Source: Armatimonadetes bacterium 55-13 (GTDB lineage Bacteria > Armatimonadota > Fimbriimonadia > Fimbriimonadales > Fimbriimonadaceae). From it: a DNA stretch of 64,000 bases. Position numbers and translations under genes: made by a program. Each line of letters opens with the position of its first letter. The stretch's first letter is position 1. This document shows positions 1 to 64,000 of this stretch, one piece after another. The DNA is taken from assembly GCA_001898035.1 (NCBI GenBank), contig MKRX01000006.1:762150-826149 (forward strand). Direction: 5' to 3'. The notes under the pieces are model-generated. The model had not been told where the DNA came from. It ran no database searches and saw nothing but the letters and a program-made list of their open reading frames with translations.

Positions 1-129
1 CTTGACCCAAATACGGTCAAGCGTCTGGATGATGCATCCAAGACGTTGGGTCGGAAGAAGTCTCAGATCGTCGAAACGGCGGTTACCGAGTATCTCGACC
101 GGGTTGAAACAGAAAAGCCCCAGAGCTAA
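1..129 (+). CDS. Ribbon-helix-helix DNA-binding protein, C-terminal part
   Basis: Frame 1 is open from the window edge to TAA at 127-129 and gives 42 residues. The end (SKTLGRKKSQIVETAVTEYL) has the helix-turn-helix pattern of CopG/Arc ribbon-helix-helix proteins. The N-terminal strand lies outside the window. The family usually contains small autorepressors or antitoxins, so this may be the antitoxin of a pair whose partner lies to the left, or a phage regulator. It is followed directly by a hairpin terminator. Confidence 0.7.
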   Translation, partial: LDPNTVKRLDDASKTLGRKKSQIVETAVTEYLDRVETEKPQS

Positions 130-142
130 TCTCTGAGGCTTT
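113..142. terminator. Bidirectional rho-independent terminator
   Basis: AAAAGCCCCAGAG and CTCTGAGGCTTT pair with one mismatch around a short loop that contains the stop codon of the ribbon-helix-helix gene. There are A residues on one side and T residues on the other. It would end transcription of both the + strand gene and the converging HEPN cassette. Confidence 0.7.
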
Positions 143-196
143 CAATTCGTGCGGGCGAGAACCTCTTAGAACAGACCGGGAATCTTTTGCCTACTT

Positions 197-658
197 TCAG
201 GTTGTTGCAGCGCCTACGACTGCAATTGCGGGTTGAGGCGGGACGGTTCCCCGAAGCATAGGTTCATTGGGATCGTTTGCGACGCGTTCGCCATCTTTAG
301 TCAGCAAATCAATCAATTCCTTTGCTTCCTTAACAGCCTTTTGAGGATCATCTTGGATTGGCTTGCCGAGTTCATAGTCGGCTCTGATCCGCTTTTTATG
401 GAGACCCCTGCCTCTTGAGCCAATATCCTTGGTATTGAGGTCGGCAGAATACCAATTCCATAAAGCTTTGTGAGACGAAACTTTGGGAGGCTTTTTGTAA
501 CCCCTCTTTTTCGCCCACGCAAGAGCGGCGTGATAACACGAGTAATAGGAGTGCCTGATAGCATCCCGGGCGAAGAGCTCATAGCTGTCTTCGCCCGGAG
601 TCGCATGGATCGCAAGGGCTTCTGCCCATCCGAGAATATCTGGAAACTTAAGCGGCAT
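197..658 (-). CDS. HEPN-domain protein, putative RNase-type toxin
   Basis: 153 residues. The all-helical sequence carries the HEPN-type signature ARDAIRHSYYSCYHAALAW near residues 30-48 and, further on, KKRIRADYEL followed by a long C-terminal helix. RX4H spacings occur at R31-H36 and in SRGRGLH, but neither can be assigned with certainty to the catalytic RX4-6H of HEPN RNases. The ATG at 658 lies 11 bases inside the end of the upstream gene, so the two are translationally coupled. HEPN proteins are often toxins or nucleic-acid effectors with a small antitoxin, so a role as a prophage-encoded toxin or exclusion factor is inferred. Confidence 0.6.
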   Translation of the reverse strand: MPLKFPDILGWAEALAIHATPGEDSYELFARDAIRHSYYSCYHAALAWAKKRGYKKPPKVSSHKALWNWYSADLNTKDIGSRGRGLHKKRIRADYELGKPIQDDPQKAVKEAKELIDLLTKDGERVANDPNEPMLRGTVPPQPAIAVVGAATT

Positions 659-1049
659 TGGGCTCAACCACACAGAAGATTAATTCGTCTTCGATGTGGC
701 GAGCGGATTCTGGCATTCTGAACTTCACGATATCGTCCAACTTCTTTCTGGCTTCTGATCCGCTGATCTTAGCCTCAATATCGACAGACAATTCTGGTTC
801 ATCTTCAGAATCCGGGTCGGAAAATGCCTCAAACGAGACCTTTTTGACCCAATCCTCGTTCATTAGCAGCGTGATCAAATCCTTGGCCGCTGCCTGAAAC
901 TCGGGGCGCTCTCGGAGAAGGGCAAGAGTATCTTCAGAGGGGGTCATAAGAATGGACTCCTGAAAACCGTTGCTTAAAGCTTCGGTTTCGGAGCGCTTCT
1001 TCATCAGGTCAATTGCGACCCTCTTTTCCTCCAACGTGCAAGTGCTCAT
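648..1049 (-). CDS. Unknown acidic protein, partner of the HEPN protein
   Basis: 133 residues, acidic, with an EAFSDPDSEDEPELSVD stretch and no recognised domain. There are two adjacent ATGs; the second (1049) is chosen because GGAGG lies 4 bases before it and only 1 base before the first. It is the first gene of a two-gene operon with the HEPN protein, which starts inside its end. By position it could be the antitoxin or a specificity partner. It shows no nucleotidyltransferase motif, so it is not an obvious MNT antitoxin. Confidence 0.6.
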   Translation of the reverse strand: MSTCTLEEKRVAIDLMKKRSETEALSNGFQESILMTPSEDTLALLRERPEFQAAAKDLITLLMNEDWVKKVSFEAFSDPDSEDEPELSVDIEAKISGSEARKKLDDIVKFRMPESARHIEDELIFCVVEPNAA

Positions 1050-1104
1050 CATTCCTCCGTTCTTTACGTGCGCACACGAACTTCTCTCATCAAAAACTTG
1101 ATGG

Positions 1105-1132
1105 ATTATATACTCAAATGACGATTCGTAAA
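1105..1132 (-). promoter_or_regulatory. Sigma70-type promoter of the HEPN cassette
   Basis: On the minus strand TTTACG (1132-1127) is followed by a 16-base spacer and a perfect TATAAT (1110-1105), about 55 bases before the first gene of the cassette. A short inverted repeat (CATCAA/TTGATG) just downstream of the -10 could be an operator. Confidence 0.55.
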
Positions 1133-1214
1133 CAATGTAGGTTCATTCTGAACTAGGCCCAGAAGCGCAATGATGCCGAGAACCAGGAGCTATGTCGTGT
1201 TACACTGAATTCCA

Positions 1215-1715
1215 ATGGCAAAAGTCATGGCCCTTAAACCATGCCCGTTTTGTGGTGGCAACCTTCCTGAGCACTCACAATCGTGTGTGCATTGCGGGAG
1301 GTCTTTACAAATATCTTCTCAAACGGAAGAATGGCCCGACTGGCTTTTGAAATTGAACTCGCTGCTAACCAGCGAACGGTCTCCAATCTCGATTTCTCAG
1401 CTTTCAAAGACCGAATTACGAAGTGCGTTCGACGACGGATTGACGCCCGAAGAGTTTGCCAACTCACCTAGAATTTTCGTTCAGAAAGAGAATCCTGAAC
1501 CTGTGGCCACTCCGGTTCCTCGCCAGAGCTATGAGTGGTCCAAAGCTCCCCCATATTCTTGGAAGCAGCCGCAAGAAAGGCCCGACTGGTGGTCATGGCG
1601 TTTTGTAATCATCGCCACAGGAATCATGCTGGCCGTCATGACGATTACAGGCATCATTGGCATTGTGCAGACTCAAAGATTGCAGCAAGAGATTATTCAA
1701 AGATCTAACCGATAG
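1215..1715 (+). CDS. Zinc-ribbon protein with C-terminal membrane anchor
   Basis: 166 residues. A zinc ribbon lies at the start (CPFCGG at 10-15, CVHCGR about 15 residues later). The middle is low-complexity and rich in Pro, Trp and Ser. One membrane helix follows (FVIIATGIMLAVMTITGIIG), with a short charged tail. The in-frame ATG four codons downstream (MALKPCPF) is an equally possible start. Function is unknown. It converges with the tape measure gene and overlaps its end by 11 bases, which suggests a late addition to the phage edge. Confidence 0.6.
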   Translation: MAKVMALKPCPFCGGNLPEHSQSCVHCGRSLQISSQTEEWPDWLLKLNSLLTSERSPISISQLSKTELRSAFDDGLTPEEFANSPRIFVQKENPEPVATPVPRQSYEWSKAPPYSWKQPQERPDWWSWRFVIIATGIMLAVMTITGIIGIVQTQRLQQEIIQRSNR

Positions 1716-2973
1716 CGCCTAGGTTCATCTCTCGCGCCAAGCGACCGATCCCTAGTTGGCTTAGGTGACTTGGCATTCCGTGCCCTTTTAGATCATCGAA
1801 TCTATCGCCCATTCGATTGACTGCGGAAGTGAATTTGTCGGCAGCGTTGTCGATCTTTTCCGCCGCTGATTTCATTGGTTCAGACTTCTGATCACCAGAG
1901 TCCATTAGCTTAGATAATCCATACATCGCGCCACCAACTATCGCTCCACCCATGAAGATTCTGCCAAGAGCAGATAAGTCTCCGGCCATGAATTCGGCTA
2001 TGGCTGTCTTCACTCCAAGGTCTAATGCCGCAGCGGCTGCCATTCGAAAAGCTGCTTGAAGTTTTCCGACAACTCCAACAACAAGAGCGACCGCGCCGCC
2101 AAAAGCGGTCATCGCCACGATCCAATTCGGGACGCCTCCGAGAATGTCGTTCAGATTGCCCCACCAATTCGCGAACAGCGTCAGCAACTCGACACCCATA
2201 GTAAGGACTGGAAGTAGTTGCTCAGCAATCGGATAGATCACTCGTTGAAGAAGAGTCTCGCCCGCCATGTCACTGGCAAACGAGAACCTTTGGATAGCCT
2301 GGCTTGCCCCCGTATCGTAACTATCCGCCAGTTCCGTTACTGCTCGGCGTTGGTCGCTCGTGAGGCGAAGAAGCGGAAGCAACGACTCGGCGCCTTTTTC
2401 ACCGAAGATCTCCGCCATGATCTGTGTCTTTCGGAGGCCGTCTTTCATCGTGCCAAGCCGTTCCGCGACCTGATTAAAGATGTCCAGGCCCGATGCGTTG
2501 GGATTTGGCATGATCCCCAACCGTGAAAGTCCGGCTTGCCCCTGTGCGGTGAAGACCGACCTCGAGGGTCTGGCAAGATCCTTAACGACCGAAGCATCAA
2601 GTCCGGTGACTCGCCCAAGGACGACAGCTCTCGCTGAGTCCTTAAGCGATGACCCCGTCAACTGCGATAGATTCATCACCTTCGTCGCAAAGTCGACATA
2701 CGAGTCGGTCATCTTTGTGATGGCGAAGGCGACGATCGTGAACGCGCCAGCGAGCTTCGCCGCCCCCTTCAGGTTCTCGTTGATTACGTCTCGTGCGGCG
2801 ACACGTGCCTCTTCGTAAGCTTGCTTCATCTCCTTGGCGCCAGAGGTCGTGTGAAACCTGTTCATCGCCGCCGCATAGCGTTCTTGCGCTGTGGACAGCT
2901 TGTTGAACGCTCCAAGGACCTGGTCTGCGCCAGTGGCCAGGAAGACGGTGACAAGTCGATCTGCGTGTGTCAT
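1705..2973 (-). CDS. Tail tape measure protein (short)
   Basis: 422 residues. The N-terminal half is helical and coiled-coil-like (LSTAQERYAAAMNRFH). Hydrophobic segments follow near residues 75-95, 275-305 and 335-350, as is usual for tape measure proteins. It follows the frameshifted tail chaperone, the classic gene order, and its ATG overlaps the stop of the frameshifted product (ATGA). At roughly 1.5 angstrom per residue the tail would be about 60 nm long, at the short end for siphoviruses. No tail-tip gene follows it in the window. Confidence 0.75.
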   Translation of the reverse strand: MTHADRLVTVFLATGADQVLGAFNKLSTAQERYAAAMNRFHTTSGAKEMKQAYEEARVAARDVINENLKGAAKLAGAFTIVAFAITKMTDSYVDFATKVMNLSQLTGSSLKDSARAVVLGRVTGLDASVVKDLARPSRSVFTAQGQAGLSRLGIMPNPNASGLDIFNQVAERLGTMKDGLRKTQIMAEIFGEKGAESLLPLLRLTSDQRRAVTELADSYDTGASQAIQRFSFASDMAGETLLQRVIYPIAEQLLPVLTMGVELLTLFANWWGNLNDILGGVPNWIVAMTAFGGAVALVVGVVGKLQAAFRMAAAAALDLGVKTAIAEFMAGDLSALGRIFMGGAIVGGAMYGLSKLMDSGDQKSEPMKSAAEKIDNAADKFTSAVNRMGDRFDDLKGHGMPSHLSQLGIGRLAREMNLGAIG

Positions 2974-3571
2974 GCGAAGGGTAGCCTCGACGCTTTAATG
3001 CGTTGGTGATGAAGAACGAGACGGAACGCCTCTCGGCGAGTTAAGCCCTTGAGGGCACGACGGGGGATGTTGCCAAGTAGATCTAAGCAGGCTTCTTCGA
3101 TCGCGACCGAGATGTCGTCCGCTTCGATCCTTTTTTTTCGGAGGCCATTTCCCCTTGAATGGTCGCAGCATCCATCGAGGTTTCTTGCGCTAGCCACTTG
3201 AAGATTTCCTCCATCTTGGCAACGCCAACCTTACGCCCGAACATCGCCCATTCGTCGATCGACAATTTGGGCACCGCAACTTTAGCAAGAAGCGCAAGGG
3301 AGGCCAAGTAGATAGGATTTCTGACGGTGAAAGCTTCGCCAACCGGTGGCTGAACCTTGAGGGGTTCTTTCTTCAAAATGAATTCGCTGGACTGGCTGGA
3401 ATACTCGTAGAAGTGGTCAGCCTCATCCATCACGTTCGGGTCCAACGTGATCGGCCATTCACGTCCGTTAGCAACGAAGACCTTCGAGACAACGGGACGT
3501 TGTGGAAGCTCGGTGGCGGCGAGGATATCTCCCAATCCCCAAGGGTTCGGAGTTGTTTGATTCTCTTCCAT
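2970..3571 (-). CDS. Tail assembly chaperone, -1 frameshift product (G-T type)
   Basis: This is the predicted long product: 147 residues of the upstream frame, a -1 slip on A AAA AAA at 3138-3131, then 53 residues (RIEADDISVAIEEACL...) ending at 2970. Its stop overlaps the tape measure ATG as ATGA, which is good evidence that the -1 frame is translated. In lambda-like phages the analogous gpGT holds the tape measure protein and recruits tube subunits; the short form (G) coats the rest. The product would be 200 residues. Confidence 0.75.
3083..3571 (-). CDS. Tail assembly chaperone, short form (G)
   Basis: 162 residues, directly after the tail tube gene and before the tape measure. The N-terminal part looks alpha/beta and the C-terminal part helical (LSIDEWAMFGRKVGVAKMEE). 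The zero-frame tail past the slip site is an unstructured basic stretch (KKGSKRTTSRSRSKKPA), typical of the unshifted product. Position and slippery sequence identify it more firmly than sequence similarity does. Confidence 0.75.
   Translation of the reverse strand: MEENQTTPNPWGLGDILAATELPQRPVVSKVFVANGREWPITLDPNVMDEADHFYEYSSQSSEFILKKEPLKVQPPVGEAFTVRNPIYLASLALLAKVAVPKLSIDEWAMFGRKVGVAKMEEIFKWLAQETSMDAATIQGEMASEKKGSKRTTSRSRSKKPA
3131..3139 (-). promoter_or_regulatory. Programmed -1 ribosomal frameshift site (A AAA AAA)
   Basis: On the minus strand the zero-frame codons are GAA AAA AAA GGA, which contain the canonical heptamer A AAA AAA within a run of eight A. A -1 slip continues as AGG ATC GAA GCG into an open frame that runs to 2970. 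No downstream stimulatory structure was worked out. Confidence 0.75.
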
Positions 3572-3573
3572 AA

Positions 3574-4029
3574 TTATGCGTACACGATGCTGTCGCCGTT
3601 GAAGACCCCGCCAACGTAGGGGCCAACATTCTCGATGTCAAGAGACTCCGAAGCAGCTTCTTTATTGCGTTCGTAGGAAGCCTCCGAGATACCTCCAATG
3701 AGATATATCGTCCCACCACCTTGGACTTCCGTGAACTGGATGTAAATATAGTCATCATTGATGCCGAGAGCCAAAGCAGTCGAACCACCCGTCCGAACGA
3801 CATTTGAGAGATTGGCTTTCCAGTCATATGTGGTCCGCCGTTTCTCTTTGATCTGACCAGACGATGGAGTGACATCCACCCAATCGTTGGAGATGGTGAC
3901 TTTGATGTCCTTCCATACACCATAAAAACTGATTTGATTTCCAAAGACAAACGAGCCGTTTGCCAAGTCGTCACCGCCGGATTGGACGAGGTACACGTAG
4001 GCATCACGGCCAACAAGAACTTTGCTCAT
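3574..4029 (-). CDS. Major tail tube protein
   Basis: 151 residues, predicted beta-rich (YVYLVQSGGDDLANGSFVFG, YIYIQFTEVQGGGTIYLIGG). It includes a KVTISNDWVDVTPSSGQIKE stretch like the tube-forming beta-sandwich of siphovirus major tail proteins. Placed between the tail completion genes and the chaperones, exactly where the tube protein is expected. Confidence 0.7.
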   Translation of the reverse strand: MSKVLVGRDAYVYLVQSGGDDLANGSFVFGNQISFYGVWKDIKVTISNDWVDVTPSSGQIKEKRRTTYDWKANLSNVVRTGGSTALALGINDDYIYIQFTEVQGGGTIYLIGGISEASYERNKEAASESLDIENVGPYVGGVFNGDSIVYA

Positions 4030-4041
4030 GATTAGGATCTC

Positions 4042-4518
4042 CTATTTGCTGTAAGCGCGGCGTTGTGCCTCGCGGAATCGGTTGAAGAACTTCTGATCTT
4101 CGACTCGGTGAATGGCCTCGATAATGGGTCGATGCCGCATCTTGTCCGTCCCTTCCATGGCCTTGGAGTAAGGCGCATCGTTCCAAAGCACGACGATCAT
4201 GCGGTGAGGTGTGAAGGCTCCCGAGCTTCGCCAAGAGCTATCGAATAGACCTTCTTGCTTGTTGATGATGGCGAGGTTTCCGCCGTTTGGCACTGGCCCG
4301 CGAGGACCTCGCCAGTTCGACCTTCCATACCCGTACGGGTGATTGAGACCAGGTGGCGGTTTCGATAACTCTGCTGTGCTGGTGGTACCGTGACTGAATG
4401 AGTGAGCCGCAAACTCCACGCTGCCTCTTGAGGCAAGAGTGGCCCGCTGAAGCTCTTTTTTGAGTGCGATCGCCCGTTCGCGATTGATCTTCGCCAAAGC
4501 GGCTGCGTTCGTCCTCAT
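4042..4518 (-). CDS. Tail completion / neck protein (HK97 gp10-like position)
   Basis: 158 residues with a helical basic start (INRERAIALKKELQRATLAS) and a Gly/Pro-rich middle. The C-terminal segment (MEGTDKMRHRPIIEAIHR...) recalls the RPFLRPA-type end of HK97 gp10-like tail-completion proteins. Its start overlaps the previous stop. The functional call rests mainly on position between connector and tube genes. Confidence 0.5.
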   Translation of the reverse strand: MRTNAAALAKINRERAIALKKELQRATLASRGSVEFAAHSFSHGTTSTAELSKPPPGLNHPYGYGRSNWRGPRGPVPNGGNLAIINKQEGLFDSSWRSSGAFTPHRMIVVLWNDAPYSKAMEGTDKMRHRPIIEAIHRVEDQKFFNRFREAQRRAYSK

Positions 4519-4853
4519 GTCCTCATCTCGGCGCCCAGAAGAAACACTTCCGCACCGTTCACGTGTAGGCCCTTTAGGTAGTCGTTCGCAACCTGGCGGG
4601 CTCGATCAAACATCCAATCGAGAAGCTCTTTTAGCCTTGGGTCAAGAACCTTTGGCCCATCCCAATGCATACAGCAACTTCCCGCTTGGTCAAACGAGAA
4701 CGCCGCAAGATGCGATCTCGCCAAGTCATCGTTGAGACGAGTAGTAACTCGAAAGTCATAGTCGGTTTCCGAGAGAGACTTGACCAAGACAATCGGGGTA
4801 GCAAACATCGCCGCCCGAGCATTCGCGCGTTCAATTTGAGGGGTGAGAATCAT
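4515..4853 (-). CDS. Putative tail terminator / neck protein
   Basis: 112 residues; the ATG at 4853 overlaps the upstream stop as ATGA, which fixes the start (an earlier in-frame codon at 4880 is rejected). The sequence is alpha/beta (IVLVKSLSETDYDFRVTTRL). No motif is recognised. Its place just before the gp10-like gene and tail tube suggests a neck or tail-terminator role; this is inference from gene order. Confidence 0.5.
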   Translation of the reverse strand: MILTPQIERANARAAMFATPIVLVKSLSETDYDFRVTTRLNDDLARSHLAAFSFDQAGSCCMHWDGPKVLDPRLKELLDWMFDRARQVANDYLKGLHVNGAEVFLLGAEMRT

Positions 4854-6787
4854 AGGACAAGGGAATCCTCGATGTAACACTCGATCGAGAGGACCGAGAT
4901 GGTTATCTCGCGTTGTTTGTGTTGGGACGCAAACCGCTGCTGATACTCGTTTCGGCGATCATATGGCGTACTGACGACTCGTGTCTCGTAGGCACTGGCC
5001 TCCGGCGTCTCGCCAAACATCTGATAGTCGGCAAGGATCCGCTGCTGAAGCGCAAAGAGCTCCTCGCGTTGTCTTTGGGCGTTATCGATGCCAGCCAGAG
5101 TCTTCCGAACGATGACGATGTCGACCGGCACGACATGCGCCACATCTTGAACGGCGAGATCAATTTCCGAAGGCGACTTCGCGACGATCACCGCGTAGTC
5201 GAGCTTTAGCTCTTCGCCGACCGTACCGTCAGGCAGGGCCTCTGGAATCCCAGTCAGTCCGGGAAAGACCGACTTGATGTTGTATCGAATCGCGGGTATC
5301 AAGCCGCGGTGGTTGCTTCTGCTGACTACCGCAAGTCCTTGACCATTGCGGAACTCTACGGAGTTCACGTGCGCGACCGCTTCGACTCCGCCAAGTTGAT
5401 GACCCATCGAGAATCCAATGGTCTCGATGTTGTTTCTCGTCTCCGAGGCAGTCAAAGAATGCGCTTGAGCAAATGTCGCCTGGGACACGAGCTTTGCCAG
5501 GTCAATGACGCCCACGCCATGGGCATTCCGCACCGATCCACTCGCCGGCGTGATGATGACGTCGGCAGGTGATAGGAATTGACCGCCATGGCGGACGGAA
5601 ATCGTCTCCGTGACCGTGAAACCGGTGTCTAGGCTGAATTGTCCGCCATTCTTGAATGAGACTGCATCAACGACCGAAATAGGCGCGGTGAGCGTAAACC
5701 GCCCGCCGTGCTTTAGGATCGGAGTCTCAACTGCTCGGATGAGATCTGCCGAGCCTAGCCTATGAGCATTGCTGAACGACGCTGATGTGATCCAAGCCCC
5801 GGCCTCAGATTGTTCAACACGCTGAGCGTTTTGAAATTCAACGGTGTCAGTGATCTCGATCGACGACGATCCACCGAATATTTGTCCGTTCTTAAAGGAA
5901 GGCGTTTCCGTGGTCGCAATGGACGAAGAACTTGCAAACCGATGTCCCTGCAGGAAGGATAGAAACTCGTAAGCAATGCTCCCGCCAGGCGTATAGGCGC
6001 TGATTGCTACCAACCGCTGAGCGTTCTTAAAAGCCAGACTCTCGGAGATTGCAATGCTTGAGTTGTTTGCCCAGCCGATTCCGTTGTTGAAGGATACGGT
6101 TTCAGTTCCGCTTACTGGCGGTGGACCTTCGATCGAGAAGAACTGTGCGTTACCAAACGACACAGTTTCTTCATAAAATCCTGGAGTCGAAAGAGAGTCG
6201 GTCGCGGTGAAGGCTTGTGCGTTGCTAAACGATATGTTTTCCGCTGATCCACCGGATGCGGTTACACGCGGAATCTTGGAATAGGCAGTAAGAGCAAAGC
6301 CGCCATAGATGAGTTTGAAGTCGAATGTGTCGCCAGGCGAGACGTCCGCACTCCGTAGTTGAAAACAAAACTCAACCTCATTGTCGGAGCCCGGCGCCAT
6401 AAACACCGAACTCGAAACGCCCGTTGTTTCCCACGCGCCTACCGACGCAAAGGTGTTTGATCCATATTGAGTGAGTTGGCGAGTGATCGTGTCGCCATCC
6501 GCAAAGTGTGACGACAAGCTCGCGCGAACGTTCGTCGATGCGCCCGTTACGTTGTTGTAAGAACCTCCGTTCTTGGAATACTGAAGTTGAACGACGCCAG
6601 GCGGCGGGCTGATGCCAGCTCCGACCGCGGTGTCCGAAATGACAAATCGAAGCCGAATATTCGTATCAAGCGAAGCCGAGATATCGACATCTTCAGCCGC
6701 CGACCATGTTGCCGGGTCCGCCGTGCCGTCGTCGTTCGCAAATCGCGCGTGACGCTGATCGAATTGTGTCGGCCCTCCTGCTGGCAT
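4850..6787 (-). CDS. Virion protein with about 15 tandem 20-residue repeats
   Basis: 645 residues in three parts. Residues 1-180 look like a beta-sandwich (DTNIRLRFVISDTAVGAG). Residues 183-490 hold about 15 repeats of about 20 residues with the pattern [TS]-V-x-F-x-N-[AG]-[QH]-x-[FL], for example AVSFKNGGQFSLDTGFTVTE and TISVRHGGQFLSPADVIITP. Residues 500-645 are alpha/beta (VDIVIVRKTLAG). It lies among the head-tail joining genes, so a virion location is likely. The regular strand-sized repeat suggests a beta-solenoid, possibly a fibre or decoration. No family is recognised. Confidence 0.7.
   Translation of the reverse strand: MPAGGPTQFDQRHARFANDDGTADPATWSAAEDVDISASLDTNIRLRFVISDTAVGAGISPPPGVVQLQYSKNGGSYNNVTGASTNVRASLSSHFADGDTITRQLTQYGSNTFASVGAWETTGVSSSVFMAPGSDNEVEFCFQLRSADVSPGDTFDFKLIYGGFALTAYSKIPRVTASGGSAENISFSNAQAFTATDSLSTPGFYEETVSFGNAQFFSIEGPPPVSGTETVSFNNGIGWANNSSIAISESLAFKNAQRLVAISAYTPGGSIAYEFLSFLQGHRFASSSSIATTETPSFKNGQIFGGSSSIEITDTVEFQNAQRVEQSEAGAWITSASFSNAHRLGSADLIRAVETPILKHGGRFTLTAPISVVDAVSFKNGGQFSLDTGFTVTETISVRHGGQFLSPADVIITPASGSVRNAHGVGVIDLAKLVSQATFAQAHSLTASETRNNIETIGFSMGHQLGGVEAVAHVNSVEFRNGQGLAVVSRSNHRGLIPAIRYNIKSVFPGLTGIPEALPDGTVGEELKLDYAVIVAKSPSEIDLAVQDVAHVVPVDIVIVRKTLAGIDNAQRQREELFALQQRILADYQMFGETPEASAYETRVVSTPYDRRNEYQQRFASQHKQREITISVLSIECYIEDSLVL
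5318..6241 (-). repeat. Coding tandem repeats, about 60 bp unit, degenerate
   Basis: This DNA encodes the 15 repeats at residues 183-490 of the 645-residue virion protein. The units are conserved at protein level (F-x-N-[AG]-[QH] core every 20-24 residues) but diverged at DNA level, so this is an old repeat array kept by selection rather than a recent expansion. Confidence 0.65.
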
Positions 6788-6838
6788 AGTGGTTTCTCGA
6801 CTGAGAAGAGGTGCCGGGAGAATGATTCTCCCGGCTTA

Positions 6839-7279
6839 CTAGCCCTGGGTGTCGAGCCAGTTCATGTTGACGGTGATCTGCGACCCATTCGTGACGTTGT
6901 ACGTCGTCGAGAGGGGAGCCGATCCAATGAGAACGCCCGTGTTATCGCTTGTAGACGCCAATGAGGCGTGCGTGATGCCGGAGAAAGTTCCAGTGAAGGT
7001 GAATGTCTGCGCCGCGACCGTGAGCACAGAATCCGCACCACTGAGCGACTCGGGGAAGTTTGTGGCGTTGAACGCGATCGTCTTTCGCGCGTAACCCGCG
7101 CCCGAGACTTCGTTCAGGTTTGAGGTGAGAGTGTCGGCGGCGGCGGCGTCACTCGGCCGTCCCGAGTTTCCGTCTAGCTGCCGAAGCAACATGTACAGAT
7201 TGGCAGGACGGGCCGTCGATCCATTGAGGATCTGGTTGACCCACCGGCGTCCGACCGTGTGCATGATTTGACTGCCCAT
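6839..7279 (-). CDS. Phage structural protein, function unknown
   Basis: 146 residues, rich in Thr, Ser, Ala and Asn, probably beta-stranded (TVAAQTFTFTGTFSGITHAS, YNVTNGSQITVNMNWLD). It lies between the connector genes and the repeat protein and is read with them. A head decoration or minor tail role is plausible from position only. Confidence 0.5.
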   Translation of the reverse strand: MGSQIMHTVGRRWVNQILNGSTARPANLYMLLRQLDGNSGRPSDAAAADTLTSNLNEVSGAGYARKTIAFNATNFPESLSGADSVLTVAAQTFTFTGTFSGITHASLASTSDNTGVLIGSAPLSTTYNVTNGSQITVNMNWLDTQG

Positions 7280-7334
7280 GATAGGTTCTCCTTAGAGTTG
7301 GGATTGCTCGCCGGGTGGGTTCCCGTCGAAATCG

Positions 7335-7712
7335 TTAGGCGATGCCATCTGGAAGGACCTTTAGGAACTCCAGTAGAACGCGAATGTGAGCGGTTTCCTC
7401 GAAGCGGGCACGTACAGCAGGTTTGCCACGAATAACCCAGCACTCGCCTGACTGATCCTGGATGACGCGGCCATTCTTGATGTCCGTGCGATTAGCGTTC
7501 GTAACCTCAAAGTAGGCGATGGCGGCTAGAGTGGCGTCCATTCCAATGGCCAGAGCGGAGTCTTCGGCTTGGCGACCACCGCGGTGGATGTTGCAAGGGA
7601 TTCCACCTCTGAGTAACTCCGCTGCTTCGGGAAGCACGTTGAGAGTCGCATCGATTTGCAACTCCGTCGTGTAGAGCTTCACCTGCTCCGTAAATCGGTC
7701 GGCAACTGGCAT
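7335..7712 (-). CDS. Head-tail connector / head closure protein
   Basis: 125 residues. The composition and order (IHRGGRQAEDSALAIGMDAT, GECWVIRGKPAVRARFEETA) fit the small beta-barrel head-closure proteins found after the adaptor gene in siphoviruses. It follows the minor head protein within 5 bases. The call rests on size, position and a weak resemblance. Confidence 0.5.
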   Translation of the reverse strand: MPVADRFTEQVKLYTTELQIDATLNVLPEAAELLRGGIPCNIHRGGRQAEDSALAIGMDATLAAIAYFEVTNANRTDIKNGRVIQDQSGECWVIRGKPAVRARFEETAHIRVLLEFLKVLPDGIA

Positions 7713-7716
7713 GGCG

Positions 7717-8385
7717 CTAAAAACTCGTTTGGCCGTCTCGGGTCACGATCTCGCATCCACAATTGAAGTAGCACGGAGTCTTGCACTCACCAGGAACGGT
7801 CGGCATCGCGGACTTCGAAATAAACCCTCGCGCGGCCAGTTCGGGACATGTGAAGTCGAATCCCTGCGTCGGTTGGCAGTGTTCCTTTTGACCGAGTTGC
7901 CACATCACCAGCGTGGTGAATGGGATGTTGTCGAACCATGCCCGATTTGCCGTTCCTCTGATTCGCTTCGAATAGTTGAAAAGCCTCGTGTTGATTGGAT
8001 CCGTCCGGATCGATCCGTCTGGGTTCGTGTAGCGACCGTCGACGATGTCACGTTGCAGGCTTTCAAAAAACTCCTGTTGTTCGAGGACGATGGCCTCGGC
8101 CGCTTTGGTCTGCACTTCAGTCGAAGGGATCAGGCCAGCTTTGACCATTCCCATTCCATACGCAGTTTCGTGCGCGTCCTTGATGATCGCCTGAACACGT
8201 CCAGACCACTGAAGGAAGTCGATTTCGCGATCGCGGAGCATGCTCGTGGTGTCGAACATGCGATTCCCGATCAGCTGGATTAAGATCGGGAGGAACAGGA
8301 TGAGGACCTTATCGCGATCTTCCTTCTCCAAACCGTCTTCGTCCTCTTCTTCATTGATGACGTACTGGTAGGGCGGAGCGGTCAT
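7717..8385 (-). CDS. Minor head protein (Mu gpF / SPP1 gp7-like)
   Basis: 222 residues. The middle is helical; the C-terminal half has conserved Cys residues ending in PGECKTPCYFNCGCEIV, like the metal-binding tail of the Mu F-like head morphogenesis family. Usually this gene sits right after the portal; here it lies after the capsid and adaptor genes. It starts 2 bases after the stop of the adaptor gene. Confidence 0.5.
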   Translation of the reverse strand: MTAPPYQYVINEEEDEDGLEKEDRDKVLILFLPILIQLIGNRMFDTTSMLRDREIDFLQWSGRVQAIIKDAHETAYGMGMVKAGLIPSTEVQTKAAEAIVLEQQEFFESLQRDIVDGRYTNPDGSIRTDPINTRLFNYSKRIRGTANRAWFDNIPFTTLVMWQLGQKEHCQPTQGFDFTCPELAARGFISKSAMPTVPGECKTPCYFNCGCEIVTRDGQTSF

Positions 8386-8387
8386 GG

Positions 8388-9353
8388 TTAGCCTCCAACC
8401 GCGTACGGTCGAAATCTGAAGTATCGATCGAACTTCTCTTGCCGCATCTTCGCCTGCTCCTGAAGAGCATCCGCGGCCTTGGCAAGATCCACCGACTCAT
8501 CGCCTTCTTTGTAGGATCCTTGTCGGCCAAGAGTGACGGCTCGCTGCGAGAGCGCTTTAGCTGCGCAAAGATCGATGATCGCATCGAGATCCGCGTCAGG
8601 AATGGTCTCGACCGTCTGTTGCGCGTTGTAATAAAAATCGAGTGTAAGGTCAGCAACCGGAACCGGCGTGATCTGTAGGATCGGTTGACCAGCCAGCGAG
8701 AATCGAAAGGTCACGCCAGATGGAAGAATATTCGCATTCGGATTTCGCCAGTATCCGGGATACGGAATGGCTCCGCGAACGTTCTGCGAAGCGTTTGGCG
8801 TCGGCCCAACAAGTCTCATCGCGTTGGTGTACGACGAATCGTAATAGGAGGACGTCTTCTTCACCAATGCCTTAGCACCGATGGCGATGTCCAGCGATTC
8901 CTGATCTGGCGATACGAAATCTGCCGGTAGCTCATAGGTGTCGACACCCGCGAGAATCTGCAATCCAACCGTCGGCTTGGTTACATAGGCGCCACGGGCA
9001 TTGGTTTTCGTCGCTGCGCCAAACGTAATCCGAGTTGGAGCGCCAAGCGGGACCGGATACGAAGTGTCTGGCTCGACTGCTGTTAGTGTTAGCGTTTCTT
9101 GGCTTGCTCCAAGGCCGACCTTGACCAGGTCACCTACGGACCACGGGCCGCCGGTCACAGTAATCGAGGTGTCACCTGGGGCCAAGGAATCTTGAAGGAT
9201 GCCCGCTCCGATCCGCCGCTGCACAGGGACGTACCGCGAGTACTCCCGAATCGCAAGAGCAATGGCCGACGCCCGCGCATCATCGCCAAACTTCGACCCG
9301 GTGGGGTCATCGAGCGACGACATCAGCAATTGATCGAGACGGGTGTAATCCAT
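8388..9353 (-). CDS. Head-tail adaptor protein
   Basis: 321 residues from the ATG at 9353. A GTG at 9389 is in frame but lies inside the hairpin between this gene and the capsid gene, so the later start is preferred. The N-terminus (LLMSSLDDPTGSKFGDDARA) and the C-terminal helical part (DAIIDLCAAKALSQRAVTLG) match the general architecture of phage adaptor/connector proteins, with a beta-rich insert between. It follows the capsid gene, as usual for the first connector. Confidence 0.55.
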   Translation of the reverse strand: MDYTRLDQLLMSSLDDPTGSKFGDDARASAIALAIREYSRYVPVQRRIGAGILQDSLAPGDTSITVTGGPWSVGDLVKVGLGASQETLTLTAVEPDTSYPVPLGAPTRITFGAATKTNARGAYVTKPTVGLQILAGVDTYELPADFVSPDQESLDIAIGAKALVKKTSSYYDSSYTNAMRLVGPTPNASQNVRGAIPYPGYWRNPNANILPSGVTFRFSLAGQPILQITPVPVADLTLDFYYNAQQTVETIPDADLDAIIDLCAAKALSQRAVTLGRQGSYKEGDESVDLAKAADALQEQAKMRQEKFDRYFRFRPYAVGG

Positions 9354-9362
9354 GAGGATAGG

Positions 9363-9395
9363 AAAGGCCGTAGTCGGATTTCCGACCACGGCCTT
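9363..9395 (-). terminator. Intercistronic hairpin after the capsid gene
   Basis: AAGGCCGTAGTCGGA and TCCGACCACGGCCTT form a 15-base-pair stem with one mismatch and a tiny loop. On the minus strand only TTTCC follows, so this may be a weak terminator or RNA-end protector that lets capsid transcript exceed connector transcript. Confidence 0.5.
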
Positions 9396-9410
9396 GGTGA
9401 GTGTCCGGCG

Positions 9411-12400
9411 TTACCGGAGGATGATCGTCTTGGCGACTGGGTTGATGATGTTCCCGCTCTGGTCCTGCACTTGCGGCGTGCAGAGGACCGAGTTCTCTTC
9501 GCCGTAGTAGACCTCTTTGGCGATGATCAGACCGTTCGCATCGTAGCTTGGGTACGGTCCCTTGAGTTCGAAGGGAGTGTCGATGCCGTACTTCGTCGAA
9601 CCCTTTCGAGTGAGAAGGATTCGTCGATCGAGGCCGTTCCACGGAGCGTTGATGCGCGCCATGTTGATTCCGGTTCGCCCGCCGAAGTACTCGGGCGTCG
9701 GGAAGAGTTCCGATCCCTTGGGCGAGTTGAGCTGATAGAACAACGTTGCCCGCGTGATGTTGGTGGACGCCACCAAGCTCATAACCGCGAGGTTAGGCTT
9801 GCTGTACCGAGGAGCACTTCCCATAACCGCCGCAGTGTTGTCGAACTGCCCAAGCAATCCATTCAAGTACTGCTCGTAGGTGATGCCCGTCCCAAGCGTG
9901 ACGTTGTTGATCTGGAAGTTGTCGAAGTTCGTCGCGTAAGCGTAACTGATAGTGGCCGTGCCACCCGTCAGGACGCCCGCGCCATTGCCCCAACCTGCAG
10001 CCGTATAGCCAGCCGCGTTGAAGACGACAACTCCATTCTCCCAGTCCACCGCGTAGGTCGGTGAGGCCAACCCAGGGATCTGCTGGATTGCCTTGTTGAC
10101 GTCAAGATATCCCATGACCTGAGCGCCCGCACCACCGATGGTGATCGGATTCTTGGTCGTGGTCGTGACCTGACCCGTCGCATTGAGATCCGTCTGCACT
10201 CGGGGGCGAACGATCGGATCAGAACCATACGCGGTGCCCATGTACGGGGCCGACGTTCCGTTACCTCGAGTCTTCACGCGGATGCCAGCAACCACGCCCG
10301 CGCCGTAGGTCGCGTAAGCGTCCGTGGCAAGGACAACCGCACCGCTGGCAACCTTGGTCGGGTTCAGGTTCACGGTCACGCCGCCGGCAGCGTTGTAGCT
10401 GGACTGGTTGGCGAGAGACGGCGATTCAGCCGCCACCGTGACCGCACCATATTCGTCGGAGATGGCCAGCATCTCATCAAGAATTCCCTTATCAACACGG
10501 CGGCTCTTGTCGTATCCAAGATGGAAGAGCGTTCGCCCAACGACGCCGTAGTTCGCCGGACCGTTCCCCATCGCCTTGATCGCATCGCGAGTCATCGATG
10601 CGGCGATGCGTCTCCATGCAGGCGCAAACGACAGCCACACCGTCTTGACCGTTCCTTCGTCGATACCTGATCCTTCAGGTGTGAAGAGGCCCGCGTCGAA
10701 GGTTCCACTCGCGGCGCCGTAGCCCGCTGGATTGGAGTAATACTCGACCGGAACGCGGAGAACTTGGCCGATACCTCCAACCGATTGTTCCCAACCCACG
10801 CTACCCGAGGCCCGCATCCCGGGACCGATGCCCTGAACGAAGTCCAGGCTCTGCATGTCCTGGAAGCTTTGAATGATAAATGCGTTTGCGATCGTCGGCT
10901 GATTGAACAGCTGGCTCGTGGTCGTCGCGTCACCGCCCACCAATTTTTGCATTCCGTCGAAGAACGCCTTGTCGGAGAAGTTCGCCTCGCCGTCGATTCG
11001 CTTAAACCAGGCCTCGACCGAGTCGCACCCGGCGCGGCTAACGGCAAGTTCCTCGACAATTCGATCGGTGAACTTTCGGTTGTGCTCACGTCGCTTCTTG
11101 ACATCAGGATCATCGGGATTGATGTCGTGAGACGTTGCGCGGCAGTGATCGTCCGCCGCTGCGAGGATCTTATCGACGCCTTCCATCCACGGCTTAGCCG
11201 TCGATTTCACGCGAGCGTTAGCGCTTGCTGGATCGTTCACGGTGTCTCCCTTGACGAAGCCAAGCTTCGCCAATCGTTCGGGGGCGAGGATCTTCGAGAG
11301 TGACTCGATTTCGTCGTCGACGAGACCGGAGACCGACTCAGCACTTTGAGCGAGCTTTCGAACTCGACCGACAATGTGATCTCGCTGCTCGGTCGTGAGC
11401 TTCTCAAGTCGCTTATCGTCCTTTAGGGAATCGACCGCGGCCTGAATCTCCTCGTCTCGCTTCTTGTCGGCTTCGGCCTTTTCCGCGTCGCTCAGGAGCT
11501 TCTTGACCTTGTCGGCCTCTTCCTTTGTAAGCACTGGAGCGGGAGCCGCATCAGCCTTCATGCTCCCCTGCGAGTTCGGAACCGTGGCCGTGTTCGTAGC
11601 CGGGTCAGGACCGCGTCCATGCCGCTCGATTTCAGATCCCCAGCCGGGCCCGCCATTGCCAACCTGCGAAGCGAAAAGGAACGTCGGAGGCGTGCGATCG
11701 GGCACGTAACCACCTTCAGCCATGTCCGCTTCAAGACGCAACGCGGAAGGAATTTCCGCGGAGAGGTCTTCTTTCGAGTCGTGCGCCAAGACGAGCGCGT
11801 CGTAGAACGCCGTTCTGGCCGTCAGCACTTCCTGCTGTGGCGCCTTCTTGGTGATCAATTGCGCCACGGCTTCGCGAAGGCGCTTAAGTGTTTCGTTCAT
11901 TTTGGGTTTGTCCTCCGCCGCAGAGTCACGGCGCTCGATTTCGTCTTCGCAAGCCTCAAGCTCTTGAAGCACTTCGTCTTTGAGCAGCACGAATTCGCCT
12001 GCTCCGGTGGTAGCGGGATTGTCGACATCGTCGACGGTTAGAAAAGTCTGCTCATCGGCAACAAAGACGCGTTTGCCCTGGGCCGATCGAAACCGGCCTT
12101 TCATCTTCCAGCGGACGGAAACGCCAGGTGGGTTGCCACGTCGATAGGCGTCGGCGAGTTCGCGGCCCTTCGGTGTATCGAGGATCGTTCGAGTCCCCCA
12201 AACCCAGCCGTCTTCGCCAACATCCTCGATGTCGTCGACACGGGCCGTTGTGTTTTCGGGATTGGCGACGTATTTCTCTTGGCCACGGACACGAACGACG
12301 TCCGGGTGTCGCCGCTCGCTGAGCATCGCTCCTGCGCGAGCTACTCGCCGTCCTTCATCTACAGAAGCTTGGAGCGACTGACGGGGGTAAAGGCGTGCGT

Positions 12401-12572
12401 TCTGGTTGATTGAGTCGGCACGCGTGAACTTTTGCCGGACGCGCAAAATGCCCCCATTCGCGCTATCCGGCAAGAGTTCGAAATCGCCGCTGCCAACCGG
12501 GGCGGCTTCGATCTCATCGGCGAAGATGACGTCCTCAACAGCGTCACCAAGGAGCTTATAATCCTGTTCCAC
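9411..12572 (-). CDS. Prohead protease-scaffold-major capsid fusion protein
   Basis: About 1,053 residues. The GTG at 12572 is chosen because GGAGG lies 6 bases before it; a TTG at 12599 is the longest option. Part 1 resembles prohead serine proteases: RKFTR-type start, catalytic His in SERRHP (about residue 89) and Ser in GVSVRW (about residue 152). Part 2 is charged and helical (EEADKVKKLLSDAEKAEADK), like a scaffold. Part 3, from about residue 545, is HK97-fold-like capsid sequence (TTTSQLFNQPTIANAFIIQ). In most phages these are two or three genes; cleavage by the protease would release the capsid subunit. No separate protease or capsid gene is present. Confidence 0.75.
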   Translation of the reverse strand: MEQDYKLLGDAVEDVIFADEIEAAPVGSGDFELLPDSANGGILRVRQKFTRADSINQNARLYPRQSLQASVDEGRRVARAGAMLSERRHPDVVRVRGQEKYVANPENTTARVDDIEDVGEDGWVWGTRTILDTPKGRELADAYRRGNPPGVSVRWKMKGRFRSAQGKRVFVADEQTFLTVDDVDNPATTGAGEFVLLKDEVLQELEACEDEIERRDSAAEDKPKMNETLKRLREAVAQLITKKAPQQEVLTARTAFYDALVLAHDSKEDLSAEIPSALRLEADMAEGGYVPDRTPPTFLFASQVGNGGPGWGSEIERHGRGPDPATNTATVPNSQGSMKADAAPAPVLTKEEADKVKKLLSDAEKAEADKKRDEEIQAAVDSLKDDKRLEKLTTEQRDHIVGRVRKLAQSAESVSGLVDDEIESLSKILAPERLAKLGFVKGDTVNDPASANARVKSTAKPWMEGVDKILAAADDHCRATSHDINPDDPDVKKRREHNRKFTDRIVEELAVSRAGCDSVEAWFKRIDGEANFSDKAFFDGMQKLVGGDATTTSQLFNQPTIANAFIIQSFQDMQSLDFVQGIGPGMRASGSVGWEQSVGGIGQVLRVPVEYYSNPAGYGAASGTFDAGLFTPEGSGIDEGTVKTVWLSFAPAWRRIAASMTRDAIKAMGNGPANYGVVGRTLFHLGYDKSRRVDKGILDEMLAISDEYGAVTVAAESPSLANQSSYNAAGGVTVNLNPTKVASGAVVLATDAYATYGAGVVAGIRVKTRGNGTSAPYMGTAYGSDPIVRPRVQTDLNATGQVTTTTKNPITIGGAGAQVMGYLDVNKAIQQIPGLASPTYAVDWENGVVVFNAAGYTAAGWGNGAGVLTGGTATISYAYATNFDNFQINNVTLGTGITYEQYLNGLLGQFDNTAAVMGSAPRYSKPNLAVMSLVASTNITRATLFYQLNSPKGSELFPTPEYFGGRTGINMARINAPWNGLDRRILLTRKGSTKYGIDTPFELKGPYPSYDANGLIIAKEVYYGEENSVLCTPQVQDQSGNIINPVAKTIILR

Positions 12573-13638
12573 CACTGTCCTCCAAGGTCTTTGAGGCAAC
12601 TTGGCGAAGACCGATTAGCTCCAAGATGAAGTCATCGATACTTGGGACCGAGAACTCCGTGTCTTGCGAGTCCCTATAACCCGATTGCCGGGCATGGAGT
12701 GGGACATTTGCGAGGATTTTGACCGTTGCGGAGCCGTCTGCTCGGACGATCCCCTCGCGCCATCCGCATTTGCTTTGGAGATAGACCTCACCATCTACAG
12801 GTGTCGTAACAAACCACCCAGCCATGGCAGTGGCGACCTTGGCTTCCGTTAGGTCGTAATCAACGTCGTCCTCATCGAAAACCGGGACGGGCTCTTCATC
12901 GGTGATAGGTCGACGCCAGACGCCGTCCTCGTCTTGTTTCCAAGCCGTGATGTCGAAAACCGTGTTTCCTTGAAGCCACAACCGCTGTTCGTCACTCAAC
13001 GCGTGAGGAGTCGGCAACTGCCCCTGCGTGATCCTTTCGATAAATGCCTCGAGTGGGCAATCGAGCGGGGTCATCGGATGCATCGGGAAGGAGCCTTCCT
13101 TCTGGAGGAATGGATCGATCTCGCCCTCGACAAGTGGCGATTCTTGACTCAAAAGAGCATTCAGTAACTCTTTGGTCGTTGACTCAGGGTCAGGCACGAT
13201 CACGGACTTGGTGTCTGGGACATCAGCCTTCGGACCATCATCCTCTCCATCGTTATCCTCATCGGTGATGGGGCGACGCCAGACGCCGTCCTCGCCATGC
13301 TCGAACGCTGATAGGTCTGCCTGCATGTCGTCGAGCCATTTGTGTTGGTCTTCGCTCAACGCGACTGGCATGGCTGCTTCTGGCCGGGTCATGTACTCTT
13401 CGAAGTCGTCCATCGACATTTCAAGAGGCATCGATCCCGCACTCGTTTGAGGAGTCTCAGATGGCGGGTCAGCGGTCGGATTCGACTGACCAACAGCCGC
13501 CAGGATAGTCGCGAGAACATCCTCTTTTTTAGCGCCAATCGATGGGACTTTGATGTTGTTTGCCTTTGCGAACTGCTTGAGTTCAGGCAAGGTCATTTCG
13601 TTAATGCTCGGCGCGGCGGCCGGTGTCTCAGTGCTCAT
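12556..13638 (-). CDS. Head-region protein with HeH/SAP-like start and duplicated module
   Basis: 360 residues. Residues 15-46 (MTLPELKQFAKANNIKVPS...) look like a SAP/HeH or Rho-N helical motif. Two copies of a 60-residue module follow at about 70-128 and 189-249; each starts P-L-[ED] and ends in EDGVWRRPITDE. The C-terminal region is beta-rich. It lies between the portal and the protease-capsid gene and overlaps the latter. No family is recognised; a head assembly or decoration role is inferred from position. Confidence 0.6.
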   Translation of the reverse strand: MSTETPAAAPSINEMTLPELKQFAKANNIKVPSIGAKKEDVLATILAAVGQSNPTADPPSETPQTSAGSMPLEMSMDDFEEYMTRPEAAMPVALSEDQHKWLDDMQADLSAFEHGEDGVWRRPITDEDNDGEDDGPKADVPDTKSVIVPDPESTTKELLNALLSQESPLVEGEIDPFLQKEGSFPMHPMTPLDCPLEAFIERITQGQLPTPHALSDEQRLWLQGNTVFDITAWKQDEDGVWRRPITDEEPVPVFDEDDVDYDLTEAKVATAMAGWFVTTPVDGEVYLQSKCGWREGIVRADGSATVKILANVPLHARQSGYRDSQDTEFSVPSIDDFILELIGLRQVASKTLEDSGGTGL

Positions 13639-13651
13639 GTGTGTTCACCTG

Positions 13652-15154
13652 CTAGTTCACGGGCGAAGGTTTCGCCTTGCCGTTGGAGAGTTTTGAAAGT
13701 TGAAGGTCTTGTTGCCGACCAATTTGAGCCGCTTGCTGCTTCTCTTCGTATTCGCGTTGGTCGGAGATCTCTTGCTCAATGCGCTTCATTTCCTCCTCCG
13801 GATCATCGATATCCGTGAACTCGGCGAGGATTTGAACGGCGCGTTGGAATGAAATCAGAGGCGTCGGCTTAGCGGATCGCAGTTTCGTGACCCAATCGAT
13901 CACTTCTTGAGGCTTTTCGATCGATCCGGACGGGATCCGAACCGTGAAATCTATGAACTCTGGAAGAATGCCGGCGAGGAGAAGTGCGGTTTCGAAAATG
14001 TCCTTTACGACGGCCTCGATGATCTCCGTAAGGACTTGAGTTTCCTTGAGCCACTCTTCGCGAAGGTCCTTGACGACGTCGCGATTGATGGACTCAGAGT
14101 CGAGGTTGAAGATCGGACCGGGAGTCGGCAGATCGCCGGAGACATACACGTTTTGCGCATATCGAATGTCGTCTACTTCGTGAACATTGCGGTCACCTTC
14201 GAGAACCTCAGCCTTAACAAGACCGTTTCCATAGATATCGAGTGCGATGTCCATCGGGTCGAAGACATCACGCCTGCCTTCAACTTTGCCATTGATCTCT
14301 CGAAACTCCTTGACATGCTCGGCCTCTCCGGGGCTACCCTCAGTACCAATGTTCCAGAGGACTTGTTTTGCCGCTCGGCTCATTCGACGGACCGATTGAG
14401 CTTCCTCGGACAGATTTAGAAGATCCCAATGGCGCCGACCGGTGAGAATCTCTGGCTGTCCATATCGTTCGCCATCGATTGCGTCCCACTTAACGTGAGT
14501 GATGACCCATTGAGCAAATGACGCCACGGTCTCTTGCGTGAGGACGTCGATCTGTTCAAACGCTTTTACCGGGTCGATAAATTCATCCGTGTCATCGGTC
14601 AAGCGCTCCATCGATGCCGCCGGCATGCGCTTTACGTCTACTAACCGGCCTTCGCCAGCAATCTTCTGAACAAAGAGATCGCCTTCGACGATGAGCATCC
14701 AAGCCCACGAAAACAGTTTCGGCTTTACGATCTCCTGCACTTCATCGGCGATGGCTCTGGCTTGATTAGCCATTCCCGACTCACCGTCGACCATGATAGT
14801 CGCGCCTTTTCGGACGGCTTCTCTAGCGAACTTCTTGGTTGCCCGTCGCGCCCGACCGTCATCATCGATCATCTTTCGACAATCGGAGATGACTGCCCAT
14901 CGGTCGTATCGCTGCTGGATATTCAGCAGGTGCGCGATCGATGGCGAGGTGGTACCCGATGTACCCTGTTCCGTCGTTTGTGTCGGATCAACCCTCTTGA
15001 ATGCTCGATTGAAGGCATTCTGGATCCGCGCGATTAGACCTTGAGCCTGTGGCTTGACATGCTGCGCCGGTCGAAAGGCAGTAACTTGACCCGAGTCAAT
15101 GACCAGGCGGGTGCCGTCTTTGAGCTCGAACTCCTGACGTGTGGTGCGTGGCAT
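13652..15154 (-). CDS. Portal protein
   Basis: 500 residues. The central part fits phage portal proteins: IQQRYDRWAVISDCRKMIDD near the start, FSWAWMLIVEGDLFVQKIAG, a long helix (DVVKDLREEWLKETQVLTEI) and a Gln/Glu-rich C-terminus. Portals form the 12-fold vertex ring for DNA packaging. It starts 3 bases after the terminase stop, in the standard order. Confidence 0.85.
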   Translation of the reverse strand: MPRTTRQEFELKDGTRLVIDSGQVTAFRPAQHVKPQAQGLIARIQNAFNRAFKRVDPTQTTEQGTSGTTSPSIAHLLNIQQRYDRWAVISDCRKMIDDDGRARRATKKFAREAVRKGATIMVDGESGMANQARAIADEVQEIVKPKLFSWAWMLIVEGDLFVQKIAGEGRLVDVKRMPAASMERLTDDTDEFIDPVKAFEQIDVLTQETVASFAQWVITHVKWDAIDGERYGQPEILTGRRHWDLLNLSEEAQSVRRMSRAAKQVLWNIGTEGSPGEAEHVKEFREINGKVEGRRDVFDPMDIALDIYGNGLVKAEVLEGDRNVHEVDDIRYAQNVYVSGDLPTPGPIFNLDSESINRDVVKDLREEWLKETQVLTEIIEAVVKDIFETALLLAGILPEFIDFTVRIPSGSIEKPQEVIDWVTKLRSAKPTPLISFQRAVQILAEFTDIDDPEEEMKRIEQEISDQREYEEKQQAAQIGRQQDLQLSKLSNGKAKPSPVN

Positions 15155-15157
15155 GAA

Positions 15158-16876
15158 TTACCTGCTCCGCTTAGGCGGAATGATTCGACCGGACGAGTCT
15201 TGGCCGACCGCGTCTTGGCTTAGGTTCTTTCTCATCAAATGTGGAGGAAGGCCCGTGGACTGCGGCTTTGAAGTCAGAACGTCAGACCGCAACATGAGGA
15301 AATTGAAGGCATCGGCGCCGGCGTCGACCTGGTCATCAAAGTCGTGTGACTCGTCTTCGCAAAATCGTCGATACTCAGTGAGAAGCGGTCGAATCCAGTG
15401 AAGGGTTTTCCCCTCCAGTTCCGTTCGCTTAGTAACCTCATCAAGGAACCGGTCAATGGCAGGTAGGCGCGGATGACCATCTTGCAAAAGGCGGACATTG
15501 CCTTCGTTCCAGCGAGCCGCGTATTTTTCTGCCCGCTTCGCTTTAGTGCCGGTGACGGCTTCGATGACGGCGCCGTGCTTGCGCTGGTCCTGCTGCGCGA
15601 CTTTCTTGCCCGCCGATCCTGGATCCTGAGGCATTCGAACGTGGTACTTAGCGCCGAACCTCGATCGATCCCAGGCGGTGACCATCGCGACCAACGCGTC
15701 CACGTTGTCGGAGCTGAGTTGAGCACGAACGACGTCGAGTATCCAAACAACACCATTGGCCGTTAGAGCCATCAGCACTCCGACGGTAAAGTCGCCCGCA
15801 CCTTGAGTCGCCGCCGTATCCCAAGCTCGAACTATCCGAACAATGCTATCGGCATTGAACTCTTGGACAATGATCGCGGCTTTCTCATCGAAGAAGTAGC
15901 CTGTACCTGCGTAGACCTCATGCTGCGCTTCCTCCCGGAAGGCGAGAATGCCCCAATCGAAAATCTGCTTTTGGCAGACTTCTAGGTCTTGCCCGACCCA
16001 GGTCGGATCCCCACCAATGATGAAATGGCGCGTTCGCCCATCCTCGCATACGCGGCCCTCAGTTTGGAGGTTGATGACCGCAGGCTCAAGGTGGACTTGG
16101 CGATTGGCAAGGAAATCGGCGCGACCGTCGTACAGTTGGGCAAAGATGCCATCCGGAATGATTAGGTTTTGCCCGCCGATGACGGCGCAATCTGTCGAGC
16201 CAGCGGGAAGCAGCTTCTTGGTTATCTGACGGATCTTCTTGGCTGTGGTCTTCGCCGTATCCTCAGTGCCGTCCAGGTCATCGAAGACGATCAGGCCAGG
16301 TCTGAAACTTCCAAGCTTGATACCGCGGGCGGCAACGTCGAGGCCAAGTGCCATGACGTTGAAGCCATGCGCTGTACGGAGCTGATCCTTTCGCCAGCCC
16401 TTTTGATTTCCGAAGACGCCGGTAAGACGTTGAACACCTATCGCCTCGAGGTAGTCACCGATCGACTGAACGTGCTCACGAGCCTGGTCTTGAGTCTCGG
16501 AAACGTAGAGGACGAAGGGACGGGACAGCTTAGCGCCGACATACGCGACACCTAGTTCAAGCGTCGTCGACTTTGCGCCTCCTCTTCCCCAGATCTCGAT
16601 GTCAGGATCAGGCGGAGGACAGTTGAATTCTAGTGAATCAAACCAGTCCCAAACACGTTCGTGGCGCTTTGCAAATGGCTTGCTTGCGACGTGGGGGAAA
16701 TACTGCTTGATCCATGATCGCCAGCCATCCCCTGGATAGAGCGCGTCATAAACCAGCGGATCGCTCTGTGTGTCCATCGTCTCACAAAACTGAAAACCCT
16801 CGACCGCGCCGAGCTGTCCCCAAACATCCAAGTCCGGGAGCGGTTCATCCGCTTTTCTCGGTTTCGCTCGTGCCAT
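15158..16876 (-). CDS. terL: Terminase large subunit
   Basis: 572 residues. The ATPase has a Walker A (GRGGAKST, residues 97-104) and a Walker B (LIVFDD, 195-200). The nuclease part has VRAWDTAATQGAGDFTVGV and a late acidic cluster (DDQVDAGADAFN), as in large terminases. This motor cuts concatemers and pumps DNA through the portal. Its start overlaps the small subunit gene by 32 bases. Confidence 0.92.
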   Translation of the reverse strand: MARAKPRKADEPLPDLDVWGQLGAVEGFQFCETMDTQSDPLVYDALYPGDGWRSWIKQYFPHVASKPFAKRHERVWDWFDSLEFNCPPPDPDIEIWGRGGAKSTTLELGVAYVGAKLSRPFVLYVSETQDQAREHVQSIGDYLEAIGVQRLTGVFGNQKGWRKDQLRTAHGFNVMALGLDVAARGIKLGSFRPGLIVFDDLDGTEDTAKTTAKKIRQITKKLLPAGSTDCAVIGGQNLIIPDGIFAQLYDGRADFLANRQVHLEPAVINLQTEGRVCEDGRTRHFIIGGDPTWVGQDLEVCQKQIFDWGILAFREEAQHEVYAGTGYFFDEKAAIIVQEFNADSIVRIVRAWDTAATQGAGDFTVGVLMALTANGVVWILDVVRAQLSSDNVDALVAMVTAWDRSRFGAKYHVRMPQDPGSAGKKVAQQDQRKHGAVIEAVTGTKAKRAEKYAARWNEGNVRLLQDGHPRLPAIDRFLDEVTKRTELEGKTLHWIRPLLTEYRRFCEDESHDFDDQVDAGADAFNFLMLRSDVLTSKPQSTGLPPHLMRKNLSQDAVGQDSSGRIIPPKRSR

Positions 16877-17336
16877 CGTCTAGAGGGAGCGCGGTCTGGC
16901 TCGGAGGTGGTCGCTTACTGGCCCTTTCAGCGGCCTCCATCATTCGAAGCGCCTTGTCCGAAAGGACACCGTGAAGCATCGCCATATCAGCGGCGCTTTG
17001 ACGATTGAGCCAAGTCTTATCCTGGAAGTGCGCCTGTTGAACCGTCAGCGTTTCAAGTTGCGCATCGAGAAGGTTAAACACCCTCTCCGCTATGCTTTTT
17101 TTTTGCGTATGCACCGTATGCATACGGCCATCGGATACGGTCGGGGTTTGAACCTGAATGGCCGTATTTTCCGTATGCATACGGCTATCGGAAGCCGCAT
17201 TCTTCAGAGAGTCGTGCCATCGCTGAACAGTGCCTTTCGAAAGGCCCAATTCCTTGGCGACTCCACCGATCGTGCCACCGGCGAGAAGCAGAGCAATGCC
17301 TTTGGCTTTGATCGCGTCGGGAATCTTCTTCGCCAC
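16845..17336 (-). CDS. terS: Terminase small subunit
   Basis: 163 residues with a helix-turn-helix at residues 15-42 (GGVAKELGLSKGTVQRWHD), a linker with RMHT twice, and a helical C-terminal part. This fits small terminases, which bind the packaging site and activate the large subunit. The linker is encoded by two copies of a perfect palindrome that may be the recognition site itself. Confidence 0.75.
   Translation of the reverse strand: MAKKIPDAIKAKGIALLLAGGTIGGVAKELGLSKGTVQRWHDSLKNAASDSRMHTENTAIQVQTPTVSDGRMHTVHTQKKSIAERVFNLLDAQLETLTVQQAHFQDKTWLNRQSAADMAMLHGVLSDKALRMMEAAERASKRPPPSQTALPLDDGTSETEKSG
17114..17184. promoter_or_regulatory. Paired palindromes, candidate packaging (pac/cos) site
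   Basis: The 14-base palindrome CCGTATGCATACGG occurs at 17114-17127 and 17171-17184, 57 bases apart; the match extends to CCATCGG/CTATCGG. Partial copies (CCGTAT) lie between and beside them. Packaging sites often lie within or near terS, so this is a plausible TerS-binding site. It could also simply reflect the coding repeat. Confidence 0.45.
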
Positions 17337-17337
17337 A

Positions 17338-17943
17338 TTAAAGCCTTGCTCCGCAACCGCAGAAAACGTCGCTCACCTTCGCGGAACTGATCTCCGGTGG
17401 GCTGTTGAGCGCGCGCTGAAGTTCGATCATCGAAGGATGGACCGCGCCATATCGCTGGACGACTCCGATGAACTCCTCAACGTCGTGGCCACGCATCGTG
17501 AACCTGGGCATCCCGTCGATATAGATCGGTTCACCGTGTCGGTCCATCGCTTGCCCGCAGTGATACAACTCGTGCTCTATGACTGAGCAAACCGAGGTTG
17601 GATCCGCTTCGATAAAGAACGGTGCGCAAAGAGTGATCACAAACGTGGGGAGCGCTCCGCCGTGCCACTCATAGTAAAGCGATTCTTGCCACTCTTTCTT
17701 CCCCGGTCCGCCGCCTCTCTGGCTTCCAGTCTGTGCGGTAGCAGCGACAACGCGGCCTTGGGATTTGAATGTGTGGCTTGACCAGACGAAGAGAATGGTC
17801 GCGAGATTGAGGTGATCGTGGTCGGGATTTGAAAGGGGACCGTCAGGGTCGATGAAGACGGACCTCGCCCATTCGCCGACGTCGTGAGCTGGTTTGAAAA
17901 CTGGATAGTCAGCTTCCAGGATCTCGGGAGGTGGTTTGAACAA
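17338..17943 (-). CDS. Putative phage metallopeptidase
   Basis: 201 residues from a TTG start preceded by AGGTG. The zinc motif HELYH in SVIEHELYHCGQAMD lies in the middle, with GHDVEEF further on as a possible third ligand region. This matches the 'putative phage metallopeptidase' type found near terminase genes. The C-terminus ends in a small Cys cluster (FCGCGARL). The stop is next to the start of terS. Substrate unknown. Confidence 0.65.
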   Translation of the reverse strand: MFKPPPEILEADYPVFKPAHDVGEWARSVFIDPDGPLSNPDHDHLNLATILFVWSSHTFKSQGRVVAATAQTGSQRGGGPGKKEWQESLYYEWHGGALPTFVITLCAPFFIEADPTSVCSVIEHELYHCGQAMDRHGEPIYIDGMPRFTMRGHDVEEFIGVVQRYGAVHPSMIELQRALNSPPEISSAKVSDVFCGCGARL

Positions 17944-18015
17944 GTCGCACCTGAAATTCCACCGGATTCAAGTTGTTTTGAACCCGGTGGAATGAATGTC
18001 TACTACTGGATTTCT

Positions 18016-18558
18016 CTAGAACCGAAGATCGATGCCCGCGCCAAACGCCCAACCCGTGGGAGTGGATTGACTGACGATCGGTCCGGTTCCGAAATAGAAC
18101 GTCGCCTGATCCGCAATTGGCTTTCGAAGTCCGACAAGAAAGGCTGCTACGGGAACCTTGCGCCTAAGCGTCATCCCTGCGAATGCATCGAGATCTGCTG
18201 ACCATCCTCGGCCAAATACGTTGGTGAAAGTCTTAAGGCGGTTTTGTGCTCCTGCGGCGGCTCGGTCTTCGTTTGGGCCCGTCACTCGGTAAAGATAGGA
18301 AGCGGACCAGACAGCACCGGCGGGCGGGGTGTCAACCGGAGTCGTGGGATCCTGGACTTGTACATCGAAGAGATTGGGGGTCGGTGCGATCGCGAAGACG
18401 TCTCGGTCAATCGTGTACAGGCTCGTTGATCGATCGACGGCCGAGTACTTCACATCGAGGGTCTTACGGATCGTTCCTGCCAGCGCCGCAGCGACAAGGG
18501 CAAGGACCAAGAGCACAGCAGCGAATAATCGCCCGAAGGCGGTCGGCTTGATTTTCAT
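18016..18558 (-). CDS. Exported OMP-like protein
   Basis: 180 residues from the ATG at 18558, which has GGAG 8 bases upstream. A signal peptide is clear (LFAAVLLVLALVAAALAG). The C-terminal half has alternating hydrophobic strands and ends in Phe (GWAFGAGIDLRF), the usual signature of outer-membrane beta-barrels. In a prophage this could alter the cell surface (superinfection exclusion) or help lysis; function is unknown. Confidence 0.55.
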   Translation of the reverse strand: MKIKPTAFGRLFAAVLLVLALVAAALAGTIRKTLDVKYSAVDRSTSLYTIDRDVFAIAPTPNLFDVQVQDPTTPVDTPPAGAVWSASYLYRVTGPNEDRAAAGAQNRLKTFTNVFGRGWSADLDAFAGMTLRRKVPVAAFLVGLRKPIADQATFYFGTGPIVSQSTPTGWAFGAGIDLRF

Positions 18559-18677
18559 GGGGTTATCTCCGAACTGCCCGTCGGGCAGGAGTTGGTCGCA
18601 GGGCGGCTCTGCACTGTCCGCCCCACTTCGCGTCATTCCTTCGGGATTCGCGCCGTGTACCTAGCTACTTTCCAGCT

Positions 18678-18768
18678 GTAGCCGCCACCGGATTTTGAAT
18701 CCGGCTATTTTCCCCGCGATGGCTTAAATACTGCCAACTGTTGGACCTGCGGTGGTCTGGCTACACCA
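18678..18768. other. tRNA-like structured element in a 273 bp intergenic stretch
   Basis: GTAGCC-CCACC (18678-18689) can pair with GGTGG-GGCTAC (18751-18764), and ACCA follows at once. Inside is CCGGA-TTTTGAA-TCCGG (18688-18704), which looks like a tRNA-Gln(TTG) anticodon arm. No T-loop GTTCRA or D-arm can be placed, so it is not a functional tRNA by inspection. It is the only notable content of 18559-18831. Confidence 0.3.
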
Positions 18769-18831
18769 GGATTCCTTCGAATCGAAGTCCGGGTTCACCA
18801 CTAAGCAAAGCGTAGCGACGCCATCAGAGCG

Positions 18832-19425
18832 TCATTCTCCAGAGGTCTTGGGAAGTGCTTCCACCAGTTCTTTCAGCTTCTCAAGAAGCTCCGGTGTATC
18901 GTGCATTCGGTAGTACTTGATTGGCCCCAGACTTGCGTTGACGGCGGCAAACGGTCGCGCGATATACCACTTGTAACCCTTGGTTGTCGGTTCAATCGCG
19001 GCGAGGCCATGGTCCGACATTAACGCAAGCATGTCGTCTGGATGCAACGAGCCGCAATAGGAACAAACTCGCTGCCCATTAGGGAATGAATCCCAACGGT
19101 CTCCATCCTTGGCGATGTTAGGGCCGGGACCACCTTCCCCACGCCGAGGGCACCAATGAATCTCATTGCCTCTAGTGCGTGGACACTGAGCACTCGTCTG
19201 AATCCGGTAACCATCGCTATATGAGCCGATGACGCCGAAACTATTCTCCAAGAACGACATCTTGCCCTTTAGGACATCGTCAGCCGTTTCGTCTCGAAGC
19301 TGGCTCCAACTGGACATTGCTGAGACATAGTCCACGTTAGTGACGCCGAACTCTTCTCCGCTTGGCGTTCGTACGCTCCAACTCCATTTGACTGCGGGGT
19401 TTTCTTTCAGTTGATCAACGCTCAT
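18832..19425 (-). CDS. Unknown phage protein with zinc-finger-like Cys pairs
   Basis: 197 residues. A central CPRTRGNEIHWCPRRG and a later CSYCGS could bind one zinc. The rest looks globular (GYKWYIARPFAAVNASLGPI). No family is recognised. It lies between the lysis genes and the OMP-like gene on the late strand. The 314 bases upstream (19426-19739) hold no supportable gene. Confidence 0.55.
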   Translation of the reverse strand: MSVDQLKENPAVKWSWSVRTPSGEEFGVTNVDYVSAMSSWSQLRDETADDVLKGKMSFLENSFGVIGSYSDGYRIQTSAQCPRTRGNEIHWCPRRGEGGPGPNIAKDGDRWDSFPNGQRVCSYCGSLHPDDMLALMSDHGLAAIEPTTKGYKWYIARPFAAVNASLGPIKYYRMHDTPELLEKLKELVEALPKTSGE

Positions 19426-19739
19426 CGATTGCTCGTCTCCATATCTGAGCTAGTCAGTGGTTCTAGGTAGACAATGGGGCCGGTCTTTTATCGACATCCG
19501 GTGCAGTCGGCCTCTGGAATCCCCGTCATGACCAAGGAGAGACACGCGATATACGTCAGCGCCTGAACGCAGGCGCTCATTGCCTAGGTAAGCGCAAGAC
19601 TTGAAAATGAAGTGGGCCCCGGGATACACGTCTTAATGGGTTGTTTAATGACGGTCCCCACCTTCTCACCCGACTACTCCGCGTGCGCTTCGCCGGTATA
19701 ACTCACGATCCCTTTTTGTGGGGCCCTATAGGTGAAGTC

Positions 19740-20219
19740 TTACTTGTCGATCTCGACCTGGTCTTTCAATCTCGCCTTCAGCCATTGCTTGAGAAACGGT
19801 GGCGCCTTAACGCCCATCTTCCCAACGTTCTCTAAGATCGAGATCCCTTCCGTCAGCACAACGAATCCGAGGACGCCAGAGATGGCGGTCGATTGAAGCT
19901 GGCCAGTTCCAGCGAGTGTCTTCGTTGCCGCAGAGCAGACGTAGACGACCGCGCCATAGCCGAAGAACTTGGTGAGGACGCGACTGAACCTTGCGCTGGT
20001 GATCTGCTTGCCAGAGACGATTCCAGCCCACACGCCGGTCGCCGTGTCGAGAAGGATCAGGACCGCCGCGGTATACGCGATATCTCTCGATGCCATAGGG
20101 ATGGTGTAGTCAAGAATGGCGGCGAGGATCCCCGCGAGACCTTTTAACAGCCAGGCGTCCGCAAAGAGCTTTTTGAGGAACTCTGGGAGTGGCAAAAACA
20201 GTCGTAGTGCTTCGTGCAT
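19740..20219 (-). CDS. Phage holin
   Basis: 159 residues with three to four hydrophobic segments, including DIAYTAAVLILLDTATGVWA. The LLDTATGVWAG stretch is typical of the phage holin-4/TcdE type. Holins permeabilise the inner membrane so that lysozyme reaches the wall. It lies two genes after the GH25 lysozyme, which supports the call. Confidence 0.8.
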   Translation of the reverse strand: MHEALRLFLPLPEFLKKLFADAWLLKGLAGILAAILDYTIPMASRDIAYTAAVLILLDTATGVWAGIVSGKQITSARFSRVLTKFFGYGAVVYVCSAATKTLAGTGQLQSTAISGVLGFVVLTEGISILENVGKMGVKAPPFLKQWLKARLKDQVEIDK

Positions 20220-20224
20220 GGCGA

Positions 20225-20407
20225 TTAACGGAAGTCGTCGATGTCTACGGTGTTGAGGGAATGACTCACGCCCCGGGATGTTTCGGCCAGGTAGATGAGG
20301 GCTAAGTCGCGATCAAAGCATGATTCCGCATTCCGCAATTCATCTAGGCCTATCCACGCAATGAGGTCCTCATCGTGTTCAACCTTTGCTGTCTCTTGGA
20401 TGGTCAT
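20225..20407 (-). CDS. Small protein of the lysis cassette
   Basis: 60 residues, acidic, without a signal or membrane segment (MTIQETAKVEHDEDLIAWIG). Its ATG overlaps the stop of the upstream gene as ATGA and its stop lies 5 bases before the holin start, so it looks like a real coupled gene. Function unknown. Confidence 0.5.
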   Translation of the reverse strand: MTIQETAKVEHDEDLIAWIGLDELRNAESCFDRDLALIYLAETSRGVSHSLNTVDIDDFR

Positions 20408-20967
20408 GACAGATCAGGCTTGACGATCAAGACGTAAGGGATCTCAGCCTGCTTCTGAGCGTCCATGGCGTGATAGACCGAGTCGATGAACTCATCCCAC
20501 TGATCGGGATAGATCGTCTGGCACCCTTCAGAACTCGTCGAGTTGTACGAGCCTTTGTGGATGTTGATCGCGACGCCTTCTGATTGACCAACGCCATCAC
20601 GAGTAACGGGGAGTTTCTCGCCTGGTGTCGCTGGGCGAAGAGCTGGATAGCTTGGCGGGCGACTGATTCGGTGGCGTCCCTTCTTGTACCAGTGGACACC
20701 GGGATTGAGAACGGCTATCCCTTTGCGGCTCACGCTTGGATCCGTATTCGCGTTGAATGCGAGCACGGAGTCGGGCGTCACCAGGAAGATGGCATCGTCG
20801 TAGATTCCGCGATCGTTCTTGCCCGGCTTCCCCATGGAGTCACGGAAGAATCCACGAATCCCAACAAGGGCGACCTTGGACTTCTTGTCCCTGGCCACGT
20901 GATCAGAGATGATCTTGTTCAATGCCTCTCGGCTCTGAACGGGACGATTTGGAGGTTTGATTGCCAT
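20404..20967 (-). CDS. L,D-transpeptidase-like (YkuD-type) cell-wall enzyme, putative
   Basis: 187 residues. The segment GVAINIHKGSYNSTSSEGCQ has the His...Ser-x-Gly-Cys arrangement of YkuD-like catalytic sites. There is no signal peptide, as expected for a phage enzyme used at lysis. It sits between the lysozyme and the holin, so a wall-modifying or endolysin-accessory role is likely. The exact family is uncertain. Confidence 0.5.
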   Translation of the reverse strand: MAIKPPNRPVQSREALNKIISDHVARDKKSKVALVGIRGFFRDSMGKPGKNDRGIYDDAIFLVTPDSVLAFNANTDPSVSRKGIAVLNPGVHWYKKGRHRISRPPSYPALRPATPGEKLPVTRDGVGQSEGVAINIHKGSYNSTSSEGCQTIYPDQWDEFIDSVYHAMDAQKQAEIPYVLIVKPDLS

Positions 20968-21053
20968 GGCAAAAAGTGCCCTCGCCTTTGGACCAGCCGG
21001 GCGAGGGCGATGATCTGCGTTGCTTTAGGTGCTTTGGCTCACGGGCCAAATTG

Positions 21054-21653
21054 TTAAATCTCTTGGCGACGCCAAAAGGCGGCGACGGATCCATATCGGG
21101 AATTGATTAAATCGGAAGCGTCGTATGGCCCTTGCTCGCCAACTTTGATGCTCTCGCTGAACTGCCAGAGGTCGCATGGGAGCTCGGGGCGTCTGTCTCC
21201 ATAACGTGCCAGCCAACGAGGACACTCGGTTACCTGCTTCGGGCAGTTCTTTGGCTTGAGGACCTTAACCAGCTTGTCAGAACCATAGAGAAGAGGATGG
21301 CGATAGATCTGCTTGAGCGATAGTCCGACCATCGCGTCGAGTACATCAGCCGTCGGGCTATTGCCCGCCGCTCTTGTTTCGTAGTCGAGCGCAAGCACCA
21401 AGGGACGGTATGGGTCAACGACTTCGTGGAAATGCGCCCACTGCTTCACCGGGTCCTCGCCGGTCATGAAGTGATAAGCGCCAACTAGCAGGCCGACACT
21501 CTTCGCCCGCTTCACTCGATCGACAAACGTGGGATCGATGTAGGATGTCCCTTCGGTCGCTTTGAGGATGACGGCTTCGACACCGTTCTTCTTCAGAAGT
21601 CCAAACTGGACATCGTTATGGTGCGAGAGATCGATGACCTTAGCGATTGGCAT
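21054..21653 (-). CDS. GH25 lysozyme (endolysin)
   Basis: 199 residues from the ATG at 21653. The GH25 pattern is clear: VIDLSHH (D8), KATEGTSYIDP (31-41), GAYHFM and ALDYE (D90, E92; acidic catalytic residues), then LYGSDKL and WLARYG, DLWQFS. It cleaves the glycan strand of peptidoglycan at lysis. The 280-residue longer reading adds a low-complexity N-terminus and is rejected. Confidence 0.9.
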   Translation of the reverse strand: MPIAKVIDLSHHNDVQFGLLKKNGVEAVILKATEGTSYIDPTFVDRVKRAKSVGLLVGAYHFMTGEDPVKQWAHFHEVVDPYRPLVLALDYETRAAGNSPTADVLDAMVGLSLKQIYRHPLLYGSDKLVKVLKPKNCPKQVTECPRWLARYGDRRPELPCDLWQFSESIKVGEQGPYDASDLINSRYGSVAAFWRRQEI

Positions 21654-21892
21654 GGTGATCAATAAGGAGGGGCCGCGCTCTGAGCATCCTTCAGGGCGGC
21701 CCTGGTCATACCCGCTAGGTGCCTGAAGCACCCGTCGGGCTGGCTGAGAAATTGGTTTGCCTTCCTGTGCGCTTTCAGGAGGAAACTGGAAGGCTCGCCG
21801 AGTTCTTACGCCGCGGTTATGGTCGCAACGATCGCTTTCGCCGGCAGCAGAGGGTGGAGGGCCTGGCCGAGAACTCAAGCGGGAAGTCGGTA

Positions 21893-21928
21893 ACAAAAAA
21901 GCCCCTCGATCTCAGGAGAGAGGGGCTT
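21893..21928 (-). terminator. Rho-independent terminator of the replication operon
   Basis: AAGCCCCTC and GAGGGGCTT form a strong stem; on the minus strand it is followed by TTTTTTG. It lies 44 bases after the last gene of the leftward early operon and before the lysis genes. The gap 21654-21971 holds nothing else that can be supported. Confidence 0.85.
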
Positions 21929-21971
21929 CGGGCAACGCCACGGGCTTAAACGCGACGCTCAACTACGGACA

Positions 21972-22520
21972 TTATGACGCGATTTTCTTAGAATGCAAGG
22001 ACTTTCTTCGATTTCCATTCCAATATCGGTTCTGCTCTTTTGCCGCTATGATGTCCAAAAGCTCGCCGACTCGGACGTACAAGCGCTTTCCACGCCATTC
22101 GTAGATCAGCTTTGATCCAGGAACACACCATCGCTGAGCCGTCCGCATCGAGACTCCTGCCATGAATGCCGCATCGCGAACCGAGATCTTGGCTAACCGG
22201 ACGTTCCCGCGGGGATCCTCGCGTTCGAAGGTGTCTGGATCAAATGGACTCTCACGGAGCTTTACCGCAAGAAGTGACTCGAATCGATCGATCCTCGATT
22301 CCGCATAGGGGTCCAAGTTCTCTCGATTGAGGACGTAGCGGGCTTTCAACCAGTGTTCGCAGCGGCCATAGCCTCGACACGTGACCACGTACAGCCAGGC
22401 GATCAAGTTGACGTCCGGGCCTGGGGTTTGGTTGTCGTAGCCCTTCGGACCAATCCTTCCGACCCGCGGGAGTTGGTGTCGGCCATAGGCTCTCAAGACT
22501 TGCTGCGCGGTCCACGTCAT
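21972..22520 (-). CDS. HTH protein at the end of the replication operon
   Basis: 182 residues; the ATG at 22520 overlaps the initiator stop (ATGA). Residues near 125-165 read like a MerR/excisionase-type winged helix (SVRDAAFMAGVSMRTAQRWC, then YEWRGKRLYVRVGELLDIIA). The N-terminal half has CRGYGRCEHW. As the last gene before the terminator it may switch on late genes, but that is inference. Confidence 0.55.
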   Translation of the reverse strand: MTWTAQQVLRAYGRHQLPRVGRIGPKGYDNQTPGPDVNLIAWLYVVTCRGYGRCEHWLKARYVLNRENLDPYAESRIDRFESLLAVKLRESPFDPDTFEREDPRGNVRLAKISVRDAAFMAGVSMRTAQRWCVPGSKLIYEWRGKRLYVRVGELLDIIAAKEQNRYWNGNRRKSLHSKKIAS

Positions 22521-23593
22521 GCCGTCACCACCTTGCCTTGCCACCACTCCGCCTCGTCAAATGGCTCATCGCTTCCCGGCTTGAACCGCTCTGTGACGGG
22601 TACCTCGCGTTTGCTGACCTTGGACGTTCTTAAACCCACGACACGTTCCTCGAAGTCAACTCCGGCAACGGGGCCGAGGACCTCCAAGAGGGGCCGGTTT
22701 GGCGAGGATTTCTTACCGCCACCGGAGACCTCGGTGAGCTGAGTTTTCACCTTGCGCCACCGGGGCAGAAAGTCGGTAATCCGGTTGTCCAAAATGCCGA
22801 CAGGATCGTCCTTCCCGAACTCGTTGGGGTGGTCGGTGTGGAACTCGGCGAACTCCATCACGAAGCCGCGAATCACCTCCTCGTCGGGGGCCTCTTGGCG
22901 CAATCGATCGACAACACGGTCAACCCTCGCCGCGGTCGGAGGGCGCCGGCAGTTCTGGAACTTCGGGATGGCTGAAATCTGCTCACCAGTCCAAGCCACA
23001 AGCGGATCCGGATGGTCAGCCCACCAGGGCGAATCCGCTGCTGCTGCATCAGCCCCTTGGGGCAATACTGCGTCAGCAGTATGGGGATTACTGTTGCTGT
23101 TGCTGTCACGCGACAGAGAATCCGAACAAGTGGCGGTTGTCCGTAACAAGTCCGAATTGTCCGTAACAATTTCAGAGCTATTTGAAACAGATTCGCTTTT
23201 GGTTTCCGCGACTTGTCCGGTATTGTCCGTAACAACTGCCGTTTGTCCGGGACAATTTCGCTTGCGTCTGTTTTGAACACGCTTGGCATCCGGTGTTTGA
23301 GACTTCTCCCAGCGAGTGACGACCCAGTGCCCTTTCTCAACTTTAAGAGCTCCTCCACGTTCAGCGGCCTCAAGACATGCGACCATGTCAGCCGGCGGAA
23401 TCCGGTATGGCGCTGCGATCATCGAGGCGGCGACGACCGGGCACAGGCCTCGCTTGTTCCCGTGGGTCCTTACATGAAGGAGGAACACATGCCAGCAAGA
23501 GCCGACGGACCAAGGCAAGTCGGTGAGCCAAGGGTCATCGGGGTCAAAGTAATAGTCGACGTTCTGTCTGTTCCAGCGAGATTCGGATGCCAT
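22517..23593 (-). CDS. Replication initiator protein (lambda O-like arrangement)
   Basis: 358 residues. The N-terminal 100 residues look like a winged-helix DNA-binding domain (GLCPVVAASMIAAPYRIPPA...). A Ser/Thr/Asn-rich linker at 115-170 is encoded by DNA repeats. The C-terminal half is helical (RPPTAARVDRVVDRLRQEAP). It lies just downstream of the DnaB gene. An initiator that carries its own origin repeats is the lambda O pattern. The family call comes from architecture and context. Confidence 0.6.
   Translation of the reverse strand: MASESRWNRQNVDYYFDPDDPWLTDLPWSVGSCWHVFLLHVRTHGNKRGLCPVVAASMIAAPYRIPPADMVACLEAAERGGALKVEKGHWVVTRWEKSQTPDAKRVQNRRKRNCPGQTAVVTDNTGQVAETKSESVSNSSEIVTDNSDLLRTTATCSDSLSRDSNSNSNPHTADAVLPQGADAAAADSPWWADHPDPLVAWTGEQISAIPKFQNCRRPPTAARVDRVVDRLRQEAPDEEVIRGFVMEFAEFHTDHPNEFGKDDPVGILDNRITDFLPRWRKVKTQLTEVSGGGKKSSPNRPLLEVLGPVAGVDFEERVVGLRTSKVSKREVPVTERFKPGSDEPFDEAEWWQGKVVTA
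23137..23255. other. Iteron cluster, candidate phage replication origin
   Basis: TTGTCCGTAACAA occurs exactly at 23137-23149, 23157-23169 and 23223-23235. Related copies are TTGTCCGG at 23213-23220 region and TTGTCCGGGACAA at 23243-23255. They lie inside the initiator gene in the part that encodes its linker. The first two copies are 20 bases apart. Confidence 0.55.
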
Positions 23594-23595
23594 TG

Positions 23596-24963
23596 TTAGT
23601 CTCTCCCTCCGTAGAGATTTCGATACCGGGCATAAGCTGATTGGAAACCGAGAATGACCTTGCCCGTGGGACCGTCTCGGTGCTTTGCGATGATGATTTC
23701 CGCCTCCTCGACGGCGTCGGGGTTGTAATCCGGAGTCTCTTTCGTTTCCTTGGCCTTGTAGTAGGCGTCACGGTAAAGAAGCATCACCAGGTCCGCCTCA
23801 GCCTCGATCGATCCAGATTCACGAATGTCCGACAGAACCGGCCGCTTATCCTCTCTCGACTCCACACCTCGGTTTAGTTGAGAAAGCGCGACGACGGGGA
23901 CGCCGAGTTCCTTGGCCATGGACTTGATCGACCTTGCGATGTCCGAAATCTCTTGTGTGCGGTTCTCGGTCTTCTTGGCTCCGCGCATCAATTGGAGATA
24001 GTCGATCACCACAAGGGACAGTCCTGTCTCCGCCTGAAGGCGCCGACACTTGCCGCGCATGTCCAGGGGAGTGAGATCAGACGCGTCGTCGATGTATATG
24101 GGAAGCGTGTAGATGCTGTCACAAGCGTCCGCGAGCTTCTTATAGGTGTCCATCGAAAGCGACGGATTCTTGAGGACGTGCGAGTTCACGCCGCTGACCA
24201 TTGAGACCATTCGGCGGATGAGCTGCTCACCGCTCATTTCCAGTGAGAAGATGGCAACCGAGCCTTTACCACTCTTCGCCGCTGCGAGGGCAAAATCCAA
24301 AACCAGCGCCGTCTTACCCATCGATGGACGGGCGCCGACGATGACCAGGTTTCCAGGGTAGAAGCCGGTGGTCATCTTGTCGAGATCGGAGAACCCACTC
24401 GAAAGACCGACCATGGGTTCACCGGTTTCGATCAGGTTATCGACATCAATGAAGAAGTTCTTGGCCAGAGTGCTTGCGTGTTTGAAGTAGGTTCCCGTCC
24501 GCTTGCGTCCGACTTCGAAGACGAGTTGCTCGGCCTTGTCGAGCTTCTCGCTGGCATCGCCACTATCGCCGTCGTGGACAACGCCGACAATGTTCTGTCC
24601 AGCCTGCTCCAGTTGACGAAGCATCGACTTCTCGGCAACGTCACGCGCGTAGAACGCCGCGTTGGACGGGCTTGGTACATACTCAGCGACCTGTAGGACG
24701 TAGTCCTCTCCACCGATGTTATCGAGAATCTCCGTGTCGCGAAGCTGCTGAATCACGAACTCAAGACTTGGCGGGACTGCTCGGTTGACGCAGAACCGGA
24801 TGGCGCGGAAGATCTCCCGGTGGGCCGGGCGGTAGAAGTCGTCGGCATCCAGGATCCCAAGGACCTCCTCCGCGGCTTGTTCGCTGAGCATCATCGACCC
24901 CAGCGTGCTCATCTCCATCTCTAGGGAGTGGAGAGGCACCATCTCGGCATTGGCCAGCCTCAT
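23596..24963 (-). CDS. dnaB: Replicative DNA helicase, DnaB family
   Basis: 455 residues. The ATG at 24963 overlaps the previous stop as ATGA. The N-terminal helical domain (MEMSTLGSMMLSEQAAEEVL) is followed by a RecA-like core: Walker A GARPSMGKT (210-218), SLVVIDYLQLM (Walker B) and VVALSQLNRGVESREDKRP. This is the full-length hexameric helicase that unwinds phage DNA after loading by the initiator. Confidence 0.93.
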   Translation of the reverse strand: MRLANAEMVPLHSLEMEMSTLGSMMLSEQAAEEVLGILDADDFYRPAHREIFRAIRFCVNRAVPPSLEFVIQQLRDTEILDNIGGEDYVLQVAEYVPSPSNAAFYARDVAEKSMLRQLEQAGQNIVGVVHDGDSGDASEKLDKAEQLVFEVGRKRTGTYFKHASTLAKNFFIDVDNLIETGEPMVGLSSGFSDLDKMTTGFYPGNLVIVGARPSMGKTALVLDFALAAAKSGKGSVAIFSLEMSGEQLIRRMVSMVSGVNSHVLKNPSLSMDTYKKLADACDSIYTLPIYIDDASDLTPLDMRGKCRRLQAETGLSLVVIDYLQLMRGAKKTENRTQEISDIARSIKSMAKELGVPVVALSQLNRGVESREDKRPVLSDIRESGSIEAEADLVMLLYRDAYYKAKETKETPDYNPDAVEEAEIIIAKHRDGPTGKVILGFQSAYARYRNLYGGRD

Positions 24964-25364
24964 CGGGCCCTCCGGACATCGACTTCGATGATCTGAATGT
25001 CCGGGGCGACTTGGCGCAACCACAAGAAGGCCATATAACGAGCCTTGGAACGAGTCTCTGCCCAAAAGGTGGTATTGCTCCACACTGTCCATCCAATTGG
25101 CCTGGCTTGATATGGCTTCTTGTGCTTTCTGTCAGCCTCGATCCGCTTCCAAACTAGCTCGTTCGCCTTCTCGATGCCTTTATCGGTGGCGATGTAATAG
25201 CGGCTAATATCGTCACAAGTGCCGACCCGCATGAGACCCATAAAGACCAACTGGTCGCAGATCTCGTCACCGTCCGCATTCGCGCAGTAGTAGTTGCGAT
25301 AGGACGTGGTTTGACGGTCGAGCCCCAACGTGTGGAGGAGGGTGGATTCTTGCTGAGAAGTCAT
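24960..25364 (-). CDS. Unknown protein of the replication operon
   Basis: 134 residues; the start at 25364 overlaps the upstream stop (ATGA). It contains YYCANADGDEICDQLVFMG and RYYIATDKGIEKANELVW, which looks like a small winged-helix fold. A helicase-loading or regulatory role beside dnaB is possible, but nothing in the sequence shows it. Confidence 0.55.
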   Translation of the reverse strand: MTSQQESTLLHTLGLDRQTTSYRNYYCANADGDEICDQLVFMGLMRVGTCDDISRYYIATDKGIEKANELVWKRIEADRKHKKPYQARPIGWTVWSNTTFWAETRSKARYMAFLWLRQVAPDIQIIEVDVRRAR

Positions 25365-25792
25365 TCCATCCACCTCACGCATCCAGGCGTTGAACAAGCG
25401 GCATGGACAGGCCCGTTGAAAGCTCGGCTGTATTGAAGCGTTCCCGCGTTACAAGCCGGGCATGGCAATGAACCTGACACCGATCTTTTATTGCCGCAAT
25501 GCTTGATGATCGCCTTACGAGCAATTAATGTCTTCCGAAATGATTCTTCGTATCGCTTTTCGCGAGCCTCTGCTTCTTCTTGCGTGTGATACGAGCAATG
25601 CTCACAATGGTTAGGGCTGCTGTTGCTTGCACGGCATGGCCACCGCGCTAGCCCTTTTCCTTCCATCGTCTCGAACTTCGCGTACTCAACTCCAGCGGCA
25701 CAATGTGTATTCCCCCAAGTGCCAGTGAAGTGACGGCACACATTCATGTGCTGCTCGATGAGTGTCATTCGCGTTCCATCAGGCTTCCTCAT
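25361..25792 (-). CDS. Cys-rich putative zinc-binding protein
   Basis: 143 residues with several Cys/His clusters: CRHFTGTWGNTHCAAG, CEHCSYH, CPACNAG and CSTPGC. They could form two zinc sites. Coupled at both ends (ATGA overlaps). It may bind nucleic acid; no family is recognised. Confidence 0.55.
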   Translation of the reverse strand: MRKPDGTRMTLIEQHMNVCRHFTGTWGNTHCAAGVEYAKFETMEGKGLARWPCRASNSSPNHCEHCSYHTQEEAEAREKRYEESFRKTLIARKAIIKHCGNKRSVSGSLPCPACNAGTLQYSRAFNGPVHAACSTPGCVRWME

Positions 25793-26514
25793 TTCTCCAC
25801 CTTCTTGAAGACCTTCTCGAAGTCATCGGGGCCCATGACAAACGATCTTCCCGCATCGCCCTTCTGGTGATATTCAACTCGTCCGTCTTGGTGGATTGAA
25901 CCAACAACCCAAAGAAGCCCCTCGGATTCGTAAATGCAACCAGGGATAGCGAATGGCGTGGAATCCGCTTCCATCGCTTCAGTGATCTCAGCCAGCTTTT
26001 CAGGGCTCAACTGTGCAAAGCCATCGCTATTGGGATCAGGCCACTCTTTGATAACCAGCGCGATTTGGCGCATGTCTGCGATTTCCTGGACTGATGGTGC
26101 GAACATCCCCCACTCTTTTCGCTTGCCAGTGATGCACTCCCACAAAGCATCCTCGATTCCTGACATCCACCCAGCAGCCCAACACATTTCAGAGATGTCG
26201 GACATCTTCGAAAGCAGTGACCTGCGCAGAACAGGGCGGAGCCTCTCAACGTCAGCGGCTATTCCTACGGTGGGGTCTTCAACTTCGACCCAATGCTTGA
26301 TCAGCCGAACCTCGGTAAAACCGGACAAAAATGCCCGATCCCCCGCTGAGCCAAGAGAGTTCAGGGGATTAACATTGACGCCATTCCCATCGACCAATCG
26401 GAGCCATACCCCTTCGCCTGGCTTCCGCAGGCTTTCGACCTTGCACACGACTCCCGTGGCATCTTGGCGGTAGTACTTCCCAACGCACTCCGACAGGTTC
26501 TGAACGTTAATCAT
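25789..26514 (-). CDS. Unknown protein of the replication operon
   Basis: 241 residues. The first 60 residues read like a small beta-barrel (GKYYRQDATGVVCKVESLRK), the middle is helical, and the C-terminus is again beta-rich. Overlaps its neighbours by ATGA at both ends. No family is recognised. Confidence 0.55.
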   Translation of the reverse strand: MINVQNLSECVGKYYRQDATGVVCKVESLRKPGEGVWLRLVDGNGVNVNPLNSLGSAGDRAFLSGFTEVRLIKHWVEVEDPTVGIAADVERLRPVLRRSLLSKMSDISEMCWAAGWMSGIEDALWECITGKRKEWGMFAPSVQEIADMRQIALVIKEWPDPNSDGFAQLSPEKLAEITEAMEADSTPFAIPGCIYESEGLLWVVGSIHQDGRVEYHQKGDAGRSFVMGPDDFEKVFKKVEK

Positions 26515-26933
26515 TCCAGCACCTCGATGGTCAACGCCACTTCGCCCCGCGTCCCGCTATCCTTGGCGGAATGGAGCACACAACGACCGAGCTCGAAGTA
26601 CTGGGCGCTGTCGTCTTTGACCAGTTGAGCGTCTACGAGCCCATCGAAGGCGGCTTTCAGTGCGGACACGGCGTTTTGCACATCACGAGGGCGATACCGC
26701 CCATCCTGCGGCAATCGTCGTCCTAGCCACCACTCGGAAGAAACGCGAACGCGCTTCGCGAATGGCAACGGTGTCTTGGTCGAGATCCCGCGTATCGCCT
26801 GAGTACAGAACAGCTCAGCTGCTTGGCGGTAATCCCGTTTGTCCTTAACTCCCTTAGACCAGTGACTTCGGGAGTTTGAGGAAGCCCCTGCCGGAGGCAG
26901 AGGCAATTTGATCGTGAGGACGAGTCCTTTCAT
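26511..26933 (-). CDS. RusA-like Holliday junction resolvase
   Basis: 140 residues, the usual size for RusA. The core RPRDVQNAVSALKAAFDGLV followed by VKDDS matches the RusA signature (D-x-x-N-x-x-K-x-x-x-D and DD). The first Asp-Asn appears as D-V-Q-N. It would cut branched DNA made during replication or recombination. Coupled to both neighbours. Confidence 0.75.
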   Translation of the reverse strand: MKGLVLTIKLPLPPAGASSNSRSHWSKGVKDKRDYRQAAELFCTQAIRGISTKTPLPFAKRVRVSSEWWLGRRLPQDGRYRPRDVQNAVSALKAAFDGLVDAQLVKDDSAQYFELGRCVLHSAKDSGTRGEVALTIEVLE

Positions 26934-27397
26934 TGCCAGCCTGATGTTTCACAGTGAACATCTGCACTCGCGTCGCAATCGCCGGTCACTTCCACTTCGA
27001 TGACATAGCGCTTGAAGTGAACGCCATGAGCCGCGCATCGTGCGGCGAAGTAGGTTTCCCAGGGTCCCAGGCCATCGAGTTCCAAGACCTTGCGCGTGTC
27101 CCGGTTCACGAGAACAAACCCAGCCTCACGGTTGAATCTGCGATAGACCCGGTGGTCAAGAATTCCGATCCGGTAGATCAGACTGAGTTCCTCAAGGACT
27201 TCCAGGATGCGGTAAACGCTCACGCAATCGACGCGCTTTCCGCGCTCCTGGAGGATCGCGTACAACTCGTGAGCGCTGACCGCGACATCAAGGGAGGCTA
27301 ATACCGACACTACCGCGTGACGTGGAAGAGTGAACTTGTAACCGTTCTTCTTCAACGTTTCCATGGCGAGGGATGCAAAATCTTGTGTGTGTTCCAT
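26930..27397 (-). CDS. Fur-family-like transcriptional regulator
   Basis: 155 residues with the Fur winged-helix pattern: LKKNGYKFTLPRHAVVSVLA, SAHELYAILQERGK, CVSVYRILEVLEELSLIYRI. The C-terminal part keeps a shortened dimer/metal region (AAHGVHFKRYVIEVEVTGDC). Fur proteins normally sense metals or peroxide; a copy inside a phage replication operon is unusual. The start directly follows the upstream stop. The metal sites are incomplete by eye, so it may act without metal. Confidence 0.65.
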   Translation of the reverse strand: MEHTQDFASLAMETLKKNGYKFTLPRHAVVSVLASLDVAVSAHELYAILQERGKRVDCVSVYRILEVLEELSLIYRIGILDHRVYRRFNREAGFVLVNRDTRKVLELDGLGPWETYFAARCAAHGVHFKRYVIEVEVTGDCDASADVHCETSGWQ

Positions 27398-28501
27398 CTA
27401 AGCCACCTCCGTGGTGGTTTCCTGTGCGCGTCGGCGCTCTTGGGCTTTTGAATGAGCCTGGAAGGCAAAGGGAATCTCTTCCAGGCCGCGGACCATCCGC
27501 AACGCCCACCTGTGCAGGCAATAGCGGTCATGCTCCGTGAGTTGAGTCGGCTTTGAGATCGTGCGACCGAGAACCCGGGAGTACTCCCGGGAGCAGGCCG
27601 CCCCATGAAGGGCGAAGGTCGGCCAATGCATGATCTCGCAAATCTCATCGAATCCGAAGCCGTGATCTTCACACTCGGCGAGAATGGATTCGATCACGGA
27701 ATCGGGAGTTTCTTCGGGAATAGCAGGCGCGCCGGGCGTGGATTTCACGCAATTGCGAAATCCTCCCGGCTCAGCTTTTCCCTGGTTCGACTCCGTACGG
27801 GCACGGACAAGGATCTGACTAGGTGTCATCCCTGCTGATTTGCCTTGCAGGATCCGATCCGAGGACTTCCAGCCCTTGGCCTTGCAAATCTCGATCAGTT
27901 CGGTGAGCTCGGCTTGAGTGCCACCGCCGTCATTCCAATAATCCTTGGCGAGCTTCTTGCTTTCGTCGGATGCTTGAGGTTTTGCTTGCGATCGATCATT
28001 TCGTTGCGCAGGTGCGGGAGCGCATTGCTCGACTTGCTTCAAACCTTGCGTGAAGCACTTCAGTCCGACAGCGGCGATCCTTTCGATATTCACTTCGAGA
28101 TCTTCAAGGCGCATTTGCATCGCTGATTCGATGGCCGTCTTGACGATCACCGCGATACTCGCTGAGTGGATCTCCGCAGAAGTCTTTGGCGTGAATGACC
28201 GAGTGTTTCCGCCACCTTTGCCTGCGAAACCTCCGCTACTCTTATTGGGCCCACCGAACGTCGTAATAAACGCTTCGTTGCCGTAGTTGCCAGCCTTGAC
28301 GTCGAGTTCGGCTTCCGCCGTAGCGCCGACTTCAAGAGGAGTCGCGAACTTGGTCATGGAGGACTTCCAGACCTTGAGCGGCTTCCCAAACCCTTCGATG
28401 TTGATGAACGCGAGCTTGTCCTTGTCGGTGATCTCGGTAATGGTGATGGTCGCTCTCTGCGGACCGATCTTCGATAAATCCACGGGGCTACTTGCCGCCA
28501 T
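27398..28501 (-). CDS. OB-fold-like protein, possible ssDNA-binding protein
   Basis: 367 residues. Residues 12-85 form an OB-fold-like barrel (RATITITEITDKDKLAFINI... AEAELDVKAGNYGNEAFITT), followed by a Gly-rich linker (KSSGGFAGKGGGNTR). Two helical regions follow; the last contains a Cys/His-rich stretch (DRYCLHRWALRMVRG). A role as phage SSB or recombination mediator is inferred from fold and location. Confidence 0.5.
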   Translation of the reverse strand: MAASSPVDLSKIGPQRATITITEITDKDKLAFINIEGFGKPLKVWKSSMTKFATPLEVGATAEAELDVKAGNYGNEAFITTFGGPNKSSGGFAGKGGGNTRSFTPKTSAEIHSASIAVIVKTAIESAMQMRLEDLEVNIERIAAVGLKCFTQGLKQVEQCAPAPAQRNDRSQAKPQASDESKKLAKDYWNDGGGTQAELTELIEICKAKGWKSSDRILQGKSAGMTPSQILVRARTESNQGKAEPGGFRNCVKSTPGAPAIPEETPDSVIESILAECEDHGFGFDEICEIMHWPTFALHGAACSREYSRVLGRTISKPTQLTEHDRYCLHRWALRMVRGLEEIPFAFQAHSKAQERRRAQETTTEVA

Positions 28502-28628
28502 GATTTTCCTCCTTAGTTGTCGTGGAGGCAGAAACCTGTGCTACGCTAATAGCCGAAGTTGGGTTGGTTTCAACCTCAAAATTCACCATGAGGTCGGTAG
28601 GTGTGTCAGCACCTCCGGCCTTTCTCAT
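28488..28628 (-). CDS. Small protein of the replication operon
   Basis: 46 residues (MRKAGGADTPTDLMVNFEVE...) ending in a polar, Thr-rich tail. It overlaps the start of the OB-fold gene by 14 bases and follows the small HTH gene. No clear Shine-Dalgarno site; it fills the gap neatly, but it could be leader sequence. Confidence 0.35.
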   Translation of the reverse strand: MRKAGGADTPTDLMVNFEVETNPTSAISVAQVSASTTTKEENHGGK

Positions 28629-28639
28629 TTGTCGTGTGC

Positions 28640-28828
28640 TCAATTCCCCTCCTGATCGGGCATGAATTTGAGCATCTCGTACACGCGGCGCAACGGAACG
28701 CCAGACGTCTCCGCGATAGATTTCGGAGAGATGTCCGGATTGTCGCGACGCATTTGCCACACATGCTCCCGATGCTTCGACCACTTGTCGGGCCTGCCAT
28801 TGGTGCTGGGTTTTGTCGCTTCAGACAT
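28640..28828 (-). CDS. Small HTH-like regulator, first gene of leftward early operon
   Basis: 62 residues from the ATG at 28828: SEATKPSTNGRPDKWSKHR, then NPDISPKSIAETSGVPLRRV, a typical helix-turn-helix. It starts just past the operator at 28847-28856 and diverges from the repressor, the position of a Cro- or CII-like protein. Confidence 0.55.
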   Translation of the reverse strand: MSEATKPSTNGRPDKWSKHREHVWQMRRDNPDISPKSIAETSGVPLRRVYEMLKFMPDQEGN

Positions 28829-28846
28829 GCCCAGATGATACACCAC

Positions 28847-28897
28847 TTTGCGCAAAATGGTATAGAGTGTAGGAATTCTTTTAATGGTTTGCGCAAA
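28847..28897. promoter_or_regulatory. Left operators of the repressor (2 x TTTGCGCAAA)
   Basis: Perfect palindromes TTTGCGCAAA at 28847-28856 and 28888-28897 flank the divergent starts of the small HTH gene and the repressor. On the minus strand TTGCGC in the second copy could serve as -35 with TACACT (28871-28866) as -10 after 19 bases. Confidence 0.7.
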
Positions 28898-28912
28898 AAA
28901 GGAGAGGTGGAA

Positions 28913-29572
28913 GTGTCAAGAGCAATAGCACGTGCCCTGGCCGATGTGAAAGTGAGTGAAGGACTCAGCGCGAAGGAGGTCGCTAAGAGGGCAGATATCT
29001 CTTATGACGTCCTTCGGAACTACAAGCTTGGAAGGACCAGCCCGGACGAGGCGAGCCTAGACCGCCTTCGCAAGGTCATGAAGCTGCCCAAGACCTGGCC
29101 AAAGAGCGAACCTGACAGCGATGGGGAGATCGTTAGCCTTTCAGGTACGCCAATGAAGCCTATCCGCGTAGTAGGTGAAGTTGAAGCTGGAGAAGGAGCC
29201 TACAACGTAGATATCGATGAGTCATCGATCCTTGTGCCAGAGAGGCTTGCCGGACTTGGCGGCTTCGGATGGATTGTCCGTGGGGACTCCATGATGCCGT
29301 TTCTTCAGCCAGGTATGGTCGCTGTTTTCAAAGAGTACAGAGAGCCGCGGCCGGGGTTCACATTCCTGCTCAAATCTAAGGATGGTGGGCTCCGGGTTAA
29401 GACGCTTGAGTGGCGCGATGGGCAATGGATGATGATCTCAACTAACCCAACGTACGCACCTACTCCGATCGATGATCACCAGCTCCTTGGTTACCTCATT
29501 GGATGGTATCGAACGAAAGGCGCAAGAGAAACGATGGACTCAGATCCAGGTGGGCTCATTCTCTCAGAATAG
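28913..29572 (+). CDS. Phage repressor, XRE HTH plus S24 (LexA/CI-type) peptidase
   Basis: 219 residues from the GTG at 28913, with AAGGAGAG 7-8 bases upstream. HTH at 18-45 (LSAKEVAKRADISYDVLRNY). The S24 domain has the cleavable Ala92-Gly93 in VEAGEG, the nucleophile Ser116 in GDSMMPF and the general base Lys153 in RVKTLEW. All parts for RecA-stimulated self-cleavage are present, so the prophage is probably SOS-inducible. It lies between two operator clusters. Confidence 0.9.
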   Translation: MSRAIARALADVKVSEGLSAKEVAKRADISYDVLRNYKLGRTSPDEASLDRLRKVMKLPKTWPKSEPDSDGEIVSLSGTPMKPIRVVGEVEAGEGAYNVDIDESSILVPERLAGLGGFGWIVRGDSMMPFLQPGMVAVFKEYREPRPGFTFLLKSKDGGLRVKTLEWRDGQWMMISTNPTYAPTPIDDHQLLGYLIGWYRTKGARETMDSDPGGLILSE

Positions 29573-29574
29573 AC

Positions 29575-29617
29575 TTTGCGCAAAATTGTGCGCAAGTTTT
29601 ATACCGTTTTGCGCAAA
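29575..29617. promoter_or_regulatory. Right operators and early rightward promoter
   Basis: TTTGCGCAAA at 29575-29584 and 29608-29617, with an imperfect copy (TTGTGCGCAA) at 29586-29595. A good promoter is embedded: -35 TTGCGC (29576-29581), 17-base spacer, -10 TTATAC (29599-29604). Repressor bound here would block the rightward early operon. Confidence 0.75.
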
Positions 29618-29667
29618 GGTGTGGTAGATTGATTCTGTAGCCGCTGACACGGCTGAGGAATCAATCA

Positions 29668-29940
29668 ATGTCCAACTTCACACAGAGACACACAACCCAG
29701 GAGATCGGCAAGCCAATTGTCTGCTGGGTTGGTTCCGACTTCAAGGGTGGCACCAAGGTCATCGTAAGTGACCCCCTCACCCTCAATCGCTTCTTGATTG
29801 AGAACATGCAGAGCCGGGAGGTTCGTGCCTACCGAGGCGGGCACCGAATCGCTTGCGTCAACTGCAATTCGAGCCGCACGCGCTGGTCACGGCACATCGA
29901 TATCGATGTCTGGAACGAAGTTCCGGAGCGTTTGCGATGA
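29668..29940 (+). CDS. First gene of rightward early operon, unknown
   Basis: 90 residues. The end has a CVNC pair and basic residues (IACVNCNSSRTRWSRHIDID). It holds the position of cro/N-like early regulators, but no HTH is visible. Its stop overlaps the next ATG (ATGA). Confidence 0.55.
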   Translation: MSNFTQRHTTQEIGKPIVCWVGSDFKGGTKVIVSDPLTLNRFLIENMQSREVRAYRGGHRIACVNCNSSRTRWSRHIDIDVWNEVPERLR

Positions 29941-30137
29941 GGGAACTCATCCAAATGCAGATGGCTGAACGTGCGATCGCAAAAGCCAGGCGCGATCGGC
30001 AATTCCAAATCTCGGTTCTCACCATCACCGCGTTGGTCCTCGGCATCGCCCTGATGTTCGCCTACAACCTTGGCGTTGCCAAGGGCTACGAAGTCGGTCG
30101 ATATGACCGCTTACCGTTTGGAGGTGGGATCCGATGA
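29937..30137 (+). CDS. Small single-pass membrane protein
   Basis: 66 residues with an amphipathic basic start (MAERAIAKARRDRQFQI) and one membrane helix (SVLTITALVLGIALMFAYNL). ATGA overlaps at both ends. Early membrane proteins of temperate phages are often exclusion factors; here function is unknown. Confidence 0.55.
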   Translation: MRELIQMQMAERAIAKARRDRQFQISVLTITALVLGIALMFAYNLGVAKGYEVGRYDRLPFGGGIR

Positions 30138-30316
30138 AGGAGGGTCTCGCTCAAGGTTCGTCCTGGCGGCAAGCCGAATCACATCGCCGAATGGTGACAT
30201 TCGCCACAGCTCAGGCGGAGTACCACGAAAAGCGTGCCGAATACTGGCGTCGGATAGTAACCGAATGCGAGGCCGAAGCCGACCGGCTTGAATCGGGCGA
30301 GGAGCAGGAGGCCTGA
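30134..30316 (+). CDS. Small helical protein
   Basis: 60 residues, mostly one charged helix (TAQAEYHEKRAEYWRRIVTE). Coupled to both neighbours by overlapping start/stop codons. No family is recognised. Confidence 0.5.
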   Translation: MKEGLAQGSSWRQAESHRRMVTFATAQAEYHEKRAEYWRRIVTECEAEADRLESGEEQEA

Positions 30317-30600
30317 TGTACCAGGTCTACATTCCCGACCTGCGCACTTGGGAGCCCGCCGTAGATGCGGCTCCCGTCCAGTTCGAGAACTTCGACCAGT
30401 TTAGTTTCTTCGTCGCTCGAAGCTCTTACGGATGGGCTGTCTATGAGACGTCCACGGGGATGCTCGTTCCCGATTCCGAGAGCGACCACAAGCAAACCGC
30501 CATCGATCGCGCGAAAGAGTCCCTGGAGCACTGGGGAATCGAAACGACCAAGCAAGCGATCGAAACGGCCCTGACCGAGATGGGGGCGATGAGCGCCTAG
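30316..30600 (+). CDS. Unknown early protein
   Basis: 94 residues. A beta-rich first half (FSFFVARSSYGWAVYETSTG) is followed by a helix (TTKQAIETALTEMGAM). The ATG shares its A with the preceding TGA. No family is recognised. Confidence 0.5.
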   Translation: MYQVYIPDLRTWEPAVDAAPVQFENFDQFSFFVARSSYGWAVYETSTGMLVPDSESDHKQTAIDRAKESLEHWGIETTKQAIETALTEMGAMSA

Positions 30601-30622
30601 CCATCACCTGAAGGAGTTTGTT

Positions 30623-31192
30623 ATGTCCAGCATCCCAACAACAACCGACGGCGTCGTCGTTCGAAAGCAGAACATTTTTGAGATCGGAGAAGAGCTCGAA
30701 CAGATATTCGACGCATTCGATCACCTTCCCTCTGACGAAGCCGACGAAGAGATTCGCAAGGCTCTTGAAGCCTACTTCGAGAAGGTCGGCGAGGACCTCA
30801 ACAACAAGATCGACGGCTATTGCGGCCTGATCAAAACGATGGAAGCCCGGGCCAAGATTCGAGCAGAAGAGGCCAAGCGCCTGAAGTCCTTGGCCGAGAC
30901 CGACGAGAACAACGCCAAGCGACTCAAGAAGCGCCTAAACGACTTCATGTCTGTGACCTCCAACACGAAGATGGAGACCAGGCGATTCAAAGTCTGGGTT
31001 CAAAACAACGGTGGGGCAACGCCCATCGAATGGACCGGTGGTGAAGAGCCAGACCCCGAGACGTTGCCTCCGGCCTACGTGATCATCAAGAAAGAGCTTG
31101 ACCTTGAGGCGATCCGTTCTGACCTCGAAGGCGAAATCCCCCTCGACTTCGCAAAACTCGGTGAGCGCGGCACTCACGTGAGGATCAAATGA
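30623..31192 (+). CDS. Siphovirus Gp157-family protein
   Basis: 189 residues with a good AAGGAG site. Residues 18-125 are a long coiled coil with the Gp157 pattern (SDEADEEIRKALEAYFEKVG... NNAKRLKKRLNDFM). Then comes the conserved beta segment METRRFKVWVQNNGG and PPAYVIIKKELD. Gp157 proteins lie in early or recombination modules of siphoviruses and were linked to phage resistance in Streptococcus. Confidence 0.75.
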   Translation: MSSIPTTTDGVVVRKQNIFEIGEELEQIFDAFDHLPSDEADEEIRKALEAYFEKVGEDLNNKIDGYCGLIKTMEARAKIRAEEAKRLKSLAETDENNAKRLKKRLNDFMSVTSNTKMETRRFKVWVQNNGGATPIEWTGGEEPDPETLPPAYVIIKKELDLEAIRSDLEGEIPLDFAKLGERGTHVRIK

Positions 31193-31464
31193 AGCACGCG
31201 ATCCTCCTGTTCCTAATCGGTTGCATCTGTGTCCAGCTTTGTGGAATCGGCATGAGCCTCGACAAGATTTCCAAGCAGTCGCCCGCACCAGTTGCGCCCG
31301 CTACTCCTATCGTCGTCCTGATTCCCCAGGACGGGAGAAAGCCCCTGCTTCCCGCCGTGGCGCCTCTTCCTGACCACTACACCGAGGACCTCATCGCTGA
31401 ACTCAAGGCGGCGGGTCTCTCGGATTCCGACGCTGCGAAGTTCCGCAAGGAGGTGTCTCGATGA
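31189..31464 (+). CDS. Small exported or membrane-anchored protein
   Basis: 91 residues with an N-terminal signal or anchor (HAILLFLIGCICVQLCGIGM), then a Pro/Ala-rich stretch and a C-terminal helix (EDLIAELKAAGLSDSDAAKF). Coupled by ATGA overlaps at both ends. Function unknown. Confidence 0.5.
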   Translation: MKHAILLFLIGCICVQLCGIGMSLDKISKQSPAPVAPATPIVVLIPQDGRKPLLPAVAPLPDHYTEDLIAELKAAGLSDSDAAKFRKEVSR

Positions 31465-32216
31465 GTGCCAAGTACATCGACATCGCCATAATGTGTGGCG
31501 CTTGCAAAGCCATCGTCGGGAGCGGGAGAGAGGCGGAAGAAACGATCGCTCAGATGGAGCCCATTGCGAAGGCCGCTGGGCTTCAGTTTCTCCGAATGTG
31601 GATGGATCCGAACATCCAGACAGAAGAGTGCTCGTGTCCAGAGCCAAAGCCTGCTCAGAAATTCGCGAACGCAATGTCCTTGAGCGGGATGTTCGAGGTT
31701 GAGATTAAACCGAAAGATAAAGGCAAGTGGGAGAAGTTTCAACCTTCATTTTTCACTAAGAGTGAACTCCGGCCAGACGACCCTGAAAAGGCGCGGGAAC
31801 TTCTGCATCAGAAGATCAAAGAGATCGAAGAACAGACAGGTCTCAAAGGCATTTCCGTTGGGATCATCGAACAAGCAATACCCACAAAGTTCCCTAATCG
31901 ATCGAAGGTTGACCAAAAGTGCTTGTACGCATTTTCGGTGGACGGATTTGAAGGGTTGTTGTTCCTGGTCCTTAGCTACAAACGAAGCTGGAATGAATGC
32001 GAGTTAAGGGTGGTTGAGTCCGAGTACGGGTTTCAGGTTTTCCCTATTGATCCCACACAAGTTGTCGTCTTCAAGAAAAGGGACCTGACGGCCAAGACCA
32101 TCAAGGAGGAACTTGCTTTCCCCTTGGCCACTCACCTTGTCAAGAGCGCCACGCCCGAGAAGTTCAAAGCCTGGGTTCGAGAGAACGCAGAACTGTACGC
32201 GGGAGGCGCAAAGTGA
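31461..32216 (+). CDS. Unknown protein with N-terminal Cys pairs
   Basis: 251 residues. MCGACKA near residue 11 and CSCPEP near 57 may form a zinc site. The rest looks like a globular alpha/beta domain (GLKGISVGIIEQAIPTKFPN, LLFLVLSYKRSWNECELRVV). The stop overlaps the DUF5131 start, so the two proteins may work together. Confidence 0.5.
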   Translation: MSAKYIDIAIMCGACKAIVGSGREAEETIAQMEPIAKAAGLQFLRMWMDPNIQTEECSCPEPKPAQKFANAMSLSGMFEVEIKPKDKGKWEKFQPSFFTKSELRPDDPEKARELLHQKIKEIEEQTGLKGISVGIIEQAIPTKFPNRSKVDQKCLYAFSVDGFEGLLFLVLSYKRSWNECELRVVESEYGFQVFPIDPTQVVVFKKRDLTAKTIKEELAFPLATHLVKSATPEKFKAWVRENAELYAGGAK

Positions 32217-33310
32217 ACAACTCCAAAATCGAATGGACGGACGCCACTTGGAACCCCATCGTCGGATGTTCGAAGGTCTCCGAAGGTTGTCGGAACTGCT
32301 ACGCCATGACGATGGCGGCGAGGATCGCGAACGCTGCCCAAGCTGCATTGCGCCAAGGAAAGGGCTTGACCGATGTCCAGGCCGCTTATCGCAACGTGGT
32401 GAAGTGGGAGAACGGCAAAGACCGCGCTGCCGGCGAAAACGACAAGGCGTTGCCGCAGTGGAACAACCTGATCGCGGTCATCGACAGTGTGCTGACTCTT
32501 CCGCTTCGATGGAAGTCACCGAGGCGGATTTTCGTGAACTCGATGGCGGATCTGTTCCATGAGTCAGTTCCGTTTGAAGTGATCGACCAGGTTTTCGCGG
32601 TGATGGCACTTTGCCCCGAACACTCCTTCCAAATTCTAACAAAGCGTCCGGAGCGGATGGCTGAGTACTTGAACCAAGTCAACGTTGACCAGTTCCGATC
32701 CATGGTCTTCGTAAACACCCTTCGCGAGTTCAAAGAGCCCAAGAGCCCGGAACCGTTTCGACGAGCGTCAGAAGCAGTCAAATGGCCACTGCCTAACGTT
32801 TGGCTAGGAACGTCGGTCGAGAACCAGGAGCAATTCCTGAAGCGGGTTCGGGCACTGATTCATTGCCCGGCAACGGTTCGCTTCCTGAGCTGTGAGCCAC
32901 TTGTTGGTGAACTAGTGGTGACGGATCTCTTCCCTGATGACCCAAACCTTGGTTTTGATCCCTTGACGGGACGAATGTGGGGCGGCATCCCAGGGGGAGA
33001 GGATTTCTTCGAGAGCTTAAGGATTCATTGGGTGATCTGTGGCGGAGAATCCGGCCACGGCGCAAGACCGATGCAGTTGGAATGGGCAAGATCTCTTCGG
33101 GATCAATGCCAAGCGGCTGGCGTCCCCTTCTTCTTCAAGCAATGGGGAGAGCACTCGCCTTACTACGAGAAGGCTGACACCGAAACGGGTCGAATCGTCC
33201 TGGCCGAACTTCCACATGGCGAATCCCGCCGAGTAGGCAAGAAGGCTGCCGGTCGACTTCTCGACGGCCGCGAGTGGAATGAGTTTCCGGGGGTGGCCAA
33301 GGATGCCTAA
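32213..33310 (+). CDS. DUF5131 (phage Gp37/Gp68) protein, radical-SAM-like
   Basis: 365 residues beginning KIEWTDATWNPIVGCSKVSE with Cys residues in CSKVSEGCRNCYA, the family signature. Conserved blocks follow: RIFVNSMADLFHESVP, HSFQILTKRPERM, VWLGTSVENQ, VRFLSCEPLVGE and WVICGGESGHGARPM. The three Cys could hold an iron-sulfur cluster. The family is common in phages and defence islands; the reaction is not established. Confidence 0.85.
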   Translation: MNNSKIEWTDATWNPIVGCSKVSEGCRNCYAMTMAARIANAAQAALRQGKGLTDVQAAYRNVVKWENGKDRAAGENDKALPQWNNLIAVIDSVLTLPLRWKSPRRIFVNSMADLFHESVPFEVIDQVFAVMALCPEHSFQILTKRPERMAEYLNQVNVDQFRSMVFVNTLREFKEPKSPEPFRRASEAVKWPLPNVWLGTSVENQEQFLKRVRALIHCPATVRFLSCEPLVGELVVTDLFPDDPNLGFDPLTGRMWGGIPGGEDFFESLRIHWVICGGESGHGARPMQLEWARSLRDQCQAAGVPFFFKQWGEHSPYYEKADTETGRIVLAELPHGESRRVGKKAAGRLLDGREWNEFPGVAKDA

Positions 33311-33638
33311 CCTCGATGGCCCTAAGCCGACTCCGGCGCGGGTGCTAACCCTCGACTTCGATCAAGACTTATACCGATCGATGCTTCGACCGGAGACGCA
33401 AGCAGCTCTCGCCGAACGCGACCGCAATCAGATGTCTCCCTTCCGGGGTGACAGCCAGCGGTGCAAGGAGTGCGACGAACCGTTTCGCCCGTGTGACTCG
33501 ACCGGATCCGACCTAGGTCTTTGCCAGAACTGCTGGGAAGCACTATCGGCCAACGATTTCTGGAAAGAGGTCAAGGACCTTGAGCCAACCGGATATCCCG
33601 ACGAATACCGGCGCGTGAGTGGAGGCGATCAGTCGTGA
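33303..33638 (+). CDS. Small zinc-ribbon protein
   Basis: 111 residues from the ATG at 33303, inside the end of the DUF5131 gene. Two Cys pairs, CKECDEPF and CQNCWEAL, 25 residues apart suggest a treble-clef zinc finger. Function unknown. Confidence 0.55.
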   Translation: MPNLDGPKPTPARVLTLDFDQDLYRSMLRPETQAALAERDRNQMSPFRGDSQRCKECDEPFRPCDSTGSDLGLCQNCWEALSANDFWKEVKDLEPTGYPDEYRRVSGGDQS

Positions 33639-33865
33639 ACACACCGACCCGGATCGTCTACATCGACCCCGTGACGAAGACGCGGCTATATGCCGCCCCT
33701 GGCGGCAAGTGGGTGACCATCGACGGCAACAAGTACTCGCCGGTGGGTCAGCCCCAATCCGAACGAAATTACAAGGAGGTTTCCCATGGTGGAAGTGAAC
33801 AGCAAGTGGCGCAAGAAATGCTCCCGGCACGATTCGCATATCTACACGGTTGCGGAGGTTTCTGA
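33635..33865 (+). CDS. Possible small protein, overlapping the next gene
   Basis: 76 residues from GTG at 33635, which overlaps the previous stop (GTGA). The first 45 residues read like protein (RIVYIDPVTKTRLYAAPGGK). The last 25 lie in the 80-base overlap with the next, better supported gene. Real length uncertain. Confidence 0.35.
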   Translation: MNTPTRIVYIDPVTKTRLYAAPGGKWVTIDGNKYSPVGQPQSERNYKEVSHGGSEQQVAQEMLPARFAYLHGCGGF

Positions 33866-33995
33866 GATCCGCAACGGCATACGCGTGAAAGCCGAGATGG
33901 AACAACACGGCATCCGCTCTCGATGGATTGGTCCGATCGAGGACTTCGAGGCTGAGTTTGAGATGGTTCAGGAGGTGGCACATGCACGCTTCTAA
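33786..33995 (+). CDS. Small unknown protein
   Basis: 69 residues with a strong AAGGAGG site 6 bases upstream of the ATG. Mixed alpha/beta (HIYTVAEVSEIRNGIRVKAE). No family recognised. Confidence 0.5.
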   Translation: MVEVNSKWRKKCSRHDSHIYTVAEVSEIRNGIRVKAEMEQHGIRSRWIGPIEDFEAEFEMVQEVAHARF

Positions 33996-34572
33996 TTCCG
34001 AACACTACACTTCGTGCCCAATGTTCGCCGAAACGGTCCGTTTGGCACGATGGGCCGAGGGAGACCTGCCGGGTTCTCGGAGGCTGGTGCGATTCTCCAT
34101 GGAGATTTATTGGCTTCGAGAAAGCGAAACACATTTCGCCTACTATTGGGACGGTCGGATTTTTCGAGAAAGCTCGACGACCAATGACTTCTATGGATTT
34201 CTGACATCGCCAACCGTTGAAGTGTATGAGCGGACCGTTAACCTATTCTCGTTAACTGCAACAGATCGGCTTGAATATCGTGCAACAACGATCATTTCAG
34301 AATATCCCGTTCAACTAATCAAGGCCGAGCCAGGGAAAAAGTCTCTCGTCAAGACATTCTCCAGTGACATCTTCCTTGGATCAGAAGACGACTATGTGCG
34401 GATTGAGAATTACGATTACGACAAAGGGGAACCCGACTGGGTTCCCGGCGACGTACTGCTAAAGCCTCGCACAGTCGACGAAGTAGTAACGTTCTCGTCA
34501 AAGCGGTCGGAAGAGGAAAACGACCGATCCCTTAGTGACCTACGGGCGCGATGGATGGAGGTAGTCCGATGA
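33982..34572 (+). CDS. Unknown early protein
   Basis: 196 residues from the ATG at 33982, with GGAGG 8 bases upstream. Aromatic, beta-rich sequence (HFAYYWDGRIFRESSTTNDF). Its base composition is slightly more AT-rich than the flanking genes. The stop overlaps the helicase-methyltransferase start, so it may be a partner of that protein. No family recognised. Confidence 0.5.
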   Translation: MHASNSEHYTSCPMFAETVRLARWAEGDLPGSRRLVRFSMEIYWLRESETHFAYYWDGRIFRESSTTNDFYGFLTSPTVEVYERTVNLFSLTATDRLEYRATTIISEYPVQLIKAEPGKKSLVKTFSSDIFLGSEDDYVRIENYDYDKGEPDWVPGDVLLKPRTVDEVVTFSSKRSEEENDRSLSDLRARWMEVVR

Positions 34573-37115
34573 GCCCAAGGGAAGATCTTTCGCAGTACGA
34601 GGGCTTCTTAAAGGCCAAGATCAAACTCGACAAGGGTAGCGGCTTCGATGTCGACCCGGCCGAGATGAATCCTAACGTCAAGGACTTTGTCCGAGCAATG
34701 GTCGCCTGGGCGCTTCGAGGCGGCCGCCGCGCCTTCTTCGCATCGTTCGGCCTGCACAAGAGCTGCGCTCAGCTCGAAACCATGCGTTTGATCGGGAAGC
34801 ATCGACCATGCCGGCGGTTAATCGTCCTGCCCTTGGGGGTGCGACAAGAATTCGTTCTCGACGCCCTCGAGTACTTCTCCGGAGACTACGCCGTCTCGGT
34901 TCAGTTCATTCAGTCAAGCGAAGAGGTCACGAGTGAAGAGCCGATCTATCTGACGAACTACGAATCAGTTCGAGAAGGAAAGATCGACGTAACCCTCTTT
35001 GGAGCAGTGAGCCTCGATGAAGCTGACGTGCTCCGGTCCTTTGGATCGAAGACATTTGGTGAGTTCCTCTTCGGCCCGATGCAACAGATCCCGTTCCGGT
35101 TTGTTGCGACGGCCACACCAAGTCCCAACGATCTGCAGGAGCTGATTGCCTATGCTCACTTTCTTGGTGTCATGGATATCTGGGAATCGCGAACCCGGTT
35201 CTTTAAGCGCAACTCCGAGAATGCCGATGACTTAACCCTTCACCCACACAAGGTCGAAGAGTTCTGGCTGTGGGTCGCGTCGTGGGCACTGTTTGTCTCT
35301 AAGCCGTCGGATCTCGGATTCTCTGATGAAGGCTATGTCCTTCCGGAGCTTGATGTTAGATGGCACGAAGTTCCAACCGACCACACGACCGCGGAGCCGA
35401 CGAAGCTTGGTCAAGGAAAGCTGCTTAAGGACGATGCCGTCGGAGTAGTTCAAGCATCTCGCGAGAAGCGAATCAGCCTTGAAGCGCGAGTCGCCAAGAT
35501 GCTCGAACTTCGAGACGAGGATCCGGATGCGCATCGGCTTATCTGGCACGACTTGGAGGACGAACGGCGCGCCATCGAAGCTGCTATTCCGACCGCGGTA
35601 TCGGTCTACGGTTCTCAGACGGATGAGAAGAAGGAAGCAGCGATCATCGGGTTCCGAAACGGAGAGATCGCAGAGCTCGCGGCCAAGCCGGTCATGCTCG
35701 GCGGCGGATGCAACTTCCAGCGCCATTGCTCATGGGAGATATTCCTCGGCATCGGGTTCAAATTCCGCGACTTCATTCAGGCGATTCACCGCCTTCAGCG
35801 ATTTGGTCAAAAGAACACGGTCCGCGTCGATCTGATCTACTCGGAAGCCGAACGCGGAGTCCGAGAGATCCTGGAAGCGAAGTGGCGCCAACACATCGAG
35901 TTGGTTGCGACCATGACCGCGATCGTCAAGCAGTTCGGTCTTTGTGGCATCGCGATGGCGGAATCCCTGACGAGATCGATGGGTACCGAGCGAAAAGAGG
36001 CCTCGGGGCAATCCTGGAAGCTGGTCTGCAACGACAGCATTCTTGAGTGCAACGAAATGGAGAGCGACTCGGTTTCGATGATCCTCACATCGATCCCGTT
36101 CTCAACTCAATACGAGTACACGCCTTCCTATCACGACCTTGGCCACACGGATGATGAAGCCCACTTCTTTGAGCAGATGGACTTTCTGACGTCCAATCTC
36201 CTTCGCATCCTGCAGCCAGGGCGAATCTGCGCTGTCCATGTGAAAGACCGGATCGTGCCAGGGGCAATGACCGGGCTCAAGTATCCAACCGTTTCGCCTT
36301 TCCACTGTCACACGCTTCTTCACTTCTTGGAGCACGGCTTCACGTTCCTCGGGATGGTGACGATCAAGACGGATGTCGTTCGAGAGAACAACCAGACCTA
36401 CCGACTCGGTTGGACAGAGCAATGCAAAGACGGAACCGTCAAGGGCTTCGGAATGCCCGAGTACGTCCTGGTCTTTCGAAAGGCGCCAACGGAAGCAAAC
36501 AACGGTTACGCCGACAATCCCGTGGTTAAGACCAAGGAGGAGTACTCCCTAGCCAGGTGGCAGATCGACGCCGACGGATTGTGGCGATCGAATGGAAACA
36601 CGATGATCAGTCACGAGGACTTCCGGGGCCTCAACATGAAATCGGTCTACCGATTGTACGAAGAGCGATCGCTGAATTGCCCTTATGACTTTGGAGCCCA
36701 TGTTCGCCTGGCTGAGTTTTTGGACAAGGAAGGCATTCTGCCGACCGACTTCTCATTGATTCCCGTCCACTCGGATCACCCGGAAATCTGGACTGACATC
36801 ACTCGTATGCGGACCCTGAACAGCTTCCAAGCCGCCAAGGGCCGGGAGAAACACATCTGTCCGTTGCAAATCGATATCGTCGATCGATTGATCGAACGGT
36901 ACACGAATCCGGGCGAAACCGTCTTCGATCCGTTTTGCGGCATCGGAACCGTACCTTGGCGGGCAATCAAGCTCGGTCGCAAAGGCGCCGGCTGCGAACT
37001 CAACGCGGGCTATTGGGCCGACAGCGTTTCCTATCTCAAAGCCGCGGAGGCGGAGATGAACGTACCGACGCTTTTCGACTTCCTGGAGCCGGAGACGGCC
37101 GGGGCGGTGGCGTGA
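34569..37115 (+). CDS. SNF2-like helicase fused to DNA methyltransferase
   Basis: 848 residues; the ATG overlaps the previous stop. The N-terminal half is an SNF2-type ATPase: altered Walker A FGLHKS (60-65), DEAD (150-153), TATPSPND (181-188), motif VI HRLQRFGQ (407-414). The C-terminal half is an amino-methyltransferase of beta order: motif IV TSIPF (507-511) in place of [DNS]PPY, motif I FDPFCGIGT (786-794). The SIPF variant is seen in phage methylases. It may methylate phage DNA while moving on it, or remodel DNA. The Walker A change from GxGKT questions ATP use. Confidence 0.8.
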   Translation: MSPREDLSQYEGFLKAKIKLDKGSGFDVDPAEMNPNVKDFVRAMVAWALRGGRRAFFASFGLHKSCAQLETMRLIGKHRPCRRLIVLPLGVRQEFVLDALEYFSGDYAVSVQFIQSSEEVTSEEPIYLTNYESVREGKIDVTLFGAVSLDEADVLRSFGSKTFGEFLFGPMQQIPFRFVATATPSPNDLQELIAYAHFLGVMDIWESRTRFFKRNSENADDLTLHPHKVEEFWLWVASWALFVSKPSDLGFSDEGYVLPELDVRWHEVPTDHTTAEPTKLGQGKLLKDDAVGVVQASREKRISLEARVAKMLELRDEDPDAHRLIWHDLEDERRAIEAAIPTAVSVYGSQTDEKKEAAIIGFRNGEIAELAAKPVMLGGGCNFQRHCSWEIFLGIGFKFRDFIQAIHRLQRFGQKNTVRVDLIYSEAERGVREILEAKWRQHIELVATMTAIVKQFGLCGIAMAESLTRSMGTERKEASGQSWKLVCNDSILECNEMESDSVSMILTSIPFSTQYEYTPSYHDLGHTDDEAHFFEQMDFLTSNLLRILQPGRICAVHVKDRIVPGAMTGLKYPTVSPFHCHTLLHFLEHGFTFLGMVTIKTDVVRENNQTYRLGWTEQCKDGTVKGFGMPEYVLVFRKAPTEANNGYADNPVVKTKEEYSLARWQIDADGLWRSNGNTMISHEDFRGLNMKSVYRLYEERSLNCPYDFGAHVRLAEFLDKEGILPTDFSLIPVHSDHPEIWTDITRMRTLNSFQAAKGREKHICPLQIDIVDRLIERYTNPGETVFDPFCGIGTVPWRAIKLGRKGAGCELNAGYWADSVSYLKAAEAEMNVPTLFDFLEPETAGAVA

Positions 37116-37414
37116 TGATTCACTGCGACGAATGCATCCACCTTCGGTGGCAGGAGAGCCTTTTCCCGCCACTCCCGATGAAGATCATCAAAGGGAAGCG
37201 CGGAAAGCCAGACCAGGTCGTCTACGACGCCGAAGCGGCGGAGCTATTCGATACCCCTTACGGCTATTGCAATGCGGGCGTCTCGATTACGTTCCAGATG
37301 CCCACGGGAGATCCTTACAGCCTCTGGGGGTATCGCCCGACCCACCGATGCGCGTGCCGCCAGGAATTCAACCAAGACAGTGAGCCTGAATATCGACTCA
37401 CGGAGGTCGCATGA
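37115..37414 (+). CDS. Cys-rich small protein
   Basis: 99 residues starting MIHCDECIHLRW and with GYCNAG and HRCACRQEF later, so a zinc site is likely. The ATG shares a base with the stop of the methyltransferase. Function unknown. Confidence 0.55.
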   Translation: MIHCDECIHLRWQESLFPPLPMKIIKGKRGKPDQVVYDAEAAELFDTPYGYCNAGVSITFQMPTGDPYSLWGYRPTHRCACRQEFNQDSEPEYRLTEVA

Positions 37415-37785
37415 GCCCCAAACCAAAAATGAAGCTGATCCGGGATCTCATTCCCGAGGATATGCACAAACGCGGGTACCAGCCCGCCCTCGTGATCCTC
37501 TCGCCTTCAGGACGCCTGGAATGGCTCCTCGAAAAGCTGGTCGAGGAAGCAGCGGAAACGAAGAGTGATGGCGGGAGCCTCGAAGAGTGCGCCGACGTTT
37601 ACGAAACGCTCCGCTCGGTCGTGGAAGCGCGGGGAATGAAGATGGAAGACATCATCGCCCGAGCGGACGCGAAAGCGGCCAAGTACGGCCGTTTCGAGAA
37701 AGGGCTTCTCTGGACAAACGCGGACGACGACTCGCCCGAGGCGCAGGTCGCGCGGATCTCATACAAGCAGGAGCGTGAAAGCTGA
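37411..37785 (+). CDS. MazG-like nucleotide pyrophosphohydrolase
   Basis: 124 residues. KLIRDLIPEDM at the start and WLLEKLVEEAAETKSD, then EECADVYETLRSVVEARGM and AKYGRFEKG, match the all-alpha NTP pyrophosphatase pattern (EExxE...ExxD). Such enzymes clean nucleotide pools or lower alarmones. Coupled to both neighbours. Confidence 0.75.
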   Translation: MSPKPKMKLIRDLIPEDMHKRGYQPALVILSPSGRLEWLLEKLVEEAAETKSDGGSLEECADVYETLRSVVEARGMKMEDIIARADAKAAKYGRFEKGLLWTNADDDSPEAQVARISYKQERES

Positions 37786-38417
37786 TGGTAGGCGTATATC
37801 AGACGATCTTCGACTCTAAGCGAGGGAACTGCAATGCCGCCTGTTATGCATCGGTTCTCGAAGTGCCCATTGAGTCGATTCCAGATAATCCGAATGGATC
37901 ATGGGATGAACGGGTGCAGCTACTCAAGTCGTGGCTTGCAGAGCGAAATCTCTACTCACTCTGCTTGAGAAGCGTGGAAGGAACCCTGCCTGGCTACTCA
38001 ATCGCTTCTATTAAAAGCCCAAGGTTCCCGGATTCAAATCACGCGGTCGTCTGCCTTGATGGACGTATCGTGTGGGATCCATTTCCAGGTGGACTCGAAC
38101 ACTGCGAGTTTGACTATTCACGCACGTTTGACCACGAAGTGATTCTTCCCGTTGATCCGTCAATCTGTCTACCCGGCAATTACTCAAACAATCCTCCGAC
38201 ACAAGAAGGATGGTTTTGGGAGCGGTGGAACGGGAACGGATCCCACCGAGGAGAATACGGGGAGCCTTATCCCATTCAAGCGAAGCTGTACAGAGGCGAG
38301 TTATGCAACTGCAAATATTCGCCGCCACATCCGTTCTCGAACATGACGGGCGAGAGGACCCTCGGTGACTTCCAATGGTGGACTGAGCCCATCAAACCAC
38401 CGCAGGAGGGTTGCTGA
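37785..38417 (+). CDS. Papain-like (C39-type) cysteine peptidase-like protein
   Basis: 210 residues. GNCNAACYASVLEVPIESIP and DSNHAVVCLDGRIVWDPFPG place a Cys, a His and an Asp as in papain/C39 folds. The family occurs in many phages without known function. More Cys residues follow (LCNCKYSPPH). Its start shares the A of the MazG-like stop. Confidence 0.5.
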   Translation: MVGVYQTIFDSKRGNCNAACYASVLEVPIESIPDNPNGSWDERVQLLKSWLAERNLYSLCLRSVEGTLPGYSIASIKSPRFPDSNHAVVCLDGRIVWDPFPGGLEHCEFDYSRTFDHEVILPVDPSICLPGNYSNNPPTQEGWFWERWNGNGSHRGEYGEPYPIQAKLYRGELCNCKYSPPHPFSNMTGERTLGDFQWWTEPIKPPQEGC

Positions 38418-38965
38418 TGGAAACCTTATTTGGACCTGCCGTAATCCGCCGTTCTGCAACCATCAGTGAGTGCAAGACCTATCGTTGGACGCTCAAGCGC
38501 GAGTGGGACGGAGGAAAGCGAGTCTGCTTCATTGGTCTCAATCCCTCGACGGCTGACTATACGGTCGATGACCCGACGGTCAAACGGTGGATGCATTTCG
38601 CCGAGGCTTGGGGCTACGGCGGTTTCGTAGCGGTCAACCTTTACCCCTTCCGATCATCCTCGCCCGCCGATTGCCGGGAGTGGTCTAACTACGAAAACAA
38701 CGGACCCGATTGGTACGCCCGTGACGCGATGGCTCAAAACCTTGAGGTCGTAGCTAGAGAAGCTGAAGGGGCGGACCTGGTGGTCGCGTGCTGGGGCGCC
38801 GGAGTGTGGGATGTCGCGTGGTTGGAGATTGTCCTCGAAAAGATAGACCGCGACATCTACTGCTTCGGAAAGACCAAGTACGGCGATCCAATTCACCCGA
38901 TGGCCAGAGGCGATCATAGGGTGCCGGACTCGGCACAGCCACAGATTTGGAGTTGGGCACGATGA
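38417..38965 (+). CDS. DUF1643 protein
   Basis: 182 residues from the ATG at 38417, with AGGAGG upstream. Family marks: YRWTLKREWDGGKRVCFIGL, NPSTADYTVDDPTVKRW and GYGGFVAVNLYPFRSSSPAD, then ADLVVACWGAGV. DUF1643 proteins are common in phages; the reaction is unknown. Confidence 0.85.
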   Translation: METLFGPAVIRRSATISECKTYRWTLKREWDGGKRVCFIGLNPSTADYTVDDPTVKRWMHFAEAWGYGGFVAVNLYPFRSSSPADCREWSNYENNGPDWYARDAMAQNLEVVAREAEGADLVVACWGAGVWDVAWLEIVLEKIDRDIYCFGKTKYGDPIHPMARGDHRVPDSAQPQIWSWAR

Positions 38966-38969
38966 GAAA

Positions 38970-39119
38970 CTACTTCTTTTGCCGCTTCTTCCAGTCGAGG
39001 TACACCCATCGAAGGAACTGGGACAGGCTCATGCCGTTCTCCTCGGCGTCCTTTTCGAGCTGCTCTTTAAATTCCGGATCAAGGCGAAACTCGACTCGCC
39101 CTTCCTTCTTAGGCCTCAC
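38970..39119 (-). CDS. Arc/CopG ribbon-helix-helix protein
   Basis: 49 residues from GTG at 39119: GRVEFRLDPEFKEQLEKDAE, then NGMSLSQFLRWVYLDWKK. This is a complete ribbon-helix-helix fold (strand, helix, turn, helix). The start overlaps the stop of the upstream gene. It is read against the early operon, so it is a separate unit, probably autoregulated and possibly an antitoxin or anti-repressor control. Confidence 0.7.
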   Translation of the reverse strand: MRPKKEGRVEFRLDPEFKEQLEKDAEENGMSLSQFLRWVYLDWKKRQKK

Positions 39120-39312
39120 TGAGGACCGCCTGTACCGCGTGAGGGTTAAGTTTGACGTCCCAATTGATCAGAGCCTCTTCTTGGATGTCCGCGACCATCT
39201 GGCGCCGCTCTTCATCGCTGGAGGTTCGAAACAGATCCTTGACGGGCATGACATCGCCACCGGCGAAGAAGTCTCGGACGTCGACGATTTGGGATGCGGT
39301 TGGTTCTTTCAT
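39109..39312 (-). CDS. Small partner of the ribbon-helix-helix protein
   Basis: 67 residues (MKEPTASQIVDVRDFFAGGD...) with a helical acidic middle (TSSDEERRQMVADIQEEALI). The start lies at the edge of a GTAC-rich repeat, and the stop overlaps the ribbon-helix-helix gene. No toxin motif is visible. Confidence 0.5.
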   Translation of the reverse strand: MKEPTASQIVDVRDFFAGGDVMPVKDLFRTSSDEERRQMVADIQEEALINWDVKLNPHAVQAVLSEA

Positions 39313-39330
39313 TGTACGTACATTGTACGG
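39310..39330. promoter_or_regulatory. Repeat operator/promoter of the inverted cassette
   Basis: CATTGTACG appears twice in tandem (39310 and 39321), giving a GTACGTAC core. Read on the minus strand it contains two TACAAT boxes, which resemble -10 elements. The first lies just before the ATG at 39312, so a leaderless transcript is possible. A ribbon-helix-helix repressor would be expected to bind such repeats. Confidence 0.5.
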
Positions 39331-39360
39331 AATCTTTTAACTAAAAGCAAGGGCTTTTTT

Positions 39361-39543
39361 ATGACAAAGAGGCAATTCAACTCTCTGAGCGTTGGCGACT
39401 ACATTCGAACATTTGAATCGCTAGATCTTTCCAGGCAACCGAGGACGATCGTCGAGGTTTGTCACGATGACATTGACCCAATATTCGTCCTCGAAGACGG
39501 ATGGATTGCCCAAGATCCTGAGCTGTGGGAAGTTGTACGATGA
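39361..39543 (+). CDS. Small protein before the helicase-nuclease
   Basis: 60 residues from the ATG at 39361: LSVGDYIRTFESLDLSRQPR, beta-rich. Its stop overlaps the next start (ATGA). It is the first + strand gene after the inverted cassette. No family recognised. Confidence 0.5.
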   Translation: MTKRQFNSLSVGDYIRTFESLDLSRQPRTIVEVCHDDIDPIFVLEDGWIAQDPELWEVVR

Positions 39544-41654
39544 GCACCCAACCTCAACTCATTGGCCTCATTGATCGCCCTCGGCCAGAGGTCACCTTCG
39601 GTGTTGTCCAGACTCATGAAGACGGATGGCTGATCGACGCGCAACCATTCGTGATGACAAGAGTCCGTAACCTCTTTAGGAACGGGCGATCTGCTTGGAA
39701 TTGCGGGAAGTTCACGCATAACCCGGTCATCCTTCCGAAGACCCCTGACTCGGGCAAGGATTTGCTTTGGCTTCTCGACCGCCACCCGCTCGACGTTGGC
39801 GACGACGTTTGGCATGACCTGACCAGGTATTCGGAGCGGTACGATCGCGCCTTGGCCGCTGCGGCGGTCGGTGACTCGAACCATTCGTTCGATCTCAGCC
39901 ACGGCGCTTTGCAGATGGCAAAGCCACCTTACTGGTACCAAGCCGGGTACGTGAACCTGGTCAAGACAGTTCGGAGGATTCTCAACGCCGACTGGATCGG
40001 AGGTGGAAAGAGCGTCAGCCTAATCGCGACCCTTTGTGAGCCTGATGCGAGGCCTGCCCTCATTGTTTGCCAACCTCACCTTACGCTACAGTTCCGTGAG
40101 TTCTTAAACGAGTTTCTTCCGGATGCCACCGTGCAGGTCCTGAAGACTGGCATGAAGAAAGAGATCAAGCCTGTCGATGTAGTGATCGTCGGTTACACAG
40201 GCTTGAGACCTTGGCAGGACGTTCTGGTCCCGTATCCTTTCCGCTCGATTTGCTTCGATGAGATACAAGATCTCCGGCATCTCGACACGGAAAAGCGCAG
40301 GGTCTCGATAGCGCTCAGCGAAAGGGCTGACTTTGTGACCGGCTACTCAGCCACACCAATCTACAACTACGGAAGCGAGATCTGGTCAATCCTCGACGTT
40401 CTCTCGCCTGGCTGCCTCGGCGCCCAGGGCGATTTCAAACGGGAGTGGTGTACGGGCGATCGGGTCAACAGTCCGGCGGCGCTGAACAGCTACCTGAAGT
40501 CACGCGGCCTGATGATCCGTCGAACGGCCAAGGACGTGAAAGGATCTGAAACCAAGCCGCAGAAGCAGACCATCACGCTTGAAGGCGACATGCACACCTT
40601 GCGGCAAGTGCAAGACGTGGCCAAGGCTCTCGCGATGTCGGTTCTATCGAACCGTGTCGGAGAGTCGGAGAAGTCCGCCCGTGAGCTGGACTGGAAACTC
40701 CGGCATGCGACGGGCGTCGCGAAAGCGAAGCCAGCGGCCGAGTTCGTCAAGATGCTCTGCGAATCGGGCGAGAAGGTCCTTCTGTTCGGGTGGCACAGAG
40801 AGGTCTACGACATCTGGAAGTATCACCTCAAGAACTTCAACCCAGTTCTATGCACGGGATCCGAGACACCTGCGCAAAAGCAAGCGGCCAAAGACAAGTT
40901 CCTGAAGGATGGATCGTGCCAAGTCTTCATTTGCTCCCTTCGCTCAGGTGCAGGGATTGACGGCCTTCAGGATGTCTGTCACCTGGCGGTCTTCGGAGAA
41001 CTCGACTGGTCTCCCCAGGTGCTAGATCAGTGCATCGGACGGTTACGGCCAGAACTGAACAAAGAAGAGATTCTCGCCTACTTCCTCACGATCGACGATG
41101 GAGCCGATCCGTTCATGATCGAACGACTGGGTGATAAGCGTTCCCAAAGCGACGGGATCATTGACGGCAAGGACTCTGAAGGCGAGATCCTAGAAGATGG
41201 CCCGCCGGCAGATCGAATTCGGCAAATGGCCGAGGCCTATCTCATGCTGATCGGTGAAGAGATCCCGGTCGCCGAGCCACAGTCGGGGCTTCACGCAGAG
41301 GTCGCGTCAGCTCTTCGAAAGATCAAACTTCCCTCGAGCTCTGAACGCGAAATGCAGGAAGCGATCTGGGCCGCGCTACCGGGGCTAGTCCCCGATGCCC
41401 TTGTCGAAAGGGAGTATCGAATCGGAGAGCGTGGCCGACTCGATTTCTTGGTCACTAGCGGGAGCGATTCGATCGCCGTTGAATGCAAGATCGATCAAAC
41501 CGGCCGAGGGTCGGTTTACCGACAAGTCCGCCGGTACATCGAAGAGGCAGACGTCTCCGGCGTCGTGATCCTCGCTCCCTGGAGTGGCGTTTCTAATTTC
41601 GTCGTGGAGGATGTCCCGGTCACTGTCGTCGACTGGGCTAAGGCGAAGATCTAA
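39540..41654 (+). CDS. SNF2-family helicase fused to PD-(D/E)XK nuclease
   Basis: 704 residues. Helicase part: Walker A GGGKS (154-158), DEIQ (240-243), SATPIYN (270-276), motif VI DQCIGRLR (496-503). The C-terminal 100 residues look like a PD-(D/E)XK nuclease: RLDFLVTS (Asp635) and AVECKID (Glu648, Lys650), followed by a QVRRYIE helix. The pairing is known from phage recombination and defence proteins. It is the second SNF2-type protein in this operon and follows a methyltransferase fusion, so the two may act as a modification/cleavage pair. Confidence 0.8.
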   Translation: MSTQPQLIGLIDRPRPEVTFGVVQTHEDGWLIDAQPFVMTRVRNLFRNGRSAWNCGKFTHNPVILPKTPDSGKDLLWLLDRHPLDVGDDVWHDLTRYSERYDRALAAAAVGDSNHSFDLSHGALQMAKPPYWYQAGYVNLVKTVRRILNADWIGGGKSVSLIATLCEPDARPALIVCQPHLTLQFREFLNEFLPDATVQVLKTGMKKEIKPVDVVIVGYTGLRPWQDVLVPYPFRSICFDEIQDLRHLDTEKRRVSIALSERADFVTGYSATPIYNYGSEIWSILDVLSPGCLGAQGDFKREWCTGDRVNSPAALNSYLKSRGLMIRRTAKDVKGSETKPQKQTITLEGDMHTLRQVQDVAKALAMSVLSNRVGESEKSARELDWKLRHATGVAKAKPAAEFVKMLCESGEKVLLFGWHREVYDIWKYHLKNFNPVLCTGSETPAQKQAAKDKFLKDGSCQVFICSLRSGAGIDGLQDVCHLAVFGELDWSPQVLDQCIGRLRPELNKEEILAYFLTIDDGADPFMIERLGDKRSQSDGIIDGKDSEGEILEDGPPADRIRQMAEAYLMLIGEEIPVAEPQSGLHAEVASALRKIKLPSSSEREMQEAIWAALPGLVPDALVEREYRIGERGRLDFLVTSGSDSIAVECKIDQTGRGSVYRQVRRYIEEADVSGVVILAPWSGVSNFVVEDVPVTVVDWAKAKI

Positions 41655-42043
41655 TGGCAAGCGTCGCTTACTCTGTGCCCCGGGATGTTCCTCTCCGCCT
41701 TTCGCGGATCGAGGACATGACCGGCTGGCCGGAGTCGACGCTTCGAGATGAAATTTTGAAAGGGCGCCTTCGAGGAGACAAGGTGCATGGAAGATGGTGT
41801 TGTACGCTAGATGATTACGATGAGTGGGTCCGGGCAGAAAAAGAGCAGGGCAAAGGGAGAGGGGACGTACGAGAAGCTTCCAAGCGGGAAGTATCGATAC
41901 ATCGTAAAGAAGAACCATCAGACCTTGAAGGGTCCGGCGGAGAAGTCAAAAACGCTGGCAAAGGAAGCGTGGAAAACAAAGTTCGCAAATCCTGTCGCAA
42001 AAAACCAACCCTCGTTATCCACGTCCGCGAAGACGTGGGCTGA
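41654..42043 (+). CDS. Excisionase-like HTH ORF, 3' part overlaps the integrase
   Basis: 129 residues. The first 60 look like a MerR/Xis-type winged helix (LRLSRIEDMTGWPESTLRDE, then WCCTLDDYDEWVRAE). The rest is charged low-complexity and overlaps the integrase in another frame for 233 bases, so its functional part may be only the N-terminus. The ATG overlaps the stop of the helicase-nuclease (TAATG). Confidence 0.5.
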   Translation: MASVAYSVPRDVPLRLSRIEDMTGWPESTLRDEILKGRLRGDKVHGRWCCTLDDYDEWVRAEKEQGKGRGDVREASKREVSIHRKEEPSDLEGSGGEVKNAGKGSVENKVRKSCRKKPTLVIHVREDVG

Positions 42044-42908
42044 GATCAAGAAAGCCGAATCCAAGAGTCCGGCCACCAAAGAACAGATCGATCTCTTCAT
42101 CAAGAACAAGGTCGAGGAAGATCCGATCGGTGCGCTCAGACCAGCGGACATCAACGACGAGGATGTCTTGGGATGGCAACTACGGCAGAAGGGCGCAAGC
42201 AGCACGAAGCGGAGGAACTTCAGTCGCTTAAAGGCATTGCTGGCATACGTTGGCGTTCAAACCAAAGTGTCGCGGCCACCTGACACCGGCCACGCCAGGC
42301 GGCCACTGTCACCGAAGGAGAGAGACGACATTTCCATCCTCATGGCCCAAGCGGACGAACCCACCCGTCGGGCCATCATCATCGCTTTTGGAACGGGCCT
42401 GAGCCGCTCGGAAATTTGCGCACTCAAACACGAGGATCGAGATGGGGACGGTCTTTGGATTAGGCGCCGGGCGATTCAGACAAAAGGACGTCTCGATGTT
42501 GAGCCGGAGACGAAGACAGCACGCCGGCGAGCGTGGATCCCGATTCCCAAGCACGTCCGCGACATCGTTGGACCGCCAGCGTCCGGCTTCGCCCTCACTG
42601 ACTCGAAGGATCCCATAACTCCCCATGCTCTTACGAAGCGACTCCGCAAGGCCATGATCGGGACTCAGATCGAAAAGGTGCCGTACGCTGGCCTCCACAC
42701 GCTGCGGAGAACGTACGGAATGATCTTGCTCGAAAAGGGCGTGGAGGTCGTCACTGCGGCAGAGCTGATGAGACACGATCCGACGATGCTCTTGAAGGAG
42801 TACACACGATCAAGAATGGACCTGAAAACAGCCGCTATCAACATGGTCTTCGGAGACGACTCTGAAAGTGAAAGGACCCACCCAGGGACCCACGAAGCCG
42901 CAGTTTGA
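41811..42908 (+). CDS. int: Tyrosine recombinase (phage integrase)
   Basis: 365 residues. The catalytic domain has Arg in GTGLSRSEICALKHED, HTLRRTYGMILL (H-x-x-R), the late His in ELMRHDPTMLLKEYTRS and Tyr in the same segment. The N-terminal part resembles arm-binding domains (GEGTYEKLPSGKYRYIV). It ends 12 bases before the tRNA-Leu fragment, the usual position next to attP. Confidence 0.88.
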   Translation: MITMSGSGQKKSRAKGEGTYEKLPSGKYRYIVKKNHQTLKGPAEKSKTLAKEAWKTKFANPVAKNQPSLSTSAKTWAEIKKAESKSPATKEQIDLFIKNKVEEDPIGALRPADINDEDVLGWQLRQKGASSTKRRNFSRLKALLAYVGVQTKVSRPPDTGHARRPLSPKERDDISILMAQADEPTRRAIIIAFGTGLSRSEICALKHEDRDGDGLWIRRRAIQTKGRLDVEPETKTARRRAWIPIPKHVRDIVGPPASGFALTDSKDPITPHALTKRLRKAMIGTQIEKVPYAGLHTLRRTYGMILLEKGVEVVTAAELMRHDPTMLLKEYTRSRMDLKTAAINMVFGDDSESERTHPGTHEAAV

Positions 42909-42919
42909 ACCTAACAGCC

Positions 42920-42978
42920 TTACCTTGAGGTGGTAGTGCCCACAAGGCGTGAAGGTTCGAGTCCTTTCCCGCGCACCA
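42920..42978 (+). tRNA. attR: 3' fragment of tRNA-Leu(GAG)
   Basis: Anticodon arm TTACC-TTGAGGT-GGTAG (42920-42936, anticodon GAG at 42927-42929), class II variable arm (GCC...GGC), T-arm GAAGG-TTCGAGT-CCTTT, acceptor strand CCCGCGC, then A and an encoded CCA. The 5' half (acceptor and D-arm) is absent; integrase sequence lies there instead. This is the duplicated 3' end left by integration into a tRNA gene. The intact gene should lie left of the window. Confidence 0.85.
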
Positions 42979-42981
42979 ATC

Positions 42982-43030
42982 CCACGTCTGCTGCTTTAGA
43001 GTCAAGCTCTAGGTAGACGTGGAGTGATTT
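42982..43030 (+). terminator. Terminator of the tRNA-Leu gene
   Basis: CCACGTCT (42982-42989) pairs with AGACGTGG (43015-43022), with an inner TAGAG/CTCTA stem and ATTTTCC after. It probably ended the original tRNA transcript. Confidence 0.55.
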
Positions 43031-43110
43031 TCCGGCCTTTTGCAGTCTTCTTCGGCTTTGTTTGTCGTCAAGTCTGTCGTCACCGGTTGGCTTACCAGAA
43101 TCAGAAAAAG

Positions 43111-43145
43111 AATGGCCCCAGCGTATTGCCGGGGCCATTCTTTAA
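43111..43145 (-). terminator. Terminator behind the DUF2188 gene
   Basis: AATGGCCCC (43111-43119) and GGGGCCATT (43131-43139) form a strong stem. On the minus strand CTTTTTC follows at once; on the + strand CTTTAATT does, so it may work both ways. Confidence 0.8.
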
Positions 43146-43154
43146 TTGGGGGGC

Positions 43155-43406
43155 TTAGCCCTTGGACGACTCAGGATCATGACCGTGAGAGTCACGAGCC
43201 CTGATTTGTCCGTTATCTGTGCGATGAATGAACAACTCAGCTTCTGTGCGCACAGCCGCAGGTCTCCCGATGTTCTGGATCGCTTGTTGTTGTGTCTGGG
43301 CGCGTCCAATTACGGTTCCGCCCTGCGTCACTTTGTAACCATCGCTTCGGTTTCCCGAAACATGCACGTCTTTTCCTTTTGCCAAGGTTATTCTCCTTGC
43401 TGGCAC
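43155..43406 (-). CDS. DUF2188 protein
   Basis: 83 residues. The sequence KDVHVSGNRSDGYKVTQGG, then AELFIHRTDNGQIRARDSHG and DPESSKG matches the small DUF2188 family. Function is unknown. It is the first gene beyond attR and probably belongs to the host. Confidence 0.75.
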   Translation of the reverse strand: MPARRITLAKGKDVHVSGNRSDGYKVTQGGTVIGRAQTQQQAIQNIGRPAAVRTEAELFIHRTDNGQIRARDSHGHDPESSKG

Positions 43407-43544
43407 AATGAATCAGGCTTGGTGCCAGGTTCTGATTACAGCCTGATTATTAGCTGGTCGAGTGGGCGATTGATCGAATCAACCGCCCAAGCCTCAGAGC
43501 CAGATACGTATTACCCATGCCTACAGAGGCATCCGGCTCCTTAG

Positions 43545-43691
43545 CTACTCGTTTACGTCCACCCAGATGGCGAACGCCTTCTTACCATACTGCCAGGCAT
43601 AAATCTTCTCTTTCGTTCCAGGGTGGATATACCACGCCCGAAAGATGAGCTTCTTCTGCTTGGGTTCCGGCTCTTCAGACTTTCTTTCCAT
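43545..43691 (-). CDS. Small basic protein, 48 residues
   Basis: Short ORF: MERKSEEPEPKQKKLIFRAW, ending in KKAFAIWVDVNE. The charged start and compact beta-like end look like a genuine small protein, although no strong Shine-Dalgarno site is visible. Neighbour of DUF2188. The stretch 43407-43544 holds nothing I can support. Confidence 0.45.
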   Translation of the reverse strand: MERKSEEPEPKQKKLIFRAWYIHPGTKEKIYAWQYGKKAFAIWVDVNE

Positions 43692-43822
43692 TACTGGCCC
43701 CCTAAGGAGTAGTAGGACGGGGCAGCTTACAAAGAGCTAGCTACGCTGCCATTGTCAAAGATGGCCGAACGTGGTACTATTAACTTGTCTAAGGTAAATA
43801 GCAGCTAGCCGTTTCGGCCAAT

Positions 43823-43850
43823 AGCGAGGGCTTGCATGGCTTCCCTCGCT
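43823..43850 (-). terminator. Hairpin downstream of the ImmA/IrrE gene
   Basis: AGCGAGGG and CCCTCGCT form an 8-base-pair stem 41 bases after the stop of the minus-strand gene. No T-run follows, so termination there is uncertain. Confidence 0.35.
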
Positions 43851-43890
43851 AAGCTGTTCCAGGGGGCTCCCCTTCGAGGCTTTAGTTAAG

Positions 43891-44949
43891 CTACCTCGAT
43901 ATTTGGCCCTCCAAGAAACTCTCCACGGGTTCAAGATAGGATCGCATCTGACTGTACGGAATCCACTTGTCCCGCTGTAACCTCCCAGTGATGATTCCGG
44001 GATGTCGGCGGATTCTTCGGGCGAATTCCCGAACCATTGCAGGGGTAAAGAATCCATCAGCTTGGTCAATAAACTGTCGATAGGCTGAGGAAGGTATCAA
44101 AGCTCCTTGAGCAAATCGGTCGGCTTCGATTTCCTCTCGGTTGGCGAAGTCAGAATCGAGCGCGTCAAGTCGCGAGCCGCTGTGACCATGGACTAAGTGA
44201 CCACACTCGTGCAGAAGGGTGAACCAGAACCAATCCACTCGGTTGAAGCGGAGAGTTAGGGCGATGATTGGTCCATGGTTGTCCCGAATTAGCGCCCCAT
44301 CGAGTTTGGTCCCTGGTATCTGCGGCAAGTAAACGACCCGTATGCCTAGGTCTCTTAGAATGGACTTAACATGACTGACCCCGTTGGCTTCCGCAAGAAG
44401 CGGTTCTATCGCCTGGAGGAGACCCTCTATGTTCAAAGGTCCGAGACCTTCCTGGTTGGAAGCAATGTGTTCCACCTGCCTCACCCAAATATCGCTGGCG
44501 ATTGTGTGGGACTCCGTTTGGAACTTCGCTCGGAAGCTGACCTCAAAACTGCGGGGTACGTAATCCAAGAGTGACTCGACTCCCAATAGATTAGCAAGGG
44601 ACTCTTCCCGCTCCGCAGCTGTCTTCCCTTCAATCCAGCCCAGTTTCGCAGCTTCACGGAGCGGAAACCGATTTGCTAAGTCTCGTCTGCGCCGCACTTC
44701 GTCCCCAATAGATTGGGCACTCCTTATCTGCGCCAGCCGGTAAGCCGTTTCTGCCCGCAGGAGTTCTTCCGCAGTTATTGGCAGGGCAGCCTCAAGAAGC
44801 ACGGCGGTATCGGGGGTTACGGGTCGAACCCCCCTAATGATATCGCTTACAACTTGTGTCGGCTTCCCCATCACCATTGCCAAATCCGCCTGTGACCAAC
44901 CTTCCTTCGCTAACAGGTTCTGAATGATCTGCCCGGGTCTTTCCACCAT
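43891..44949 (-). CDS. XRE HTH plus ImmA/IrrE metallopeptidase
   Basis: 352 residues from the ATG at 44949 (GGAG 7 bases upstream; a GTG at 45006 is in frame). HigA-like HTH at about 7-50 (GWSQADLAMVMGKPTQVVSD). The peptidase part has HECGH in TLLHECGHLVHGHSG and EEIEADRFAQGALIP. Such proteins control mobile elements or act as antitoxins and stress regulators. It stands alone outside attR, so it may be a host gene or a relic of another element. Confidence 0.85.
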   Translation of the reverse strand: MVERPGQIIQNLLAKEGWSQADLAMVMGKPTQVVSDIIRGVRPVTPDTAVLLEAALPITAEELLRAETAYRLAQIRSAQSIGDEVRRRRDLANRFPLREAAKLGWIEGKTAAEREESLANLLGVESLLDYVPRSFEVSFRAKFQTESHTIASDIWVRQVEHIASNQEGLGPLNIEGLLQAIEPLLAEANGVSHVKSILRDLGIRVVYLPQIPGTKLDGALIRDNHGPIIALTLRFNRVDWFWFTLLHECGHLVHGHSGSRLDALDSDFANREEIEADRFAQGALIPSSAYRQFIDQADGFFTPAMVREFARRIRRHPGIITGRLQRDKWIPYSQMRSYLEPVESFLEGQISR

Positions 44950-45006
44950 ATAGCCGCTCCATCTTACCTGATGCGTTTTCCCAAAGGGGAACTCTGCGAA
45001 GTACAC

Positions 45007-45804
45007 GATTTTTGTTTACTTCGACTATTGGACGTACCAGGGTGAGAGTTAGATGCTCATCGTCAGTTTTTTTTCTGATGTGGGCCTATTTTATATCTAC
45101 ACTGCACCATCTCTGCGAACGCTCCTGATCCAAGTGCACATTGCCCCCTATGCAAGACGAACAAGATGTGGCGATCTGCCGAGTGGGAAATCTCTGGATC
45201 ATTCTCCCAATCAATTTTGAGGATCGTGCCAGGAGGGATACAACTAGCGGCATGTCCCCTCCCTCGAACACAGGGCAGACCATAGTGTTGAGTGCATGTA
45301 GTCGAAATACCTCGGTGCTTACCCCCAAAGGCTGCACGGATTTGTTTTCATGCGCGTGAGAAAAAGCACTTCATTGTCGCAATCGTTGTTCCCGCAGGAA
45401 ACGAGTGCTAAAAGGTCAGTGGCAAAGTCTCGGGATTGGAAAGAAGTCCCGTTTGGTCAGCCCCTTCCTGGTCAAAGCCAACCGCCCACTCGCCTCATTT
45501 GGACTCGCTAGTGCTTCTTAGTGGCAGACTGAGCATTCCGGCCGGGAAGTCATCGCGTAGAAAACGAACAGTGGGTTTCAGTCCTCTCCAGCGTACCATT
45601 CCTTTCTTTGGTTGAACTGACCCTGCAGTTTTTGCCTTGAGTCAAAGGGATTCTCCAAGGTGTCCACAAACCTTTCCCACTTCAAATCGAAGGCATGAGA
45701 AGCTCCGTTTTCATCCCCCTTCACATAAAAAGGCAGTGAGTCGCGATTCCTATGGAGTACCAAAAGCGGTAATCATCGCGTCGAATAGGTGGTAGGCCTC
45801 ACAA
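45007..45804. other. 800 bp without a supportable gene
   Basis: Only short, mutually overlapping reading frames are present (for example 72 codons at 45141 and 83 codons on the other strand), none with family features or a good ribosome site. A 61-codon minus frame at 45578-45763 (LPFYVKGDENGASHAFDLKW) looks somewhat protein-like and might be the remnant of a larger gene. Confidence 0.4.
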
Positions 45805-46743
45805 ATGACAACCACAAAGCAGGTCAGGAAGATAAGATCAGCCCCATGGGCTATTGTCCTCCTCCTGACCGTGGGTTGTGGGCACATGACTTCGGTGCCG
45901 CTCGTAAGTTCTATCGGAGACAAGACTGGATCGAGCGATCAATCAAAGCCTGAAGTCGAGGCAATCACGAAAGATCACAAAAAGTCTAAGCTGGTATCTC
46001 CCGCCGGAGCCGCCTATGCCGCAAGAGGGCGCGAGCTATTGAAAAAGGGCGATAAAAAGGGCTACGTAAGGAGTCTCTTGGTCTCTTACTCTATCGACAA
46101 GAATGATAAGTTCGTTCCTCTAGAGCTAGCTCAGTTCTACTATTTTGCCAGAGATTACAAGAGTGCGTTGCCCTTTTATCGGGATGTGACTCAATCGAAT
46201 CCTAAGATCAACTCGTCCATGGAAAGCGACCCAAGATGCCTGGCGCCTTATGGTGAGTGGGAACTTCTGTTTGGCGATAAAGAAGCCGGTGTGGATGCTA
46301 TTCACAGAGCCCAAGCTGCTTACAACATTCGCTATCCGAAACTCGGTGGTATCGAAGCACGCTTTGGCAATACCGTCAGAGAGTTGCGCGCTCAATCTCA
46401 TTATCTCGTCGGACGGATTCTTCAAAGTGGTGGACAAGTTGATCGTGCGAGGAGTGAGCTTCTTGAATCCGTCACCTTGGCCCCAAACAACCAGGAAGTT
46501 AAGCTTATTCTTGCCACAGACCTGGACAGGACTCTTCCCTATCGTTCGGAAGAAGCCCTTAAGCTCTACAAGACCATAGCGAATTCGAAGAACAGAGAGA
46601 TCGCGAAGGAGGCGGAAATAGCCGAAAAGCGGCTGGAACGATACAAGAAGATTCACGGATCGTTTGATCCCATCGATCCAAAGACCGGCAAGAAAATGAT
46701 TTGGAATCCTGAAACCCATCGCTATGAGGTGGCAGCCGGTTAA
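45805..46743 (+). CDS. TPR-type lipoprotein
   Basis: 312 residues. The start has a basic region and a lipobox (IVLLLTVGC). Then come helical repeats of TPR type (VPLELAQFYYFARDYKSALP, HYLVGRILQSGGQVDRARSE, EALKLYKTIANSKNREIAKE). It probably scaffolds a periplasmic complex. Function unknown. Confidence 0.7.
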   Translation: MTTTKQVRKIRSAPWAIVLLLTVGCGHMTSVPLVSSIGDKTGSSDQSKPEVEAITKDHKKSKLVSPAGAAYAARGRELLKKGDKKGYVRSLLVSYSIDKNDKFVPLELAQFYYFARDYKSALPFYRDVTQSNPKINSSMESDPRCLAPYGEWELLFGDKEAGVDAIHRAQAAYNIRYPKLGGIEARFGNTVRELRAQSHYLVGRILQSGGQVDRARSELLESVTLAPNNQEVKLILATDLDRTLPYRSEEALKLYKTIANSKNREIAKEAEIAEKRLERYKKIHGSFDPIDPKTGKKMIWNPETHRYEVAAG

Positions 46744-47045
46744 CGTCATGGGTGCACAGCGATTCCGATGATCAAGGAGGGCTGTGCACGCGTTACAAAC
46801 TCGCCTTACTCTCGGTCCAGCACAAACGAGGCTCCAGACATCTTCTCCGCAGCCAGAATCGGAAAATAAACAAATAGAATTTCCCTCCGTCGCACAGAGA
46901 AAACGTCGGCAACCAATTTTCTACTGATTGAGATCCACGACTCAAAAACCCAAGTGTTCCTAAATTCAAGGCCATCCGTCATGTGCACGTGTTGGCGGTA
47001 GGGCCGGGGCATTTCTGCCACTACCCCACCGCCAAAGTGGACCCC
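46744..47045. other. Intergenic stretch, nothing recognised
   Basis: About 300 bases between two lipoprotein genes. Only small frames that overlap each other; no clear promoter, repeat or RNA. Confidence 0.4.
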
Positions 47046-47447
47046 CTAGTCTTGCCGACCAAGCGTGAAGGTCGTTTCGATACTTCCGCTCGTCAGCGCT
47101 CCCTTGAGCTTATTCCCGCCATTGGAGAACTTAAGCTCCCCGGTGAATTGCACCGCAGAAGAGCCTTCGTACTCAAATGTGCCGGAGACCTTGCCATTCG
47201 ACTGAACCTGCCCGGCGATTACCCCATTGAGATCATTGGTATCGTCGCGAATCGTCCCGTCGATCACACCCGACTCGTCAATGCGGATGAAGCTGCTGCC
47301 TTCGCTGTCGTCGCTGGCGGTCCAGAGTCCCTCATATAAGCCTGCGAACCGACTGATGAGAGAGGTGTCTCCGCCACCGCCACCGCTACCACCACATCCC
47401 ACGACCAAGAGCGAAATCAGAATCAAGAACAGTTGCCTTTTTCTCAT
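47046..47447 (-). CDS. Small secreted lipoprotein, beta-rich
   Basis: 133 residues with a lipobox (LILISLLVVGC) and a Gly-rich linker (GGSGGGGG). A repetitive beta domain follows (IDESGVIDGTIRDDTNDLNG, GKVSGTFEYEGSSAVQFTGE). Function unknown. Confidence 0.65.
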   Translation of the reverse strand: MRKRQLFLILISLLVVGCGGSGGGGGDTSLISRFAGLYEGLWTASDDSEGSSFIRIDESGVIDGTIRDDTNDLNGVIAGQVQSNGKVSGTFEYEGSSAVQFTGELKFSNGGNKLKGALTSGSIETTFTLGRQD

Positions 47448-47560
47448 GCTAGATCGACCGTTTCGGGATCGATCCAGATCGCCAATTATCGTTGGGTGCG
47501 CCCCAACCAGAGTTAGGACTTTCCCCCACTGCGGTAGGCATTTCCGTAGGCCTCAATAAA

Positions 47561-47576
47561 TGCGTGCGCACGCATA
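47561..47576. promoter_or_regulatory. Candidate MarR operator
   Basis: Perfect 16-base palindrome ATGCGTGCGCACGCAT 25 bases before the marR-type gene, followed by TATGATATGATT (possible -10). MarR proteins usually repress their own operon through such sites. Confidence 0.6.
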
Positions 47577-47601
47577 TGATATGATTGATGCATAAACGGT
47601 A

Positions 47602-48045
47602 ATGAGTGAACTAAGAACCCTCTTCGACTTAATCGGCGTGCTCGCTCGCAAGAGGTATCAAACGGCCGACCGTCTCTTTGCCACCTTGGGGCTGAACCAT
47701 ACCGAGGCCCGCCTGCTCACCCTCTTGAATGCAGAGGCCAATGCCGTGAGTCAGGATGTGCTCTCTCAAAAGGTGTATGTGGATCGGAGCAACGTGGGGC
47801 GAGCTTTGGATCGGCTCGCCCGAGAGAACTATCTCGTCAAGCGCAAAGACCCCTCCGATAAGAGGGCAAATCTAGTCTTAATCACCGACAAGGGACGGAC
47901 CACGGCCCAGGAAATCCGAAGGTTGGGAGATGAAATGGCGACGACCTTCTTTGGGGATCTTACCGAGGATGAGGCGGGGCAGATTGTCCGCATGCTGCGA
48001 CAATCAGAAACCAAGGGGGACCCGATCCATGACGAGAACCTCTAA
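47602..48045 (+). CDS. MarR-family regulator
   Basis: 147 residues. Winged helix: LGLNHTEARLLTLLNAEANA, VSQDVLSQKVYVDRSNVGRA, LDRLARENYLVKRKDPSDKR. The wing DKRANLVLITDKG is typical. It begins an operon with an efflux pump, so it probably senses a drug-like ligand and represses the pump. A palindrome lies upstream. Confidence 0.88.
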   Translation: MSELRTLFDLIGVLARKRYQTADRLFATLGLNHTEARLLTLLNAEANAVSQDVLSQKVYVDRSNVGRALDRLARENYLVKRKDPSDKRANLVLITDKGRTTAQEIRRLGDEMATTFFGDLTEDEAGQIVRMLRQSETKGDPIHDENL

Positions 48046-49471
48046 TCTATCAGCGACTCCCGCGCTGGTTGGGCTTTCGCTCGCCATGCTGATGTCATCG
48101 CTCGATACCAGCATCGCGAATGCGAGTCTTCCAACCTTGGCGCAGACGTTTAAGGCATCTTTCCAAGCCGTTCAATGGATCGTCTTGGCCTACCTGTTGA
48201 CCGTGACGACGCTCATTGTGAGCGTCGGGCGTTTGGGAGACGTTCTTGGGCGGAAGCGGTTGCTGATTTTAGGAACCGCCATCTTCACCTTTGCGTCCGC
48301 CCTCTGCGGACTTTCCCCCTCGCTCGGGGTTCTCATCCTCGCTCGGGCAGGACAAGGTCTGGGAGCCGCCATGATGATGTCGATGACGCTGGCGGTGGTT
48401 GGCGAGACGGTGCCAAAGGAAAAGACCGGAGCCGCCATGGGGTTGCTTGGCGTCATGTCCGCCGTCGGAACGGCCCTGGGCCCTTCTTTGGGTGGAATTC
48501 TCACGTCTTACCTCGGCTGGCGAACTCTCTTTCTCGTGAATCTGCCCATCGGTGTGGCTGCTCTTGTGCTTATTGCTCAAAACGTTCCCATGGACCAAGG
48601 AGCAAGCCCCGCTAAAAGGATGGGGTTCGACGGATTGGGCACGACCCTGCTCGGCATTACCCTGGCTGCCTACGCGTTGGCCATGACCTGGGGTAGGGGG
48701 CAGTTTGGACCCCTCAACATGGCTCTTCTGTTGGCCACGTCGGTTGGGTTGGTTTTGTTCCTTCTGGTTCAGAGACGCGTTAAGTCGCCTCTGATCCATC
48801 TGAATACATTCCGCGAACCCATACTCCGGGGCGGTCTCCTTGGTAGCTTGCTCGTTTCCACGGTCTTGATGTCCACGTTAGTCGTTGGCCCCTTTTATCT
48901 CTCCAGGGCGCTTCACCTGAATGCCGCTCAAGTGGGTTTTGCTCTTTCGGTTGGGCCAGTTGTGGTTGCCCTCTCAGGAATTCCCGCGGGGCGTATGAGT
49001 GATCGTTGGGGGGCTCAGCGGCTTGTCTTCTTTGGCCTCTTCGGTGTCGCCATCGGTTCTCTGCTGATGGTTCTCTTACCGACGGAGACCGGAATTCTTG
49101 GGTATCTCCTCGCCATTGTTGTGATGACCAGCGGATACTCCGCTTTCCAAACCGCCAACAACGCCATGGTCATAGGAGGCATTGAGCTGGAGCGGCGAGG
49201 AGTGATCTCTGGCATGTTGAACCTGAGCCGGAATTTGGGACTCATCACCGGAACCTCCGTCATGGGAGCCATCTTTTCAATCACCAGCGCTTCCGATTCA
49301 CCCCTTACTTCACCCGGCCAACTGAGTTTCGGTCTGCGCATGACGTTTGCCGTGGGGTTTGTTTTGATGGTCATCGCCATCGGCGCCGCTTTCCTTGGTC
49401 ATCGGGCCACCAAGCGGAAGGCTCCCCTCCGCTTTTCAATGTTCGACGAACATAGAACAAGTGTGCAATAA
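48029..49471 (+). CDS. MFS multidrug efflux pump, DHA2 (14-TM) type
   Basis: 480 residues. Membrane segments run throughout; motif A is [13 protein letters not shown], and [19 protein letters not shown] and [15 protein letters not shown] are typical of EmrB/QacA-like pumps. The ATG at 48029 lies inside the end of the marR-type gene with AAGGGGG upstream. It exports toxic compounds with proton influx. Confidence 0.9.
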
Positions 49472-49812
49472 TGAGATCAATGGAGATGGATCGTTCCGAC
49501 TTCTGCGACGGCGCACTTCCTCATCCCGAGGTGGAAGAATTGACGCTGACTCATGTGCTTCACGCCCTCAGCGACCCCGTTCGCCTCAGCGTTGTCGCCC
49601 AGCTTAAGGGTGAGCGCGGTCCAGAAATCCCCTGTGGCACCTTCGACTATAACGTCGCCAAATCGACCTTCTCCCATCACATCAAGGTATTGAGAGAGGC
49701 GGGCGTACTTCGCGTGCGGCAAGAGGGAACGCGAAGCATGACTTCGCTCCGAGAAGCGGATCTGGAATCTCGATTCCCAGGCCTTCTTGCTGCCATCATG
49801 CAAAACGTCTAA
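49471..49812 (+). CDS. ArsR-family regulator
   Basis: 113 residues with the ArsR winged helix: [40 protein letters not shown]. Its start overlaps the pump stop (TAATG). Cys residues at DFCDG and IPCGT could sense metals or thiols, but the usual ELCVCDL site is missing. A second regulator in the same efflux operon is unusual. Confidence 0.85.
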
Positions 49813-50468
49813 CCGGGCGAATCGTCCGAGCGGACCGAGAGAATTCTCACCGGCAATTCAGAGCCATGGGCGGGCGCATATCCATGGGCCTCCGCGCTCC
49901 AAAAGGTCGCGCATTCTCCCACTTCCAGTCGAGTCTCTTGCTCCCCTACCGACAAAAGGAGTGAGCCGGAAAGCACGTAAACCATCTCTTCTCCCGGGTG
50001 GCTCCGTTTCTCGCTCGCCTCATAGATCTCCAGAAGCGCGGGCAGGAGTCGCCCGTTCTCCAACCGCGCCCGAATCATCATGAGCGGCACCTTCGCCGCT
50101 TGATGGCGCTCCTCTAAGGAAAGATCTCCCAAAGGGCCTGCACCGAAGTCGGTCATGTCGAACCACTGATCGTCTTCTCGGCGATGCACGGCGATCGACT
50201 GCCCAATCGATTCCTCGGGATTGGTCAGCCCCGCCAGGTGCAAGCCCATCGCCGCGCAAACCTTGACGATGGTGCCAAAGTGCCCCGGCTCGCCCTTTTC
50301 GAGTCGAACGATGGAGTTCTTACTTAGTCCGGCCAATGCCGCCAAGTCGCGAATGGAGCGGTTCTGTCGTAATCGCGCCCGCCGCAGCCGTTGCCCTAAA
50401 ACCGAGGGTGGCAACGCCCGAACCGCTTGTTCCAACGCCTTTTCCGCGGAAGCGGATCGCTTTTCCAT
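49809..50468 (-). CDS. XRE HTH plus cupin regulator
   Basis: 219 residues. HTH at 24-65 ([20 protein letters not shown]), cupin at about 135-215 ([36 protein letters not shown]). This class senses small molecules through the cupin. It converges on the ArsR gene with a 4-base overlap. Confidence 0.85.
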
Positions 50469-50490
50469 GCCGCTCGGAAGTTACCCGGAG

Positions 50491-51141
50491 CTAGCTCTTC
50501 ACCGGAACGAATCGACCATTCGGCAATTCTCGCAAGCGAACGATTTCGGTGTTGGCAACCCGTACCTTGCCCACTGGCTTCTTGCCTTCCAACATCTCCA
50601 GCATTCGAGATCCCTGCAACCCGTGGCCGACCATCAGAATCGTCTTCCCGCTATTGGAATAATCTTTCATCGCCAACTTGTAGGCCAGAGCAACCTGTCG
50701 CATCCCATCGTTGTAGGTGGGAGCATCGATGTAGCGGTCGCCGCCATTCCGCAATCGGTAGTACGGAGCAAGCCAGCTGGGCGGATCGATCTTCGAGCCG
50801 AATCGAACCTGAGGCAAGGCAGGCTTCCTCCGGGCCACACCCACTTGGTGACAAACCTCATAGAGTTCGGGCCAAATGGTCGCCGTCTGCCGCGTCTGAC
50901 TCAAATAAGGGGCCAAAGTCTTCAACGCGCGGTCGGAAGGGCTGACGACGATGGCGTCAAAGTGCATCTGCTTCAACCGCTGCGTGAGCTTGGAGACCTG
51001 TTTCTCTCCCAGTTGGGAGAACGAATTTAGGGTCTTCGTGTTATACCGACCGGTTGCGTTCGCCACCGTTTCGGCGTGCCGAACGAACACGATCTCCGTG
51101 GGCCTTGGCGCCATGGCCAAGAGAGCGAGGAGCAATGGCAT
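50491..51141 (-). CDS. Histidine phosphatase superfamily protein
   Basis: 216 residues. After a short signal-like start (MPLLLALLAMAPRP), the RHG-type motif FVRHAETVANATGRYNTKTL gives the catalytic His, with VVSPSDRALKTLAPYL and LMVGHGLQGSRML later. It is a phosphatase of unknown substrate, possibly exported. Confidence 0.82.
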   Translation of the reverse strand: MPLLLALLAMAPRPTEIVFVRHAETVANATGRYNTKTLNSFSQLGEKQVSKLTQRLKQMHFDAIVVSPSDRALKTLAPYLSQTRQTATIWPELYEVCHQVGVARRKPALPQVRFGSKIDPPSWLAPYYRLRNGGDRYIDAPTYNDGMRQVALAYKLAMKDYSNSGKTILMVGHGLQGSRMLEMLEGKKPVGKVRVANTEIVRLRELPNGRFVPVKS

Positions 51142-51160
51142 ACGAGAAAGAATTTACCGC

Positions 51161-51742
51161 CTAGGCTGCGTCGTTGTACGTGTCTCTGAGTCGTTCGGGC
51201 AAGGGTCGACCGGTAAACGGATCTTCCAAAGCCGCTTTTCTCACATCCAGAAATCGAACCACAAGACGAGCCACCGAAGACATGATTTCCAATTCCCGGT
51301 ACCCAATGCGGCGAGGGTGGAAGTCCAGGGCGCAGATCGTCCCGAGCGCCAGACCCGAGTGCGTCATCAGAGGAATCCCCGCATAAAAGCGCAAATGCGG
51401 CTCACCCGCCACGTAGGGATTACTTTGGAATCGTTCGTCGCGGCTGGCGTCTTCGACCACAAAGGGTGTGGATTGCATAATCGCAAAGGTGCAGATGGAG
51501 ACCCCGCGCGATGTCTCCGCCTGATCCCAACCCACTTTCGCCTTGAACCACTGCCGGTCCGCGTCCAAGAAGGAAAGGACAACAATGGGGACATCCAAGA
51601 TTCGTTGAATCATCTGGACGACCTCGTCGTAGCAACTTTCAGGCTGCGTATCGAGAATTTGATAGGATCGGAGAACCGCGAGCCTTTCTTCCTCATTTGA
51701 AGGAATGGGAAAGCCTCGTTCCACCCCAGGCGCCTCGCTCAT
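51161..51742 (-). CDS. GAF-domain protein
   Basis: 193 residues: NEEERLAVLRSYQILDTQPE, then GAF core (VPIVVLSFLDADRQWFKAKV, RFYAGIPLMTHSGLALGTIC). This form often precedes kinase or GGDEF domains; here it stands alone. The ligand is unknown. Confidence 0.82.
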   Translation of the reverse strand: MSEAPGVERGFPIPSNEEERLAVLRSYQILDTQPESCYDEVVQMIQRILDVPIVVLSFLDADRQWFKAKVGWDQAETSRGVSICTFAIMQSTPFVVEDASRDERFQSNPYVAGEPHLRFYAGIPLMTHSGLALGTICALDFHPRRIGYRELEIMSSVARLVVRFLDVRKAALEDPFTGRPLPERLRDTYNDAA

Positions 51743-51818
51743 ATTTGATTATCTCGGTCACTTACGTAGCCGATTCGGGCGATTTGCCGAATTCAGATCG
51801 AATTCCCGCAATTTCCCC

Positions 51819-53816
51819 CTACGGTATTTCAACGGGGCCGGAGACTTCCATGTAAACCGTGGGCATGGTGATAAGCAAGCCAGAATCGCCCTGCTCGTTG
51901 CGTAAGTCCTGATCCTCTCCTGGGCGCAGTTCGAACCGGAGCGAAACTTTCGGCCCCGAGCGGAGATCAAGTGGAATGGCATGAACGGTGAGGATGCCCG
52001 AGGTGATGGACGTCTGGAATCCTGGATGAAAAACCGAGTGATGCATCGCCCCGTCCGCCGTGTTTGCCGCCGGATCGACAGAACAGACCTGACGAAGCTC
52101 GTTCATGAGAACCAATTTTGGCTGAAGCCCAATCTTAGCGAGCGGAATTTTGTATGCCCACCCCTTGCGAAGATTCGCGAAGAGCTCACTCCTCATCTTG
52201 GGGGACAGCTTATCGAAGAACCGAATAAAGGGATAAGCCCGGGCAGCCCATGGGTCTCCAAATGCAGGAGAAATTCGCGCGAACTGAGCGTTTTGAGACG
52301 GTGTCACTTCACGACAATAGGCTTGGAGCGCCGCCAGTGGCGTGATTCCATCTTCCGCGGACCTCTTCAGTTCGAGAACCGGCTTTAGGTCCAGAGGGTA
52401 CTTCTCGTCTAAGAAGGCCCACTCGTCCCTAACCAACCAGACTCCCCTGTCCTCTTCCACAGTCCAAGCGGGAACTTGCTTTCCGTTATCTGGTTTACCC
52501 TCCGAAATCCAAGCCGCGAGGGATGCAGCCGTGGTGGGACGCACCCAGGCGTCGCGAATCGGCTGCACCTGGGCCACCACTTCACTCTGCGTAGACTCAG
52601 CGAATCTCACCCATCCTTCGGCCAAGGACCGACTGACGGAGGTCGGGAGGGGGCGCTTCCACCGCGCGTTCTGAAGCGTTTGGGTCGTACGGGTCATGCG
52701 AGACCCGATTTCTTCCGCCACTTCTGCCGATGTTTCGATCCTCTTCAAGAAGGAGACATCCATGGGGAGCCGCAGGGCGCGTACCGATGAAGCGTCATAC
52801 CACCGATCTCCTGCCCCCGTGACGGAGAGAGTATTGACCACCACAAAATTGCCATCCTTTCCCCCCGAGACCGTTCCCTTCAAATTCAATCCCGTGAGAA
52901 CCTCTTCTTTCGACTGTCCAAACCGAAACACCGGCGGGACGGAAGGATCCTCCAGCACGGAAAATTCATACTTCATCGCACCTTCGACTGGATCGAAGCG
53001 TAACCGGTGCGCTACGTTGATGTTGCGCGCCTTCTCGTCCAACCTCCGTTGCTTTTCTTGGACGGTTAAATCCATCTTGGCCAATTGGGTTTCTAAGTTC
53101 CGAATATGTGCCACCGCCCGAAAGCGGATGTATTCCGGTAGATCCCGCCAGTCTCGCCAAAAATAGCCGTTGCCTTCATCGATCAAATCGCCGGCCACCA
53201 GAGCCTTAACAGCATTCCCCTTCATCAAGTGATAAAGCGTAGGACCGCTCAACTTGAAGTCGGGCACGCTGCTTGAGGCAGTTCCGTAAAGCAAAGCCAG
53301 AGCGGAAATGTCGTCTGGTGGGGCGGAGCAATTGAAGAGTTGATGCCCCTCATAGAGGCCCGGTTTTGGGGGCGCCTCGCGAATCTTTTCTTGAATCAAC
53401 GCCTCGATGTAGTTAAGGTCTGGCGGCACCTGCCCTTGGGAGAACTTACGAAACTCCTTAAAGACCCGTCCATAATGCCCCTCTGCCTCCCGAAGGAACG
53501 CATTGTACATGGCCAACTTTCGGGCCGAGGCTGCGGGATCTTCTTCGATCCGCCAGGAGCCTTCTTCTAAGGATGTGAATTTCAAACCGAGCCCTTTTTC
53601 CAAAAGCGAAGCAGCTTCCGGCCAAGGGCGCCGATGTAGGGCCACCACTGCCAACCGCTCCCGAAGCTCCGGGGCAATCGAGACTTGTCTCCCCTGGACG
53701 CTCAGCTCCTGAGCAAGCTCGGGTAGGGTGCGTAGCTTGGCAGCCAGTTCTACGGACTGATTCTCAATATGCCGCCCCGCCCCAACGATCGTCAATACAA
53801 GCGCTGTGACCAACAT
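51819..53816 (-). CDS. Large secreted protein with STN-like N-terminus
   Basis: 665 residues. Signal peptide (MLVTALVLTIVGAG). Residues 22-95 look like a secretin/STN short domain (LPELAQELSVQGRQVSIAPE ... ASLLEKGLGLKFTSLEEGSW). The rest is unrecognised, with a helical middle and a beta-rich end. It may be a lineage-specific envelope protein. Confidence 0.6.
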   Translation of the reverse strand: MLVTALVLTIVGAGRHIENQSVELAAKLRTLPELAQELSVQGRQVSIAPELRERLAVVALHRRPWPEAASLLEKGLGLKFTSLEEGSWRIEEDPAASARKLAMYNAFLREAEGHYGRVFKEFRKFSQGQVPPDLNYIEALIQEKIREAPPKPGLYEGHQLFNCSAPPDDISALALLYGTASSSVPDFKLSGPTLYHLMKGNAVKALVAGDLIDEGNGYFWRDWRDLPEYIRFRAVAHIRNLETQLAKMDLTVQEKQRRLDEKARNINVAHRLRFDPVEGAMKYEFSVLEDPSVPPVFRFGQSKEEVLTGLNLKGTVSGGKDGNFVVVNTLSVTGAGDRWYDASSVRALRLPMDVSFLKRIETSAEVAEEIGSRMTRTTQTLQNARWKRPLPTSVSRSLAEGWVRFAESTQSEVVAQVQPIRDAWVRPTTAASLAAWISEGKPDNGKQVPAWTVEEDRGVWLVRDEWAFLDEKYPLDLKPVLELKRSAEDGITPLAALQAYCREVTPSQNAQFARISPAFGDPWAARAYPFIRFFDKLSPKMRSELFANLRKGWAYKIPLAKIGLQPKLVLMNELRQVCSVDPAANTADGAMHHSVFHPGFQTSITSGILTVHAIPLDLRSGPKVSLRFELRPGEDQDLRNEQGDSGLLITMPTVYMEVSGPVEIP

Positions 53817-53879
53817 TGCGAAATCCTCTCCTATAGACTACAGGAGTAGACATCGAAATGATTCCCGATTTTGTAGTTT

Positions 53880-54071
53880 CTATGCAGATACGAGCTTTAC
53901 TTCTCGACGCGGGCGCGGCGTAAGCTCGCCTTGACAATTCGGGCACGTCCAGTCTGCTTTCTCGGCGCAGTCCACGCAATACGTACATTCCATGCTGCAG
54001 ATAAAGGCGTCGCTTTCCCACTCCAGCTCTTTGCCGCACGTTTCACACCGATCTTTCATTTCCAAAGCCAT
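53880..54071 (-). CDS. DUF1272 zinc protein
   Basis: 63 residues with the family pattern LEMKDRCETCGKELEWESD, AFICSMECTYCVDCAE and CPNCQGELTPRPRR: eight Cys in two zinc sites. Function unknown. An ATG at 54086 is in frame but the family starts at MALEM. Confidence 0.85.
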   Translation of the reverse strand: MALEMKDRCETCGKELEWESDAFICSMECTYCVDCAEKADWTCPNCQGELTPRPRREVKLVSA

Positions 54072-54221
54072 CGTCTGTCCCCACAATGATCAGAATGTTC
54101 AAATGTGATACGCGTCACCCCCTCCCTTTCGTTCACGCATTTGTAAGAGGTTTTTTCTCAGGTTCCCGAGGCCCCAAATGGGGTGGTCTTTAGACTCACC
54201 GGAGAGGGTCATAATGGCGGC

Positions 54222-54836
54222 ATGGCTTCTGCACGCGTGCTCTTTCAAGGCGATAGCATTACCGACTGCGGTCGGGATCGAAACGACCCTCTCAGCCTTG
54301 GATTCGGCTATGCCGCATTGGCCGCGGCCCAAGCCTTCGCGAATGAGCCCGCTCTCGATATCGAATTCATGAATCGAGGCATCGGCGGCCACCGCGTGTA
54401 CGATCTGGAAGCCCGGTGGAGCGAAGACTGCATCGACCTCCGTCCCGATGTCGTCTCCATCCTCATCGGCATCAACGACACCTGGCGACGCTACGACTCA
54501 AACGTTGTTTCCCCCATCAACGAATTCAAAGATTCACTCCAGCGCATCTGCGAACGGGTGACGAACGAGTTACAAGCCCACCTCGTTCTCATGGAACCCT
54601 TCGTCCTCCCCGTCCCGGCCGATCGCGAACAATGGCGAGAGGATCTCGATCCACGTATCCAAGCCGTTCGCGCCGTCGCCCGAGATCTCGGCGCCACCCT
54701 GGTCCCTCTCGACGGCATCTTCGCCGCCGCCGCTTGCGATCAGCCCCCGGCCTTCTGGACCCCCGATGGCGTCCACCCAAGCCTTCCCGGCCATGCGCTT
54801 ATCGCCAAGGCTGTGCTGGAAGCCATGGGCCTCTGA
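54222..54836 (+). CDS. SGNH/GDSL-type esterase
   Basis: 204 residues. Block I FQGDSITDCGRDRND (Ser nucleophile), block II NRGIGGHRVYDL, block III LIGINDTWRRY, block V DGVHPSLPGH (Asp and His). Probably removes acyl groups from sugars or esters. It lies before an alpha-mannosidase, which fits glycan breakdown. Confidence 0.88.
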   Translation: MASARVLFQGDSITDCGRDRNDPLSLGFGYAALAAAQAFANEPALDIEFMNRGIGGHRVYDLEARWSEDCIDLRPDVVSILIGINDTWRRYDSNVVSPINEFKDSLQRICERVTNELQAHLVLMEPFVLPVPADREQWREDLDPRIQAVRAVARDLGATLVPLDGIFAAAACDQPPAFWTPDGVHPSLPGHALIAKAVLEAMGL

Positions 54837-54899
54837 CAAAGCCAGCCCCGTATCCAAGGGCTTTACTTTCAAAGCCCAAAACAATCAGCATAGGCGCGT

Positions 54900-57818
54900 A
54901 TGTCTAATGCCGCGTCCTATTTGCGCCGCAAGCTTTCGAGCGAGCCCTCCCAAGAAATCGAAGCCCTGATCCGCCGCGCCACGTGCCAGATCGATTTCGC
55001 TCGCGCCTTTGTGGATGCCGGTCTCGGCGGTGACGCCTCCGCGGTCCAACGAGCCCAAGCCATCTTCGACGCCATCGATCCCGCTGGCGGCATCATCGCC
55101 CTCAAGACCGGCGTGGACCAGATCGAAGCCACCTTGGCCCCCATTTCCGCTGACGCGAAGGCCTACACCATCCACCTCGTCGCCCATGGCCACATCGATA
55201 TGAACTGGATGTGGAGCTGGCCCGAGACCGTTTCCGCCACCCACGACACCTTCGCCAGCGTGCTCTCACTGATGAACCAATACCCTGAGCTCACCTACAG
55301 CCAGAGCCAGGCCAGCGTCTACGCCCTCATCGAGAAGTACCACCCCTCAATGTTCGAGGAGATTAAGCGCCGCGTGAAGGAAGGCCGCTGGGAGGTCGCT
55401 GCCGCCCACTGGGTAGAGGGCGATAAGAACATCGCCAGCGGAGAATCCCTCGCCCATCACCTGCTTTACACCCGTAACTACTTCTTGGAGAAATTTGACC
55501 TCAAGCCAGAAGACGTTCAGGTGGACTGGGAACCCGACACCTTTGGCCACGCCAACACCATCCCGTCCATCCTCTCCCAGGGTGGCGTTCGGTACTACTA
55601 CGCCTGCCGAACCGGCGGCGGCCACCATCACTCCCGCCACGGAGAAGAGCGACCGCCCGTCTTCTGGTGGCAAGCTCCCGATGGCGCTCGCGTCCTCGTC
55701 AATCGAGAGACCACTTGGTACAACAGCTACGTCAACATCGGCGACAACTACGCCGTCCCCATGGTCAAGTTCTGCCAACAGACCGGCCTCAAAGATTGGT
55801 TGGACGTCTACGGCATCGGCAACCACGGCGGCGGCCCCACCCGCGTCGAGCTGGACTACTTCCTAGAGTCTCGAGAGTGGCCCTGCTGGCCCTCCGTCAT
55901 CTTCAGCACCGCCCAAGGCTGGTTCCGAACCGCCGAGGCGTACATCCAAGAGAACAACCTGGATATCCCCGTCATCGACCACGAACTGAACTACGAGTTC
56001 ACCGGCTGCTACACCTCCCAAAGCGCCATCAAGAAGGCCAACCGCTTCGGCGAGAACTACTGCGTAGAAGCGCAAACCCTCGACGCCCTCCGCGTCAAGG
56101 CGCTCGCCCCGAACGCCTCAAACCTAACACCTAACACCTCCGCCCTGCGCGAAGCCTGGCTCAACGTCCTCTTCAACCAGTTCCACGACATCCTGCCCGG
56201 CTCCGGCGTCGCCGCCACCCGCGAGCACGCCCTCGGCCTCTTCCAAGAGACCGGCGCCATTACTGGCGCGGTCAAGCAAGAGACGCTGAAGTTCATCGCC
56301 CAAAACGTCAACACTGTCGGCCTTCTTCCCGATACCCCCGAGGGTCGAGAAGAGAAGGAGTTGGCGACTCAGGACAAGGTCAACGCCCCCTACGTCGCCG
56401 GCGCCGGTCACAACGCTTGGTTTAGTGGCATCTCCACCTTTGCCGGCGGCGGTAAGCGATTCCTCCCCGTCGTCGTCTACAACCCCTGCTCATGGGCACG
56501 CACCGAGATCGTCGAAGCCGTCCTTTACGACATCTCCATCAGCCCCGATCGCCTCGTCGCCACCGATGAAACCGGGACCAGCTATCCCACCGTCGCCGTT
56601 CTCAAAGAGGGCCAAGAGTGGGCGTGGGGACATAAATCCACCCGCATCCTCTTCCCTGCGGTGGAGATCCCCCCGCTCGGCTACAAGACCTTCCTCATCC
56701 ACGAAGGAACCGCTGACGGCGATTTCCCCACCGTCAATGCCTCCGCCAACGAACGCTATCAAACTCCGCACTACAAGGTCCAACTCGACCGCTACAGCGC
56801 AGGCATTCTGGAACTCGAGACTGCGGACGGAACCGATCTCTCCCTCCACCAAAACGACTTCGGCAACTGGTGGTTCTCCCGAGAGCTCTCCCGCGGCATG
56901 ACCTCCTGGGTCATCGGCGGATTCGGCGAAGAGACCGCGCTCGAAGCCTCCAGCTGCCGAGTCATCGGCGACGTCCGCAACGAAGGCAACGACACCCCGT
57001 TCGGCAGCAGCCTCGCCTACGTCATCAATCGCGAACTGAAGGTCAAAGACACCAACAGCAAGATTCGCCTCAAGACCATCGTCCACTCCCTCGCCCCCCG
57101 CATCGACTTTGAAGCCGAAGTGGACTGGCGAGAGATCGGTACCCAAGAATCGGGCATCCCCGGCCTCTACATCGAATTCGCCGATTTCCACAGCGAAGGT
57201 GAGGACCACCGCTTCGAAACCCCGTTTGGTTCCGTCCTCCGTCCCGACGAGATCGAGGAAGTACCCACCCTCCGCTACGCCTCCCTGGGCGGCGGACGCG
57301 TGACCGTCCTCCAAGACTCCAAGTACGGCCACCAGATCTTCAACGGCGCCATCCGCACCCGCGTGGTCCGCTCCAGCTTCGACCCGGATCACGCCCCCGA
57401 AGTCGCCAAGACCAAGATGCGCTACTCGGTCTACCTTCACGAAACCCCGCCCACCGCATCTGAACTCACCCGACTCGGCGCCGCGTGGAACCACCCCCTC
57501 ATCGTGGTTAACGCGACCCTTCAAGAGGGCGCACTTCCCGCCAGCCAGGGCTTCGCCGAGGTCAAGACTCCCAACGTCGTCCTCACCGGCCTCAAGCTTG
57601 CCGAAGACGGTAACGGCCTCATCCTCCGCCTTGTGGAGCACGACGGCCTGGACGAAACCGTGGCTGAAGTGGAACTGGGCGAAGACCTGGTGAAGGGCTA
57701 TTCCAAGGCGGAAATCACCGACCTGATGGAGCGACCGATCGGCTCTGCCCAACTAGCAGGAACGACCCTTAAGGTGAGCATCAAGGCAAACTCCTTCGTC
57801 ACCGTTCGTCTCAGCTAA
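54900..57818 (+). CDS. Alpha-mannosidase, GH38
   Basis: 972 residues. GH38 marks: HLVAHGHIDMNWMWSWPET (zinc His98 and Asp100), VDWEPDTFGHANTIPSIL (nucleophile Asp213), and a middle helical domain with NQFHDILPGSG (zinc His). The C-terminal beta domains are complete. It hydrolyses alpha-mannosides. No signal peptide. No clear Shine-Dalgarno site before the ATG. Confidence 0.93.
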   Translation: MSNAASYLRRKLSSEPSQEIEALIRRATCQIDFARAFVDAGLGGDASAVQRAQAIFDAIDPAGGIIALKTGVDQIEATLAPISADAKAYTIHLVAHGHIDMNWMWSWPETVSATHDTFASVLSLMNQYPELTYSQSQASVYALIEKYHPSMFEEIKRRVKEGRWEVAAAHWVEGDKNIASGESLAHHLLYTRNYFLEKFDLKPEDVQVDWEPDTFGHANTIPSILSQGGVRYYYACRTGGGHHHSRHGEERPPVFWWQAPDGARVLVNRETTWYNSYVNIGDNYAVPMVKFCQQTGLKDWLDVYGIGNHGGGPTRVELDYFLESREWPCWPSVIFSTAQGWFRTAEAYIQENNLDIPVIDHELNYEFTGCYTSQSAIKKANRFGENYCVEAQTLDALRVKALAPNASNLTPNTSALREAWLNVLFNQFHDILPGSGVAATREHALGLFQETGAITGAVKQETLKFIAQNVNTVGLLPDTPEGREEKELATQDKVNAPYVAGAGHNAWFSGISTFAGGGKRFLPVVVYNPCSWARTEIVEAVLYDISISPDRLVATDETGTSYPTVAVLKEGQEWAWGHKSTRILFPAVEIPPLGYKTFLIHEGTADGDFPTVNASANERYQTPHYKVQLDRYSAGILELETADGTDLSLHQNDFGNWWFSRELSRGMTSWVIGGFGEETALEASSCRVIGDVRNEGNDTPFGSSLAYVINRELKVKDTNSKIRLKTIVHSLAPRIDFEAEVDWREIGTQESGIPGLYIEFADFHSEGEDHRFETPFGSVLRPDEIEEVPTLRYASLGGGRVTVLQDSKYGHQIFNGAIRTRVVRSSFDPDHAPEVAKTKMRYSVYLHETPPTASELTRLGAAWNHPLIVVNATLQEGALPASQGFAEVKTPNVVLTGLKLAEDGNGLILRLVEHDGLDETVAEVELGEDLVKGYSKAEITDLMERPIGSAQLAGTTLKVSIKANSFVTVRLS

Positions 57819-57952
57819 TACACCGTTGCCGACCTGAAACTCCCAAGATTCAGGTCGGCAACGGCATCTTTCTGCTGACGTTGAACGACGGCAACGGATT
57901 CTCACACTCAATAAGGTAACGAAAGGGCATTCCTTTTGTCGGATACCTAACC

Positions 57953-58567
57953 ATGAGAAATTCGTTGCCTGCTCTCCTCTCGCTCGCCCTCATCCCTGCG
58001 GCTTCGGTCGGACAGGTGTCGATCCCCAAAGGCAATATCGTCCAAGTTCTCAACAAGGACAAGCGATTCACGCTCTACCGAAAAATGCTGAAGACCACTG
58101 GAATGGAAACCTTTCTCAGCACCACCCACCCCTACACCGTTTTCGCCCCCACCAATGACGCCTTCAAGAAACTTCCGAAGAGCGTGATCAAAGCCATCAC
58201 CGAGACCGATGCCTATGGCAGCCAGGTGGCCGCCGCCTCCGCCGTCAAAGGCAAGTACGGACTCATAAGCTTCACGAACGGTGTTTCGCCTACCGGACAA
58301 CCGCTGACTTACAAATTCATGTCTCACTCCGAGACCTTCATCACCACCATCAGTGATAAGAACGGTGTCACCGCCAACGGAGTAAAAATCATCGGCGAGA
58401 TCCACGCCTCCAACGGCACGATCCTCATCGTCGATAGCATCCTTCCCGTGGTCATGCCCGCCCCCGCGCCATCCGGTCTGTCCCCCGCCATTAACCCGCT
58501 TTTGTTAAAGTACGGTCTTGGACACTACGTTCTTCCCGCCCGAAAATCAAACGGGATCAGTCGGTAA
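57953..58567 (+). CDS. Secreted fasciclin-domain protein
   Basis: 204 residues. Signal peptide (LPALLSLALIPAASVGQ), then one FAS1 domain: GMETFLSTTHPYTVFAPTND and AFKKLPKSVI, ending in NGTILIVDSILPV (H-box region). FAS1 proteins act in adhesion. The last 40 residues are unrelated to the domain. Confidence 0.85.
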   Translation: MRNSLPALLSLALIPAASVGQVSIPKGNIVQVLNKDKRFTLYRKMLKTTGMETFLSTTHPYTVFAPTNDAFKKLPKSVIKAITETDAYGSQVAAASAVKGKYGLISFTNGVSPTGQPLTYKFMSHSETFITTISDKNGVTANGVKIIGEIHASNGTILIVDSILPVVMPAPAPSGLSPAINPLLLKYGLGHYVLPARKSNGISR

Positions 58568-59303
58568 GAAGTCGAGTTCCGACGAAAGCAAAAAGGGTAA
58601 CGCTGAACATGAACCCATTTCGAGCGGCCGCTTGTTCTTGAAACCGCTTAAAGGCTTCGTAGTCCTCACGAGTCACCATGTCTCTCCTCACCAGAGCTTC
58701 AAATGATTCGGCCTGGCGCCGTCCATAGGAGCCGGGTTCGAAGCTCGTACTGATGAGCGTAAACGCACGAACCTCTCCTTCAAACTGTCGATTCTCCGCA
58801 AAGAGCCGTCGCAAACGCCGCCCCGTCCATGGGTCGATAGCATCCATCCAGGCTTGCTTCCAATCGCTAAAGCAATGAACCATCCGCCGGACAAGATCGC
58901 GATCCTCCCCGTCGAACGTCTGCGTGTCCCAGTCGAAATGCCCCAAAACGATCTGCCCTCCAGGTCGGACCACCCTCCCGCACTCCCGGAGAAACCTGGA
59001 GGGGTCGGCAAGGCATTCAAGAACATTGATGGAATACAACGCGTCTACTGAGGCGTCTTGGAGAGGCATCGGTTCTGCTAAGTCAGCAATCTGAAACGCA
59101 AGATTGGAAGGAAAATCACTTACCGTTTCGGCCCCTCTCCAATCCGATCGGTCAAGCCCGAGAAAGGACGTAGCAGGGTGCGCCTTCGCCATCGCCAGAA
59201 TGTCTTCACCTTGCCCGCAACCCGCGTCGACCACCAGCCCGCTAGAAGGAATCTTCAATTGCCCGGCAAGCCAATGTTTCAACCCCTCCGTATCGGAACT
59301 CAT
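58557..59303 (-). CDS. Class I SAM-dependent methyltransferase
   Basis: 248 residues from the ATG at 59303 (GTG starts lie upstream). Motif I VVDAGCGQGEDIL, acidic loop FLGLDRSDWRGA, then DASVDALYSINVLECLADPS and VRPGGQIVLGHFDWD: a UbiE/Methyltransf_11-type enzyme. Substrate unknown. Converges with the fasciclin gene (11-base overlap). Confidence 0.85.
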   Translation of the reverse strand: MSSDTEGLKHWLAGQLKIPSSGLVVDAGCGQGEDILAMAKAHPATSFLGLDRSDWRGAETVSDFPSNLAFQIADLAEPMPLQDASVDALYSINVLECLADPSRFLRECGRVVRPGGQIVLGHFDWDTQTFDGEDRDLVRRMVHCFSDWKQAWMDAIDPWTGRRLRRLFAENRQFEGEVRAFTLISTSFEPGSYGRRQAESFEALVRRDMVTREDYEAFKRFQEQAAARNGFMFSVTLFAFVGTRLLTD

Positions 59304-59388
59304 CACTGCATTTTGACCGAGGAAACCCACTGGGCAAAGAGTTCCGCCAGCCCTAAGATCATCGGGCGCCGATCGCTAAACTGAGCCG

Positions 59389-59703
59389 ATGATTCGGCTC
59401 ACCATTCTCTATCCCAACACGGAAGGCGCCACCTTCGACCTCGACTACTATCTGAACACCCACGTCCCCCTCTCGAAAAAGCTTCAGGGAGACGCCGTCA
59501 AGAGTTTCACCGCCGACTACGGAATCGGCACTGGCATCCCGGATCAAAAGCCGCCCTATCTGCTGATCGCCAATCTGGTCTATGAATCCATGGATGCCTT
59601 TATCGAGGCGTTTATGCCCCACATGGAGGTCCTGCAGGGAGATATTCCGAAATACACAAACGTAGAACCGGTCATCCAGTTCAGCGAGATCAAGCTCGAC
59701 TAA
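59389..59703 (+). CDS. EthD-family protein
   Basis: 104 residues: IRLTILYPNTEGATFDLDYY, LNTHVPLSKKL and PYLLIANLVYESMDAFIEAF match EthD (ferredoxin-like dimer). The family includes ring-modifying enzymes; the reaction here is unknown. Confidence 0.82.
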   Translation: MIRLTILYPNTEGATFDLDYYLNTHVPLSKKLQGDAVKSFTADYGIGTGIPDQKPPYLLIANLVYESMDAFIEAFMPHMEVLQGDIPKYTNVEPVIQFSEIKLD

Positions 59704-59717
59704 GTAGACTTCCTTCC

Positions 59718-61538
59718 ATGGGCATGGCCTTCCGAATGGCGGCGCAGCCGTCCAAGCGACCAATCAGCAAAGAGACCACGCGGCGTGTCGTCGCGTGTTT
59801 CAAACCGTACAAGAACCGAGTCGCCATTACCGCCGTGTTGGTTTTGGGTAGCGCCAGTCTGGGCCTGCTCAACCCGTTCTTCCTCAAGCACATCATCAAC
59901 GATGGCTTGTTGAAGAACGACCTCAGCGTCGTTGCCCTCTACTCCATTTACACCCTGCTCGCCACGGTGGGCAGCACCGCCTTCGCCCTCGGCTTCGGCT
60001 ACCTGAGCGTCCTTGTCGGTCAGCTCATCATGCGGGATCTAAGAAACCAGCTTTTCCAGCACCTGCAAGGCATGTCGCTCCGGTTCTTCACCGGCACCCG
60101 CACCGGCGAGATTCAGTCCCGGCTTTCCAATGACGTGACCGGCCTTCAGTCCGTCGTCAGCGATACCGCCGCCAACATCCTCAACAACGTCACCATCGTC
60201 ATCTCCACCCTCATCGCGATGATCGTGATCGACTGGCGGCTGACCTTGCTCAGCGTTGGCGTCATGCCCATCTTCGTCTTCATCGCCAAGTGGGTGGGCG
60301 ACAAAGCGCGCACCTATCGCCAAAAGATGCAGGCCCAAACCGCAGACCTGAGCGCCACCATGAACGAGACCCTTTCCGTGTCGGGTGCGCTCCTCACCAA
60401 GACAAGTGGCCGGGAAGGGCTGACCCTTAGCAAGTTCGTCAAAGAGAACACCGCCCTGACCGAAACGGGCGTGCGCATGTCCATGGTCATGCGGGCGTTC
60501 TTTAACCTGATTGGCCTCACGTTCTCCGTCACCCCCATCCTCGTCTACTGGCTGGCCGGATACCTGGTCATCGGCCATCGAGACCCCGGCCTCAGCATCG
60601 GCACCATCGTCGCCTTCACCGCGCTCCAATCCCGCATGTTCTTCCCCCTCACCAGCCTCATGAACGTGCAGGTGGAACTCAGCAGCGCCATGGCCCTCTT
60701 CGATCGCATCTTCGAGTACCTGGACATGCCGCAGGAGATTGTTGATGCCCCCGATGCCGTGGCCGTCGATCCTGCCAAGGTGCAGGGAAAGGTCGAATTC
60801 AAAGAAGTCGTCTTCCGCTACGATCCGAGTCAAGAAGAGCCCACGCTGAACGGTGTCTCCATGACCGCCCAACCTGGCCAACTCGTCGCCCTCGTCGGCG
60901 CTTCCGGCGCCGGAAAGACGACGCTGACCTACCTGATTCCCCGACTCTACGATGTCGAATCGGGCTCCGTGGAGATCGATGGCATCGACGTTCGCAAGAT
61001 TAAACTGGAAGACCTCAGTCGCTTCATCGCCGTCGTCACCCAAGAGACGTATCTCGTTCACGACACCATTCGTGAAAACCTGCGCTACGGCAAACCGGAC
61101 GCCACTGATCCCGAGTTGGAAGCCGCCGCCCGCGCCGCCGCCATCCATGACCACATCGCCAGCCTCCCCGAAGGCTATGACACCGTGGTCGGAGAACGCG
61201 GTTACAAGCTCTCCGGTGGAGAAAAGCAGCGCATCTCCATCGCCCGCGCCATCCTCAAGGATCCGCGCATCCTCATCCTGGATGAAGCCACCTCCGCCCT
61301 GGATACCCAGAGTGAACGACTCGTCCAGACCGCGCTCAACAAACTCATGGAGGGCCGCACCACCTTCGCCGTCGCCCACCGCCTCTCCACCATCCGCAAC
61401 GCGGACCAAATCCTGGTCTTACAATACGGAAATGTCGTAGAAAGCGGTTCTCACGAAAGCCTCCTCGACCACGAAGGCGAATACGCTCGGCTCTATCACT
61501 TACAGTTCGAGAACCAAGAGAACCCGGCTCCGATCTAA
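59718..61538 (+). CDS. ABC exporter, fused membrane and ATPase domains
   Basis: 606 residues. Six membrane helices in the first 340 residues (ITAVLVLGSASLGLLNPFFL and later), then an ATPase with Walker A GASGAGKT (394-401), signature LSGGEKQRISIARA and Walker B ILILDEATSALD. It is a half-transporter of the MsbA type that works as a dimer; substrate unknown. Confidence 0.92.
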   Translation: MGMAFRMAAQPSKRPISKETTRRVVACFKPYKNRVAITAVLVLGSASLGLLNPFFLKHIINDGLLKNDLSVVALYSIYTLLATVGSTAFALGFGYLSVLVGQLIMRDLRNQLFQHLQGMSLRFFTGTRTGEIQSRLSNDVTGLQSVVSDTAANILNNVTIVISTLIAMIVIDWRLTLLSVGVMPIFVFIAKWVGDKARTYRQKMQAQTADLSATMNETLSVSGALLTKTSGREGLTLSKFVKENTALTETGVRMSMVMRAFFNLIGLTFSVTPILVYWLAGYLVIGHRDPGLSIGTIVAFTALQSRMFFPLTSLMNVQVELSSAMALFDRIFEYLDMPQEIVDAPDAVAVDPAKVQGKVEFKEVVFRYDPSQEEPTLNGVSMTAQPGQLVALVGASGAGKTTLTYLIPRLYDVESGSVEIDGIDVRKIKLEDLSRFIAVVTQETYLVHDTIRENLRYGKPDATDPELEAAARAAAIHDHIASLPEGYDTVVGERGYKLSGGEKQRISIARAILKDPRILILDEATSALDTQSERLVQTALNKLMEGRTTFAVAHRLSTIRNADQILVLQYGNVVESGSHESLLDHEGEYARLYHLQFENQENPAPI

Positions 61539-62161
61539 GTTTTGCTTGCCGTCTTCACTCTCAACCCGCCAATCGCATAAAAGAGAATCCAGCAAAGGGC
61601 CAACGGAACGCTGACGCTGCTTCCGATGATCAGCTGCCGATACTCCTCTGTAAGGTCAAGCTTTCCACCTTCAGTGAGCGTAGCCCAAACGACCATGAGG
61701 GCATATTGTCCAAAGACGGCGGGTGTCGACGCCAGGCAAAGCAATCGGTTCTTTCCATTTGCCGCCGCTATGCGGGCGAATCCCTCCCAGAGGAACGCCA
61801 TCGCGGCGATATATCCAAGGATGCTTGAGGGGATTCCGATGAAGTCAGACAACGGCCAAAGCGCCAAAAAAACGCTTCCCGCTGCCGCTAGCTTAAATCC
61901 AGAACTCTTAGTGGCAGGCGTTTTGGGCTCTTCCCCGCCAACTGCGAGTTCAATAGCTTCCCCTTCGGCCACAAGATTGCTCACATACCACTGACAAAAA
62001 TCGTCCGGCCACCCCTGGACCTTCATTTCCAGAACGATCTCCTCGCTAGGAGTCCCCGACTTTAAGCATTCCGCACCAAATTCTCTTAGCTGCCGAAGCA
62101 CTTTTGAAGACGCCTGTCGGTACACCATCATAAACCGCCCGGGTACGTATATCCTAGACAT
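61535..62161 (-). CDS. Membrane protein, unknown
   Basis: 208 residues. A cytoplasmic helical start (VLRQLREFGAECLKSGTPSE) is followed by about four membrane segments (LAAAGSVFLALWPLSDFIGI and others). Overlaps the ABC gene end by 4 bases (convergent). No family recognised. Confidence 0.55.
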   Translation of the reverse strand: MSRIYVPGRFMMVYRQASSKVLRQLREFGAECLKSGTPSEEIVLEMKVQGWPDDFCQWYVSNLVAEGEAIELAVGGEEPKTPATKSSGFKLAAAGSVFLALWPLSDFIGIPSSILGYIAAMAFLWEGFARIAAANGKNRLLCLASTPAVFGQYALMVVWATLTEGGKLDLTEEYRQLIIGSSVSVPLALCWILFYAIGGLRVKTASKT

Positions 62162-62200
62162 AGGATGAGTATATTCACCTCGCTACGTCTATGTAAATGG

Positions 62201-62229
62201 CAAAAGGCAGTACCAAATACTGCCTTTTG
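62201..62229. terminator. Bidirectional terminator
   Basis: AAAAGGCAGTA (62202-62212) and TACTGCCTTTT (62218-62228) form a perfect 11-base-pair stem with a CCAAA loop and T-runs on both strands. It ends the PEP-CTERM transcript. Confidence 0.85.
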
Positions 62230-62256
62230 CTCAATAGCGGAAGAGATTTTCGCTTT

Positions 62257-62952
62257 CTATTTCTTGGCCGCTTTGCGTCGGCGAATCAGCGCCAATGCGC
62301 CCAACCCAAGCGCCGCCATCGAAGCAGGCTCCGGTACTGGCGCTGCCGCCGTGTACTCGATCTCACCCGCGAACAACCGCTGGGTAGAAGAGCCGTTGTG
62401 AGTGGCGAATGGGTTGCTCGCCAACCCAAAACCCTTGGCCACGCCGCCGGAAACCGTCAGTTCGCCACTGGTAAAGGTGTTCTGTGGGGCGACATTGACC
62501 GAACCAGTACCGGAGCGATAGCCGATGCCGGCCGCGCCCCCGTCCAGCGCAAAGATCGCCAGACCATAGGTTTGTCCTGCCGTCAGATTCAGGCTCGAAC
62601 CCACGTCCAACAGCGACCGGTTGCCGTCCCCTGCCACGTTGGCAATCCCCGTACCAAGCAGGGTCCAGTCGCCGAGGTTACTGCCATCGTTAGCGATGTG
62701 CCCCAGATAGCTACCTTCTCGGTAATACACCGCGACCGATTCCGTGGTGTCCGAAGTGTCAAGGGAGTTAACGTCCAGATTCAAATTGAATCGGCCCGTC
62801 AGCGTCAGGTCGTTCCCGCCCGAGGCTTGAATGTCGAAGATCGTTCCACCGTAGTGAATCACCGAACCTGGCTCGTCGAAGTTGCTCCACAAGTCGGCAT
62901 GGGCCGAGACGGCCAAGGTGGCGGTTCCAATAAGTACGAGTAATCTGTTCAT
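62257..62952 (-). CDS. PEP-CTERM sorted exported protein
   Basis: 231 residues from the ATG at 62952. Signal peptide (LLVLIGTATLAVSAHA), beta-rich body, then the sorting tail VPEPASMAALGLGALALIRR with basic end. Exosortase would cleave it and attach it to the surface. In-frame ATGs upstream (62964, 62982) are possible. Confidence 0.85.
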   Translation of the reverse strand: MNRLLVLIGTATLAVSAHADLWSNFDEPGSVIHYGGTIFDIQASGGNDLTLTGRFNLNLDVNSLDTSDTTESVAVYYREGSYLGHIANDGSNLGDWTLLGTGIANVAGDGNRSLLDVGSSLNLTAGQTYGLAIFALDGGAAGIGYRSGTGSVNVAPQNTFTSGELTVSGGVAKGFGLASNPFATHNGSSTQRLFAGEIEYTAAAPVPEPASMAALGLGALALIRRRKAAKK

Positions 62953-63230
62953 GGCTCCTGTCATTCGGAGCGAGTTCCGCATCAGCTTGCCGGCTCGTGG
63001 AACCCTGCTCCTCCTAGTTCACGCAAGGCAAAGAAGCAGGGGCCAAACCCCAACCTCTCCGCAAAGTGACAAATCGCGCGGCGTAGACCACCGCACCCCA
63101 AGAGCCTAGATTCCCAAGTCGTTCCCCGACTTCAAGGATTTGCCGACGCCTTATCAATCTTGACTATTCCGTCAAGATAAATGGCCGCAGGTAAGCGATC
63201 GACAAAAATGCAAAGCCGTCCGCAAGTAGC

Positions 63231-63272
63231 ATGACCGTCCCGGTCATGGTTTCCACGGGCGTCCCGCCCGTG
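63231..63272. repeat. Tandem extragenic palindromes
   Basis: ATGACCG-TCC-CGGTCAT (63231-63247) and CACGGGCG-TCC-CGCCCGTG (63254-63272) are two palindromes with the same central TCC, 6 bases apart, in a 447-base gap. They look like a REP-type dispersed repeat. No other feature is seen in 62953-63399. Confidence 0.55.
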
Positions 63273-63399
63273 TTCCCTTCCGATCACTCCCGTTCCACGT
63301 AGCCCGAAGGGCTGAGGGCGTGGGTGGGGTCCCACGTGGACGCAATCGACAACAGAGCGTCTCCCACAAAACAAAGGGAAGCCGAGTGTTAGATCGCAC

Positions 63400-64000
63400 T
63401 CACGCGCTCTTTACCGAAACGGTGATCAATAGCAAAAGACTCTCTGAACCGCGATTACCGATGGCCGCGAAGGTTCGGGGCGAAACAAATCCGATCAATT
63501 TCTTAACCTGAAGTCCCTTCGCCTTCACCAATTCCTGAACATCGAATGCCGTTCGCTGGACCCAAAGAATGCTCAATACACGCGTGGGTTTCGATGAATC
63601 GGGTCCGTAGTACGCTACCTTGCCAATCTGTAGCCCTCCGCTGCAATCAATGCCTGACGCCGCCGCCCCCGTTTCGTCGCCCTTGGGCTGAAACGCTTGC
63701 CCAAGGACCAGTTTGACGGGCTTTCGATCATGCCAGACCACTGCGTCGGAACGGTCGATCACCCCAAAACCCCCGCTCCAACCTGTCGCAAAGATCGTTC
63801 GAAATGGATAAGCCGTTCCAATGATGGAGCCGTCGAAGCCGAACTTCAAGGGGTACGCATCTTCCTCTCCCGACGGAAGAGCCAGCCGAACATACTTCGT
63901 CCCTTTGCCGAAGTACGGAGGCAGTTTCGGAAACTCTCTCGACTCACGGTGCGCCTCAAACGCGGTGAACAGAACGTTCCCGTCGTCGTCGATATCCCAA
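63400..64000 (-). CDS. Partial unknown protein, 5' end outside the window
   Basis: The frame is open from the right edge to the stop at 63400, giving 200 residues. WDIDDDGNVLFTAFEAHRES and later DGSIIGTAYPF resemble repeated beta units of HAF-type or propeller-like secreted proteins. The true start lies to the right. Confidence 0.6.
   Translation of the reverse strand, partial: WDIDDDGNVLFTAFEAHRESREFPKLPPYFGKGTKYVRLALPSGEEDAYPLKFGFDGSIIGTAYPFRTIFATGWSGGFGVIDRSDAVVWHDRKPVKLVLGQAFQPKGDETGAAASGIDCSGGLQIGKVAYYGPDSSKPTRVLSILWVQRTAFDVQELVKAKGLQVKKLIGFVSPRTFAAIGNRGSESLLLLITVSVKSA

Follow-up and report, generated by a model that had tools for sequence, protein, structure and literature searches.

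P0001, a 645-aa protein encoded by a prophage of Armatimonadetes bacterium 55-13, carries a long array of 20-residue repeats between two other domains, and its gene lies in the head-neck region of the prophage. We read it as a decoration or whisker of the head-tail joint of a siphovirus-type prophage, with a C-terminal anchor, a repeat stalk and a displayed N-terminal domain, and give this reading a probability of about 0.5. The protein would be held to the neck or upper tail by its C-terminal domain (aa 491-645); the array of 15 units would make a stiff beta-rich stalk, with the N-terminal domain at its tip, probably contacting the host surface or its glycans. Related repeats occur in other phages near portal, adaptor and PHROG 644 genes, and three further proteins of virion type also have the N-terminal domain.

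Prophage and gene order

The stretch of 64,000 nucleotides that was analysed, here called the window, is part of a prophage, in which genes for a terminase, portal, endolysin, DnaB-type helicase and integrase were recognised. The head end of its leftward operon encodes terminase, portal, a 360-aa protein, a protease-capsid fusion, an SU10-type adaptor, and proteins of 222 and 125 aa. Leftward from the 125-aa gene follow a GP4-fibre-like gene, P0001, genes for 121-aa and 158-aa proteins, a tube candidate, a chaperone candidate and the tape measure. The features used below are as follows.

15158-16876, minus strand: terminase
13652-15154, minus strand: portal
9411-12599, minus strand: protease-capsid fusion, 1062 aa (PHROG 207 head maturation protease and weak Peptidase_S77; PHROG 22848, capsid-like)
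8388-9389, minus strand: head-tail adaptor (Pfam SU10_adaptor, E 3.2e-6; Z 15.4 to the adaptor candidate of Brevibacillus phage Emery)
7717-8385, minus strand: 222-aa protein, possibly a minor head protein (PHROG 24776, unknown function, E 0.0026)
7335-7712, minus strand: 125-aa protein, head-closure candidate by position and by look of the sequence; no family match
6839-7279, minus strand: GP4 fibre I-like protein, 146 aa, just upstream of P0001 (PF23140 Gp80, E 8.8e-9)
4850-6787, minus strand: P0001, repeat-bearing probable virion protein, 645 aa (ORF)
6248-6787, minus strand: N-terminal domain of P0001 (aa 1-180), putative mobile decoration domain, shared with L005, L006 and L278
5318-6262, minus strand: 15 repeats of about 20 residues (aa 176-490), core F-x-N-[AG]-[QH]-x-[FL]
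4853-5317, minus strand: C-terminal domain of P0001 (aa 491-645), mixed helix and strand, probable anchor
4515-4880, minus strand: 121-aa protein; no matches in Pfam, PHROGs or NCBIfam
4042-4518, minus strand: 158-aa protein, tail-completion (gp10-like) candidate by position and sequence; no family match
3574-4029, minus strand: tail tube candidate, 151 aa, by its position before the tape measure; weak BACON_2 match, below the Pfam cut-off
1705-2973, minus strand: tail tape measure protein, 422 aa (PHROG 8462, E 3.2e-9)

Phage records gave three relatives through the portal: Microcystis phage yong1, Brevibacillus phage Emery and Virus Rctr41k. Their operons are comparable to that of the window, and P0001 finds no match in them. 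Apparently comparable large proteins to the protease-capsid fusion occur in all three (gp6 in Emery).

Past the tape measure, outside the window in L145, are large ORFs that are probably tail-tip genes. P0001 is encoded apart from these, among the head-tail joining genes, as the earlier note had proposed, and is very probably a virion protein.

Some other features of the prophage were observed. At face value, a tape measure of 422 aa would imply a tail of about 60 nm, which is unusually short. A gene for a HEPN-domain protein and several anti-repressor genes (window 197-673 and L145:16587-19249, both minus strand) separate the tape measure gene from the putative tail-tip genes; they look as if they were cargo put into the tail operon. 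An 854-aa protein (window 34551-37115, plus strand) matches both DNA helicase (PHROG 16) and DNA methyltransferase families.

The repeat array

The core phenylalanine position of the 15 units falls at residues 187, 211, 233, 253, 278, 298, 318, 338, 358, 378, 398, 419, 439, 459 and 479. Spacing is therefore 20-25 residues: 24, 22, 20 and 25 at first, and afterwards 20 except for a single 21. Among the 15 units the core columns hold F in 12, N in 10, A or G in all 15, and Q or H in 11; further columns hold F or L at +6 in 12, and S at -1 and E at -4 in 9 each.

The array is far beyond chance. Compared with itself at lag 20, the stretch of residues 267-492 scores +0.68 BLOSUM62 per residue. Of the remaining lags between 10 and 44, only 40 (+0.25) is not negative; the best value at any lag among 2000 shuffles was -0.15. 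The strict motif occurs 11 times in P0001, against a mean of 0.13 and a maximum of 3 in shuffled sequences. An array of about 15 units with this core had been claimed for 5318-6241, corresponding to residues 183-490, and is confirmed. Tandem Repeats Finder detects no tandem array in the DNA of the gene; the units are therefore old and have been maintained at the protein level.

Searches with the whole of P0001 drew a blank in Pfam, in PHROGs and, even with the threshold relaxed to E 1, in phage records; the PDB yielded no meaningful match. In particular, the protein itself matches no known fibre family. An NCBIfam match at E 0.063 was judged meaningless. The only direct relatives are copies in two IMG/VR contigs, both identical to P0001. 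Among 291 genomes of the phylum no relative was found beyond three matches to the N-terminal domain, and a search of 343 genomes of another phylum, made without a positive control, found none. Repeat pairs were also sought in 85,000 bacterial and archaeal genomes, with only chance matches, such as Q/N-rich proteins.

A wider phage repeat

IMG/VR was scanned with a DNA pattern representing two units 20 residues apart, next with a looser pattern, and then a third time. The first scan found L013, a 444-aa ORF with 12 units of F-x-N-x-Q-x-F, from which tblastn led to protein Pam2_68 of a cultured phage, Pseudanabaena phage Pam2. The looser pattern added L018, L033, L052, L074 (and its near-copy L076), L082, L109 and L118, and the third scan added L279. 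The related arrays have 4-23 units, mostly of 20-23 residues each, with lengths of up to 24 and rarely of 18 or 26. Chance or low-complexity matches were discarded from the first scan (L007, L010, L011, L012) and the second (L020, L048, L124).

P0001 and eight arrays were compared as three-unit profiles using hhalign, with 100 permutations of the P0001 columns inside the unit as controls. The profiles align in register with a score of 27.5 (E 7e-6), and all permuted controls scored lower (mean 6.7, maximum 20.9). An HMM built from one unit of the wider repeat failed to set P0001 significantly apart from shuffles. From these profiles the P0001 repeat is probably, though not overwhelmingly, related to the wider F-x-N-x-[QN]-x-F repeat, a relation that rests in part on the motif used for searching.

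P0001 shares with the wider class its tandem units, the core spacing of F, N and a third polar residue, and a neighbourhood of virion genes. F, N, the polar residue and F/L fall in register; the unit length of 20-25, mostly exactly 20, agrees with the 20-23 of the class; and the profile similarity goes past composition and periodicity. A nearby portal, adaptor or PHROG 644 gene is typical of the class rather than strictly defining, and the SU10-type adaptor gene lies 1.6 kb upstream of P0001. No PHROG 644 gene was found near P0001; a PF23140 gene is present instead, and its protein is unrelated to PHROG 644 by profile comparison. P0001 also differs from the other arrays in several ways. All 15 of its units have A or G at +3, where the others mostly have T or S; it has E at -4 but neither the P at -3 nor the L at -5 that are usual elsewhere; and neither of its flanking domains turned up in the other proteins.

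The nearest library label is PHROG 8501, ‘minor tail protein’, whose HMM is matched by Pam2_68, L033 and L074 but not by P0001. No Pfam model fits the wider-repeat proteins, and no solved relative turned up when the PDB was searched by profile. The earlier note, which knew of no phage family with this repeat, is borne out in part: Pfam gave no model that names it, but a 20-23-residue F-x-N-x-[QN]-x-F repeat is widespread in many phages.

A PHROG 644 gene was seen close to six of ten arrays. It is the neighbour of the array gene or within three genes of it in L013, L033, L052, L082 and L279 (in L279 by look of the sequence), and in Pam2 the homologue is Pam2_64, four genes before Pam2_68. PHROG 644 proteins, the neighbours of many of these repeat proteins, match the solved chain 9d93, ‘Tail wing arm, gp31’. 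The arrays of L109 and L118 adjoin a portal gene (PHROG 1216); that of L013 follows a T7-type portal and a scaffold-like gene, as read from the sequence; and that of L033 is downstream of an SU10-type adaptor. These recurrent neighbours, seen in most of the other contigs, support a role in the neck or upper tail, and do not by themselves fix the position in the particle. The Pam2 repeat protein, encoded in a tail-gene region, speaks against a place at the neck.

Two oddities were met among these loci. In L018:124-4095 (plus strand), directly before a terminase gene, a 1324-aa protein is encoded that has repeated domains between two separate F-x-N-x-Q-x-F arrays. In the Pam2 record (ON014754.1), Pam2_54 carries the annotation ‘botulinum neurotoxin type A’, and the names of further structural genes are just as odd; it looks as if phage structural proteins had been mis-annotated automatically.

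Fold of the repeat

Six P0001 units with nine related rows were given to AlphaFold2. The resulting model (pLDDT 55, pTM 0.44) is right-handed and solenoid-like with about three short strands per unit, each P0001 unit comprising a short strand, an N-[AG] turn and a short strand. It superposes on right-handed solenoids at 3.0-3.3 Å over 114-119 of 123 residues, with Z of 6.5-7.9, below the level of 8 that is notable for the tool. These solenoids are the C-terminal domain of cyclase-associated protein (2b0r and 6fm2), fusolisin (8axg) and Awp1 (7o9q). Foldseek gave nothing significant for the model, and its left-handed helix matches superpose at about 12 Å, which is not meaningful.

Fifteen coils at 4.8 Å would give a solenoid stalk of about 7 nm, and a trimeric beta-spiral would be roughly 20 nm long. 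In a rival reading, with the protein in the same position at the head-tail joint, its repeats may form a trimeric fibre, a triple beta-spiral or another interlocked beta-shaft, rather than a single-chain solenoid. A strand, an N-[AG] turn and a strand in each unit would suit a beta-spiral equally. The fit of the monomer model to right-handed solenoids, at about 3 Å over 114-119 residues, speaks against the trimer, but at a pLDDT of 55. A preference of AlphaFold2 for solenoids that do not exist is a documented artefact with repeat sequences (PMC11795689), and the model counts as weak support. We regard a trimeric shaft as possible while leaning away from it. The readings partly overlap, the shape of the stalk and the anchor being separate questions.

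The N-terminal domain and the polarity of the protein

Residues 8-187 of P0001 match the N-termini of proteins in three of the 291 genomes of the phylum (G065, G080 and G250). The domain is 25-30% identical to the N-termini of the proteins in L005, L006 and L278, with alignment Z of 13.5 for L005 (from G065) and 12.3 for L006; none of 2000 shuffles scored as high. Beyond this domain, the L005 and L006 proteins have no match to P0001. The earlier note took the domain for a beta-sandwich, by impression.

In L005:1453-3099 (plus strand) the domain precedes a tail tube protein, Phage_tube_2 (PF18906, E 2.9e-18; PHROG 290 minor tail, E 4.4e-20), and by these matches L005 appears to encode the decorated tail tube of another prophage. 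In L278:3380-4522 (plus strand), found by a profile scan of IMG/VR (29% identity, E 1e-12), it is followed by a different 22-residue repeat with a consensus near D-V-A-S-A-S-S-V-S-A-P-A-[IL]-G-Q-V-H-A-L-L-A-D. Merging this repeat with that of P0001 was rejected, as the two are unrelated by profile. The L278 gene is downstream of an HK97-type portal, as read from the sequence, so that L278 appears to have the same layout past the portal with another stalk. Joining to different anchors and stalks is what is expected of a displayed surface domain. Its fusion to the tail tube in L005 suggests that the domain lies on the outside of tails, which makes the rest of P0001 the likelier anchor.

The polarity of P0001 could nevertheless be the reverse, by analogy with the lactococcal neck passage structure, whose N-terminal sandwich has been proposed as the collar (PMC6669499). 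The N-terminal domain of P0001 would then be a collar ring on the neck and the C-terminal domain the host-binding tip. The neck passage structure of TP901-1, a 667-aa protein of beta-sandwich, fibre and carbohydrate-binding module, resembles P0001 in plan and size (PMC6669499); as the nearest functional analogue it also speaks for the main reading of P0001 as a neck decoration. More generally, those of TP901-1 and the 936 group are single 500-900-aa proteins with a terminal beta-sandwich, a fibre and a second terminal domain at the head-tail joint (PMC6669499). P0001 is likewise encoded in the head-neck region. The beta-sandwich of neck passage structures is related to BppU; for P0001, Pfam, PHROGs and the PDB gave no match of this kind. 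The lactococcal fibre is predicted to be a coiled coil, whereas P0001 has 20-residue repeats of beta-type look. We know of no sequence similarity between P0001 and the lactococcal proteins. The domain is N-terminal in L278 too, with the repeats after it, as a collar domain would be. In L005, however, it is tethered to a tube protein that has its own place in the particle, which argues for cargo rather than anchor, and we consider the reversed polarity unlikely.

The C-terminal domain

Searches of the phylum's 291 genomes, of viral contigs and of phages gave no true relative of the C-terminal domain; those matches at E 0.003-0.5 in relatives that were inspected proved to be unrelated genes or wrong frames. 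Read from the sequence, its order is helix-strand-strand-helix-strand. A single-sequence AlphaFold2 model has a pLDDT of 41, and its best fold matches are GTPases at Z of 4.0 or less. The label ‘alpha/beta’ given to this flanking domain by the earlier note fits loosely: the model does contain helices and strands, but at that low pLDDT.

The domain might instead be the tail terminator of the phage, the repeats and N-terminal domain extending a neck ring in six copies. No other gene from adaptor to tube looks like a terminator, while the portal relatives yong1, Emery and Rctr41k each have a stand-alone candidate, a 137-176-aa protein whose gene is close to that for the tube or sheath. The helix and strand order read for the C-terminal domain suits a terminator fold. 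The domain shows no similarity to these three candidates, however (Z 0.5, -0.8 and -1.0), the model is unusable and has no terminator among its fold matches, and the 121-aa and 158-aa genes are likewise without an assigned role. A resemblance to planctomycete tail terminators found no support in the 343 genomes of another phylum, searched without a positive control, and was dropped. We doubt that the domain is a terminator. A little more doubtful is the fuller picture of a terminator bearing a 15-coil stalk and an N-terminal surface domain, giving six neck fibres without a collar protein, with that domain moved between lineages onto tubes or other stalks.

Probable place on the particle

The protein encoded just upstream of P0001 scores above the curated cut-off of PF23140 (Gp80) and so belongs to the podophage GP4 tail fibre I family, which P0001 does not; it also matches PHROG 240, ‘head protein’ (E 1.2e-7). 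A second prophage, on host contig C14, has a stronger Gp80/PHROG 240 homologue (L275:8628-9053, minus strand). It lies among presumed tail-tip genes, so Gp80-like genes need not mark the neck.

The PHROG 240 label of the neighbour, together with the head genes just before it, would fit a capsid-surface fibre or other head decoration in place of a neck part. The neighbour, however, matches the GP4 tail fibre family better, and the N-terminal domain is found elsewhere on a tail tube protein; a place on the head is improbable. The fibre-like or decorating role suggested from the repeats gains from both the fusion to a tail-tube protein and the neighbouring Gp80 match. That P0001 is a chaperone, assembly factor or secreted protein rather than a virion component is very improbable: no family match proves a virion role, but its size, its repeats, its position in the structural operon and the tube fusion of its N-terminal domain elsewhere speak against it. 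We infer that P0001 is a virion component, and a head-tail joint decoration anchored by its C-terminal domain is the reading that we retain.

Significance

What is new is best read as a neck decoration whose repeats belong to a class that is recurrent in phages but unnamed in the libraries searched. P0001 is a diverged case of this class and combines it with two further domains, of which one is found both in neck-region proteins and on a tail tube. Phages that are not related to each other have the 20-23-residue repeat next to genes for portal, adaptor and PHROG 644 proteins, and naming it would give a testable stalk role to many virion proteins now called ‘hypothetical’. One solved structure would tell a single-chain solenoid from a trimeric beta-shaft in these phages.

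Follow-up and report, generated by a model that had tools for sequence, protein, structure and literature searches.

The putative replication initiator, a replisome-organiser-like protein of 358 aa, is encoded on the reverse strand at 22517-23593 of the 64,000 nucleotides analysed (the window). Its assignment is based on the open reading frame and on homology to L008, a gene of the same phylum. Upstream of it, in the same transcription direction and 2 bp apart, lies a gene for a DnaB-like replicative helicase (23596-25092, reverse strand; PF03796, 5.6e-101; PF00772, 1.2e-25). A helicase loader gene was not identified. Three IMG/VR contigs carry the region at 100% DNA identity (8.9-11 kb compared). 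The early gene block of the phage also includes a reverse-strand gene for a FUR-family regulator (26930-27397; PF01475, 1.7e-11).

The initiator has no Pfam match above threshold and no PHROG match. This includes Phage_rep_O (PF04492), which lambda O itself matches at 5.7e-36, the replisome-organiser family PF09681 and the replisome-organiser PHROGs, and RepA_N (PF06970) in the Pfam search. A tblastn search against phages and sequence searches against the PDB yielded no match either. The AlphaFold2 model is poor (mean pLDDT 47). A winged-helix N-terminal part (residues 1-97, 23303-23593) is predicted at low confidence, with pLDDT of about 50-78 for residues 11-90, helices at 33-44, 53-63 and 67-79, and wing strands at 83-86 and 89-92. 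It is followed by a basic helix (residues 102-113, DAKRVQNRRKRN, 23255-23290), proposed from the model and the alignment to relatives, by a linker predicted as disordered (residues 113-200, 22994-23257, pLDDT <50) and by a helical C-terminal part (residues 203-291, 22721-22987, pLDDT about 59-67 up to residue 280). This order, read from a model of pLDDT 47, agrees with that in the model of the relative L206. A Foldseek search of the poor model against BFVD gave two matches (E 3.2e-4 and 8.1e-4), the second of which is a Lin1244/Lin1753-like protein. The C-terminal part of the initiator likely recruits the helicase, as suggested by the corresponding part of L008, which matches replication initiation PHROGs.

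The iteron cluster occupies 23137-23255, corresponding to codons 113-153 of the initiator gene. A motif search on the forward strand found three exact copies of TTGTCCGTAACAA, at 23223-23235 (iteron 2), 23157-23169 (iteron 3) and 23137-23149 (iteron 4). Iteron 1 (23243-23255), encoded beside the basic helix, is the palindromic variant TTGTCCGGGACAA with two mismatches to TTGTCCGTAACAA. A partial iteron of 7 bp, TTGTCCG (23213-23219), lies 10 bp from iteron 2. The preliminary description had reported three exact copies and two variants within the linker-coding part of the initiator gene, and both the count and the place were reproduced. The spacings from start to start are 20, 56, 10 and 20 bp, resulting in two pairs of 20-bp-spaced sites that flank an A+T-rich stretch. 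This spacer (23170-23212, no strand assigned) is a candidate unwinding element, though only of moderate A+T-richness. Within the 64-kb window, the 30-nt segments that begin at 23160 and 23170 rank high for low duplex stability (99.1 and 98.8 percentile). GC skew had been proposed as a check of the site; it showed no clear switch at 23137-23255 and gives no clear pointer to it.

In the whole genome (4,525,422 bases), TTGTCCGTAACAA has three exact matches, all in the cluster, and a reversed control pattern has none. With up to three mismatches, 12 matches were found in the window versus 10.97 +/- 2.91 expected. Such loose matches are at chance level and uninformative alone; what carries the signal is that exact copies occur and that they are clustered. 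In a scan for repeat density over 2,129 segments of 150 nt, the segment from 23131 ranked first with a score of 86, and the next separate place reached 66. The initiator gene scored 94 versus 29.6 +/- 6.9 in synonymous-codon shuffles, none of which (0/300) attained the observed density. On the coding strand, two of the GTTAC cores are in frame 0 and the third is in frame 2; hence the repetition belongs to the DNA and does not constitute a peptide repeat. The opposite view, a repeated peptide of the disordered linker without a role as DNA site, is extremely improbable: repetitiveness is usual for such linkers and two copies encode VTDN in frame, yet the copies occupy more than one frame and the shuffles preserving the peptide do not reproduce their density.

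The sites are dyads and TTGTCCGGGACAA is palindromic, as are many operators, and the prophage encodes a CI-like repressor (28601-29572; phrog_4, 1.1e-20). The repeats could thus serve as operators of this repressor or in autoregulation of the initiator, with the origin located elsewhere. Their distribution speaks against this function. All copies in the window with up to two mismatches lie deep within one coding region, and no copy with up to three mismatches occurs within 26852-36856, the span holding the repressor gene. Furthermore, homologues retain the place of the repeats while the repeat sequence differs. An operator function is therefore considered improbable.

A single-sequence search of 291 genomes of the phylum gave matches in five, including the window's own and L010 (E 2.1e-4), which was rejected as spurious since it covers 55 residues in a frame interrupted by a stop. 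With a profile built from four N-termini, six genomes matched, including L017 and the distant L016; the former was left out due to an internal stop. Further locus searches with single proteins yielded nothing, the identical locus or one weak locus. L008 is homologous to the window protein at E 4.7e-17 and matches phrog_270, 'replication initiation protein' (5e-11), as does L009 (4.6e-14). The C-terminal part of L008 is similar to SfV-like phage replication proteins (best E 5e-4). L011 matches phrog_3926 (6e-5) and, below the cut-off, PF09681 (0.012), and its N-terminus is weakly similar to DnaD-like proteins of Staphylococcus phages (E 8e-3). The distant L016 matches the replisome organizer phrog_4880 (1.4e-4). 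A search with phrog_3926 gave eight loci of the phylum, of which L024, L025, L026, L027 and L029 were scored; L028, L030 (a C-terminal match with two stops) and L031 (a repetition of L011) were left unscored.

Most of the nine other initiator-like genes of the phylum carry repeats of differing sequence at the corresponding place. The linker repeats are CAACGGTCAA in L009, GTAACG/CGTTAC in L011 and GTGACGTCAC in L008. In the density test, peaks within codons 101-160 were obtained for L009 (reached by 1/300 shuffles), L011 (0/300) and L016 (1/300), and peaks within codons 81-170 for L027 (0/200), L025 (1/200), L029 (2/200) and L024 (9/200). L008 was not significant (29/300), and the peak of L026 (codons 161-210, 1/200) is a simple CCAGAG repeat. 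Lambda O, the positive control, peaked at codons 111-160 (0/300), SfV orf39 at codons 81-130 (0/300), and StB20 gave 7/300. Five control genes (lambda P, both DnaB genes, a terminase gene and the open reading frame at 27398-28501) were not significant, with 22/300 or more. The last of these, on the reverse strand, is borderline at 22/300; its product is an early protein of 367 aa that matches neither Pfam nor PHROGs.

The segment 23137-23255 is very probably the core of a phage replication origin located inside the gene of its own initiator. This reading is favoured because the repeats are genuine and clustered, occur at no other place in the genome and are set in different frames, and because a DnaB gene adjoins, homologues match replication initiation families and relatives show a similar layout. 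Points against it are the non-significant density test of L008, the poor model and missing family match of the window protein, the GC skew, the lack of an identified loader gene, and the position and modest A+T-richness of the candidate unwinding element. Initiator binding to the iterons, unwinding, helicase loading and the start of replication would then take place at this site. After induction, the initiator would bind the iterons via its N-terminal winged helix and the following basic helix. Once bound, it would bend the A+T-rich spacer or adjacent DNA, open it, and use its C-terminal part to load the DnaB helicase that the phage itself encodes. SPP1 has two regions bound by gp38, one of them proposed to stall forks (PMC6316719). 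By the same scheme, the iterons could be a second element for partition or fork stalling, comparable to SPP1 oriR and bound by the initiator, with the origin elsewhere. This is very improbable. Neither the window nor the genome holds a second repeat cluster, so that the site would be the sole one of its type.

A putative gene for the small terminase subunit (16845-17336, reverse strand; phrog_3218, 2.9e-4) directly precedes the large terminase gene. Inside it, at 17106-17192, two perfect 14-bp palindromes CCGTATGCATACGG sit in a 30-nt repeat of 87% identity, 57 bp apart. In repeat density, this place is second in the window only to the iteron cluster. P22 and SPP1 offer the analogy of a packaging site (pac) inside a terminase gene. 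By this analogy, a pac site is likely here, and the candidate would likely be another case of binding sites within the gene of their binder.

GTNAC was noticed while the linkers were compared, and the linker was fixed as nt 301-495 before further phages were fetched. In ten phylum genes, the set that had itself suggested the motif, the linker has a 6.9 times higher density of GTNAC than the remaining gene (33/1950 versus 17/6915 nt). In 15 genes of Firmicutes and Fusobacterium phages, comprising StB20, which had been seen beforehand, and 14 picked for diversity among 60 listed of 229 records, the density ratio is 8.1 (66/2925 versus 28/10113). Among the 16 gapped palindromes compared, GTNAC came first in each set. 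Synonymous shuffles gave 16.0 +/- 2.1 copies for the ten genes and 36.1 +/- 2.3 for the 15 genes; with 66 copies observed in the latter, in all three frames, a peptide origin of the repeats is disfavoured in the relatives as well. Lambda O and SfV orf39 together show no enrichment in the linker (1/390 versus 12/1323). In an extended set of replisome-organiser genes, 66 clusters formed at 80% identity from 238 genes after 17 of 255 loci had been dropped, linker GTNAC is 9.4 times denser (230/12870 versus 82/42909). At least two copies are present in 46 of the 66 clusters and none in 16. In the phylum, L009 and L026 have no copy and L025 has one.

GTNAC is scarce or absent in several replisome-organiser genes (L129, L132, L134, L138, L139, L147, L149, L179, L187, L193, L196, L199 and L200), which have other linker repeats and other basic helices; repeats found in such genes include TCGTCTGAC, GTAAAACTAAC and GTCAATGACA. 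An A/G-rich tract behind the iterons exceeds the rest of the gene in 63 of 70 relatives and is present in lambda too. Such A/G-rich or short-period tracts, e.g. GATAAA or GATATA, are a possible unwinding element. They start at codon 130 in L011, 143 in L024, 146 in StB20 (L021) and 142 in lambda O (L023), and comprise codons 139-150 in L016. The window gene has no such tract behind its iterons, its most purine-rich 45-mer being located at codon 340, and the tract was consequently kept out of the explanation.

The centre of the GTNAC core covaries with the basic helix. The largest difference between genes with GTWAC (A/T type) and GTSAC (G/C type) is at StB20 position 120, which belongs to the basic stretch following the wing. 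In a set of 91 distinct N-termini, K or N occupies this position in 27/27 genes of the G/C type and 1/64 of the A/T type. The single A/T-type gene with K is L148, whose helix alignment was judged doubtful; it was retained in the count. The balanced accuracy is 0.992 at position 120, compared to 0.836 at the next position and 0.791 at the best position within the winged helix. Linkage alone could move neighbouring elements together, but position 120 should then not stand out from positions 116-123. Initially, K was seen in 8/8 G/C-type genes. G/C-type loci fetched later had K in ten cases and N in ten, the latter not foreseen. A tree built from the winged helix alone shows 13 changes of type. 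Independent pairs on well-supported branches agreed in direction in 4/4 cases, a number for which the p value has a floor of 0.125.

Five helix types paired with five iteron cores in 36/37, 16/17, 4/6, 7/7 and 3/3 genes, respectively. Helix type and core match in 66 of the 70 genes, with one off-diagonal case, and a tree of the residues preceding the helix shows 15 switches of helix type. The types are patterns written by the authors, and for types C-E the cores were derived from those very genes; the exclusivity of the pairing is thus a test, the choice of cores is not. Other helix types, e.g. that of StB20 itself, are outside the 70 genes. In the good model of L206, the basic stretch forms a long helix (106-130) that follows a confidently predicted winged helix. 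In the alignment to relatives, V106 of the window's basic helix corresponds to the position that covaries with the iteron centre, and its combination with GTTAC fits the rule. In the phylum, the key residue is Q in L011 and L016 and V in L024 and L029, all mainly of the A/T type. For L008 (G/C type), M or N is aligned depending on the aligner option, and this ambiguous case counts neither for nor against the rule. L027, mostly of the G/C type, lacks a comparable helix.

These observations suggest that related phages inherit the DNA-reading part and the target repeats together. Even chances are given to a reading in which the base-reading element resides at least partly in the basic helix right after the wing, which is encoded just upstream of the iterons, forms a code with the iteron core and is exchanged jointly with it. 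Helix type and core would constitute a near one-to-one code, in which one helix residue would set the centre of GTNAC (V or Q for A/T, K or N for G/C). As they adjoin within one gene, helix and iterons could be exchanged as a small matched specificity cassette, which may have been placed as one unit under different winged-helix domains. Cassette exchange, if true, would account for the location of these origins within initiator genes. With V106 and GTTAC, the Armatimonadota prophage conforms to the code. No description of this code was found in the open literature on phage initiator-gene iterons, replisome organisers, Lin1244, GTAACGTTAC and RepA_N; an earlier description is possible. The link between a helix residue and the central base makes origin recognition, and the ways in which phages change their origin specificity, directly testable. 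In addition, origins embedded in initiator genes could become predictable from sequence.

Among plasmid systems, pSK41 Rep (RepA_N) has binding sites within the gene (Rep boxes), a winged-helix N-terminus, an origin-encoded linker and a DnaD-like fold (PMC5703833), features that the window protein appears to share. The same source places the Rep boxes centrally in rep, describes the origin-encoded linker as deletable from the protein and reports for pPR9 a swapped stretch that consists of the N-terminal domain plus the origin (PMC5703833). It also describes a contact of the winged helix with the Rep box (PMC5703833), by which the basic helix is probably not the sole reader. The system differs in belonging to a plasmid instead of a phage, and the window protein has no RepA_N match by Pfam. 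The L206 model superimposes on 4pql, 4pt7 and 5kbj with Z 8.6-8.9 and rmsd 3.3-3.5 over 88 residues, a match that is weak on its own since the winged helices of CRP and NtcA score equally. The three structures, titled 'initiator', 'Rep-DNA complex' and 'DNA binding protein', are presumably RepA_N proteins. Rep of Lactococcus phage TP901-1 also has in-gene repeats behind the N-terminal domain, but an unrelated repeat and no comparable basic helix.

Replisome organisers (Phage_rep_org_N/DnaD-like, e.g. StB20) appear from the models to share the succession of winged helix, basic helix, iteron-bearing linker and helical C-terminus. Many of them have GTNAC iterons, and a DnaB gene is near: that of StB20 lies downstream, and the open reading frame next to L011 reads like a candidate DnaB. 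In contrast, the window protein reaches neither PF09681 nor any PHROG, and its iteron is asymmetric (GTTAC plus GGACAA). SPP1 gp38 resembles it in that oriL lies inside gene 38 (PMC6316719).

The lambda O/ori arrangement had been proposed for this locus from the outset, with the reservation that the protein is not recognisably O. Both statements are supported: a predicted winged-helix N-terminus, iterons in the linker-coding part, a predicted helical C-terminus and an adjoining helicase gene go with a protein without Pfam or PHROG match, whose homologues match other replication initiation families. In lambda as in the window, the iterons follow the N-terminal part, DNA-binding in O and putatively so here (annotated O codons 117-145, here 113-153), are dyads about 20 bp apart and are significant in the shared density test. 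The iteron sequences are unrelated, and the window protein has no Phage_rep_O match. The A+T-rich stretch lies between the iteron pairs in the window but beside the iterons in lambda, and the neighbouring gene encodes a phage DnaB helicase, not a P-type loader. SPP1 oriL within gene 38 is experimentally established, likewise the lambdoid ori within O (PMC6316719, PMC7466680). The layout of an origin within the initiator gene is already known from lambda O, SPP1 gene 38 and pSK41 rep, and the finding is ordinary in kind. It maps a probable replication origin in a prophage from a little-studied phylum and adds to the lambda/SPP1 layout an initiator that no existing family covers.
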